From assembly GCA_040755095.1 (NCBI GenBank), contig JBFMBH010000028.1, forward strand, positions 1 to 36,691: a stretch of DNA of 36,691 nt, read 5' to 3'. The notes beneath the pieces were generated by a model, which was not told the DNA's origin, searched no databases, and saw nothing but the letters and a program-made list of their open reading frames with translations. This DNA is from Thermodesulfobacteriota bacterium (lineage in GTDB: Bacteria; Desulfobacterota; Desulfobulbia; Desulfobulbales; JBFMBH01). Both the position numbers and the translations under genes were made by a program. This document shows, one piece after another, positions 1 through 36,691 of the stretch (position 1 is the stretch's first letter; every line of letters starts with the position of its first letter).

Positions 1-909
1 GCGGAAGAGGTCTCTTCCCACCAGGGCGTCGAGATCCTTGTTGGTGGCGGCCACCAGGCGGAAATCGACCCGGATCACCGTCTTGCCGCCGATGGGGCGC
101 ACTTGCCGCTCCTGCAGAACCCGCAGGAACTTCTTCTGGATCTCCAAAGGCAGCTCGCCGATCTCATCCAGGAACAGGGTGCCGCCATCCGCCTCCCGGA
201 CCAGTCCCTCCTGGCTCCGGTCCGCACCGGTGAACGCCCCTTTGACATGGCCGAACAGGATGCTCTCGGCGAGATTGTCCGGCAGGGCGGCGCAATCGAC
301 CACCACCAGCTTGCGGTCCGCCCGGTTGCTCAGGTTGTGGACTGCCCGGGCAAAGAGCTCCTTGCCGGTCCCGGACTCGCCGCAGATGAGCACGTTGGCT
401 TCCGACGGGGCAGCCTTGGCCACCAGGTCGAGACATTGCTGGATCTCCCGGCTGCGCCCGATGATGCTGTCATCCTTGCCGGCCGCGGCAGCGGTTGCAG
501 GCAGCCCCGCGCCCCGTGCCAGGCTCCGGCGATGGTTGACCACATTTTTGCATATCGACAGGATTGTTTGCGGGGACTCGGTTTCCAGGAGATAGTCCCA
601 GACGCCGTCTTCCAGCAGGCGCTCGATGGCACTGGTGCTGTCTTCCTGGCCGAGCACCAGGACGCTGGGGCCAGGGACGGTCTTCCTGATCCGGGCAATG
701 GCCTCCCGGACGTGCAGGTCCGGCAGGCCTTCCCGCAGGAAGACGATGTCGTAGGCGCTGGCGCCGATCCTGTCGAGGCCTTCGCTGGCGCTGAGGGCCA
801 GCTCGGTGGTGAAGCCCTGGCTGGCGGCAACAGGGGAGAAGGTGCCGAAGAACGAGGCGTCGCGGTCGACGACCAGAACCCTGGCAGCAGTGCCGGGATC
901 AGAGGGCAT
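1..909 (-). CDS. Sigma-54-dependent activator with degenerate receiver (partial)
   Basis: Enhancer-binding regulator that would use ATP hydrolysis to open sigma-54 promoters. It runs off the left edge, so the end of the AAA+ domain and the DNA-binding domain are not visible; 303 residues are seen. Residues about 10-125 have the receiver layout. Residues about 145-303 are the AAA+ core, with Walker A GESGTGKE (177-184), the sigma-54 contact loop GAFTGA (224-229) and Walker B LFLDEIGE (245-252). The receiver lacks its chemistry: the phosphoacceptor position in VFLREGLP is Arg59, one of the acidic pair is Arg16 (VVDRD), the Thr/Ser switch is Gly87 and the conserved Lys is Glu109. It is therefore unlikely to be controlled by phosphorylation, while the ATPase looks intact. 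The start is the ATG at 909; its ribosome site is only a G-rich run. It is divergent from the response regulator at 1121. Confidence 0.93.
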   Translation of the reverse strand, partial: MPSDPGTAARVLVVDRDASFFGTFSPVAASQGFTTELALSASEGLDRIGASAYDIVFLREGLPDLHVREAIARIRKTVPGPSVLVLGQEDSTSAIERLLEDGVWDYLLETESPQTILSICKNVVNHRRSLARGAGLPATAAAAGKDDSIIGRSREIQQCLDLVAKAAPSEANVLICGESGTGKELFARAVHNLSNRADRKLVVVDCAALPDNLAESILFGHVKGAFTGADRSQEGLVREADGGTLFLDEIGELPLEIQKKFLRVLQERQVRPIGGKTVIRVDFRLVAATNKDLDALVGRDLFR

Positions 910-934
910 GGCCTGGCCCCCCCGGTGTCGGAGG

Positions 935-959
935 ACCTGCAGCGCAGGCGGACTTCCTG
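935..959. promoter_or_regulatory. 10-bp-phased CCTG/CAGG half-site array
   Basis: In the 211-bp divergent space, ACCTG (935-939), CAGGC (945-949) and TCCTG (955-959) follow one another with exactly five bases between each. Two of the three half-sites deviate by one base from the TCCTG/CAGGA form seen at 4171, 9918, 22507 and 27051. The function is unknown; it could be an operator array or a small RNA hairpin. Confidence 0.4.
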
Positions 960-1120
960 ACCAGTTGCCGGAATTCCCTGAGCATGAGGCAGGGCCAAGG
1001 CTGGGGTTGATCATGTCGGGGCATTGGTGCCGGAAGGAACGTTTGTTCTGGAAGGCAGGGCTTGGACAGGTTATATAGCGCCAGGCTGAAAACATCCAGA
1101 ACGATTTTCGAGGTGAGGGC

Positions 1121-1729
1121 GTGGAAGAGCTGTCGGTGCTGCTGGTCGAGGACAATCCCCAGGACGCGCAGTTGATCAAGGAATACCTGTCCGAAAGCGA
1201 TGCCGTGCACTTTACCGTCAACGATGTCCCGACCATGGCGGAGGCCATCGCGGCCCTCGACGGCACTGCCTGGGATATCGTTCTTCTGGACCTGAGCCTG
1301 CCGGACTCTACCGGCCTGCAGACGGTGCGCACCCTGATCGGCCGCTTCCCGGCCGTGGTCATCGTGGTGCTCACCGGCCTTACCGACGACCAGGTCGCCA
1401 TCCAGGCGGTCCGCTTCGGGGCCCAGGACTACCTGGAAAAGGGCCTGCTTACCCCCACCCTGCTCAGCCGTGCCATGCGCTACGCCGTGGAGCGCAAGCG
1501 GATTATCCGGCAGCAGGACAGCCTCCTGGCCGATCTGGCCAAGGCTCTGGATGAGATCGAGGTGCTGCAGGGGCTGTTGCCGGTGTGCCGGAACTGCCGG
1601 AGGATTCATAGTGCCGGCGACGAATGGATGACTGTCGAGGCCTTCCGGAGCAAAAGGAGCGGCTCGGACGTCAAGGACGAGATCTGTCCGGACTGCCTGC
1701 GCGACCTCTACGGCCTCGAGACCGCATGA
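1121..1729 (+). CDS. Response regulator with Cys4 C-terminal module
   Basis: Phosphorylatable receiver protein of 202 residues. The receiver is intact: acidic residues in LVEDN near residue 11, phosphoacceptor Asp57 in LLDLSLPDS, Thr85 in VLTG and Lys107 in YLEKG. After a helical linker (about 115-150) there is no DNA-binding domain. Instead comes a short Cys module: GLLPVCRNC (Cys156, Cys159), an EWM..EAF segment, then ICPDCLRDLY (Cys189, Cys192). Two CxxC pairs about 30 residues apart suggest zinc or iron binding, or a thiol switch. The same module is in the proteins at 9246 and 18084. The GTG start at 1121 follows GAGGTGAG. It is divergent from the sigma-54 activator, whose receiver is dead, so this protein could be a partner (inference). 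Confidence 0.93.
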   Translation: MEELSVLLVEDNPQDAQLIKEYLSESDAVHFTVNDVPTMAEAIAALDGTAWDIVLLDLSLPDSTGLQTVRTLIGRFPAVVIVVLTGLTDDQVAIQAVRFGAQDYLEKGLLTPTLLSRAMRYAVERKRIIRQQDSLLADLAKALDEIEVLQGLLPVCRNCRRIHSAGDEWMTVEAFRSKRSGSDVKDEICPDCLRDLYGLETA

Positions 1730-1811
1730 GCTCCGATCAGACTCCCCGCCGATGCGGTTTCGTCAGCGCGGGCAGCCAAGCCCCAACGAGCCCGGCCATG
1801 GGCCGTCTGCA

Positions 1812-1831
1812 GGGCGACGCCTGCGTCGCCC
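1812..1831. repeat. GC palindrome, GGGCGACGC type
   Basis: Hairpin with 9-bp perfect arms (GGGCGACGC / GCGTCGCCC) and a CT loop, in the space between the response regulator and the convergent cytochrome gene. It is related to the palindromes at 1926 and 17884 and could act as a bidirectional terminator, though there is no T run. Confidence 0.75.
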
Positions 1832-1925
1832 CCGCTACGTCTTGCAGCGGTGGGGAGCCGCGCCGGACACCGGCGTCGCCCGCCCCCGCGATTCCCGACG
1901 GCGTCGGCATGATCCTCCCGTAGAA

Positions 1926-1947
1926 GGGGCGACGCATGCGTCGCCCC
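1926..1947. repeat. Perfect 22-bp palindrome
   Basis: GGGGCGACGCA followed directly by its reverse complement, 22 bp and fully self-complementary. A 20-bp core of it recurs at 17884-17903, which makes it a dispersed palindromic repeat. Apart from this and the palindrome at 1812, I see nothing else in 1730-1995. Confidence 0.8.
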
Positions 1948-1995
1948 CCCTCACCCGCTGGCAGGACCGAAGTACCCCGCCTTGCGCCGGCCTTG

Positions 1996-3183
1996 CTATT
2001 CGTAATAGTGTGGCGTGCCCAGTTCGGCGGCGCCTGGCCCACCCTTGCGCGGGCTCTTGACGAAGGTATGGCTGCGCACGAACAGGTTGTCGGCGGTCTT
2101 GCCGGTGTTGGGCATGTATGCTTCCACCGTGAAGGTGGCATCGTGGCAGCTGCCGCAGGCATCCTTTGACACTTTCTTGATCTTGCCCTTGCCGGCGTGG
2201 GGTGAGTGGCAGGTGATGCACGACATCTTGGCCTTCTGATAATGGGCCGACTGGATGAAGCCCTGGTATTCCTGGTGATGCTTGGCTTCCTCGTAGACTC
2301 CGCTGGCCTTGGAGATCTCGTCGACCTTGAACATTCCCTTCAGGTCCCCCTGGTATTCTGCGTCAAAGGGGTGTTGCTCCTGGACCCCGGGAATGATGAC
2401 CTCCTCGGGATACCATGTGGTCCAGTCGTCGCCTGGCCTGTGGGTCTCGCCAACCTTGGGGGCCGGGAAGTCCTCGCGTGGGTTGCCCTGGGCCGATTTC
2501 CACCGCTCGTTCTCGAGGCGGATATGGCAGTAGCCGCAAACCTTGGACTGCGCTTGGACGTCCAGGCGGGCCGGGTTGAAGATGTCCATCTCCTTCTTCG
2601 ACTCGACATGGCGGGCCCCGGGGCCATGGCAGGCCTCGCAACCGACCCCCATTTCGACAAAGTCGCTCTTGACGGTCCGGCCGGCCTTTTCGTCATACTC
2701 CAGGATACGGTAGCCGGTGGTATGACAGGTGGCGCACATGCTGTCCCAGTCGTTTTTCTGGCCGTATTTTTCCCACATGAGGCTCGCGCGGTTGAACTGC
2801 ATGTTGAGAAACTGGAGGCCGCCGGACTGCTCGTTCTTCACCAGGTAACGCTGTTTCCAGCGGGAGCCAACCACGTATTGGACATCGTCGAAGGTGTAGG
2901 TCTTGCCCGAGACATTACCGGTGGTCGGGCCGGGGTTGGTGCCGTCGCCGCCCCATTTCTCCACCGCCTCCTTCAGGATGGCGCCTTTTTTCGGCCTGAT
3001 GATCTTGCTGTGCCACGATTCCTTCCAGCTTTCGTATTCCTCGGCATGGCACGTCCGGCAGGATTCCGAGCCGGCGAACTCCTCGGCGTGGCCTGCCTTT
3101 TTTTCCGACCCAGCCTCTCCGGTGCTGGTCACCACCAGGAGGCAACCGACAACTGCAATGGTCGATAAACCGGCTCGTTTCAT
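1996..3183 (-). CDS. Six-heme c-type cytochrome (periplasmic)
   Basis: Exported multiheme electron carrier of 395 residues. An N-terminal signal peptide (about 1-24) precedes six CxxCH heme motifs: CRTCH (42-46), CATCH (150-154), CEACH (182-186), CGYCH (216-220), CITCH (322-326) and CGSCH (343-347). The spacing and the ESCRTCHAEEYESW start resemble cytochrome c554 / c-prime type multiheme proteins; the exact electron partners cannot be read. Frequent extra histidines (for example HHQEY near 302) can serve as distal heme ligands. The ATG at 3183 is preceded by AAGGAGCTGACC, a good ribosome site. The open frame continues far upstream, but that part is not coding-like. The phosphoribosyltransferase gene ends 53 bp upstream on the same strand, so the two may be co-transcribed. 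Confidence 0.93.
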   Translation of the reverse strand: MKRAGLSTIAVVGCLLVVTSTGEAGSEKKAGHAEEFAGSESCRTCHAEEYESWKESWHSKIIRPKKGAILKEAVEKWGGDGTNPGPTTGNVSGKTYTFDDVQYVVGSRWKQRYLVKNEQSGGLQFLNMQFNRASLMWEKYGQKNDWDSMCATCHTTGYRILEYDEKAGRTVKSDFVEMGVGCEACHGPGARHVESKKEMDIFNPARLDVQAQSKVCGYCHIRLENERWKSAQGNPREDFPAPKVGETHRPGDDWTTWYPEEVIIPGVQEQHPFDAEYQGDLKGMFKVDEISKASGVYEEAKHHQEYQGFIQSAHYQKAKMSCITCHSPHAGKGKIKKVSKDACGSCHDATFTVEAYMPNTGKTADNLFVRSHTFVKSPRKGGPGAAELGTPHYYE

Positions 3184-3236
3184 GGTCAGCTCCTTGTTGA
3201 TGATTGTTGGGATCTCCTTCGACATTCGCTGCCTTC

Positions 3237-3902
3237 TCAGTTCAACCACTGATCCGCCTCGGCAAGAAGCGCGGTCATGGTCAGGTCGTCCGGCAGGGTG
3301 TAGTCCTCGTACCAGGCCCCCAGGCCTTCGGCCAGGTGCGGGCTGACGAGCGTGACGATCTCGTCGGCCTCGGCCTCCAGGGCTTCCTGCGCCTGCGGCG
3401 TGATCGCCGGCAAGGCCATGGTCAGCCGCCGGGGCCTTCCCCACCTGAGCGCCGTGGCCGCGGCACGCATGGTGGTGAGCGTGGCGGTGCCGTCGTCGGC
3501 CAGGATGACCCACTTGTCCAGGATGCCGGGCGCCGGCCGGGCCGGGGGGCCGGTTCTCGCCGGCCAGACCGCCCAGCGCTGCACCTTCCTCATCTCTTCC
3601 CCGATGTCCTGGCTGGCCGCAAGGGCGATGGCGCCGAAGGCCTGCTGGGCAAGCCTGGGCCGCTCCAGCATCTGGACCAGAAAGGGCTCCAGGCGTGCCC
3701 CCAGGGCCTGCGCCACCTCGTGCGCGACCAGCAGGCCGCCGCGGGACAGAGCCACCACCAGACTGTCTCGGGCCGGGGCCTGGGGCCGCAGGACCTGGGC
3801 CAGCCGCGCTCCGACCTCCTTGCGATCCTTGAAGAGCATGATTTTCGCTCCGTCGATCCCGGCGCCTCGCCGGACGACGCATCTGTTCTCCTCCTCGTGC
3901 AT
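3237..3902 (-). CDS. Phosphoribosyltransferase-family protein
   Basis: Predicted cytoplasmic protein of 221 residues with the type I phosphoribosyltransferase fold (the COG1926-like group). The PRPP loop is VILADDGTATLTTMRAA (132-148), close to the family pattern VDDGIATG.T but with Leu in place of the Gly after the second Thr. The early SRGGLLVAHEVA segment (53-64) matches the family's pyrophosphate-binding loop region. The substrate base is not known for this group. The ATG at 3902 has GGGAGGTC upstream; a second ATG at 3840 (MLFKDR) is where some relatives begin. It lies directly upstream of the six-heme cytochrome gene, an unusual pairing that gives no clear clue to function. Confidence 0.82.
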   Translation of the reverse strand: MHEEENRCVVRRGAGIDGAKIMLFKDRKEVGARLAQVLRPQAPARDSLVVALSRGGLLVAHEVAQALGARLEPFLVQMLERPRLAQQAFGAIALAASQDIGEEMRKVQRWAVWPARTGPPARPAPGILDKWVILADDGTATLTTMRAAATALRWGRPRRLTMALPAITPQAQEALEAEADEIVTLVSPHLAEGLGAWYEDYTLPDDLTMTALLAEADQWLN

Positions 3903-3982
3903 AGTCCTGACCTCCCGCTGTCTTGCCGAGCAAGACACATGCCAGGCCGCGGGCATGGCCGCCAGGGCTCCCCTGGGCCAGT

Positions 3983-4053
3983 GAGCTGCCATGCGCGGGG
4001 CGCACCCAACGGGGTGCAACGCCGGAAGTCCTCTCTGGTGGCGGTTGTTTCTT
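3983..4053 (-). repeat. Dispersed repeat R1, solo copy
   Basis: Reverse-orientation copy of the R1 family. Read on the minus strand it contains AAGAAACAACCGCCACC, then GGACTTCCGGCG, a hairpin of the CACCC/GGGTG type and GCGCCCCGCGCATGGCAG. Other copies are at 10092, 15869-16010, 21885-22050, 22396, 36011 and 36138. Confidence 0.8.
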
Positions 4054-4060
4054 GAAAGGG

Positions 4061-4091
4061 CACAGGTCGTATACGTCCTTCAGGACCTGTG
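4061..4091. repeat. Inverted repeat CACAGGTC / GACCTGTG
   Basis: Perfect 8-bp arms (4061-4068 and 4084-4091) around a centre that contains GTATAC and TCCTTCAGGA. The central TCCTTCAGGA resembles the half-site pair TCCTGCAGGA at 22486. Confidence 0.55.
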
Positions 4092-4170
4092 AGGCCGGGG
4101 CGGGAAGTGAACCGGCACCGGACGCGGCATCCGATGGAACGGCGCCACCCCAACGGCTGCTGCGGCCCTG

Positions 4171-4205
4171 TCCTGGATGGCAGGATGTCGTCCTGGCTGG
4201 CAGGA
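4171..4205. promoter_or_regulatory. TCCTG/CAGGA array, four half-sites phased every 10 bp
   Basis: TCCTG (4171-4175), CAGGA (4181-4185), TCCTG (4191-4195) and CAGGA (4201-4205) are separated by exactly five bases each, followed by TGCTG at 4211. This makes two tandem 15-bp dyads on one helical face. It lies about 180 bp before the CheB-CheR kinase start and about 270 bp before the divergent phosphoribosyltransferase. It is either a protein-binding operator array or two RNA hairpins; I cannot tell which. Confidence 0.55.
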
Positions 4206-4387
4206 TTGCCTGCTGACCCGACAACGGCGCTGCTCTTCCGCCTTGCCGAACATCCGGGGCGTCTGGTATGAACAACCAGGAGCAAGGAGATCTTCCCCCC
4301 CCATTAGCCTGCTGCAACTGCAGGCTCTGGCTGCACCATTCCGGGGATGGGCCAACAGACAAGACTGCGGCTGCCGGAGGATCCAGG

Positions 4388-7300
4388 ATGGAGCGCAAGG
4401 AGAAGAAGGGTGGCAGGACGACGGCGGGGGGGGAGAAGGTCGCCCGGAAGGGAAGCGGCCCTCCCCCGCCGGAGGAGGTTGCCCCGGCGGCCTCCCCACA
4501 CCTGGTGCCGGTGGTGGGGGTCGGTGCCTCGGCCGGTGGCATCGAGGCGATCAGCCGGCTCCTGGAGGCCATGCCTCCGTCCCGCGGCTTTGCCATCGTT
4601 CTGGTCGTCCACCGGGACCCCCGATACCAGGGAGGGCTGGAGGAGCTGTTCGCCAAACGTACCGGGCTTACGGTCGTCCAGGCCGAGCACCGGTTGGCGG
4701 TGGAGCCGGACACGGTCTACGTCATTCCGCCCAACGCCTATTTGGCGCTGCAAGGCAACAGGTTCCGGGTTGACAAGCCGGTCCTCGTCCGCGGCACGCG
4801 GCTGCCCATCGACCACTTCTTCCATTCCCTGGGCGAGGAGCGCCGGGAGCAGGCCGTGGCCGTCATCCTCACCGGCACGGCATCGGACGGCGCCCTGGGC
4901 CTCAAGACGGTCAAGGAGCTGGGCGGCATGGTCATGGCCCAGGATCCGGCCACCGCCCTCCACGACTCCATGCCCAGGAGCGCCATCGCCACCGGTCTTG
5001 TGGACCATGTCCTGGCGGTGGAAGAGATGCCGGCGGCCATCGTCGACTACCTCCGGCATCCCCTGCTCAACCGCGTCGAGGCGACCCGGGAGCTGTCTGT
5101 GCAAGAGAAGGCCGCCTTGAACGAGGTGCTCTCTCTTTTGCGCTTCCGAACCAAGCACGATTTCCGCGGCTACAAGAAGACCACCCTGTTTCGCAGGATC
5201 CTCCGGCGGCTCAGCATCAACCGGCTGGAGGGCTTGCAGGAATACCTCGATTTCTTGCGCACCACCCCCCAGGAGATCGATCTTCTGAAAAAGGACCTCC
5301 TCATCAACGTCACCAGCTGGTTCCGGGACCAGGAGGCGTGGCAGCAGCTCGAGGCCGAGGTCATCCCCCGGCTTTTTGAGCGGCCGGAAAAGGAAGAGCC
5401 GGTGCGGGCCTGGATCGCCGGCTGCGCCACCGGCGAGGAGGCATACTCCCTGGCCATCCTTTTCCACGAGTACCTCGAAGGTGCCGGCCAGAGCCGGGTG
5501 GTGCAGATCTTCGCCACCGACGTGGACCAGGAGGCCCTGGAGATTGCCCGCCAGGGATCCTATTCCCGGAACATCGAGAACGAGGTCGACGCCAAAAGGC
5601 TCAGCCGCTTCTTCGACCAGCAGGAGGGGGCCTTTCGGGTCAAGAAGCGGCTGCGGGAATCGGTGATCTTCGCGCTGCACAATCTGATCGCTGATCCGCC
5701 GTTCTCGCGGCTCGATCTCATCTGCTGCCGGAATCTGCTCATCTACCTGGACACCGAGGTGCAACAGCGCATCCTGCCGCTGTTCCATTTCGCCCTGCGG
5801 GAAGGAGGCTTTCTCTTCCTTGGCCCCAGCGAGACCACCTCCCAGGCCCAGCACCTGTTCAGGACCGTGTCGAAGAAATGGCGGCTCTACAAGAGGATCG
5901 GCAGCGCGATCGCGGTCAATGCCCTGCAGCTGCCCTCGCCGCGGGAGGAGACCGGGCAGCTCTTCGGCCAGGAGCTTCAGACGCCGGCGGTCGCCGGCAC
6001 CTTCAAGCTTGCCGAGACCGCCCGCCGCGTCCTTCTGGAGCGCTATGTGCCGGCGTCGGTGCTCATCGACCGCAAGGGAAGGGCACTCTATTTTCATGGC
6101 AGCCATGAAAAGTACCTGGTCCAGCCGGCGGGGGAACCGACGACCAATATCCTGGACATGGCCAGAGAGGGGCTGAAGACCAGGCTGCGCGGCGCGGTGC
6201 AGCAGGCGGCCGACTCCGAGCAGGAGATCGTGGCCGCCGGCGTCCGCCTCCGTCTCGGAGACCGCTACCAGCCGGTGAGGATCACGGTGCTGCCCTTCCA
6301 GCGGCCGCATCAGGCCGAGGGACTGCTCCTGGTGACCTTCGAGGACGAGGAGCGGCCGCAAGCCGACATCGAGGGGCGGCAGCCCTGCGAGGGCGACGTG
6401 GAGTCGGTGGTCAAGCAGCTGGAAGAGGAGCTGCACGCCACCATCGGGGACCTGGAGACCTCCAACGAGGAGCTGCGCAGCTCCAACGAGGAGATCCTGT
6501 CCATGAACGAGGAGCTCCAGTCATCGAACGAGGAGCTGGAGACCTCGAAGGAGGAGCTGCAGTCCATCAACGAGGAGCTCACCACCCTCAACGCCCAGCT
6601 GGCCGGGAAGATCCAGGATCTGGAAGAGGCCCATGCCGATCTGGACAACCTCATGCGCTCCACCCAGATCGCCTGCCTCTTTCTGGATGAGGAGCTGCGG
6701 ATCAAGCGCTTCACCGCGGCTGCGGCGACCATCTTCAGCCTGTTGCCCACCGACTGCAGCCGGCCGTTGGCCGATCTCGACTACAAGCGCATCGACCCGG
6801 ATCTTCTCGTCGCCTGCCGGCGGGTGCTGGACACGCTGGCAACCGAGGAGAAGGAGGTGTCGGGGGATGGCGGCATGTGGTACCTGCGCCGGATCCTGCC
6901 GTACCGGGACCAGGAGCAGCGCATCCGCGGGGTGGTGGTGACCTTCGCCAACGTCAGCCAGCTCAAGGCCGCGGAAGAAAGGCTTGAGGCCAGCCAGCTG
7001 GCCTACCGGCGGCTGGTGGACAACAACCCCGACGGCATCTGCCAGATCGACCAGGCCGGTGCCATCCGCACCGCCAACCCGGCCCTGGCCAGGATGCTGG
7101 GCTACCCGGCCGATGAGCTGGTGGGCCGGCCCCTCGTCGCGTTCCTGGCGCCGGATTCGCAACAGGAGGAGGCCGCCGGTCAGCTCACGGATGCTCTCCG
7201 GAAGGGGACGCCGCCGGTCTGCTGCCTCCAGGTGCTCAGGAAGGATGGCGGCCACGGGATGGTGGAGCTCTACGCCCTTTCGACCGGCGACAGTGGGAAC

Positions 7301-9226
7301 AAGGACGGCGGCCTCTGGGTCCATCTGCGCGACATCAGCAGCCGCCAGCAGCTGGAGGATGTCATCTCCCGGAGCCGCCTGCGGGTCTATCAGACGCTGG
7401 ATGCCATCCCGGCCCTGATTGCCTCCATCGACCGGGACGAGCGCTATCTCTTCGCCAGCCGTGGCCATGAGGACTATACCGGCAAGGCGCCCCAGGAGAT
7501 GGCCGGCGCCACACTCCGGGAGGCGCTGGACGACGAAGCCTACCGGGTGCTGCAGCCCCGGGTCGCCGCCGCCCTCGCCGGCGAGCGGCAGGACTTCGAG
7601 CTCGAGCTGTGCCACCGACAGGACGGCCCGCGCCTCCATCGCGCCGTACTGGTGCCAGACGTTGCCTGCGGCCAGGCGGCGTGCGGCTGCTTTTTTCTGG
7701 CGGTGGATATCACCGGGGACAAAGAGACCCTTTCCCGGCTGGAAGAGCGGGATCGGCTCCTGGAGGCGATCATGACCTCGATTCCGGAAGGGATTGCGGT
7801 CGCGGAGGCCCCGGACATGCGCATTCGGATGATCAGCGCCCATGGCGTGCGCATGACCGGCCAGGAGGAAGCGTTTCTCAAGGACGCCAGCGTACTGCAG
7901 CAGGTGGCGCACTGGCGGCTCTTCCAGGAGGACGGGAAGACACCCCTGGCCATCGAAAGGATGCCCCTGGCCCGGGCCATCACCGCCGGCGAGACCACCG
8001 ACAACCAGGCCCTGGTCATGAAGACCCCGGATGGCCGGGACATCCCGATCCTGTGCAGCGCGGCCCCGCTGCGGGACGCGGCCGGCGGCATCTCCGGCGG
8101 CATTCTCGCCTGGCGGGAGGTGACCGAGCTGAAGAGGGAGGTGGAACGGCTTACCCAGCTGGCCTTCATCCTGGAGCAGACGCCGCATATGGTCGGGTGC
8201 GCGACCCCGGACGGCCAGATCGTCTACCTCAACCAGGCGGCGCGGCGGATGGCGGGCATCGCGCCGGATGCCCCGCTGGCGGGCGAGACAGTGGACAGAC
8301 ACCAGCCGCCATGGGTGCAGCGGCTCTTGAGCGAGGAGGGGATCCCGGCCGCGATCCGTGATGGCGTCTGGCAGGGCGAGACCGCGGTGCTCGCTGCCGA
8401 CGGTCGCGAGATCCCCTGCGCCCAGCTGGTCATCGCCCGGAAGGATCCGCAGGGCGAGGTGCGCTACCTGTCCACTGTTCTCCACGACCTGTCCGCGATC
8501 CTCGACGAGAAGAAGCGCCTGGAGAGCATGGTGAGCCGGCTGGAGAAGAGCAACGAGGATCTTGGCGAGCTGGGGTATGTCGTCTCCCACGATCTCAAGG
8601 AGCCGCTGCGCTCCATCGCCGGCTACCTGGACCTTTACGTCCGCCGCTACGGTGAGGGGCTGGAGCCCAAGGCCCGGCAGTTCCTGGATTTCGCCCGCCA
8701 GGGCGCGGCCCGGCTCGAGCGGCTGATCGACGACCTCCTGCAGCTCACCAGGCTCCGCCGCACCGACCTGGCGCCGGCTTCGGTGGACATGAATCTGCTT
8801 CTGGACGAGGTGCTGAGCCAGCTTTCGGCCCAGATCGACGAAGCCGGGGCCGAGGTCACCTGCGACGAGCTGCTGCCGGTGACCGGCATTGCCTCCCAGC
8901 TCAGCCTGGTGCTCCAGAATCTGGTGGCCAATGGCATCAAGTTCGCCGCCCCTGGCCGCAAGCCGGCGATCCACATCGGCTGCCAGCGTAACGACCAGGG
9001 CGTGGTCACAAGCGTCCGGGACAACGGTATCGGCATCGACCCCAAGCACCGCCAGCGGATCTTTCAGGTTTTCCAGCGGCTGCACCGGCAGGAGGACTAT
9101 CCTGGCACCGGCATCGGACTGGCGCTGTGCCGGAGGATCGTCCAGAACCACGGCGGCGAGATCTGGCTCGAATCAACCCCCGGGGAGGGGGCCACCTTCT
9201 TCTTTTCCATCCCGGATCCGGCATGA
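4388..9226 (+). CDS. CheB-CheR-PAS-histidine kinase fusion
   Basis: Very large signalling protein of 1612 residues. CheB methylesterase comes first (about 39-228) with the triad Ser48 (GASAGG), His75 (VVHRDP) and Asp167 (TASDGALG). CheR methyltransferase follows (about 235-510) with the SAM loop GCATGEEAYS near 345 and CCRNLLIYLD near 447. A coiled coil of repeated NEEL heptads spans about 690-750, then about five PAS-like segments, then a histidine kinase: H-box VSHDLKEPLR with His1401, N-box near 1513, and GTGIGLALC. No transmembrane segment is evident, so it is probably cytoplasmic. No receiver domain is fused; the convergent response regulator at 9246 is the nearest candidate partner. There are no cheA, cheW or receptor genes nearby. 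I chose ATG 4388 because GGAGGATCCAGG precedes it. Confidence 0.95.
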   Translation: MERKEKKGGRTTAGGEKVARKGSGPPPPEEVAPAASPHLVPVVGVGASAGGIEAISRLLEAMPPSRGFAIVLVVHRDPRYQGGLEELFAKRTGLTVVQAEHRLAVEPDTVYVIPPNAYLALQGNRFRVDKPVLVRGTRLPIDHFFHSLGEERREQAVAVILTGTASDGALGLKTVKELGGMVMAQDPATALHDSMPRSAIATGLVDHVLAVEEMPAAIVDYLRHPLLNRVEATRELSVQEKAALNEVLSLLRFRTKHDFRGYKKTTLFRRILRRLSINRLEGLQEYLDFLRTTPQEIDLLKKDLLINVTSWFRDQEAWQQLEAEVIPRLFERPEKEEPVRAWIAGCATGEEAYSLAILFHEYLEGAGQSRVVQIFATDVDQEALEIARQGSYSRNIENEVDAKRLSRFFDQQEGAFRVKKRLRESVIFALHNLIADPPFSRLDLICCRNLLIYLDTEVQQRILPLFHFALREGGFLFLGPSETTSQAQHLFRTVSKKWRLYKRIGSAIAVNALQLPSPREETGQLFGQELQTPAVAGTFKLAETARRVLLERYVPASVLIDRKGRALYFHGSHEKYLVQPAGEPTTNILDMAREGLKTRLRGAVQQAADSEQEIVAAGVRLRLGDRYQPVRITVLPFQRPHQAEGLLLVTFEDEERPQADIEGRQPCEGDVESVVKQLEEELHATIGDLETSNEELRSSNEEILSMNEELQSSNEELETSKEELQSINEELTTLNAQLAGKIQDLEEAHADLDNLMRSTQIACLFLDEELRIKRFTAAAATIFSLLPTDCSRPLADLDYKRIDPDLLVACRRVLDTLATEEKEVSGDGGMWYLRRILPYRDQEQRIRGVVVTFANVSQLKAAEERLEASQLAYRRLVDNNPDGICQIDQAGAIRTANPALARMLGYPADELVGRPLVAFLAPDSQQEEAAGQLTDALRKGTPPVCCLQVLRKDGGHGMVELYALSTGDSGNKDGGLWVHLRDISSRQQLEDVISRSRLRVYQTLDAIPALIASIDRDERYLFASRGHEDYTGKAPQEMAGATLREALDDEAYRVLQPRVAAALAGERQDFELELCHRQDGPRLHRAVLVPDVACGQAACGCFFLAVDITGDKETLSRLEERDRLLEAIMTSIPEGIAVAEAPDMRIRMISAHGVRMTGQEEAFLKDASVLQQVAHWRLFQEDGKTPLAIERMPLARAITAGETTDNQALVMKTPDGRDIPILCSAAPLRDAAGGISGGILAWREVTELKREVERLTQLAFILEQTPHMVGCATPDGQIVYLNQAARRMAGIAPDAPLAGETVDRHQPPWVQRLLSEEGIPAAIRDGVWQGETAVLAADGREIPCAQLVIARKDPQGEVRYLSTVLHDLSAILDEKKRLESMVSRLEKSNEDLGELGYVVSHDLKEPLRSIAGYLDLYVRRYGEGLEPKARQFLDFARQGAARLERLIDDLLQLTRLRRTDLAPASVDMNLLLDEVLSQLSAQIDEAGAEVTCDELLPVTGIASQLSLVLQNLVANGIKFAAPGRKPAIHIGCQRNDQGVVTSVRDNGIGIDPKHRQRIFQVFQRLHRQEDYPGTGIGLALCRRIVQNHGGEIWLESTPGEGATFFFSIPDPA

Positions 9227-9228
9227 CC

Positions 9229-9242
9229 GGACCCGCGGGTCC
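9229..9242. terminator. Palindrome between convergent genes
   Basis: Perfect 14-bp palindrome GGACCCGCGGGTCC in the 19-bp space between the convergent kinase and response regulator genes. It is a plausible bidirectional transcription stop, but no T run is present on either strand. Confidence 0.4.
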
Positions 9243-9245
9243 TCC

Positions 9246-9902
9246 CTACCGTCTGCGGTGTCCTGCCGGCGGATCGCCCTTCTTCTCGCCCTCGGCCTGG
9301 CGAGCGGCCATCAGCTCCGGGTACAGCTCGAGGGCGCACTCCTTGCAGATGCCGTGGGAGAAATCCACCCCGGCATGGCGGCGGAAGTACGCCTCCAGCT
9401 GCACCCACAGGCCGTCGTCCTGGCGGATCTTTTTGCAGGAGGCGCAGATGGGGATGAGCCCCTTGAGGGTCCGCAGCTGATCGAGGGCCTCGTGCAGGCT
9501 CTGCACGAGCTTGGCCCGTTCGATGGCGTAGCGGATCGCCCGCACCAGGACGGACGGGCTGATCTTGCCCTTCACCAGGTAGTCCTGCGCCCCCTGCTGC
9601 ACCGCCCGCAGGGCCAGCTCCAGGTCGTCCGCCCCGGTCATCACGATGATCGGCAGGTCCCCGGCCTCCTTCTTGGCCCGCAGGAAGGTGTCGAGGCCGC
9701 GGCTGTCCGGCAGGCCGAGATCCAGCAGCACCACGTCCACCCCCCCTTGCTGCAGGCGGTCGAGGCCGGCGGCCAGGGTGGGCGTGTGCTCCATCTCGTA
9801 GACCGGCTGGCTCTCGTCCGCCAACATCTCCCGCAACAGCAGGAAATCGGCGTAGTTGTCCTCCACAGACAGCAGGTGGATGTCGGGCTGGGGCTCGGAC
9901 AT
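9246..9902 (-). CDS. Response regulator with Cys4 C-terminal module
   Basis: Receiver protein of 218 residues with an intact phosphorylation site: SVEDN near residue 15, Asp61 in LLDLGLPDS, Thr89 in VMTG and Lys111 in YLVKG. After a helical linker the C-terminus carries the Cys module, LIPICASCKKI (Cys153, Cys156), a GLWVQLEAY segment and FSHGICKECALELYPE (Cys186, Cys189). There is no DNA-binding or enzymatic output domain. It is convergent with the CheB-CheR kinase, 19 bp apart, which makes it the best local candidate to receive phosphate from His1401 (inference). ATG 9902 follows AGGAGGAGCACGA, a strong ribosome site. A phased TCCTG/CAGGA array begins 16 bp upstream of the start codon. Confidence 0.94.
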   Translation of the reverse strand: MSEPQPDIHLLSVEDNYADFLLLREMLADESQPVYEMEHTPTLAAGLDRLQQGGVDVVLLDLGLPDSRGLDTFLRAKKEAGDLPIIVMTGADDLELALRAVQQGAQDYLVKGKISPSVLVRAIRYAIERAKLVQSLHEALDQLRTLKGLIPICASCKKIRQDDGLWVQLEAYFRRHAGVDFSHGICKECALELYPELMAARQAEGEKKGDPPAGHRRR

Positions 9903-9917
9903 TCGTGCTCCTCCTGG

Positions 9918-9952
9918 TCCTTTGGTGCAGGACCGCATCCTGTGCAACAGGA
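9918..9952. promoter_or_regulatory. TCCTG/CAGGA array upstream of response regulator
   Basis: TCCTT (9918-9922), CAGGA (9928-9932), TCCTG (9938-9942) and CAGGA (9948-9952) are each separated by five bases. This is the same 10-bp phasing as at 4171 and 27051. It sits at about -16 to -50 from the response regulator start codon, so a bound protein could overlap the promoter. Confidence 0.55.
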
Positions 9953-10047
9953 CGGCCTGCGGTTGGCCCTGGATAGTCGGTGGAGGCGACAGCCGCTGAG
10001 ATGGGTTGCGTTGTAGTTGGCCGCGCCCTGCGCATCATTCCATGGCG

Positions 10048-10243
10048 CCCATGGAGCCATGGGACCTATAGGACCTATAGGACCTATGGGAAGCCACCCC
10101 GGCGGCCTTCCGGCGTTTCACCCAGTTGGCTGCGCTGGCAGCCCACAGATCCCATAGCTCCCATGATTCCCATAGCTCCCATGACCCATGGGACCCATGG
10201 GACTTATTGGCAAGCCACCCCGGCGGACTTCCGGCGTTTTCAC
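10048..10243 (+). repeat. Composite B-R1-B-R1 repeat
   Basis: Element B (10048-10091, ending in repeated GGACCTATA), then R1 (10092-10143, with GGCGGCCTTCCGGCGTTTCA), then B (10144-10210), then a shorter R1 (10212-10243). The second B is an exact 9-bp series: CCCATAGCT, CCCATGATT, CCCATAGCT, CCCATGACC, CATGGGACC, CATGGGACT. The two R1 left ends are 120 bp apart. Peptides from these frames (SHGSHG, RTYRTYG) are not proteins. Confidence 0.8.
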
Positions 10244-10405
10244 CGGCTATGACATCCAACCAGTTGTTTCTGCACTTTTGGTGCCACTCCTGGTCACCCG
10301 GCGTGGCATGGAATTTGAATCGTTTCTTCTTCGAGAACGCTTCCTGCAACGTTCCGTGGGCATGCGCCTCCCCATGATCATTCCATCCCGGAAGGAGGAG
10401 TCACG

Positions 10406-10801
10406 ATGACCGGCATCGGCGAGCTTTATCATCATGATGACTGGAAGAAGGAAAAACATGTGCCGGTGATCGAGGCGCCGGCCGTCGTGGGGCCTGATGT
10501 GCCCTTCGAGGTGTCGGTGCAGGTGGGCAAGGACATCGCCCATCCCAATACCACCGGCCACCACATCCGCTGGATCCAGGTCTTCTTTCTGCCGGAAGGC
10601 GGCAAGTTTGCCTATCAGGTGGGGGAGTTTGCCTTCACGGCCCATGGCGAATCCACGGAAGGCGCGGATACCGGGCCGGTGCACACCGATCATCGGGTGC
10701 GCTTTGCCCTGACCCTCAAGGCCTCCGGCACCCTGTTTGCCACCTCCTATTGCAATATCCACGGCCTGTGGGAGAGCAGCACGGCAATCGCCATCCGATG
10801 A
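10406..10801 (+). CDS. Superoxide reductase, neelaredoxin type (class II)
   Basis: Cytoplasmic enzyme of 131 residues that reduces superoxide to hydrogen peroxide without making oxygen, typical of anaerobes. The iron-site motifs are all present: EKHVP (Glu16, Lys17, His18), HPNTTGHH (His46 and His52) and CNIHG (Cys116, His119). These supply the four-histidine, one-cysteine centre plus the Glu-Lys pair. The N-terminal desulforedoxin domain of class I enzymes is absent. ATG 10406 follows GGAAGGAGGAGTCACG. The DsrC-like gene starts 50 bp downstream on the same strand and is probably co-transcribed. Peroxide removal would have to come from elsewhere, since no peroxidase is seen in the window. Confidence 0.95.
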   Translation: MTGIGELYHHDDWKKEKHVPVIEAPAVVGPDVPFEVSVQVGKDIAHPNTTGHHIRWIQVFFLPEGGKFAYQVGEFAFTAHGESTEGADTGPVHTDHRVRFALTLKASGTLFATSYCNIHGLWESSTAIAIR

Positions 10802-10851
10802 CAGCGGATCAGCATAACCTCTACGCCCAGACAGCTACAAGGGAGATGACC

Positions 10852-11208
10852 ATGAGCACATTGCAGATCGCTGGCCAAGCCATCGAGATCGACGAGAACG
10901 GCTTCATGCAGAGGACCGACCAGTGGAACGAGGAGGTCGCCCGGGAGTTGGCCAGGAGGGAAGGCTACGAAGGCCTGGATGACCGGCAGCTGGCGATCAT
11001 CCGCTTCATGCGCGACTACTACCTCAAGTTCGCGGCCTTTCCGATCCTGCAGACGGTCTGCCATCAGATCCACGAGGGCAAGGGATGCATCAACGAGGCC
11101 TTCATCAATCCGGAGAAGGCCTGGAAGATTGCCGGCCTGCCCAAGCTGGACACCATCCAGTTTGTGCCCGTCGAAGGCGAGCACTACGTCATGCAGGAGT
11201 GCTGCTGA
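10852..11208 (+). CDS. Divergent DsrC/TusE-family protein lacking canonical cysteines
   Basis: Protein of 118 residues with the DsrC/TusE fold signature: GQAIEIDENGF near the start, DQWNEEVARELA, the helical DDRQLAIIRFMRDYY and the KIAGLPK segment of the C-terminal arm. In true DsrC the arm carries two sulfur-handling cysteines. Here the inner one is Trp91 (KAWKIAGLPK) and the usual penultimate one is Ile102. The chain instead runs about 16 residues further and ends in a vicinal pair, Cys117-Cys118. Two more cysteines lie at 70 and 79 (CHQIHEGKGC). It probably has a changed thiol function, such as a redox partner or regulator, rather than canonical sulfur transfer (inference). ATG 10852 follows AAGGGAG; it is 50 bp after the superoxide reductase. 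Confidence 0.88.
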   Translation: MSTLQIAGQAIEIDENGFMQRTDQWNEEVARELARREGYEGLDDRQLAIIRFMRDYYLKFAAFPILQTVCHQIHEGKGCINEAFINPEKAWKIAGLPKLDTIQFVPVEGEHYVMQECC

Positions 11209-11282
11209 CAAGGCAGCCCCCGCCGCCCGGGCCCTGCCCATGCCCTGGGCTCGGGACGGCGGGACAGCGCTGGCGGCCCTTC

Positions 11283-13525
11283 TTGCTCACCCGTCTCGTT
11301 CCCTGGAAGACCTTCCTGCGCCTGGCGGCTCGGCGGTACGGCTTCATCGACCCCGTAGGCGTTCTGGCCCAGCTCCGGAGCTTTGCCCAGCCTTCCGAGG
11401 TGCAGGAGCCGGTGGAGCTGCTGCGGGCCGGCATGGTCTTCCATGCCCGGGGCCTCCTGAACACCCGGGCCATCCAGCACAACCTGGACTGGGTCTGGCC
11501 GTACTGGATCGTGCGGCAGTTCAACCCGGCCGACCCCTCGTTCATTCCCCGGGCCTTCTCCTTCTCCCACATCAATCTGACCCACCGCAACTGGACAGCC
11601 ATCGGCCTGCCGGATCTGGCCCTCTACCCCATTGTCGATCCCCGCGGCCTGGTGACGCCCCTGGATGACGGCTGGTCCATCGACTGCTGGCTTCAGGGGG
11701 CAGACGGTGTCACCCTGTTTCCTTCCCGGCTGGAGCACGCCCGGCAGCGCCTGGTGGATGACGACAACCGCCGGGTGGTGACCGAGTGCGGGCCGGCGGA
11801 CCGCCGGCTTATCACCAGCGTCTGGCTCGACCAGGAGTCCTCGGGCCGCCCCCTGGTGACGGTCCGGGCCGCCACGGCTGCCCCTGGCTGGCTGGTGGTA
11901 GCCTTGCGGCCTTTCAACCCCGAGGGGGTGCAGTTCATCGAGACCGCCGAGGCCCTGCGGGAGGCTGCCGGCTGGCTGGTGAACGGCAGAGTCAGGGTAT
12001 GGTTCGACCGGCCCGCCGCCAGGATGCTCTTCTCCGATTATCAGCATGCCGACGTGGCGAGCCGGCTCCAAGAGGAGGAGCGCGGCCGCTCCCGCCAGTG
12101 CCGGATCGGCATGGTCACCGCCGCCGCCCTCTTTCCCGTGTCCGGCGGCCAGGAGGGCCAGGAGGTGACGGTCCGGGTGGAGCTGCCCCCGCCGCCGGCG
12201 GCAGCCCGCCGCTCCCGGCGCTGGCCCGAGGCCGTGCAGCCGGCAGCCAGCCTGCACCTGCCCGACGCCCGCCTCCAAGGCCTCTACGACACCGCGGTCC
12301 GCACCCTCATCCATCTGGCGGCCGGCGATATCGTGCCTGGCCCGTATACCTACAAGCGCTTCTGGTTCCGGGATGCCTGCCTCATGCTGCATCCGCTTGT
12401 GGCCATTGGCCTGGCCGACCTGTGCCGCCGGCAGCTGGACCGCTTCCCGGCACGGCAGAAGAAGGACGGCTTCTTCCATTCCCAGGCCGGGGAATGGGAT
12501 GCCAACGGTCAGGTCCTCTGGCTCTGTAACCGCTACCGGCTGCTCACCGGCGGCGACCTCAGCCCGCAGTGGCTGGACGCCATCTGGCGTGGCGGCCAGT
12601 GGATCGAGGCCAAGCGGGTGAAGGCCGCCGGCGACGCCAGGCACCACGGTCTGCTCCCCCCTGGCTTCAGCGCCGAGCATTTCGGACCCAACGACTATTA
12701 CTACTGGGACGATTTCTGGGCCCTGGCCGGGCTTGCCGGGGCGGCCGCGACCCTCGACAGTTGCGGCCGGGCCCAGGAGGGCCGGCACCTTGCCGCCGTG
12801 GCCGCGGATCTTCAAGGCTGTCTGGCCGCCAGCCTTGATGCCGTCAGCCGGGAACGAGGGGGGCCATCCCGGTGTCGCCCAACCGGCGCATGGATTCCGG
12901 CGCCATCGGGGCGCTGGTGGCCGACTACCCGCTCCAGCTCTTTCCGGCCGGGGATCCCCGCCTTCTGGCCACGGCCGACTTTCTCTGGGACAACTGCCTT
13001 TACCGCGGCTGCTTCTTTCAGGATATGATCCATTCCGGGATCAACATCTACATGACCCTCATGCTGGCCCAGGTCTATCTGCGGGCCGGTGACGAGCGCT
13101 TCCATCCGCTCCTGGCCAAGGCCGCCGGCCTGGCCTCGCCCACCGGCCAGTGGCCGGAGGCCATCCACCCCCACACCCTGGGCGGCTGCATGGGGGATGG
13201 CCAGCACGGCTGGGCCGCCGCAGAATGGGTCATGCTCATGCGCCATCTGTTCGTCTTCGAGGAAGGGGAGCGGCTGGTGATCGGCCGGGGGATCCGGCGC
13301 CCGTGGCTGGAGTCCGGCGAGCCGCTGTCTTTTGGCCCCACCCTCACCCCCTTTGGCAAGGTGACGGTGTCCATCCACCCGCAAGACCGGCTCGAGGTGC
13401 GGCTTGCGGCCCAGTGGTATGGCGCAAGGCGGCCCGAGGTGGTGGTGGCGATTCCGGGATTCGGCTGCCAGGCCATGGGCGAGCCGGACTGGCGCTGCCA
13501 GCTCGAGCCCCACGTTGGCCCGTGA
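11283..13525 (+). pseudogene. Glycosidase-like (six-hairpin) protein, frameshifted
   Basis: Two adjacent frames together give a protein of about 747 residues. The first frame covers about 11283-12863 and the second continues to the stop at 13525. The break falls in a run of six G at 12858-12863, and one more G would restore a continuous chain across RERGG-AIPVSPNRRMDSGAIG. The fold resembles (alpha/alpha)6 glycosidases such as amylo-alpha-1,6-glucosidase: YKRFWFRDACLML near 357-369, GEWDANGQVLW near 401-411, and PNDYYYWDDFWALAGL. The substrate is unknown; the GT4 gene 24 bp downstream suggests glycan metabolism. The start is uncertain: TTG at 11283 is the nearest plausible codon before TRLVPWKTFLR, and no ATG fits. 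It is either a real lesion or a base-calling error in the homopolymer. Confidence 0.72.
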
Positions 13526-13549
13526 CCCTCAGCCGGGCGGGAAACAGCC

Positions 13550-14845
13550 ATGCGGATCTCCATGTTCACCAACACCTTCCTGCCGCACATCGGCGGCGTC
13601 GCCCGCTCGGTCTCGGCCTTTGCCGAGGACCTGCGGGCCATGGGGCATCAGGTGCTGGTGGTGGCCCCCACCTTCGAAGGCCAGCCCCGAAACGAGGATG
13701 CGGACCAGGTCCTCCGAGTGACGGCGATTCAGAGATTCAACGGCAGCGACTTTTCGGTGCACATCCCGCTGCCCGGGGTGATCGACGACCGCATCAATGA
13801 TTTCCAGCCGGAGATCATCCACAGCCACCACCCCTTCCTGCTGGGAGACGCCGCGCTGCGCGCCGCCCGCCGCCGGGACCTGCCCGTTGTCTTCACCCAC
13901 CACACCCTCTACGAGCGGTACACCCATTACGTGCCCTTCGATTCCGCGGTGATGAAGCGGTTTGTCATCCACCTCGCCGTCGCCTACGCCAATCTCTGCC
14001 ACCGGGTGATCGCGCCATCGACCAGCATCAAGGCCCTCCTGGAGGGCCGCGGTGTCACCGCGCCGGTGGAGGTGCTGCCCAGCGGCGTTGATCTCGATTT
14101 CTTCCAGGCCGGGCGGCCGGAGGTCTTCCGGCGCCGGATGGGCATCCCCGCCGGCCAGCGCATCATCGGCCACGTGGGCCGCCTGGCCCGGGAGAAGAAC
14201 CTGGCCTTTCTCGCTGGCGCAGTGAGCCGCTTCCTTGCGGAGCGGGAGGGGTTTGTCTTTGTGGTGGCGGGGACGGGCGACAGCCGGGACGAGATCATTC
14301 GGATCTGCGAGGCGAGGGGCGTCGGCCATCGTCTGATCCTGCCGGGCGTCCTCCGGGGCCAGGAGCTCGCCGACTGCTACCGGGCGATGGATCTTTTTGT
14401 GTTCGCCTCGCACTCCGAGACCCAGGGGCTGGTGCTGGCGGAGGCCATGGCCGCCGGGGTACCGGTGATCGCCCTTGCCGCCTCCGGGGTCGGTGACGTG
14501 GTGGAGGACGGGAAGAACGGTCGCATCCTGCCTGCCGGCAGCCCGGAGGAGGCCTTTGCCTCGGCCATGGCCGCGGCCTTCGACAGCGGCGCGGTGAGGC
14601 TCTGGCAGCCGGCTGCCCTGTCCGCGGCCCGGCGGTTTGCCCGGCCCCGGTGCGCCGCCCGGCTGGCGGCCCTGTACGAGACCACCCTGAGTGGCGCCAC
14701 CAGCCACCGGCACGAAACCGATCTTCTGGACACCGTCCGCCGCAGCCTGGCCGCGGAATGGGAGCTGCTGCAGGAAAAGGCGGCGGCGGTGCGGCAGAGC
14801 CTGCAGGACGCCCCCGGCCCGGGGCCGGCTCAATACCGGCTGTAA
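13550..14845 (+). CDS. Glycosyltransferase family 4
   Basis: Cytoplasmic or membrane-associated GT-B transferase of 431 residues that would move a sugar from a nucleotide donor. The N-terminal acceptor half begins MRISMFTNTFLPHIGGVARS, the usual GT4 start with its glycine loop. IGHVGRLAREKN (around 205-216) opens the donor half. The E-x7-E motif is Glu290 and Glu298 in SETQGLVLAEAMA, followed by GVPVIAL. It resembles diacylglycerol glucosyltransferases and other lipid or polysaccharide enzymes, but the acceptor cannot be fixed. The last 50 residues are a helical tail beyond the domain. It starts 24 bp after the glycosidase-like gene, so it is likely the same operon. Its 3' end overlaps the convergent SDR gene by 16 bp. 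Confidence 0.92.
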   Translation: MRISMFTNTFLPHIGGVARSVSAFAEDLRAMGHQVLVVAPTFEGQPRNEDADQVLRVTAIQRFNGSDFSVHIPLPGVIDDRINDFQPEIIHSHHPFLLGDAALRAARRRDLPVVFTHHTLYERYTHYVPFDSAVMKRFVIHLAVAYANLCHRVIAPSTSIKALLEGRGVTAPVEVLPSGVDLDFFQAGRPEVFRRRMGIPAGQRIIGHVGRLAREKNLAFLAGAVSRFLAEREGFVFVVAGTGDSRDEIIRICEARGVGHRLILPGVLRGQELADCYRAMDLFVFASHSETQGLVLAEAMAAGVPVIALAASGVGDVVEDGKNGRILPAGSPEEAFASAMAAAFDSGAVRLWQPAALSAARRFARPRCAARLAALYETTLSGATSHRHETDLLDTVRRSLAAEWELLQEKAAAVRQSLQDAPGPGPAQYRL

Positions 14846-15765
14846 GGGGAGCGCCGGTCGTCGCGCCGGGACAGCTCGCCGGCATAGTGGCGGCCGATGG
14901 TGGCGCCATGCTGGGCCAGCCAGGCGGTGAGCCGGGTGTCGCCGGTGGCCGGGGACGGCACATCCAGGAGGCCCTGCATAAGGCCCGTGATCTCGTCCCG
15001 AGTCACCACCACATCGTGCACCACAAGGCCGGCCAGCCGGGCGACGAGAAAGCCCAAAGCCGGCGGCACCGGGACCCGGGGCCGGTTTTTGCCGATGGCC
15101 CGGCCGATGGTGGCGACCAGGTCCCGGAAGGAGAAGGTCTCCGGGCCCACGGCATCGATGACGGCGCGGCCCGCGGCTGCCCCTTGCGCCACCGCCAGGG
15201 CCGCCAGGTCGTCCACGAAGACGGGACGCAGGCGGTAGCGGCCAAGGCCAAAGAGGGGAAAGACCGGCAGGTGCCTGAGGAGCCAGGCGATGTTGTTGAT
15301 CACGATGTCCTCCGGCCCGAAGAGAAGCGCCGGCCGCAGCACGGTGTACGGGATGCCGGTTTCCGCCAGCAGCCGCTCCACCTCTGCCTTGCCCCGGAAG
15401 TACTCCAGGGGCGAATCCTCGGCCGCGTTGGTGATGCTGATCTGGACAATGCGGCCCACCCCCGCCTCCTTGGCCGCGGCGAGCAGGGTGGCGGAATGGC
15501 GTACCGCCTGGGCGTAGCCGAAGTCCCGGTAATTGAACCGGACCCAGTAGGTGTTGTACAGGACGGCCACCCCCCGCAAGGATTGCACCAGCTGCTCGAA
15601 GTGGTCGAAATGGAACGGCAAGGCCCTGACCGCCGGCCGCAAGGGGCTGGCCCGCTCCAGGGAGCCGGTGAGGGTCTGGACCGCCAGGCCGGCGGCCAGA
15701 AGCCGCTTGGCGATGTAGCTGCCGGAAAAGCCGAAGGCACCGGTGACGCAGTGGACTGGTGGCAT
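14830..15765 (-). CDS. NAD(P)-binding atypical SDR (epimerase/NDUFA9-like)
   Basis: Soluble Rossmann-fold protein of 311 residues. The dinucleotide loop is VTGAFGFSGSYIAKRL near residue 7 (the extended-SDR TGxxGxxG pattern). Later come QISITNAAEDS and YFRGKAEVERLL, the place of the Tyr-x3-Lys pair in this group, and LRPALLFGPED. Such proteins include NDUFA9-like and sugar epimerase-like members; the reaction is not predictable. The start at 15765 follows AGAGGAGCACGGC; an ATG 10 codons upstream would put that ribosome site inside the gene. Its end overlaps the convergent glycosyltransferase by 16 bp, so antisense interference at the 3' ends is possible. Confidence 0.86.
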   Translation of the reverse strand: MPPVHCVTGAFGFSGSYIAKRLLAAGLAVQTLTGSLERASPLRPAVRALPFHFDHFEQLVQSLRGVAVLYNTYWVRFNYRDFGYAQAVRHSATLLAAAKEAGVGRIVQISITNAAEDSPLEYFRGKAEVERLLAETGIPYTVLRPALLFGPEDIVINNIAWLLRHLPVFPLFGLGRYRLRPVFVDDLAALAVAQGAAAGRAVIDAVGPETFSFRDLVATIGRAIGKNRPRVPVPPALGFLVARLAGLVVHDVVVTRDEITGLMQGLLDVPSPATGDTRLTAWLAQHGATIGRHYAGELSRRDDRRSPYSRY

Positions 15766-15811
15766 GCCGTGCTCCTCTGGTTGTGAAGAGGCCACGCTTT
15801 CCGGATGGTAG

Positions 15812-15833
15812 GGGCAGCCCCCCGTGGCTGCCC
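15812..15833. repeat. GC hairpin after GTAGGGGC
   Basis: Arms GGGCAGCC and GGCTGCCC (8 bp) with a six-base loop, preceded by GTAGGGGC as in the palindromes at 1926 and 17884. It lies in the space between the SDR gene and gpmA. Confidence 0.65.
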
Positions 15834-15868
15834 GGTCGAGGCCGGCGGCACCGGGTGGGTACGCCCCC

Positions 15869-16010
15869 GGTTGGGTGCGCCCCGCACATGGCAGCCCACA
15901 GGTCCCATGACTCCCATGAGTCCTTTGGCTCCCATGGACTTATGGGACCTACAGGACCTATAGGACTTATGGGAGGCCACCAGAGCGGACTTCCGGCGCG
16001 GGCATGGCAA
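15869..16010 (+). repeat. Composite repeat: R1 right half - B - R1 left half
   Basis: The right part of R1 (15869-15898, GGGTGCGCCCCGCACATGGC), then a B element (15899-15973) built of TCCCATGAC-type 9-mers turning into GGACCTATA-type 9-mers, then the left part of R1 (15975-16010, GCGGACTTCCGGCG). The element runs into the 3' end of gpmA, whose stop codon lies inside B. Confidence 0.78.
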
Positions 16011-16770
16011 CCTGCTCGATGGTCGAGTTTCCTTGGCTGGCCTGGGCCGCCACCGCTGCGGCGGCCTTGGCCACCGCCTCCGGATCCCCCAGGTAGAAGT
16101 GGCGGCAGGGCTGCAGGCTTTCGTCCAGCTCATAGACGAGGGGAATGCCGGTGGGGATGTTGAGCTGGACGATGTCCTGGTCGGACACCCGGTCGAGGTG
16201 CTTGACCAGGGCCCGCAGGCTGTTGCCATGGGCGGCGATCAGGACCCGCTGGCCATCCCGGATGGCCGGGGCGATCTTCTCGGTCCACAACGGCATGAAA
16301 CGAGCCACCGTGTCCTGAAGCGACTCGGTGCGGGGGATGGCGTCCCCCAGCTCCCGGTAGCGGGGATCGTCCAGCGCCAGCCGCGGGTCGTCATCGCTTA
16401 AGCCCGGCGGCCGGGTGGTGTAGCTGCGCCGCCAGGTGAGCACCTGCTCGTCACCGTGCCGGGCCGCCACCTCGGCCTTGTTCAGCCCCTGCAGGGCCCC
16501 GTAGTGCCGCTCGTTGAGCCGCCAGCTTTTGACCACCGGCAGCCACATGAGATCCATCTCCTCCAGGGCCAGCCACAGCGTCCTGATCGCCCGCCGCAGC
16601 ACCGAGGTGAAGGCGATATCGAAGCGGAAGCCCTCGGACTTCAGGATCCGGCCGGCCTGCTGGGCCTCGGCGATGCCCTGGGCCGACAGATCGACATCGG
16701 TCCAGCCGGTGAAGCGGTTGTCGAGGTTCCAGGTGCTCTGGCCGTGGCGGAGCAGGACAAGGGTGGGCAT
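15967..16770 (-). CDS. gpmA: 2,3-bisphosphoglycerate-dependent phosphoglycerate mutase
   Basis: Glycolytic and gluconeogenic enzyme that interconverts 3- and 2-phosphoglycerate, 267 residues. The phosphohistidine is His9 in [10 protein letters not shown]. The diagnostic [16 protein letters not shown] (near 86-101) and the second histidine in [10 protein letters not shown] are present, as is the [12 protein letters not shown] signature near the end. The length is slightly above the usual 250 because the last 14 or so residues ([13 protein letters not shown]) are translated from a dispersed repeat, in which the stop codon also lies. ATG 16770 follows GAGGGAG. It is downstream of the Fpg-like gene on the same strand (39-bp gap). 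Confidence 0.97.
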
Positions 16771-16809
16771 AGGGCTCCCTCGGGACGTTCTCATGGTGAT
16801 CAGGCTCGG

Positions 16810-17607
16810 CTACCGGGCTTCATCCTGATGGCAGGAGCAGAAATAGGCGTCGCGCCCGGCAACGGTGGTGCGCCGGATGGTGCCGGAGCAGCAGGGGCAG
16901 TGCTGGCCGTCCTCCCGCCGGGGCATGAGCCAGTTTTTCGGCCAGCCGCCGGCGCCGGCCCGGTTGTCGATGGCGGTCTCCAGCACGTGCCTGGTGGTGG
17001 CGGCCAGCTCCCGGCGCTCGTCCTGCCGGAGGTCAGCGGCCCGCTGCCTGGGGTGGAGCCCCAGGTGGAAGAGGATCTCGTCCGCGTAGGCATTGCCGAT
17101 GCCGGCCAGCACCTTCTGGTTCGTGAGCAGGGTCCGGAGCGCGCCGTGGTGTCCGGCCAGGCGAGCCGCGAAGGCCTGCTGATCGCTGCACAGCGCCAGG
17201 GCGTCGGGGCCGAGATTCCTGCTGGCGATGAAGGCCTCGACGCTGGCGGCCAGGCTGATCCGGCCCAGCTGAAGGCGGCAACAATAGGCCAGGTGCTGGC
17301 CATCCTCGAAGCGCAGCAGGAGCCGGCTGTGGTCCGGAGCCTTCTCGCCGTCCCGGAAGGCGGCTAAGAATCCGCCCGGGCCGAGCTGCAGCACCAGGCA
17401 CGATTCCGCATCCAGGCAGGCGAAGAGGTGCTTGCCGTGGCGCTCCGTGCGGCGGAAGCTGTGTCCGGTCAGGCGCTGGCGCAGCCCTCCGAGCGAGACG
17501 CCTTCCAGGAGCATGCCATCGCACTGCAGCACAGCGGCGATCCGCTTGTCAAGCCAGGTGGCGTCGAAGAGCTCCTTGAAGACCTGGACATCGGGCAGCT
17601 CCGGCAT
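16810..17607 (-). CDS. Fpg/Nei-family DNA glycosylase, divergent
   Basis: Base-excision repair glycosylase/AP lyase of 265 residues, cytoplasmic and DNA-bound. The N-terminal MPELPDVQ gives the catalytic Pro and Glu once Met is removed. The essential Lys is Lys59 in RHGKHLF. GIGNAYADEILF near 170 is the helix-two-turn-helix. The zinc finger is Cys237/Cys240 (CPCC) and then AYFCSCHQ, where the usual final Cys is His260, with Arg252 in the DNA-contact loop. Two features of true MutM are altered: the LGMSG region reads LQLGPGG, and the PRRFG loop is replaced by CCRLQLGRI. It may therefore prefer other lesions or single-stranded DNA (inference). The start follows AGGAGGAGCC. Confidence 0.88.
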   Translation of the reverse strand: MPELPDVQVFKELFDATWLDKRIAAVLQCDGMLLEGVSLGGLRQRLTGHSFRRTERHGKHLFACLDAESCLVLQLGPGGFLAAFRDGEKAPDHSRLLLRFEDGQHLAYCCRLQLGRISLAASVEAFIASRNLGPDALALCSDQQAFAARLAGHHGALRTLLTNQKVLAGIGNAYADEILFHLGLHPRQRAADLRQDERRELAATTRHVLETAIDNRAGAGGWPKNWLMPRREDGQHCPCCSGTIRRTTVAGRDAYFCSCHQDEAR

Positions 17608-17640
17608 GGCTCCTCCTGGCCAACGGCGGTCCGGCAAGAC

Positions 17641-17721
17641 ACGAGGTGGTGATGACCACCTCGTAGCAAGACCTGTGCCGTGCCAGGGCACGGCCAGGCA
17701 GGGGCACGGCATGCCGTGCCC
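17641..17721. repeat. Three consecutive hairpins
   Basis: ACGAGGTGGT-GATG-ACCACCTCGT (17641-17664, 10-bp arms), GCCGTGCC-AG-GGCACGGC (17677-17694, 8-bp arms) and the perfect 20-bp palindrome starting GGGCACGGCA (17702-17721). Hairpins 2 and 3 share a GGCACGGC core and could also pair with each other. Confidence 0.75.
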
Positions 17722-17769
17722 GTATGGTCGCGGGCCGTGGCGGGGCCACCATGTCCGATGGGGGTGCCC

Positions 17770-17958
17770 GGAACCGTTGCGGTGCCAACCGGCCCACCGG
17801 GCGGCATATCCCCCACCGGCCATTCCCCATCGCGTGGGTCGTCCCGCCGCCCGCACCGCCCGTGCGGTCCCCGGGCCGGGTAGGGGCGACGCATGCGTCG
17901 CCCTGGCGGGCGGAACCGTTGCGGTGCCAACCGGCCCACCGGGCGGCGTATCCCCACC
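17770..17958 (+). repeat. 47-48-bp direct repeat pair, 142 bp apart
   Basis: Copy 1 (17770-17817) and copy 2 (17912-17958) both begin GGAACCGTTGCGGTGCC and end CCCCACC, differing by one substitution and one C. The 20-bp palindrome (17884-17903, after TAGG) lies between them. Confidence 0.8.
17884..17903. repeat. Perfect 20-bp palindrome
   Basis: GGGCGACGCA followed by its reverse complement and preceded by TAGG; identical to the core of the palindrome at 1926-1947. Confidence 0.78.
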
Positions 17959-18083
17959 ACCACCGCGCCCGGATCCGGATCATACCGAATGCTCCCGCGG
18001 CTGGAATGAGAATTGCTGTGTCTCTGGGCCAGACAGCCGCCGGACGGCAGGGTTGGTGCCGGGGCGCGCAAGGAGGACGGTGC

Positions 18084-19940
18084 GTGGACGAGGACAAGCC
18101 GATCCGGGTCCTGCTGGTGGAGTCCGACCAGAGTGAGGCCGGCCTGTTGAGGGATCTGTTGCAGGCAGAAGACGAAGCGATCGTTCTGCAATGGGCGGAC
18201 CGGCTGGCGGCGGCGCTCGCCCGCATGGCCGCCGAGCCCTTCGACATTGTGGTCACGGATCTCAAGCTTCCGGACAGCAACGGCATCGAAACCTTTGTCA
18301 AGATCCGCAGCCGGTTCCCGTATCAGCCGGTGGTGGTGCTCGCCGGGGCGGACAACCAGGGCATGGCCATGGATGCCGTCCGCAAAGGGGCGCAGGATTA
18401 TCTCATCAAGGGACGGGCCAAGGGGCATTCCATCATCCGCCTGCTCAAGTACTCCATCGAGCGGCAGCGGCTGCTCAACGAGTGCCAGAGGCGCATCCAG
18501 GAGATCCGCACCCTGGAAGGGCTGATTCCGGTCTGTGCCTGGTGCCGCAAGGTTCACACCCACAAGGGCTACTGGGAGAGGGTCGAGAGGTATGTCGAGG
18601 AGCAGACCGGCGCCTCCTTCTCCCACGGCATCTGTCCCGAGTGTCTGGAGAAGACCCATCCCGAGCTGTTCGGCCTCCTGGAGCAGAGCCATCCGGAGCT
18701 GGTGGCCAGCCAACCGGCGGAAGAGCCGGCCGGGCGGCCGATCCGGCTGCTGCTCATCGAGGACAACGCCGCCGATGCCGGTCTGGTGCAGGAATTCGCG
18801 GCCGAGATCACCGGCCTGCCGCTGGCGATCCGCCACGTGACGAGGCTGGCGACGGCGATCGAGCTGCTGCAACGGGAGCGCTTCGACCTGGTGCTGTGCG
18901 ACCTCGGACTGCCGGACAGTCAAGGCATCGAAACCTTCATCAGCCTGAACACGGTGATCCCGCAGGTGCCGATCATCGTCCTGACCGGCGTGGATGACAA
19001 GGGGTTCGCGGCAACCGCGGTGCGGAGCGGCGCCCAGGACTACATCGTCAAGGGAGAGCTGGACAGCGCCCTGTTGAGGAAGTCGATCCGCTACGCCATC
19101 GAGCGCCACAAGATGCTGGAGGAGCTGCGCTGCAACCTGCGCGAGGTCAGGAAGCTGCACCAGGAGCGGGACAGCATCCTGTCCATGTTCGCCCACGACA
19201 TCAAGAACGCCATCATTCCGGCGACCCTGCTGCTGTCCAGGATCGGCACCGGCAAGGCCGCCCCGCCCGCCAACATCGTCCTGCCGATCGTCGAGGCCCT
19301 GCGGAGCGCCGAGGGCATGCTGGCGGAGTTCATCGAGCTCTCCCGGCTGCAGTCCCGGGACTACGAGCCGGCCATGGGCGTGCTCGATATCGAGGCCCTG
19401 GTCCTCGGTCAGGTGGAGGTCGCCCGGGCCAAGGCCAGCGAAAAGGAGATCGGGATCCGTCTGGATCTGTCGCCGGCGCCATTGCCGGTCCTGGCTGCGG
19501 ATGCGGCCATGCTGCAACGGGTGCTGGCCAATCTTCTCGACAATGCCGTCAAGTACACCCCGCAAAAGGGCACCGTCACCGTGACGGTCCGCCAGTCCGA
19601 GACGGATCTTCTCGTCCAGGTGCAGGATACCGGCATCGGCATCGCCGACCTCCATATCCCGTCCATCTTCGAGGCCTTCTACCGGGTGCCGGGCATCGAG
19701 AAGGGGTCGGGCCTGGGTCTGGCCATTGCCGGCAAGATCGTCAAATCCCATGGCGGCGAGATCTGGGTCGAAAGCACCCCGGGCCATGGCAGCACCTTCA
19801 GCTTCACCCTGCCGCTGCCGCAGCCGAAAGCCGAGTCGGCCTGCCCCGTCCCGGCGACGGCCAGGAGCCGCCCCCCGGCCCGCGAGGTCCAGGCCGCGGC
19901 CGGCGGGGAGACCCCCCGCCCCTCGGCGGCCATGGACTGA
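18084..19940 (+). CDS. Receiver-Cys4-receiver-histidine kinase hybrid
   Basis: Cytoplasmic signalling protein of 618 residues with four parts. Receiver 1 has Asp59 (VVTDLKLPDS) and a YLIKG lysine. The Cys module has Cys151/Cys154 (LIPVCAWCRKV) and Cys184/Cys187 (FSHGICPEC). Receiver 2 has Asp273 (VLCDLGLPDS). A histidine kinase follows, with His371 in MFAHDIKNAI, N-box NLLDNAVKYT near 485, DTGIGI and GSGLGLAIAGKIV. The first 210 residues have the same layout as the free-standing regulators at 1121 and 9246, so this looks like such a regulator fused in front of a receiver-kinase. The kinase has no sensor domain apart from these inputs. The GTG start at 18084 follows AAGGAGGA. The last 45 residues are Ala/Pro-rich and probably disordered. 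It is convergent with the archease gene, 9 bp apart. Confidence 0.93.
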   Translation: MDEDKPIRVLLVESDQSEAGLLRDLLQAEDEAIVLQWADRLAAALARMAAEPFDIVVTDLKLPDSNGIETFVKIRSRFPYQPVVVLAGADNQGMAMDAVRKGAQDYLIKGRAKGHSIIRLLKYSIERQRLLNECQRRIQEIRTLEGLIPVCAWCRKVHTHKGYWERVERYVEEQTGASFSHGICPECLEKTHPELFGLLEQSHPELVASQPAEEPAGRPIRLLLIEDNAADAGLVQEFAAEITGLPLAIRHVTRLATAIELLQRERFDLVLCDLGLPDSQGIETFISLNTVIPQVPIIVLTGVDDKGFAATAVRSGAQDYIVKGELDSALLRKSIRYAIERHKMLEELRCNLREVRKLHQERDSILSMFAHDIKNAIIPATLLLSRIGTGKAAPPANIVLPIVEALRSAEGMLAEFIELSRLQSRDYEPAMGVLDIEALVLGQVEVARAKASEKEIGIRLDLSPAPLPVLAADAAMLQRVLANLLDNAVKYTPQKGTVTVTVRQSETDLLVQVQDTGIGIADLHIPSIFEAFYRVPGIEKGSGLGLAIAGKIVKSHGGEIWVESTPGHGSTFSFTLPLPQPKAESACPVPATARSRPPAREVQAAAGGETPRPSAAMD

Positions 19941-19949
19941 CCGGCAACC

Positions 19950-20381
19950 TCAGATATCCAGCACCACGGTGGCCTGCCAGCCGCCGGCGATCTGCCGGAC
20001 CCCGAAGCGGTGCATGGTCACCGCCTTGACGTCGGCGGCCAGCTCGTGGCGCTGCGGGTCCAGGGTCTCCCCGGCTGCCTCCGCTTCCAGGAGATAGCCT
20101 TGCGCAGTCTCCCGGATGCGGATCTCCCGGACCACAAGCAGGAGCTGCTCGCTGTCCTTGAAGAAGATGAGCTCCTGCAGAAAGTGGTAGAGCAAAAGAT
20201 CGAGGCTGTCCGGCCCCAGGAGGATGCGGCGAAGCTCCCGGGGTTGAAGGCCTTCGGGATTGGCGATCATCTCCCGCAGGGTGGCCTCGGCTGCGGCGGC
20301 GAACAGCTCTTCCCGGGTGGCGCCCTGGGCCTCGAAGGCGGCATCCGCCACCGCGATGTTCTCGAGATAGGTGTACGGCAT
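19950..20381 (-). CDS. Archease
   Basis: Small cofactor protein of 143 residues that helps RtcB RNA ligase turn over by promoting its guanylylation and metal loading. It matches archease at EELFAAAAEATL near 24-35, the LRRILLGPDSLDLLLYHFLQELIFF core, and the C-terminal KAVTMHRFGV...WQATVVLDI. The usual N-terminal DHTAD motif is altered here (ENIAVAD), with Asp13 the likely surviving acid. ATG 20381 follows GGGAGAG. It lies 20 bp downstream of rtcB on the same strand, the classical rtcB-archease operon, which strongly supports both assignments. Confidence 0.9.
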   Translation of the reverse strand: MPYTYLENIAVADAAFEAQGATREELFAAAAEATLREMIANPEGLQPRELRRILLGPDSLDLLLYHFLQELIFFKDSEQLLLVVREIRIRETAQGYLLEAEAAGETLDPQRHELAADVKAVTMHRFGVRQIAGGWQATVVLDI

Positions 20382-20401
20382 GGCTGGCTCTCCCGGCTTT
20401 G

Positions 20402-21859
20402 TCAGCCCTTGACGTTGCCGATGGGCAAGAGGCGCACCACCGGCCGGCTCAGGCCCGCCAGCCGGGTGGCCTCGATCACCTCGTCGATCTCCTTGTAGGC
20501 GCCGCCCGCCTCCTCGGCCAGACCCGAGTACGAGACGGTGCGGACGTAGATGCCCCGCTTCTCCATGTCGCGCTGCAGCTGCCGGCCCTGGAACAGCCTT
20601 TTGGCCTGGTGGCGGCTCATCACCCGGCCGCTGCCGTGGGCGGTGGTGAAAAAGCTCTGTTGGGCAGTATCGACCCCGGCCAGGAGAAAGGAGCCGGTCT
20701 CCATGCTGCCGCCGATGATCACCGGCTGCCCGGTCTGGCGGAAGGCCGCGGGCAGCTCCTCCCGGCCGGGACCGAAGGCGCGGGTGGCGCCCTTGCGGTG
20801 CACCAGCAGCTGCCGCGACCGGCCATCGATCTCGTGGCGCTCCAGCTTGGCGGTGTTGTGGGCCACATCGTAGACCTGGTGCATGCCCAGCGCCTCGGGC
20901 GTCTTGCGGAAGACCTCCGAGAAGACCTCGCGGATGCGGTGCAGAATGAGCTGCCGGTTGAGGAAGGACATGTTGACCGCGCATTTCATGGCCGCGAAGT
21001 AGTCCTGGCCCTCCGGGGAGCGGAAGGGGGCGGAGGCCAGCTCCCGGTCCAGGATGGCGATGCCGTACTTGGCCTCCATGACCCGCAAAAAGGAGGTCAG
21101 GTAGTCCGAGGCCACCTGGTGGCCGAAGCCGCGGCTGCCGCAGTGGAACATGATCACCACCTGATGCGGCCGATCGATGCCGAAGGCGGCCGCTGTCGCC
21201 GGGTCCAGGATGTTCTCCGGGGTGGCGACCTGGATCTCCAGGTAGTGGTTGCCGGAGCCCAGGGTGCCGATCTGCTGGTAGCCCCGCTCCACCGCCTTGT
21301 CGCTCACCTTGCCGGCATCGGCACCGGCGATCCCCCCGCCCTCCTCGGTACGCTCCAGGTCCTCGGCCCAGCCGAAGCCCCGCTCCACAGCCCAGGGCGC
21401 CCCTTGTTCCACCGCCTGGCGGAATTCGCTGCGGCTGATCCTGAGGAAGCCCCGGCCGCCAACCCCGGCCGGCACCCGCGCAAAGAGGCGATCCACCAGG
21501 CGCTTGAGGTCCGGGGCCACCTCCTCGTGGGTGAGATTGGTCAGCACCAGCCGCATGCCGCAGTTGATGTCGAAGCCGATGCCGCCGGGCGAGATGATGC
21601 CGCTTTCCGCGTCCACCGCCGCCGCGCCGCCGATGGGAAAGCCGTATCCCCAGTGGCCGTCCGGCATGCACATGGCGTAGCGCTCGATCCCCGGCAGGCA
21701 GGCCACATTGGTCACCTGCTCGATGACCCCCTCGTCCATGGCCGCAAGAAGCGCCCGGGTGGCGAAGATCCGGGCCGGCACCAGCATGCCCTTCTTGTAG
21801 GAGACCGGAATCTCCCAGACATACGGGGTGATCTGGATAAGCCCCGCCGTGGTCGTCAT
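20402..21859 (-). CDS. rtcB: RNA-splicing ligase RtcB
   Basis: GTP- and Mn-dependent RNA ligase of 485 residues that joins 2',3'-cyclic phosphate or 3'-phosphate ends to 5'-OH ends in RNA repair or tRNA splicing. The metal and nucleotide ligands are in place: Asp97 and Cys100 (GIGFDINCGMR), His205 (GSGNHYLEI), His239 (FHCGSRGFGH), His334 (DVAHNTAKLE) and the guanylylated His408 (TTAHGSGRVMSR). The length is normal for the family. The start at 21859 is chosen for the family N-terminus; the ribosome site is only a G run. Archease follows 20 bp downstream. No rtcR regulator is adjacent, although a sigma-54 activator lies at the far left of the window. Confidence 0.97.
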   Translation of the reverse strand: MTTTAGLIQITPYVWEIPVSYKKGMLVPARIFATRALLAAMDEGVIEQVTNVACLPGIERYAMCMPDGHWGYGFPIGGAAAVDAESGIISPGGIGFDINCGMRLVLTNLTHEEVAPDLKRLVDRLFARVPAGVGGRGFLRISRSEFRQAVEQGAPWAVERGFGWAEDLERTEEGGGIAGADAGKVSDKAVERGYQQIGTLGSGNHYLEIQVATPENILDPATAAAFGIDRPHQVVIMFHCGSRGFGHQVASDYLTSFLRVMEAKYGIAILDRELASAPFRSPEGQDYFAAMKCAVNMSFLNRQLILHRIREVFSEVFRKTPEALGMHQVYDVAHNTAKLERHEIDGRSRQLLVHRKGATRAFGPGREELPAAFRQTGQPVIIGGSMETGSFLLAGVDTAQQSFFTTAHGSGRVMSRHQAKRLFQGRQLQRDMEKRGIYVRTVSYSGLAEEAGGAYKEIDEVIEATRLAGLSRPVVRLLPIGNVKG

Positions 21860-21884
21860 GGCTTGCCCCCCTGGAGTGAGCGGC

Positions 21885-22050
21885 CGCGCATGGGGCGCGC
21901 CGAACTGGGTAAACGGCCGTTTTGGGCCAAGGCAGCGTTGCCCGCCGGAAGCTCGGGCTGGAGGCCGCTGTTTGTTGAGAGTTGCCATGCGCGGGTCGCA
22001 CCCCAATGGGTGAAACGCCGGCAATCCGCTCTGCTGGCCGTTGTTTCTTA
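21885..22050 (-). repeat. Two R1 repeats in tandem
   Basis: A diverged copy (21885-21977, with GGCGCGCCGAACTGGGT and later CGCCGGAAGCTCGGGCTGG) is followed by a well-kept copy (21980-22050, GCCATGCGCGGGTCGCACCC ... GGCCGTTGTTTCTT). Both lie in reverse orientation; the CGCCGG cores are 73 bp apart with no B element between. Confidence 0.72.
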
Positions 22051-22160
22051 AGAGCCTCGCGCAGCGAGAGCAGATACGGTAGCCGGGGGATTCATCCCCC
22101 GGCAGGAGGCGCCGGCGACAACCTCGACCGCCGCAATCCCCAGCGCCGGACACCCCCCCC

Positions 22161-22266
22161 CGCGGCCGGACACACTGGCCGGCATCCACCGCGCCCTTTT
22201 CATCCTTCCGCCTTCATCCTTCCGCCTTGCCCGCGGCCGGACACACTGGCCGGCATCCACCGCGCC
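22161..22266 (+). repeat. 35-bp direct repeats, 71 bp apart
   Basis: 22161-22195 and 22232-22266 are identical, beginning CGCGGCCGGACACACTGGCC. Each contains the dyad GCCGG/CCGGC. Between them CATCCTTCCGCCTT occurs twice in tandem. Confidence 0.82.
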
Positions 22267-22311
22267 GGCCAAAACCGCGGCGGCTCCCCGGGGGGCGGGC
22301 CGGTGCTTCCC

Positions 22312-22333
22312 GGCCGGCCTTGAAAGGCCGGCC
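22312..22333. repeat. Perfect inverted repeat, 10-bp arms
   Basis: GGCCGGCCTT-GA-AAGGCCGGCC. It is a strong hairpin of unknown role. Confidence 0.75.
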
Positions 22334-22395
22334 TACCTCTGGTACGCCACTCCGTGGCTCTGCAAGGAGGGCTTCTTCCGGAGTCTCGCGTGGCG

Positions 22396-22469
22396 AGAGC
22401 TGCCAGGCGCAGGGCGCGCCCAACTGGGGGAAACGCCGGAAAGTCCGCTCTGGCAGCCGATGTTTCTTG
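22396..22469 (-). repeat. Dispersed repeat R1, solo copy
   Basis: Reverse orientation. Contains GCGCGCCCAACTGGGGGAAACG, CCGGAAAGTCCGCTCTGGCAG and ends in TGTTTCTTG, as in the copies at 3983 and 21980. It is followed 16 bp later by TCCTGCAGGA. Confidence 0.75.
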
Positions 22470-22485
22470 TGTGCGCGGCCGCTGG

Positions 22486-22521
22486 TCCTGCAGGAGTGGA
22501 TGCCCGTCCTGCCGGACAGGA
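22486..22521. promoter_or_regulatory. TCCTG/CAGGA sites upstream of zinc-ribbon gene
   Basis: TCCTGCAGGA (22486-22495) and the dyad TCCTG-CCGGA-CAGGA (22507-22521). The second fits the N5 spacing seen at the other arrays. It is about 255 bp before the next gene, further than usual for an operator. Confidence 0.4.
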
Positions 22522-22777
22522 TGAAGAAGCCGGGCAAGCGGGGATGCCACTGCGCCTCCAACCCCGCCAGGCAAGAAGTCGGCCCGGGGTCCGTGTATGC
22601 AGCCCTGCCCGGAACCAAGCAGATCCCGTGCCGGCCGGTCCGTCCGGAGGCCGGCCGGCCGCGGCGCCGCGCCCCCGGCCCCGGGGGCGGCCATGGAATG
22701 GAACTTGCTGCGCCAACGGCAGGCCCCGCTGGCGGTCAGCCATCCGGGGCACGGCCACCACGACGAGGAGGAATGCC

Positions 22778-23455
22778 ATGATCAGTGCTTGGCTGCACGA
22801 CGTGCCGGCAGGGGAAATCGATCCGGAGACCCGCCGGAAGATGATCGCCGAGGCTGCCTATTTCCGGGCCCAGAAGGCGGGGGCGGCCAGCGACCCCCTG
22901 GACAACTGGCTGGCGGCGGAGCAGGAGATCGATCGCCAGCTGGCCGAGCAGGGCAGGGGCGCCCAGGAGGAGGAGCTGGCCGCCTTCAAGAGGCTGCGCC
23001 AGGAGCTTGCGGCGATCCTGGCCGCGGCCAAGGGCCGGCTCGAAGCCGACACCTTCAGCCAGGCCCTGGACAAGGCGAAGGCCGAGGTGAGCCGGCTGGA
23101 GGGGTTCACTGCCGAGTCGGTCAGCAGGGCGGCGGAGGCCGTTAGAAAGGAGTTTGCCCGCAGCATCGAGAAGATGGACAGCGGCTGGCACTCCGTCTCC
23201 ATCCGAACCGTGGACTTCTTCAGCGTCTGGAGCCGCCGCAGCGCCCAGTTCCTCACCCAGGCCGGCGCGGCTGCGGACGCCTGGCTGCACGAGATGCGGG
23301 AGAAGGTGGCACCCCACACCTTTCACAGCGGCGACATCACCTCGGGCGGCCACTTTGTCTGCACCTCCTGCGGCCACCTTGTCCATCTGGAGAAGGCTGG
23401 CCACCTGCCCCGCTGCCCGGTCTGCGACCACTCCACCTTCCGGCTGGAACCCTGA
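22778..23455 (+). CDS. DUF2934 / zinc-ribbon protein
   Basis: Cytoplasmic protein of 225 residues and unknown function. Residues about 18-53 match the DUF2934 pattern (IAEAAYFRAQ...DPLDNWLAAEQEI). Residues about 60-135 are helical and probably coiled coil. Residues about 185-222 form a zinc ribbon, Cys195/Cys198 (CTSC) and Cys213/Cys216 (CPVC), similar to the zinc-ribbon containing family formerly called DUF1451. The join of the two families in one chain is notable. ATG 22778 follows GAGGAGGAATGCC. It stands alone: rtcB is divergent more than 900 bp away and pncB is convergent 29 bp downstream. Confidence 0.82.
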   Translation: MISAWLHDVPAGEIDPETRRKMIAEAAYFRAQKAGAASDPLDNWLAAEQEIDRQLAEQGRGAQEEELAAFKRLRQELAAILAAAKGRLEADTFSQALDKAKAEVSRLEGFTAESVSRAAEAVRKEFARSIEKMDSGWHSVSIRTVDFFSVWSRRSAQFLTQAGAAADAWLHEMREKVAPHTFHSGDITSGGHFVCTSCGHLVHLEKAGHLPRCPVCDHSTFRLEP

Positions 23456-23484
23456 AAAGCCCTTGGCCGGTGGCGCTGCGGCCG

Positions 23485-25050
23485 CTATTCCGGGTCCGGG
23501 CTCCTCCCCTTCCGGGCGGCGGCGATCAGGCGCTGCTTGAGGTCCCACAGGCGGCTGCTCAGGGAAACATGGTAGACGTGGGGGTTGATGAGGCGCCGCA
23601 CACCGGCGTCCAGCCGCTCCTCGTCGAGCTGCCGGCGTTGGCGGAAGACGGCGATGTCCTGCGGCTCCTGCACCGGGGTGCCGTCCCGGACCACATCGAC
23701 CAGGAGCGGCTCCAGCCCGGAGAGGGCGCCCGGCTCCAGGTGCCGGCGCTTGCCATGATCCACCGGGTGGTGCAGGGTGAGGTCCTGGTCCGCAGCCGGC
23801 TGTTCGTCGTCCAGGCAGACCAGGTCGGCGAAGGCCTTGCCGCGCCGGTCATAGAGCCGCCAGACCTGTTTCCGGCCCGGATTGATCGTCTTGGCCGGGC
23901 TTTCGGAGATCTTGATGGCCGGCTGCCATTGGCCGTGCCACTCGATGCCCACCAGCTTGTACACCCCGTCCAGGGCCGCTGCGCCCTGGGAGGTGATGAG
24001 GCGGGTGCCGACCCCGTAGACGAGCCGGCCGATCAGGGCCTCCGGCTCCACGCCGGCTCGGCCGGCCTCGCCGCGGATCTGGCTTACGATCTGCCAGATC
24101 ACCAGCTCGTCGAGCTCGTTGGACAGCACGATACGGGCCTCGGGAAAGCCGGCCTCGTTGAGCATCCTGGCCGCCTGGATGGCAAGATAGGCCAGGTCGC
24201 CGGAGTCGAGGCGGATGCCCACGGGCTGGTGCCCTTGGCGCCGCAGCTCCTCGAAGACCCGGATGGCGTTGGGCACCCCGCTGTCCAGGGTGTTCACCGT
24301 GTCCACCAGGAGCAGACAATCGTCCGGGTAGACCTCGGCGTAGGCCCGGAAGGCCGCCAGCTCGTCGCCGCCCAGGGCCATGAAGGCCTGCACCATGCTG
24401 TGGGCGTGGGTGCCCTTGGGCGGCAGGCCCAGGACATGGGAGATGCCGGCGTTGGAGGAGAAGTCGGCGCCGCCGATGAGGGCGGCCCGCGCCCCGGCAT
24501 TGGCGCCCCGCTCCGGGGCCCGGCGCAGGCCGAACTCCAGCACCTGCCCGCCCCCGGCAGCAGCACGCACCCGGGCCGCCTTGGTGGCGATGAGGGTCTG
24601 GTAGTTGAGCAGATTGAGGAGCGGGCTTTCCAGGATCTGCACCATGGCCAGCGGGCCGGTGGCCACGGTCAGGGGGGCATTGGCATGCACCACCCGGCCT
24701 TCCGGCACTGCCGCCAGGCTGATGGCGCCGAAATGGCCATGGCCGGCCAGCCAGGCCAGAAAATCCTCGGCAAAGAGCGGGGCGCCGGTCCGGCTGCGCA
24801 TGCCGCGCAGACAGGCAAGATCCTCCGGCCGGAAGCGGGCACTGGCCAGCCAGTCCACCAGCCAGCCCAGGCCGGCACTGACGCAGTAGCCGGCCTGATG
24901 GGCGCCGTAGTTGGGGTACTTGCGGAAGAAGTGGTCGAACTGGGCCCGCTTTTCGTGGATGCCCGCCCGGAAGTAGAGCTGGGCCATGGTCAGCTGGTAC
25001 TGGTCGGTGAAGAGGATCCCCTCCGCAGTCCGGCGCTCGTTCGGGTTCAT
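23485..25050 (-). CDS. pncB: Nicotinate phosphoribosyltransferase
   Basis: Enzyme of the NAD salvage (Preiss-Handler) route that makes nicotinate mononucleotide from nicotinate and PRPP, coupled to ATP; 521 residues. The N-terminal [26 protein letters not shown] near 172-184, and the catalytic, autophosphorylated His217 in PKGTHAHSM are all present, as is [14 protein letters not shown] in the barrel. It is longer than the enteric enzyme but normal for the group that carries a C-terminal extension. ATG 25050 follows ACGGAGACAGGTC. Nicotinamidase (pncA), which makes its substrate, lies about 500 bp upstream on the same strand, with a small ORF and an inverted repeat between. Confidence 0.96.
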
Positions 25051-25158
25051 GACCTGTCTCCGTCTTCTGCTCCGCGGCCCCGCGCCGTGCCGGCCGGCTG
25101 GCAATCGGACCCGCCGGACAGGTCGGATCCGGGATCAACGTCCGGCGGCCGCCGGTCT

Positions 25159-25362
25159 TCACCACAGATCGGCCAGGGCCGGCCGGCGATCACCGATCGC
25201 CGCGGGTGCCGCCGGGGCGGCCCGCACCCCCCCGGCCGCCGCCGGCCGGCGTGAGAGCCCTTCGTGCCTTCGTTTCGCCCTCTCCTCGCCAATCATCCGC
25301 TCCAGCTCCACGAAGGTCCTGGCGAGCATCTCCTCGGGACTTGTTGCTCTTCCTTCAGTCAT
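25159..25362 (-). CDS. Small hypothetical protein
   Basis: Possible 67-residue protein between pncA and pncB on the same strand. I do not recognise it. Residues 9-33 look like an amphipathic acidic/basic helix (PEEMLARTFVELERMIGEER); the second half is Ala/Pro/Arg-rich and low in complexity. The ATG at 25362 has only a weak ribosome site (GGTGAG). It may be a real small gene of the NAD salvage operon or a chance open frame in GC-rich DNA. Confidence 0.35.
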   Translation of the reverse strand: MTEGRATSPEEMLARTFVELERMIGEERAKRRHEGLSRRPAAAGGVRAAPAAPAAIGDRRPALADLW

Positions 25363-25413
25363 GGCGCTCACCGTGCCGGCTTGCCGCCGGGGGCAAGGAG
25401 GGATAAGACGAAC

Positions 25414-25540
25414 CGCAGAATGTCCAACAAGGAATATCGAAGGATGAAGGGACCGGTCGTTGACGTTTCGGATCAGTTCCTGCCGGTCCCTTGACGCGGT
25501 TGGACATTCCTTGTTCGACATTCGATATTCGCTTCTGTCA
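25414..25540. repeat. Nested inverted repeats with TTCGACATTC elements
   Basis: The outer arms are about 18 bp with one mismatch: GAATGTCCAACAAGGAAT on the left pairs with ATTCCTTGTTCGACATTC on the right. The inner arms are perfect 10 bp: AAGGGACCGG (25447-25456) and CCGGTCCCTT (25483-25492). The right arm matches 27297-27330 at 29 of 34 bases. It lies between pncA and the small ORF. Confidence 0.78.
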
Positions 25541-25546
25541 TGCCCG

Positions 25547-26188
25547 TCAGAGGAGATCCTCGGCGCTGCCCAGGGCCACGCCGTGGCTTTGCAGCTCGCG
25601 GCGCACCGGCTCATCGCTGTTCGGATCCACCGGCCGGCAGGCGTCCCAGACGAGGATCGTCCCGAAGCCGGCGCCCACGGCGTCCAGCGCTGTCCAGCGC
25701 ACACAGATATCCCGCGCCAGCCCGCACAGATAGACCTGCTCGATCCCCCGGTCCTTGAGGTAGCCGGCCAGGCCAGTCGGCCGTGTCCTGCCCTCCTGGT
25801 CGGGGGTGCTGCCAAAGCCGCTCACCGCCTCGACGTCCCTGGCGGTGCCCTTGCGGATCAGGGCATCGAGTCGTACCCAGGACAGCCACGGGGTCAGCTC
25901 GGCGCCCGGCGTTCCCTGCACGCAGTGGTCGGGCCACAACGTCTGGCGCTGGCCGCGGCTCTCCAGGGACTCGAAGGGCCTGGCGCCCGGGTGGCTGGAG
26001 GCAAAAGAGACGTGGCCCGGCGGGTGCCAGTCCAGGGTGGCCACCACGGTATCGAACCGGAAGGAGGCCATGAGGGCGCCCACCGCCGGCAGAATCCGGT
26101 CGCCGTCCTCCACCGGCAAAGCCCCGCCGGGCAGGAAGTCGGTCTGCACATCCACCACCACCAGCGCTGCCTTTGTGCTGCGGCCCAT
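25547..26188 (-). CDS. pncA: Nicotinamidase / pyrazinamidase
   Basis: Hydrolase of 213 residues that converts nicotinamide to nicotinate for NAD recycling. The catalytic triad is Asp13 (VVDVQTDFLPGG), Lys113 (LIRKGT) and Cys162 (LARDICV). The metal ligands are Asp53 and His55 (DWHPPGH) and His88 (WPDHCVQGT). The length is normal. ATG 26188 follows GGGGAGGGAACG. It starts 26 bp after the hemerythrin gene, suggesting co-transcription, and pncB lies downstream, so the two consecutive salvage steps are encoded together. Confidence 0.96.
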   Translation of the reverse strand: MGRSTKAALVVVDVQTDFLPGGALPVEDGDRILPAVGALMASFRFDTVVATLDWHPPGHVSFASSHPGARPFESLESRGQRQTLWPDHCVQGTPGAELTPWLSWVRLDALIRKGTARDVEAVSGFGSTPDQEGRTRPTGLAGYLKDRGIEQVYLCGLARDICVRWTALDAVGAGFGTILVWDACRPVDPNSDEPVRRELQSHGVALGSAEDLL

Positions 26189-26214
26189 CGTTCCCTCCCC
26201 ACGGCTGGCGCCTT

Positions 26215-26760
26215 TCATGCCTCTTCCAGGGCAGCGACTACGGTCTGGTATTTTTCGTGAATCATGCCCTGGTCGAACCGAAGGAAGGCCTCCAGGAGCT
26301 GCCGGTCCTCCTCGGGGCTGAGACAGGCCCGGGCGGCAGGGAAGAACTGCCGGTCCTCCTTGTCGATGTGGGCGGGATAAAGATCGACCAGGGTCTGGAG
26401 CCCGGCCGTAATCTCGGCCAGGGCCGCCGGGTCGCCCTGCCGGTGCCGGGCATTGGCCGCGACGAGCTGCCCGTTCACCGCGCGGCTGCGGGCATGCTCC
26501 TGGACCAGCTCCGCCATGAGCTGGCGGTCCGGCTCGGTCAGGGGCCGGCTCCGCAGCTCCTGGAAGAGGATGTCTTCCTCTTTGCCGTGGTGGGTCCGGT
26601 CGGCATAGGTGTGGATGAAATCCGTCACCAGGTCCAGCCGCCGGGGATCGATCCCCTGGCCGGCCTTGGCGTCTCGGAGCATGCGGCCCATGGCTGCAAT
26701 GGTCCGTTCGATCAGCCGATGCTCGATCATCAGCAGTCCCCGTGCCTGCACGCTCGTCAC
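26215..26760 (-). CDS. Hemerythrin-domain protein
   Basis: Four-helix protein of about 181 residues that would bind a di-iron centre and oxygen, nitric oxide or iron. The ligand set is visible: His14 (MIEHRLIE), His50, His58-x3-Glu62 (HHGKEE), His89 (QEHARSR) and His131-x3-Glu135 (AHIDKED). The start is uncertain. GTG 26760 gives the short N-terminus usual for the family (MTSVQARGLLMIEHRLIE); ATG 26817 would add 19 residues read through a dispersed repeat, and ATG 26730 would leave only two residues before the first ligand. None has a strong ribosome site. It lies directly upstream of pncA on the same strand, possibly linking NAD recycling to oxygen or iron state (inference). Confidence 0.87.
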   Translation of the reverse strand: MTSVQARGLLMIEHRLIERTIAAMGRMLRDAKAGQGIDPRRLDLVTDFIHTYADRTHHGKEEDILFQELRSRPLTEPDRQLMAELVQEHARSRAVNGQLVAANARHRQGDPAALAEITAGLQTLVDLYPAHIDKEDRQFFPAARACLSPEEDRQLLEAFLRFDQGMIHEKYQTVVAALEEA

Positions 26761-26804
26761 CTCGGTCGCCTGGTTCTGGCTTCGGCCGCCCCATGAGTGG
26801 TCCG

Positions 26805-26850
26805 CTACAAGTTGCATGCCAGGGACCCGATCGGGCCTCTGGCCCGGGTG
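26805..26850 (+). repeat. Direct repeat D, left of Cus operon
   Basis: Begins TACAAGTTGCATGCCAGG and continues GACCCGATCGGGCCTCTGGC. It matches 36301-36352 in the same orientation: 21 of the first 23 bases, then again after a 10-base insertion there. Confidence 0.7.
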
Positions 26851-27050
26851 GTGCGGCCCGACGCTTCATTCTCCGGCTCGCCTTTCGCGGTACAGGCCGG
26901 GGACGGTCGGCTGGTGCGCTGCCCGCATCGGCTGCCGCCGGTGGGCTTCTTGCGTCCACCCTGGCAACAAGAATGCCAGGGCCGTTGGCCACCTGTGCTC
27001 CGGCAGGGACGATCCCGGACTTGGCCAGCGCCGCGCCCCGTCTCGGACGA

Positions 27051-27075
27051 CAGGACTTCCTCCTGGCGCACAGGA
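27051..27075. promoter_or_regulatory. CAGGA-TCCTG-CAGGA array upstream of Cus operon
   Basis: CAGGA (27051-27055), TCCTG (27061-27065) and CAGGA (27071-27075), each five bases apart. It is about 190 bp before the first Cus gene and about 290 bp before the divergent hemerythrin gene. Confidence 0.5.
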
Positions 27076-27265
27076 CACCGGGGAAAGGCCCCGCCGCCCC
27101 CGGCAAGGGGCCGGTCGTCCGGCGGGCCGGTGCCTGGCCGGCGGACGCCAAGGCATTCCGGCCACCTGTTCTGGTACGAGTGTTGCTGCTGGAAGGGAGC
27201 AGGTGAGCAAACGGAGGAGTCCAGCCGGTCCATCACAGATGCCCCAAAAAGGATCAGAGCCGGCC

Positions 27266-28663
27266 ATGATGGCCTTTCCCGGCAACGGCGATATTCGACA
27301 TCCTTTGTTCGACGTTCGATTCTCGCTTCTCTTTCTGGCCCTGTGTCTGGGCATCACCCCCGTGGCAACGGCCGGGTTGGCCGGCCAGGACGGCGACCGG
27401 CGGCTCTTTGAAGAAAGAATGAGCAGTGGACCGACCCCTGCCGAGCTGGCCAGCTACGCTTACGCCGCCAACCCCGCCATCGCCTCGGCCCGTGCCGCCT
27501 GGCGGGCCGCGGTCGAGCAGTACCGCGTGACGACCGGGCTTCCCGATCCCCAGGTCATGGGGACCTGGTATCCGGATCCGATCGAGACCCGTCTGGGGCC
27601 GCAGGACTGGAACATCACCGTGACGCAGATGTTTCCGTTTCCCGGCACCCTGTCCAAGGCCGGCGAGGTGGTGCGGGCGGATGTCCGGGCGGCCCAGCTT
27701 GAGCTTGACAAGGCGGTGCGCGACGTGGTCGCGCAGATCCGGGAATCGGCCAGCGAGCTTGCCTACATTCGCGGAGCCAAGAAGGCGCTCGACCAGAGCC
27801 GGGACCTTCTGGATCAGCTTCGGCGCGTGGCTGAAACCGCGTATGCCGGCGACCGGGCCACCCTCACCGACGTGGCCAAGGCCCAGTCCCAGTCGGCCCA
27901 GCTCATGTACGACCGGCTCCTGCTTGACGAGCTGGAATCGACCGAGATCGCCCGACTGAACGTCCTCTTGGACCGCGCGCCCGATGCGCCTGTCGGCCCG
28001 GTGGCGATGGAGCGCGCGCAGCTTGCCTTCTCTTTTGCGGAGATCAGCGACGTGGCCCAGATGAACCGCCAGGAGATCGCCATTGCCGGCGCCATGGTCG
28101 AAAAGGCGCGGGCCAAGGCAGGGCTGGCCTGGTACCAGTCTTTGCCCGAATTCAGGGTTGGCCTCTTCTACGGCGGCATCGGCGAGCCGGATGTCGCCGT
28201 GCGGCCGGCCGAGGCCGGACGCGATGCGGTGGGCATACAGATGGGCGTGAGCATCCCTCTTTGGCTGGGCAAGTCGGCAGGCCGCATCGAGCAGGCCGAG
28301 GCGGAGCAGGCCAAGGCCGAGGCGATGCGCCGCCTGCAGGTCAACGACACCAGGGCGATGATCAGCGCGGCCTGGTTTCGTTTGCAGAACGCCGGCCGTC
28401 TCGTCCGGCTCTACCAGGATCAGTTGATCCCGCAGGCGGCCCGATCCATGGAGCTGGCCGAAACCTGGTACCGGCAGGGCCAGGGGAGCTTCTCTGACTA
28501 CGTGGAGACCCACGGCGTCTGGATCAACTTCCAACTGGCGCTTCTGCGGGCTCAAGCTGACCACGAAAAGTATCTGGCCCGGCTCGAGCGCCTGGCCGGC
28601 CGCAGCCTGACCTGGCGCGAGAGCGGCGACCAGGAGCCGGCAAGACCGGAGGCGGCGCCGTGA
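27266..28663 (+). CDS. TolC-family outer membrane factor (Cus type)
   Basis: Outer membrane channel of 465 residues that would form the exit duct of the Cu/Ag efflux pump. The mature part has the TolC pattern: AYAANPAIASARAAWRAAVEQY near 64-85, LPDPQV, the subfamily motif FPFPGTLSKAGEVV, long coiled-coil helices and MGVSIPLWLGKSAGRI. The N-terminal signal peptide is odd: MMAFPGNGDIRHPLFDVRF is encoded by a dispersed repeat (27297-27330), followed by a normal hydrophobic core and ATA cleavage region. No Cys lipidation site is obvious. ATG 27266 has a weak ribosome site (AAGGATC); a start at 27419 would remove the signal. It is the first gene of a five-gene operon; its stop overlaps the next start by 4 bp. 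Confidence 0.9.
   Translation: MMAFPGNGDIRHPLFDVRFSLLFLALCLGITPVATAGLAGQDGDRRLFEERMSSGPTPAELASYAYAANPAIASARAAWRAAVEQYRVTTGLPDPQVMGTWYPDPIETRLGPQDWNITVTQMFPFPGTLSKAGEVVRADVRAAQLELDKAVRDVVAQIRESASELAYIRGAKKALDQSRDLLDQLRRVAETAYAGDRATLTDVAKAQSQSAQLMYDRLLLDELESTEIARLNVLLDRAPDAPVGPVAMERAQLAFSFAEISDVAQMNRQEIAIAGAMVEKARAKAGLAWYQSLPEFRVGLFYGGIGEPDVAVRPAEAGRDAVGIQMGVSIPLWLGKSAGRIEQAEAEQAKAEAMRRLQVNDTRAMISAAWFRLQNAGRLVRLYQDQLIPQAARSMELAETWYRQGQGSFSDYVETHGVWINFQLALLRAQADHEKYLARLERLAGRSLTWRESGDQEPARPEAAP
27297..27330 (+). repeat. Dispersed TTCGAC repeat inside signal peptide
   Basis: Matches 25503-25536 at 29 of 34 bases (GACATnCnTTGTTCGACnTTCGAT...CGCTTCT). In frame it encodes residues 11-22 of the TolC-family protein. 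Confidence 0.75.
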
Positions 28664-30264
28664 AGGGATTATTGGACTTCGTGGCTCAGGTCTTGTCCAG
28701 GAGCGCTGGCACGGTCGAGTCTGTCTTTGCTGTGGTGATATTTTTCATGACAACAGGCACGGTCGCAGCCGGATACCGCGAGATGCTGGGAGACTGGTCC
28801 TCCTACGAGCCACCGGTCTTTGTTGCGGCGGGTAGCGGGCTGGTGTCCGGAGAGGCTGCGGCACCGTCCCCGGATGACGCCTTCACCCGGCAGAAGAAGA
28901 GCCTGGAAGAGATGCAGGCGAGCTGGGAGCAGGCCTTGGCGCAGCCATCTCCCGCCGAGGCCTTCTACCGCCTCGACCCGGGCCTTCTCTCCCAGCTCGG
29001 CCCGGCTGCCGGAGACGCGGCCGCGGCTGCAGCTCGGCTTTCCGGCGGATTCTCCCTGGAGGCTCTCGAAGGCCTCGTCCTTCTTCGCAACCCTGGCATT
29101 GCCGCGGCAGGAGCCCGGCTGCGCGGAGCCATCCAGCAGTACAGCCAGGTGTCCGCGCTTGATGACGTTCTCCGCCAGTACTCGGCCTTCACCGAATCGC
29201 TCATGACCGGCGTTGGGCCGATGAAGGGCAGGGAGCCGATCGACAAGCGCTTCCCGTTTCCCGGCGTTCTGGCCTTGAAGGGCGAGGTGGTGACACAGGC
29301 CGTGACAGCCGAAAGGGAAAAGCTGGAGATCGCCAGACGCTCCGCGCTCACCATGGCCAGGAAGGCCTGCTGGAGCCTGACCTTCTCGCACCAGGCAAGC
29401 CGGATCATGGACAGGATGCTCGGGCTTCTTCGCCACCTGGAGGCCGTGGCCGCCACCCGGTACGAAACCGGCAAGACGAGCTTTCAGGACGTGATCAAGG
29501 TGCGGATCCGCCGCGAGACAGCCGAGGACGAGCTGAGGACGATCGCCGAGAATACCGCCACGCTCCGGGCCAGGATCCGGGAGCTCGTGGATCTGCCGCC
29601 GGACGCGGCCATCGGCGCGCCCCTTCTCGCGGAGCCTGCCGGTTGGACCGCTCGGCCCGAGGCGCTCTATCCCGTTGCCCTCCAGCGCAGGCAGGAGATC
29701 CGGTGGCTGGAGGCAGGAATCGCCAGGATGGAGCGGATGATCGAGCTGGCTGAAACGATGATCTACCCCACCGATACGCCTGGCTGGTCATTCTACGACG
29801 ATGAGGCGGTGAATCAGGTGGGCAGCGCGGCGATGCAGGAGCCCTTTGGCGTGACCACCACGGCGTCCATGGGCGCAGGACTTCCGAAGATGCCCTGGAT
29901 CGGCACGAACGACGCCTATCTCCGGGAAGCCAGGCAGCAGCTTGCCGCCATGAAGAGCGAGCTCCGGAAGCTCAAGGACGCCACGCTGTCGGGCGTTCGC
30001 GAGGCCTGGTTCAGGCTTGACAAGGCCCGCCGCCAGCGGGAGCTGCACAGGGACCGGATCGTGGGCCTGTCGCAAGCCGCGCTCGATGTTGCAACCAGGG
30101 GATACGAAACCGGAAGCGTGGGCTTTGCCGACGTCATCGCGTCGTATGCCGATTGGCTTTCGGCCAACCTCGCGGCCGAACGGGCACGCGGCGACGTGGG
30201 CGCGGCCCTGGCCGAGCTGGAAGAGATGGTTGGTCTGTCGCCGCTGGTGGCCAACAATCCGTAG
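28660..30264 (+). CDS. Second TolC-like protein of the Cus operon
   Basis: TolC-related protein of 534 residues, more divergent than its neighbour. One hydrophobic segment near 20-38 may be an uncleaved anchor or a long signal peptide. About 100 unassigned residues follow. Then come LVLLRNPGIAAAGARLRGAI (near 142-161), the subfamily motif FPFPGVLALKGEVV, and two coiled-coil halves with RYETGKTSFQDVIKV and its internal echo GYETGSVGFADVIAS. The start is GTG at 28660 after GGAGG, overlapping the previous stop by 4 bp, which implies translational coupling. Two outer-membrane factors in one Cus operon is unusual. It could form mixed trimers, serve another adaptor, or act in the periplasm instead of as a channel. 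Confidence 0.85.
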   Translation: MKGLLDFVAQVLSRSAGTVESVFAVVIFFMTTGTVAAGYREMLGDWSSYEPPVFVAAGSGLVSGEAAAPSPDDAFTRQKKSLEEMQASWEQALAQPSPAEAFYRLDPGLLSQLGPAAGDAAAAAARLSGGFSLEALEGLVLLRNPGIAAAGARLRGAIQQYSQVSALDDVLRQYSAFTESLMTGVGPMKGREPIDKRFPFPGVLALKGEVVTQAVTAEREKLEIARRSALTMARKACWSLTFSHQASRIMDRMLGLLRHLEAVAATRYETGKTSFQDVIKVRIRRETAEDELRTIAENTATLRARIRELVDLPPDAAIGAPLLAEPAGWTARPEALYPVALQRRQEIRWLEAGIARMERMIELAETMIYPTDTPGWSFYDDEAVNQVGSAAMQEPFGVTTTASMGAGLPKMPWIGTNDAYLREARQQLAAMKSELRKLKDATLSGVREAWFRLDKARRQRELHRDRIVGLSQAALDVATRGYETGSVGFADVIASYADWLSANLAAERARGDVGAALAELEEMVGLSPLVANNP

Positions 30265-30270
30265 GGACGC

Positions 30271-31626
30271 ATGATCTCGTGGAGACGGCAGGTGCAAACG
30301 ATGCATAGGAAATCGCCGCTCGTGGTGGCGGCTTTGACGGCCGTCGCGACCCTGGCCATTGCCGGGGGCCTGGCGTGGATGACGGGCCATCTGGGGCCGC
30401 GACCCGCGCCGCCCGTACCGGCCGGCGACAGGGCGGCAGCCGCCGGCAAGGAGCGGAAGGTCATCTACTGGCGGGCGCCCATGAACCCCCTGGAGATCTA
30501 CGACAAGCCGGGCAAGAGCAAGATGGGCATGGACCTGGTGCCGGTCTACGAGGACGAGGTGGCGGGCGGAGCTGATGTCACGGTTGACCCGGTCATGCAG
30601 CAGAACATGGGCATCCGCACCGCCGTGGCGGAAAAGGGGCCTCTTGCCCGTACGATCCGCACCTACGGCCATGTGACCTCTGACGAAACCCGGACGGCCC
30701 AGGTGAGCCCGAAGATAAGCGGCTGGGTCGAGAAGCTCCACGTCGACTTCACCGGCCGGATCGTGAAGAAGGGCGATCCGCTCTTCGACATCTATTCGCC
30801 CGAGCTGGTGACAGCCCAGGAGGAGTACCGCGTGGCGCTCAGGAGCCTGGCCGGTATGCCTGGCGACAGCGGCAGGGACCTGCTCCAGTCGGCCCGCCGC
30901 CGCCTGGAGTACTGGGACATCCCCGACGAGGAGATCCGCGCCATCGAGACGACCGGCAAGGCAAGAAAGACCCTGACGATCCGCTCGCCCTTCAGTGGCG
31001 TGGTCATGATGAAGAACGTGGTGGAGGGCACATTCGTCAAGGCAGGCACCACCGTTTACAACATCGCCGACCTTTCGCGCGTATGGGTCGAGGCGCATAT
31101 CTACGAATACGAGCTGCCGTGGGTTGAGAAGGGCCAGGAGGCGCGGATGACGCTTCCCTACGAGCCGGGCCGGGAGTACGTGGGCCAGGTGGCCTATGTC
31201 TATCCGTATCTCCAGCAGAAGACCCGCGACGTGGTGGTCCGCCTTGAATTCGAGAACCCCGACCTGGATCTGAAGCCCGAGATGTACGCCGACGTCCGGA
31301 TCATCAACCAGGGGCTTGGCCAGGGCCTGCTCGTCCCGGCCGAGGCGGTGATCCGTTCCGGGGAGCGAAACGTGGTCTTCGTGACTCGCGGCGACGGAAA
31401 ATTTTCGCCGCGCGAGGTGACCCTCGGCGTCACGGTTGGAGGCGGCCGGGTTCAGGTGCTCACGGGACTGGCGCCGGGCGAGGTGGTGGTGACCTCGGGC
31501 CAGTTCCTCCTTGATTCCGAGTCGAAGCTCAAGGAGGCGGTCCAGAAGATGCGCGAGCCGGAGAAGGCGACGCCGGAGAAGGCGAAAAAGCCGAGCGCGG
31601 ACGAGGACTTCTTTGAGGACATGTAA
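30271..31626 (+). CDS. cusB: RND efflux periplasmic adaptor, CusB type
   Basis: Membrane-fusion protein of 451 residues that links the inner-membrane pump to the outer channel and passes on Cu(I)/Ag(I). An N-terminal membrane anchor or signal (about 15-38) is followed by the heavy-metal-binding segment YWRAPMNPLEIYDKPGKSK and MGMDLVPVYE. There the Cys/His of other metal-binding domains are replaced and Met is kept, as expected for the Cu/Ag group. Then come the beta-barrel, lipoyl and hairpin regions (VSPKISGWVEKLHVDFTGR, LFDIYSPELVTAQEEY). The C-terminus is Lys/Glu-rich. ATG 30271 is taken because it lies 6 bp after the previous stop; ATG 30301 is also possible. Confidence 0.93.
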   Translation: MISWRRQVQTMHRKSPLVVAALTAVATLAIAGGLAWMTGHLGPRPAPPVPAGDRAAAAGKERKVIYWRAPMNPLEIYDKPGKSKMGMDLVPVYEDEVAGGADVTVDPVMQQNMGIRTAVAEKGPLARTIRTYGHVTSDETRTAQVSPKISGWVEKLHVDFTGRIVKKGDPLFDIYSPELVTAQEEYRVALRSLAGMPGDSGRDLLQSARRRLEYWDIPDEEIRAIETTGKARKTLTIRSPFSGVVMMKNVVEGTFVKAGTTVYNIADLSRVWVEAHIYEYELPWVEKGQEARMTLPYEPGREYVGQVAYVYPYLQQKTRDVVVRLEFENPDLDLKPEMYADVRIINQGLGQGLLVPAEAVIRSGERNVVFVTRGDGKFSPREVTLGVTVGGGRVQVLTGLAPGEVVVTSGQFLLDSESKLKEAVQKMREPEKATPEKAKKPSADEDFFEDM

Positions 31627-31680
31627 GAAAGGCCACGATCGAGCCCCGAATTCGTCTGTACCCGTCCTGGACGACAACCC

Positions 31681-34600
31681 ATGATCGAGAAGATCATCGA
31701 ATGGTCCATCCGTCACCGGTTCATGGTGATCCTGGCCACGCTGTTTGTAATCCTGGCCGGCGTGCTGGCGATGGTGAGCACGCCACTGGACGCCATCCCG
31801 GATCTCTCCGATGTGCAGGTGATCATCTACACCGATTATCCCGGACAGGCGCCTCAGGTGGTGGAGGACCAGGTGACCTACCCTCTTACCACCGCCATGC
31901 TCGCAGTCCCCTACGCCAAGGTGGTCCGCGGGTATTCGTTCTTCGGCCTCTCCTTTGTCTACATCATCTTCGAGGACGGAACCGACCTTTACTGGGCCAG
32001 ATCGCGCGTGCTCGAATATCTGAGCTTCGTGGCAGGACGGCTGCCCCGGGGCGTAACCCCTACCCTGGGGCCGGACGGCACCGGCGTGGGCTGGATCTAC
32101 GAATACGTGCTCAGGGATACCACCGGCACCCACGACCTGCAGGAGCTGCGCTCGATCCAGGACTGGTATCTCCGGTACGAGCTCACCGCCCTTCCGGGTG
32201 TGTCCGAGGTGGCCAGCGTGGGCGGCTTCGTCAAGCAGTACCAGGTGGAGGTCGACCCCAACAAGCTTCTTGCCTACAACCTGCCGATCCAGAAGGTCCG
32301 CGCCGCCATACAGAGGGCCAACAACGACGTGGGCGGCCGGCTGATCGAGATGGGCGAGGCCGAGCTCATGGTCCGGGGCCTGGGATATATCAGGTCGCGG
32401 GAAGACCTGGAAAAGGTGGCCGTGGCCGTGGATGCCATGGGCACACCGGTTCTGCTGAAGAACATCGCGAACATCCAGATCGGCCCGGAGCTGCGGCGCG
32501 GCATTCTGGAATGGAACGGCGAAGGCGAGGTGGCCGGCGGCGTTGTGGTGATGCGCGTGGGCGCCAACGCCCTCCAGGTGATTAGGGGTGTGAAGGAAAA
32601 GCTCAAGGAGCTCGAAAAAGGCCTGCCCGAGGGCGTGGTCATCGAGGCCGGCTACGACCGGTCGGGGCTGATCGAGCGGGCTGTGGCCACCATGAAGGGC
32701 AAGCTGGTCGAGGAAATGACCGTGGTGGCCCTCATCTGCGTCATCTTCCTGCTGCACATGCGGTCGGCCTTTGTGGCGATCTTCACGCTGCCGGTGGGTA
32801 TCCTGATCTCGTTTCTGATCATGTATCCGCTCGGTATCAACGCCAACATCATGAGCCTTGGCGGCATCGCCATAGCTATCGGCGTGATGGTCGACGCCTC
32901 GGTGGTGCTGGTGGAAAACGCCCACAAGCACCTGGAGCGCGAAGCCGGCCGGCGGCCTCATATCGAGATCATGGTGGATGCGTCGAAGGAGGTGGGGCCG
33001 GCGCTTTTCTACAGCCTGCTCATCATCGCGGTCTCCTTCCTGCCGGTGTTTGCGCTGCAGGAGCAGTCGGGCCGGCTGTTCCGGCCCCTTGCCTATACCA
33101 AGACCTTTGCGATGGCGGCAAGCTCGTTTCTGGCGATCACGATCATCCCGGTGCTCATGACCTTTTTTGTCCGGTCCGAGGTCTTTTCCCCTGGGACCTC
33201 CGCAAGGCGCCGCCGCCGCACCTGGATCATGGCCGTGGCCGGCCCGCCGGTGCTGGTGATCCTGGGCGGGCTCGCCGGGGTGGAGCTTCCGGACTGGGCA
33301 CTGGTTGGCGGTCTTCTGGTCTCGGCCTTTGCGGCGGTCACCCTCATCCCGCAGCAGACGATCGCCGAAAGCCGGCACCCGCTGAGCCGCTGGCTCATCC
33401 GGTGCTATCTTCCGGTCATCCACGCGGTGCTCGAATGGCGGAAGACCACGGCGGTGGCGACCGTGCTCATCGTGCTGTTCACCTGGTTTCCTCTGGCGCG
33501 CCTTGGAAGCGAGTTCATGCCGCCCTTGAACGAGGGCGACCTGCTCTATATGCCGACCACGCTACCGGGTCTGTCCACCACCAAGGCCAGGGAGCTCCTG
33601 CAGCAGACCGACAAGATCATCCGGAGCTTCCCGGAGGTGCATCACACCCTGGGCAAGATCGGCCGGGCCGAGACCGCCACCGATCCGGCGCCGCTTTCGA
33701 TGATCGAAACCACCATCATGCTCCGGCCGCAGGTGGAGTACGAAGAGATACCGGTTGCCCGTTTCTTCTCCGGCTGGCCCGGCTGGCTCAAGGAGCCGCT
33801 CACCTGGGTCTGGCCGGAGAAGAAGCAGGGGCAAAAGCTCCACGAATGGAGAAAGAGGAAGGTCGACCGCTTCTTCTCCGGCTGGCCGGGCTTCCTGAAA
33901 GAGCCTTTCACGTGGATCTGGCCGGAGGAGCGCCACATCACTGTTGACGAGCTGGTGGATGAGCTGAACCAGGCGATCCGGTTTCCCGGGCTGACCAACG
34001 CCTGGACCATGCCGATCAAGACCAGGATCGACATGCTCTCGACCGGCATCAAGACGCCGGTGGGCATCAAGCTCATGGGGCCGGACCTGCAGACCCTTTC
34101 GGACCTCGGTGCGCGGATCGAGGCGGTGGTGCGCCAGATCCCCGGCACGCTCTCGGCCTATTCCGAGCGCGTGACCGGCGGCAACTACCTGGACTTCAGG
34201 ATCGACCGCGACGAGATCGCCCGCTACGGCCTGAGTGTGGGCGACGTGCAGGACGTGATCATGTCGGCCATCGGCGGCATGAACGTGACCTATACGGTGG
34301 AAGGGCTGGAGCGCTATCCGGTGAGCCTCCGCTACAGCCGCGAGCTCCGGGACGACGTGGAGAAGCTTCGCCGCGTGCTCGTGCCCACGCCCACCGGGGC
34401 ACAGGTGCCGCTTGGGCAGTTGGCCGAGCTTTCGATCCACAAGGGTCCGCCGGGAATCAAGAGCGAAAACGCTCGCCGCACAGCCTGGATCTACGTGGAC
34501 CTGAAGGGCGTGGACGTGGGCAGCTACGTTGAGCGGGCCAAGGAGATCGTCGGCCGGGAGGTGGGGTTTCCGCCGGGATATTCGATGGTCTGGTCCGGCC

Positions 34601-35223
34601 AGTACGAGTACATGGAACGGGCGCGCCGCACGTTGAACGTGATCGTGCCGGTTACGCTCATCATCATCTTCCTGCTTCTCTATGTCCACTTCGGCGAGGT
34701 GACCGAGGCGGCGATCGTGATGGGCAGCCTCCCGGCGGCCCTGGTGGGCGGTATCTGGCTTTTGTACCTTCTCGGCTACAACCTGTCGGTGGCGGTGATC
34801 GTCGGATTCATCGCCCTTGCAGGTCTGGCCGCTGAGACCGGGGTGGTGATGCTGGTGTATCTGGACGAATCATTCAAGCGGCGCCGGGCCCAGGGGCGGA
34901 TGCGCACCAGGGCCGACTTGAACGCCGCGATCGTGGAAGGCGCGGTGGAGCGGGTACGGCCCAAGCTCATGACCGTGTCGACTACCCTGATCGGCCTTTT
35001 GCCCATCATGTTCGGCACCGAGACCGGCTCGGAGGTGATGAAGCGGATCGCCGCGCCCATGGTCGGCGGCCTGATCTCCTCCACCATCCTCACGCTCATC
35101 ATCATTCCGGTGGTGTACTACTTCTGGAAGGGCTGGTCCCCGGACGTCGCCCTGGTTGAAGGACCGGAAGCGGAGGAGTCCGAGGCGAATAGCCAGGAAC
35201 GAGCAACGGATAAGGAGGGGTGA
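31681..35223 (+). CDS. cusA: Heavy-metal RND efflux pump, CusA type
   Basis: Inner-membrane proton-driven pump of 1180 residues that expels Cu(I)/Ag(I). The family signatures are PLDAIPDLSDVQVIIYTDYPGQAP, the TM4 proton-relay acids in GVMVDASVVLVENAHKHLE, and the metal-path methionines Met624 (LLYMP), Met674 (PLSMIETTI) and Met785 (RIDMLSTGIK), equivalent to Met573, Met623 and Met672 of E. coli CusA. It is about 130 residues longer than CusA. One insert near 500-555 adds two hydrophobic segments (IMAVAGPPVLVILGGLAG and WALVGGLLVSAFAAVTLI). Another, between Met674 and Met785, is Trp-rich and internally duplicated (RFFSGWPGWLKEPLTWVWPE at 694 and a near copy at 730). The ribosome site before ATG 31681 is weak. 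Confidence 0.96.
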   Translation: MIEKIIEWSIRHRFMVILATLFVILAGVLAMVSTPLDAIPDLSDVQVIIYTDYPGQAPQVVEDQVTYPLTTAMLAVPYAKVVRGYSFFGLSFVYIIFEDGTDLYWARSRVLEYLSFVAGRLPRGVTPTLGPDGTGVGWIYEYVLRDTTGTHDLQELRSIQDWYLRYELTALPGVSEVASVGGFVKQYQVEVDPNKLLAYNLPIQKVRAAIQRANNDVGGRLIEMGEAELMVRGLGYIRSREDLEKVAVAVDAMGTPVLLKNIANIQIGPELRRGILEWNGEGEVAGGVVVMRVGANALQVIRGVKEKLKELEKGLPEGVVIEAGYDRSGLIERAVATMKGKLVEEMTVVALICVIFLLHMRSAFVAIFTLPVGILISFLIMYPLGINANIMSLGGIAIAIGVMVDASVVLVENAHKHLEREAGRRPHIEIMVDASKEVGPALFYSLLIIAVSFLPVFALQEQSGRLFRPLAYTKTFAMAASSFLAITIIPVLMTFFVRSEVFSPGTSARRRRRTWIMAVAGPPVLVILGGLAGVELPDWALVGGLLVSAFAAVTLIPQQTIAESRHPLSRWLIRCYLPVIHAVLEWRKTTAVATVLIVLFTWFPLARLGSEFMPPLNEGDLLYMPTTLPGLSTTKARELLQQTDKIIRSFPEVHHTLGKIGRAETATDPAPLSMIETTIMLRPQVEYEEIPVARFFSGWPGWLKEPLTWVWPEKKQGQKLHEWRKRKVDRFFSGWPGFLKEPFTWIWPEERHITVDELVDELNQAIRFPGLTNAWTMPIKTRIDMLSTGIKTPVGIKLMGPDLQTLSDLGARIEAVVRQIPGTLSAYSERVTGGNYLDFRIDRDEIARYGLSVGDVQDVIMSAIGGMNVTYTVEGLERYPVSLRYSRELRDDVEKLRRVLVPTPTGAQVPLGQLAELSIHKGPPGIKSENARRTAWIYVDLKGVDVGSYVERAKEIVGREVGFPPGYSMVWSGQYEYMERARRTLNVIVPVTLIIIFLLLYVHFGEVTEAAIVMGSLPAALVGGIWLLYLLGYNLSVAVIVGFIALAGLAAETGVVMLVYLDESFKRRRAQGRMRTRADLNAAIVEGAVERVRPKLMTVSTTLIGLLPIMFGTETGSEVMKRIAAPMVGGLISSTILTLIIIPVVYYFWKGWSPDVALVEGPEAEESEANSQERATDKEG

Positions 35224-35286
35224 GGAACGAAAATCGAACAGGGAATGGCGACGGCAGGACAATTCACACGTACGAGGAGAACCCAC

Positions 35287-35883
35287 ATGAACAAGACCGC
35301 AATGAGGACCTTCACCGCCGTGGCGGCGGCCGTGGCGCTGACCGCCACCGCCCATGGTGGCATGAACGCTGGCGGGATGTCCGGTGGCCATGACGACATG
35401 TCTGGCCGCCAGCAGGGGATGTCCGGGCAGCAGGCCACGCCCGCGGGGAGCGGAATGTCGGGTCACACAGGCATGACCGCGCAGCACGGTATGCCGGAAC
35501 ATGACAAGGCGGTGGAAGACAGCGGGCCGAAGGCTACCGAGATCCATACGTCGGAAACGGACGGCTACAAGCTGTCCTACGGTCTGATCGACATGAAGAA
35601 GATGGAAGGCTCCTCCATGGCGGGCCACGACATGAGCCAGATGAAATCGCACCACCTGGTAGTCTCCCTTCGCGGGCCGGATGGCAAGCCCATCGAGGAT
35701 GCAACGGTCGGCTACCTGGTGACCGGCCCGGACGGCGTCGAGCAGAAGGCGATGGCCATGAGCATGGGCGGCGGCTATGGCGCGGACGTGGACCTCTCGA
35801 AGAAGGGGGTCTACACCATCAAGGCCAAGGCGGTGGTGGGTGAGCGGAAGCTGATGGATGAGCTCACGTATACCGTGCAGTGA
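35287..35883 (+). CDS. Met/His-rich periplasmic protein of Cus operon
   Basis: Exported protein of 198 residues, last in the Cus operon (63 bp after cusA). A signal peptide (about 1-20, TAVAAAVALTATAHG) is followed by a low-complexity stretch, residues about 20-70, rich in Met, His and Gly (GGMSGGHDDMSG and similar). This fits multi-site Cu(I)/Ag(I) binding. Residues about 85-198 form a beta-rich domain (HHLVVSLRGPDGKPIEDATV ... GVYTIKAKAVV) that resembles YtkA-like immunoglobulin-type domains. It probably acts as a periplasmic metal chaperone or buffer in the place of CusF, with no sequence likeness to CusF that I can see. ATG 35287 follows GAGGAGAACCCAC. Confidence 0.85.
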   Translation: MNKTAMRTFTAVAAAVALTATAHGGMNAGGMSGGHDDMSGRQQGMSGQQATPAGSGMSGHTGMTAQHGMPEHDKAVEDSGPKATEIHTSETDGYKLSYGLIDMKKMEGSSMAGHDMSQMKSHHLVVSLRGPDGKPIEDATVGYLVTGPDGVEQKAMAMSMGGGYGADVDLSKKGVYTIKAKAVVGERKLMDELTYTVQ

Positions 35884-36010
35884 CGGCGGGGACGGATGGA
35901 GCTTGGCGCGCCACCGCACCGCCATGAGCCCTGCCGGTGATGCACGCAGATGCGCCACGTGCGGGGGATCATCCGGCAGGCACGGGCCGCGGGTGCGCCA
36001 CCGCACTCTG

Positions 36011-36200
36011 AAGAAACAACGGCCACCAGAGCGGGCTTCCGGGCGGTTCATTCATTTTGGCGCCCTGGGTATGGCAATCTACAGGTCCCATGGCTCCCAT
36101 GGCCCATGGGACGTATAGGACCTATAGGACCTATGGGCGGCCACCATGGCGAACTTCCGGCGTTTCACCCATTCGGGTGCGCCCCGCGCATGGCAACTCT
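36011..36200 (+). repeat. Composite R1-B-R1 repeat
   Basis: R1 (36011-36081, AAGAAACAACGGCCACCAGA start), B (36082-36137: TCCCATGGC twice, a CCATGGG centre, then GGACCTATA-type 9-mers), and R1 (36138-36200, with the hairpin CACCC-ATTC-GGGTG and GCGCCCCGCGCATGGCAA). The GGCCACC left ends of the two R1 units are 118 bp apart. Confidence 0.8.
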
Positions 36201-36299
36201 CCCCCATCCGGCGTCTGCTGCACCCCCGATCCCCCCTGCCGGAGGTGCTTCATTTCTCCGGCAGCATCGTCTTCTGTATTTCCATCATCCCCTTCGTCA

Positions 36300-36352
36300 T
36301 TACAAGTTGCACGCCAGTGACCCCTGGCCTCAGGTCGGGCTTCTGGCACAGG
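36300..36352 (+). repeat. Direct repeat D, right of Cus operon
   Basis: TACAAGTTGCACGCCAGTG followed by ACCC, a 10-base insert, then GTCGGGCTTCTGGCACAGG. Same orientation as the copy at 26805, about 9.5 kb away, on the other side of the Cus operon. Confidence 0.68.
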
Positions 36353-36453
36353 ATTGGTGTGGGGATCAGGCGACCCCCCATGCGCGGGGGGGAGTGCCGG
36401 GGCAGATCGGTGCCGGCTGCCTTCAAGAGATGCCGCAAAGGGAGGACAAGGAT

Positions 36454-36691
36454 ATGCAGCTCACGGGCAAGAAGGTGATCATTCTGGCGGAGACCCTGTA
36501 CAACGACCTGGAGCTCTGGTACCCGTACTACCGTCTCAAGGAGGCCGGGGCCGAGGTCCACATCGTGGGCCCCAGGGCGGGGCAGGTATGCACCGGCAAG
36601 GCCGGGCTGCCCGTACGGGCCGACAAGGGGATGCAGGAGGTGGTAGCGGCCGACTACGATGCCATTGTCATCCCGGGCGGCTACGCGCCGG
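36454..36691 (+). CDS. DJ-1/PfpI family protein (partial)
   Basis: The first 79 residues of a protein cut by the right edge. KKVIILAETLYNDLELWYPYYRLKEAGAEVHIVG and the following VVAADYDAIVIPGGYAP are the N-terminal half of the DJ-1/PfpI (class I glutamine amidotransferase-like) fold, including the conserved Glu near 19 and the PGGYAP loop. The catalytic Cys lies beyond the window. Relatives act as deglycases, proteases or chaperones under stress. ATG 36454 follows GGAGGAC with good spacing. Confidence 0.9.
   Translation, partial: MQLTGKKVIILAETLYNDLELWYPYYRLKEAGAEVHIVGPRAGQVCTGKAGLPVRADKGMQEVVAADYDAIVIPGGYAP

Follow-up and report, generated by a model that had tools for sequence, protein, structure and literature searches.

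The closest described systems are sigma-54 regulators that bind short palindromes. In Myxococcus xanthus, the NtrC-like regulator NmpR controls oxygen-related genes including hemerythrin, and it binds GCGCA-N5-TGCGC sites that occur in pairs upstream of sigma-54 promoters. The paired sites are 5 bp apart at pilR, and usually 14–15 bp apart (PMC11841059). The sigma-54 regulators of Desulfovibrio vulgaris use palindromes with 4–6-bp arms and 3–8-bp spacers, also upstream of sigma-54 promoters, and many of the sigma-54 response regulators of this species control their adjacent operon; the target of DVU0679 is an sRNA gene that lies immediately behind the regulator's own (PMC3333781, PMC4641369). 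An atypical receiver has been reported for the FlbD-like DVU1063, and the DVU3305 general stress three-component system is an example of a sigma-54 response regulator tied to stress genes in a sulfate reducer (PMC3333781).

The window analysed here is a stretch of 36,691 nucleotides from a Thermodesulfobacteriota bacterium (contig JBFMBH010000028.1). An earlier note on this DNA suggested that a dyad, TCCTG-N5-CAGGA, repeated in several intergenic regions, is a shared operator for one regulator. The analysis supports this and sharpens it: judging from sequence, the arrays are most probably the upstream activating sequences (UAS, or enhancers) of one NtrC-type sigma-54 activator (EBP), most likely the one encoded at 1–909 (-) or a member of its close clade. 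The sites in the window are as follows.

935–959, no strand: degenerate dyad between the starts of the EBP gene and P0003; the first dyad (935–949, ACCTG...CAGGC) has two mismatches
4171–4205, no strand: putative UAS array of two tandem dyads, both exact TCCTG-N5-CAGGA, with centres 20 bp apart
9918–9952, no strand: putative UAS array, tandem dyads with 1 mismatch in 20 (first half-site TCCTT)
22486–22521, no strand: exact dyad at 22507–22521 and, 21 bp apart, a half-preserved dyad at 22486 (two mismatches)
27041–27075, no strand: putative UAS array, exact dyad at 27061–27075 and an upstream dyad with two mismatches (TCTCG at 27041)

There are thus five exact dyads in the window (4171–4185, 4191–4205, 9938–9952, 22507–22521 and 27061–27075). 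Dinucleotide shuffles give a mean of 0.07 and a maximum of 1, and none of 100 shuffles reaches five. The description of 4171–4205 as four alternating half-sites spaced five bases apart is exact, and the dyad at 22507–22521 is exact too. The same arrangement is present at 9918–9952, only inexactly, and at 27051–27075 three half-sites are exact while the fourth, at 27041, has the two mismatches listed. The site at 935–959 had been called a one-mismatch version and in fact has two. The match at 16823 does have N4 spacing, as claimed, and it is the sole N4 match in the window. All five exact dyads are intergenic by our own gene calls (genes and starts come from a home-made codon-based caller), so the claim that the exact N5 dyad lies solely between genes is true of the window; genome-wide it holds for 12 of 16.

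The whole genome (4.52 Mb in 255 contigs) contains these 16 exact dyads, compared with 8 for the reversed control. The earlier note had called for a search of the genome and its relatives against gene starts, and coding DNA is not evenly hit: the 12 intergenic dyads can be set against a non-coding share of 12% in a 1.03 Mb sample (binomial p=1e-8). In the same sample, the other spacings give few intergenic matches (N4 0, N6 0, N3 3 and N7 1). Ten intergenic site loci adjoin a gene start, and this 36.7-kb contig contains four of them. When the long array is searched at up to 3 mismatches, there are six in the genome versus one control match. At up to 2 mismatches in 20 positions there are five, and of the 258 genomes that form the comparison set, all from this order (taken as Desulfobulbales), 17 have arrays; the control array pattern at this threshold has no match across the 258. 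Tandem arrays with a period of 19–22 bp also occur in other genera of the order, and 28 of the 31 inspected arrays of relatives are intergenic. The pooled motif is (G/T)TCCTG-Y-C-N-G-R-CAGGA(C/A), with conservation absent beyond the dyad. In the sampled genome the top-scoring dyad pair (contig C115, L031 9144–9179) is flanked by genes that appear to be convergent, and no promoter was seen there. This tells against the enhancer reading, and it is possible that the pair is a terminator or an unannotated RNA gene.

The genes of interest in the window are the proposed regulator, its divergent partner and the putative targets.

1–909, minus strand: proposed regulator, a sigma-54 activator truncated at the contig end, of which the N-terminal 303 aa are present
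1121–1729, plus strand: P0003, a receiver of about 203 aa with a Cys-rich tail, divergent from the EBP gene
1996–3225, minus strand: multihaem c-type cytochrome gene, next after the phosphoribosyltransferase gene and in the same direction
3237–3902, minus strand: phosphoribosyltransferase-domain gene, first behind the 3944 promoter
4268–9226, plus strand: CheB-CheR-PAS-histidine kinase gene with its start at 4268 or 4388, divergent from the phosphoribosyltransferase gene
9246–9902, minus strand: P0002, receiver with a Cys-rich tail, paralog of P0003, start codon 16 bp from the 9918–9952 array
10406–10801, plus strand: desulfoferrodoxin (superoxide reductase) gene
22778–23455, plus strand: DUF2934 / DUF1451 zinc-ribbon gene
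26215–26751, minus strand: hemerythrin-domain gene, divergent from the Cus operon across the 27041–27075 array
27266–35223, plus strand: Cus-type heavy-metal efflux operon (two OEP genes, CusB-like, CusA/CzcA)

The EBP part in the window consists of a degenerate receiver and an AAA+ domain with the Walker A motif GESGTGKE and a GAFTGA loop. A C-terminal EBP piece of 173 aa, which contains a Fis-type HTH, is found at the end of contig C34 (L337 11576–12097, minus strand). This contig and the window appear to be adjacent, so that the facing halves would be one EBP gene with about eight residues unseen between them, and it is by this inferred join that the window EBP gains its HTH. The C34 piece, with the HTH ...ALSRSRLYALLKKYHIP, has its best match in L310, and HTH_8 is detected in the ortholog P0004. 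In the AAA+ tree, the window EBP stands beside L310 of G230, whose genome has an array matching at 20/20 positions, while 13 other EBPs from the genome of the window fall elsewhere. The AAA+ domain of the window EBP is 62–66% identical to those of EBPs in G165, G166 and G072 that lie no more than about 4 kb from an array; named relatives are from Desulfobulbaceae and Desulfopila, on which the assignment of the order is based.

Clear orthologs (at least 437 bits with the G166 protein as query) are found in 19 genomes, or 20 counting its own. Arrays are present in 11–13 of these 20 versus 7 of the 238 others (p=6e-10 to 2e-12, values inflated by shared ancestry). The lower count refers to arrays with up to 2 mismatches, and a relaxed pattern adds G110 and perhaps G154. 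The G154 match was rejected as an array, being one long inverted repeat that is more terminator-like, and the statistics are for this reason given both with and without it. In genus g50, four of 15 genomes are ortholog-positive, and the three that have arrays all belong to these four (p=0.009). An array was undetected in seven to nine ortholog genomes. About seven array genomes are without a clear ortholog, and some of these hold more diverged members of the clade.

The linkage is also direct. Tandem dyads in a relaxed form (GTCYTG-N5-CARGAC) lie immediately 3' of the EBP gene in L297, L298, L299, L310, L312, L313, L314, L287 and L322, and 5' of it in L307 and L309. When all 5-mer dyads with spacers of 0–12 were compared in an unbiased test, TCCTG with spacer 5 tied for first place, with 13 of 19 EBP loci; CAGGA-N11-TCCTG, with which it tied, was set aside as resembling coding chance matches. 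A first ortholog scan, which gave mostly distant EBPs, found no exact dyad adjoining orthologs of P0001. In L297–L299, L310, L312–L314 and L322 the arrays begin 10–120 bp past the EBP stop, and the next gene follows 150–500 bp on; an unannotated small RNA could be transcribed behind the EBP genes of these loci.

The genome encodes RpoN and about 25 EBPs, and a paralog could be the one that binds. The EBPs on C1 (one gene from the dyad at C1:9145) and on C178 were rejected as regulator, being outside the array-linked clade or a poor match. Those on C215 and C54 belong to the broad clade or stand close to it, and their HTHs are similar. It is unlikely, in our view, that one of these two is the regulator or that several paralogs share the sites. 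G239 has 8 arrays yet only diverged clade members, and arrays also lie at the 3' ends of the distant members L312–L314 and L287, both of which would fit such a reading. Array genomes, however, carry orthologs of the window EBP, and not the other EBPs alone. The window EBP with its C34 piece has the helix SRSRLY, as do the array-linked EBPs, whereas C215 has SRARFY and C54 has SRTRIF. The window EBP is also situated in the window that is richest in sites.

Control by the EBP at 1–909 (-) calls for sigma-54 promoters, and the window contains the following candidates.

3929–3944, minus strand: putative sigma-54 promoter TGGCATGTGTCTTGCT, 227 bp downstream of the 4171 array
10304–10319, plus strand: weak sigma-54-like site TGGCATGGAATTTGAA before the desulfoferrodoxin gene, 13.1 bits, with an imperfect -12 element; the promoter adjoining the 9918–9952 array
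22694–22709, plus strand: sigma-54-like site TGGAATGGAACTTGCT, 13.0 bits, which would serve the 22507 dyad
26978 and 26821, minus strand: sigma-54-like sites before the hemerythrin gene
27172–27187, plus strand: putative sigma-54 promoter TGGTACGAGTGTTGCT, 17.3 bits, 97 bp downstream of the 27041–27075 array

The first of these, TGGCATGTGTCTTGCT, belongs to a set of 12 such exact matches in the genome, where the control gives 0. A dyad TCTTG-N5-CAAGA at 3921–3935 overlaps the -12 element of this promoter, 3944 (-), and is either due to chance or a promoter-proximal site. On C108, two near-dyads are found 96 bp upstream of TGGCACGCGGCTTGCT. The scoring matrix is an approximation of the published consensus, and several thresholds were inspected, all of which are reported. 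In the sampled genome, a -24/-12 site scoring at least 12 is present in 7 of 10 dyad-bearing gene-start intergenic regions versus 3 of 197 in unbiased contigs (p=5e-9). With regions of at least 300 bp only and at least 13 bits, the figures are 6 of 9 versus 2 of 67 (p=1e-5). Among relatives (at least 11 bits), 17 of 25 array regions have such a site versus 20 of 110 other regions (p=2.5e-6), and 14 of the 25 arrays have the best -24 element 50–170 bp downstream and correctly oriented, where 5.1 would be expected at random (p=2e-5). Upstream activating sequences are dyad-symmetric sites, as a rule at least two to a promoter and in helical phase, as seen here, in a genome that encodes RpoN and EBPs, and have a -24/-12 promoter downstream, usually within about 80–200 bp; most arrays have one, though not all.

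The sites could instead be the operator of a sigma-54-independent regulator, a dimeric repressor or activator, with the sigma-54 association being secondary. The start codon of P0002, only 16 bp from the 9918–9952 array, would suit such an operator, as would the array regions of relatives that are without any -24/-12 site: a recognisable sigma-54 promoter was not found at the L282 desulfoferrodoxin gene, L277, L029, L030, the L025 ClpB gene and part of G239. Both the promoter association and the 50–170 bp spacing are significant, however, and the arrays are directly linked to the EBP genes, which together make this reading improbable. The alternative in the earlier note, RNA hairpins, is very improbable and finds no support, whether the arrays are taken as small RNAs or as leader elements. 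While the arms of each dyad could pair over 5 bp around a loop of 5 nt, changes in a single arm across 34 arrays break a pair in 42 cases and lead to G-U in 13, and none is compensated on both arms. Most arrays are upstream of the promoter and therefore outside the transcript, and the window has no Rfam match. Other interspersed repeats exist in the window, but that the arrays stem from a dispersed repeat of the REP or MITE-like kind, intergenic by chance, has next to no probability, because the flanks of the half-sites are unconserved; spacers also vary among copies and the distance from array to promoter is maintained.

Among those other repeats, one interspersed repeat has 9-bp-phased blocks (TCCCATAGC..., ACCTATAGG...) followed by CACC...GACTTCCGGCGTTTCACCC, and is found at 10030–10240, 15889–16018 and 36072–36182. 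One copy is located between the 9918 array and the desulfoferrodoxin gene, and the end of the repeat reappears in reverse complement at 3983, 21979 and 22397. The repeat looks like a REP or MITE-like family. A perfect 20-bp palindrome, GGGCGACGCATGCGTCGCCC, occurs at 1927–1946 and 17884–17903, with a variant at 1812. A 45-bp direct repeat (17769–17813 and 17911–17955, 98% identical, 142 bp apart) precedes a receiver/kinase gene, for which there is also a sigma-54-like site at 18002 (+).

For activation by the EBP at 1–909 (-), each TCCTG-N5-CAGGA dyad would bind an EBP dimer through the Fis-type HTH. A spacing of 19–22 bp, or two helical turns, would place two dimers on the same face of the DNA, where they could assemble into an AAA+ ring. 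By DNA looping, the ring would then remodel sigma-54 RNA polymerase at the -24/-12 promoter, with array and promoter typically 60–160 bp apart, and up to about 350 bp in the sampled genome. The phospho-acceptor Asp is missing from the EBP receiver (Arg is found in P0001, L276 and L274, and Asn in L287), and therefore control may come from another input. Such an input would perhaps be delivered by P0003, which retains D at the phospho-acceptor position. The EBP–P0003 pair is kept in nearly all ortholog loci, with 30–51% identity, and that P0003 gates the EBP is a guess.

What this activator may control is indicated by the genes next to the arrays. The 9918–9952 array could serve the desulfoferrodoxin gene and/or P0002, and the CheB-CheR-PAS-histidine kinase gene is a possible second target of the 4171 array. 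The earlier note would have counted arrays absent upstream of orthologs against a shared operator; the desulfoferrodoxin ortholog in G114 (L282), 61% identical over the full length to that of the window, carries an array upstream, as the window gene does, and the two belong to different genera. For the hemerythrin and phosphoribosyltransferase pairs, the likeness between window and relatives is at family level only. Elsewhere in the sampled genome, arrays are linked to ClpB, a multicopper oxidase and a DUF72 fragment. In relatives they are linked to desulfoferrodoxin, PRC-barrel (three times), BON, SH3 (twice), Ku and hemerythrin, as well as to a Cu-type P-ATPase, glutamate synthase, 2-oxoacid:ferredoxin oxidoreductase and ferredoxin. 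The common theme of these targets would be oxygen, metal and envelope stress. We infer from the DNA and protein comparisons that the EBP binds and activates at these sites, responds to a signal, and has a role in a metal, oxygen and envelope stress regulon; most likely it switches on metal, oxygen-defence and envelope genes in many Desulfobulbus relatives. More tentatively, there is a possible order-wide general stress response that relies on sigma-54 and not on RpoS or ECF. In this case an EBP with an unphosphorylatable receiver, gated by a divergent receiver/Cys-rich partner (possibly redox- or metal-sensing), would drive the genes for superoxide reductase, hemerythrin, metal efflux, PRC-barrel, BON, SH3, Ku and ClpB.

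In this way a sigma-54 activator that is conserved but has no name can be given a DNA target and a candidate regulon, in an order, made up of sulfate reducers and their relatives, where regulatory annotation is sparse. Site, regulator and partner are all sufficiently defined to be tested jointly, and if the targets are representative, they would amount to a stress regulon built on sigma-54.

A literature text search for the motif string gave no match, the TCCTG half-site is not printed in the main texts of PMC3333781 and PMC4641369, and neither it nor the regulon turned up in the main texts of the literature searched. The type of site is already known, because the NmpR and D. vulgaris sites share its layout. 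As with NmpR, there is a 5-bp dyad with a 5-bp spacer, there are two sites per promoter, and hemerythrin is among the putative targets; unlike NmpR, the half-site sequence is another one, the bacteria are different and the targets are mostly others. NmpR also has a kinase phosphorelay, whereas the EBP described here has a receiver without the acceptor Asp, which is atypical as in DVU1063. The DVU3305 system differs in that it targets UspA-type and transport operons and pairs with a Lon-type response regulator, none of which was seen here. The layout of DVU0679, on the other hand, recalls the arrays at the 3' end of the EBP genes. In comparison with these systems the mechanism is familiar, and the regulon appears to be new.
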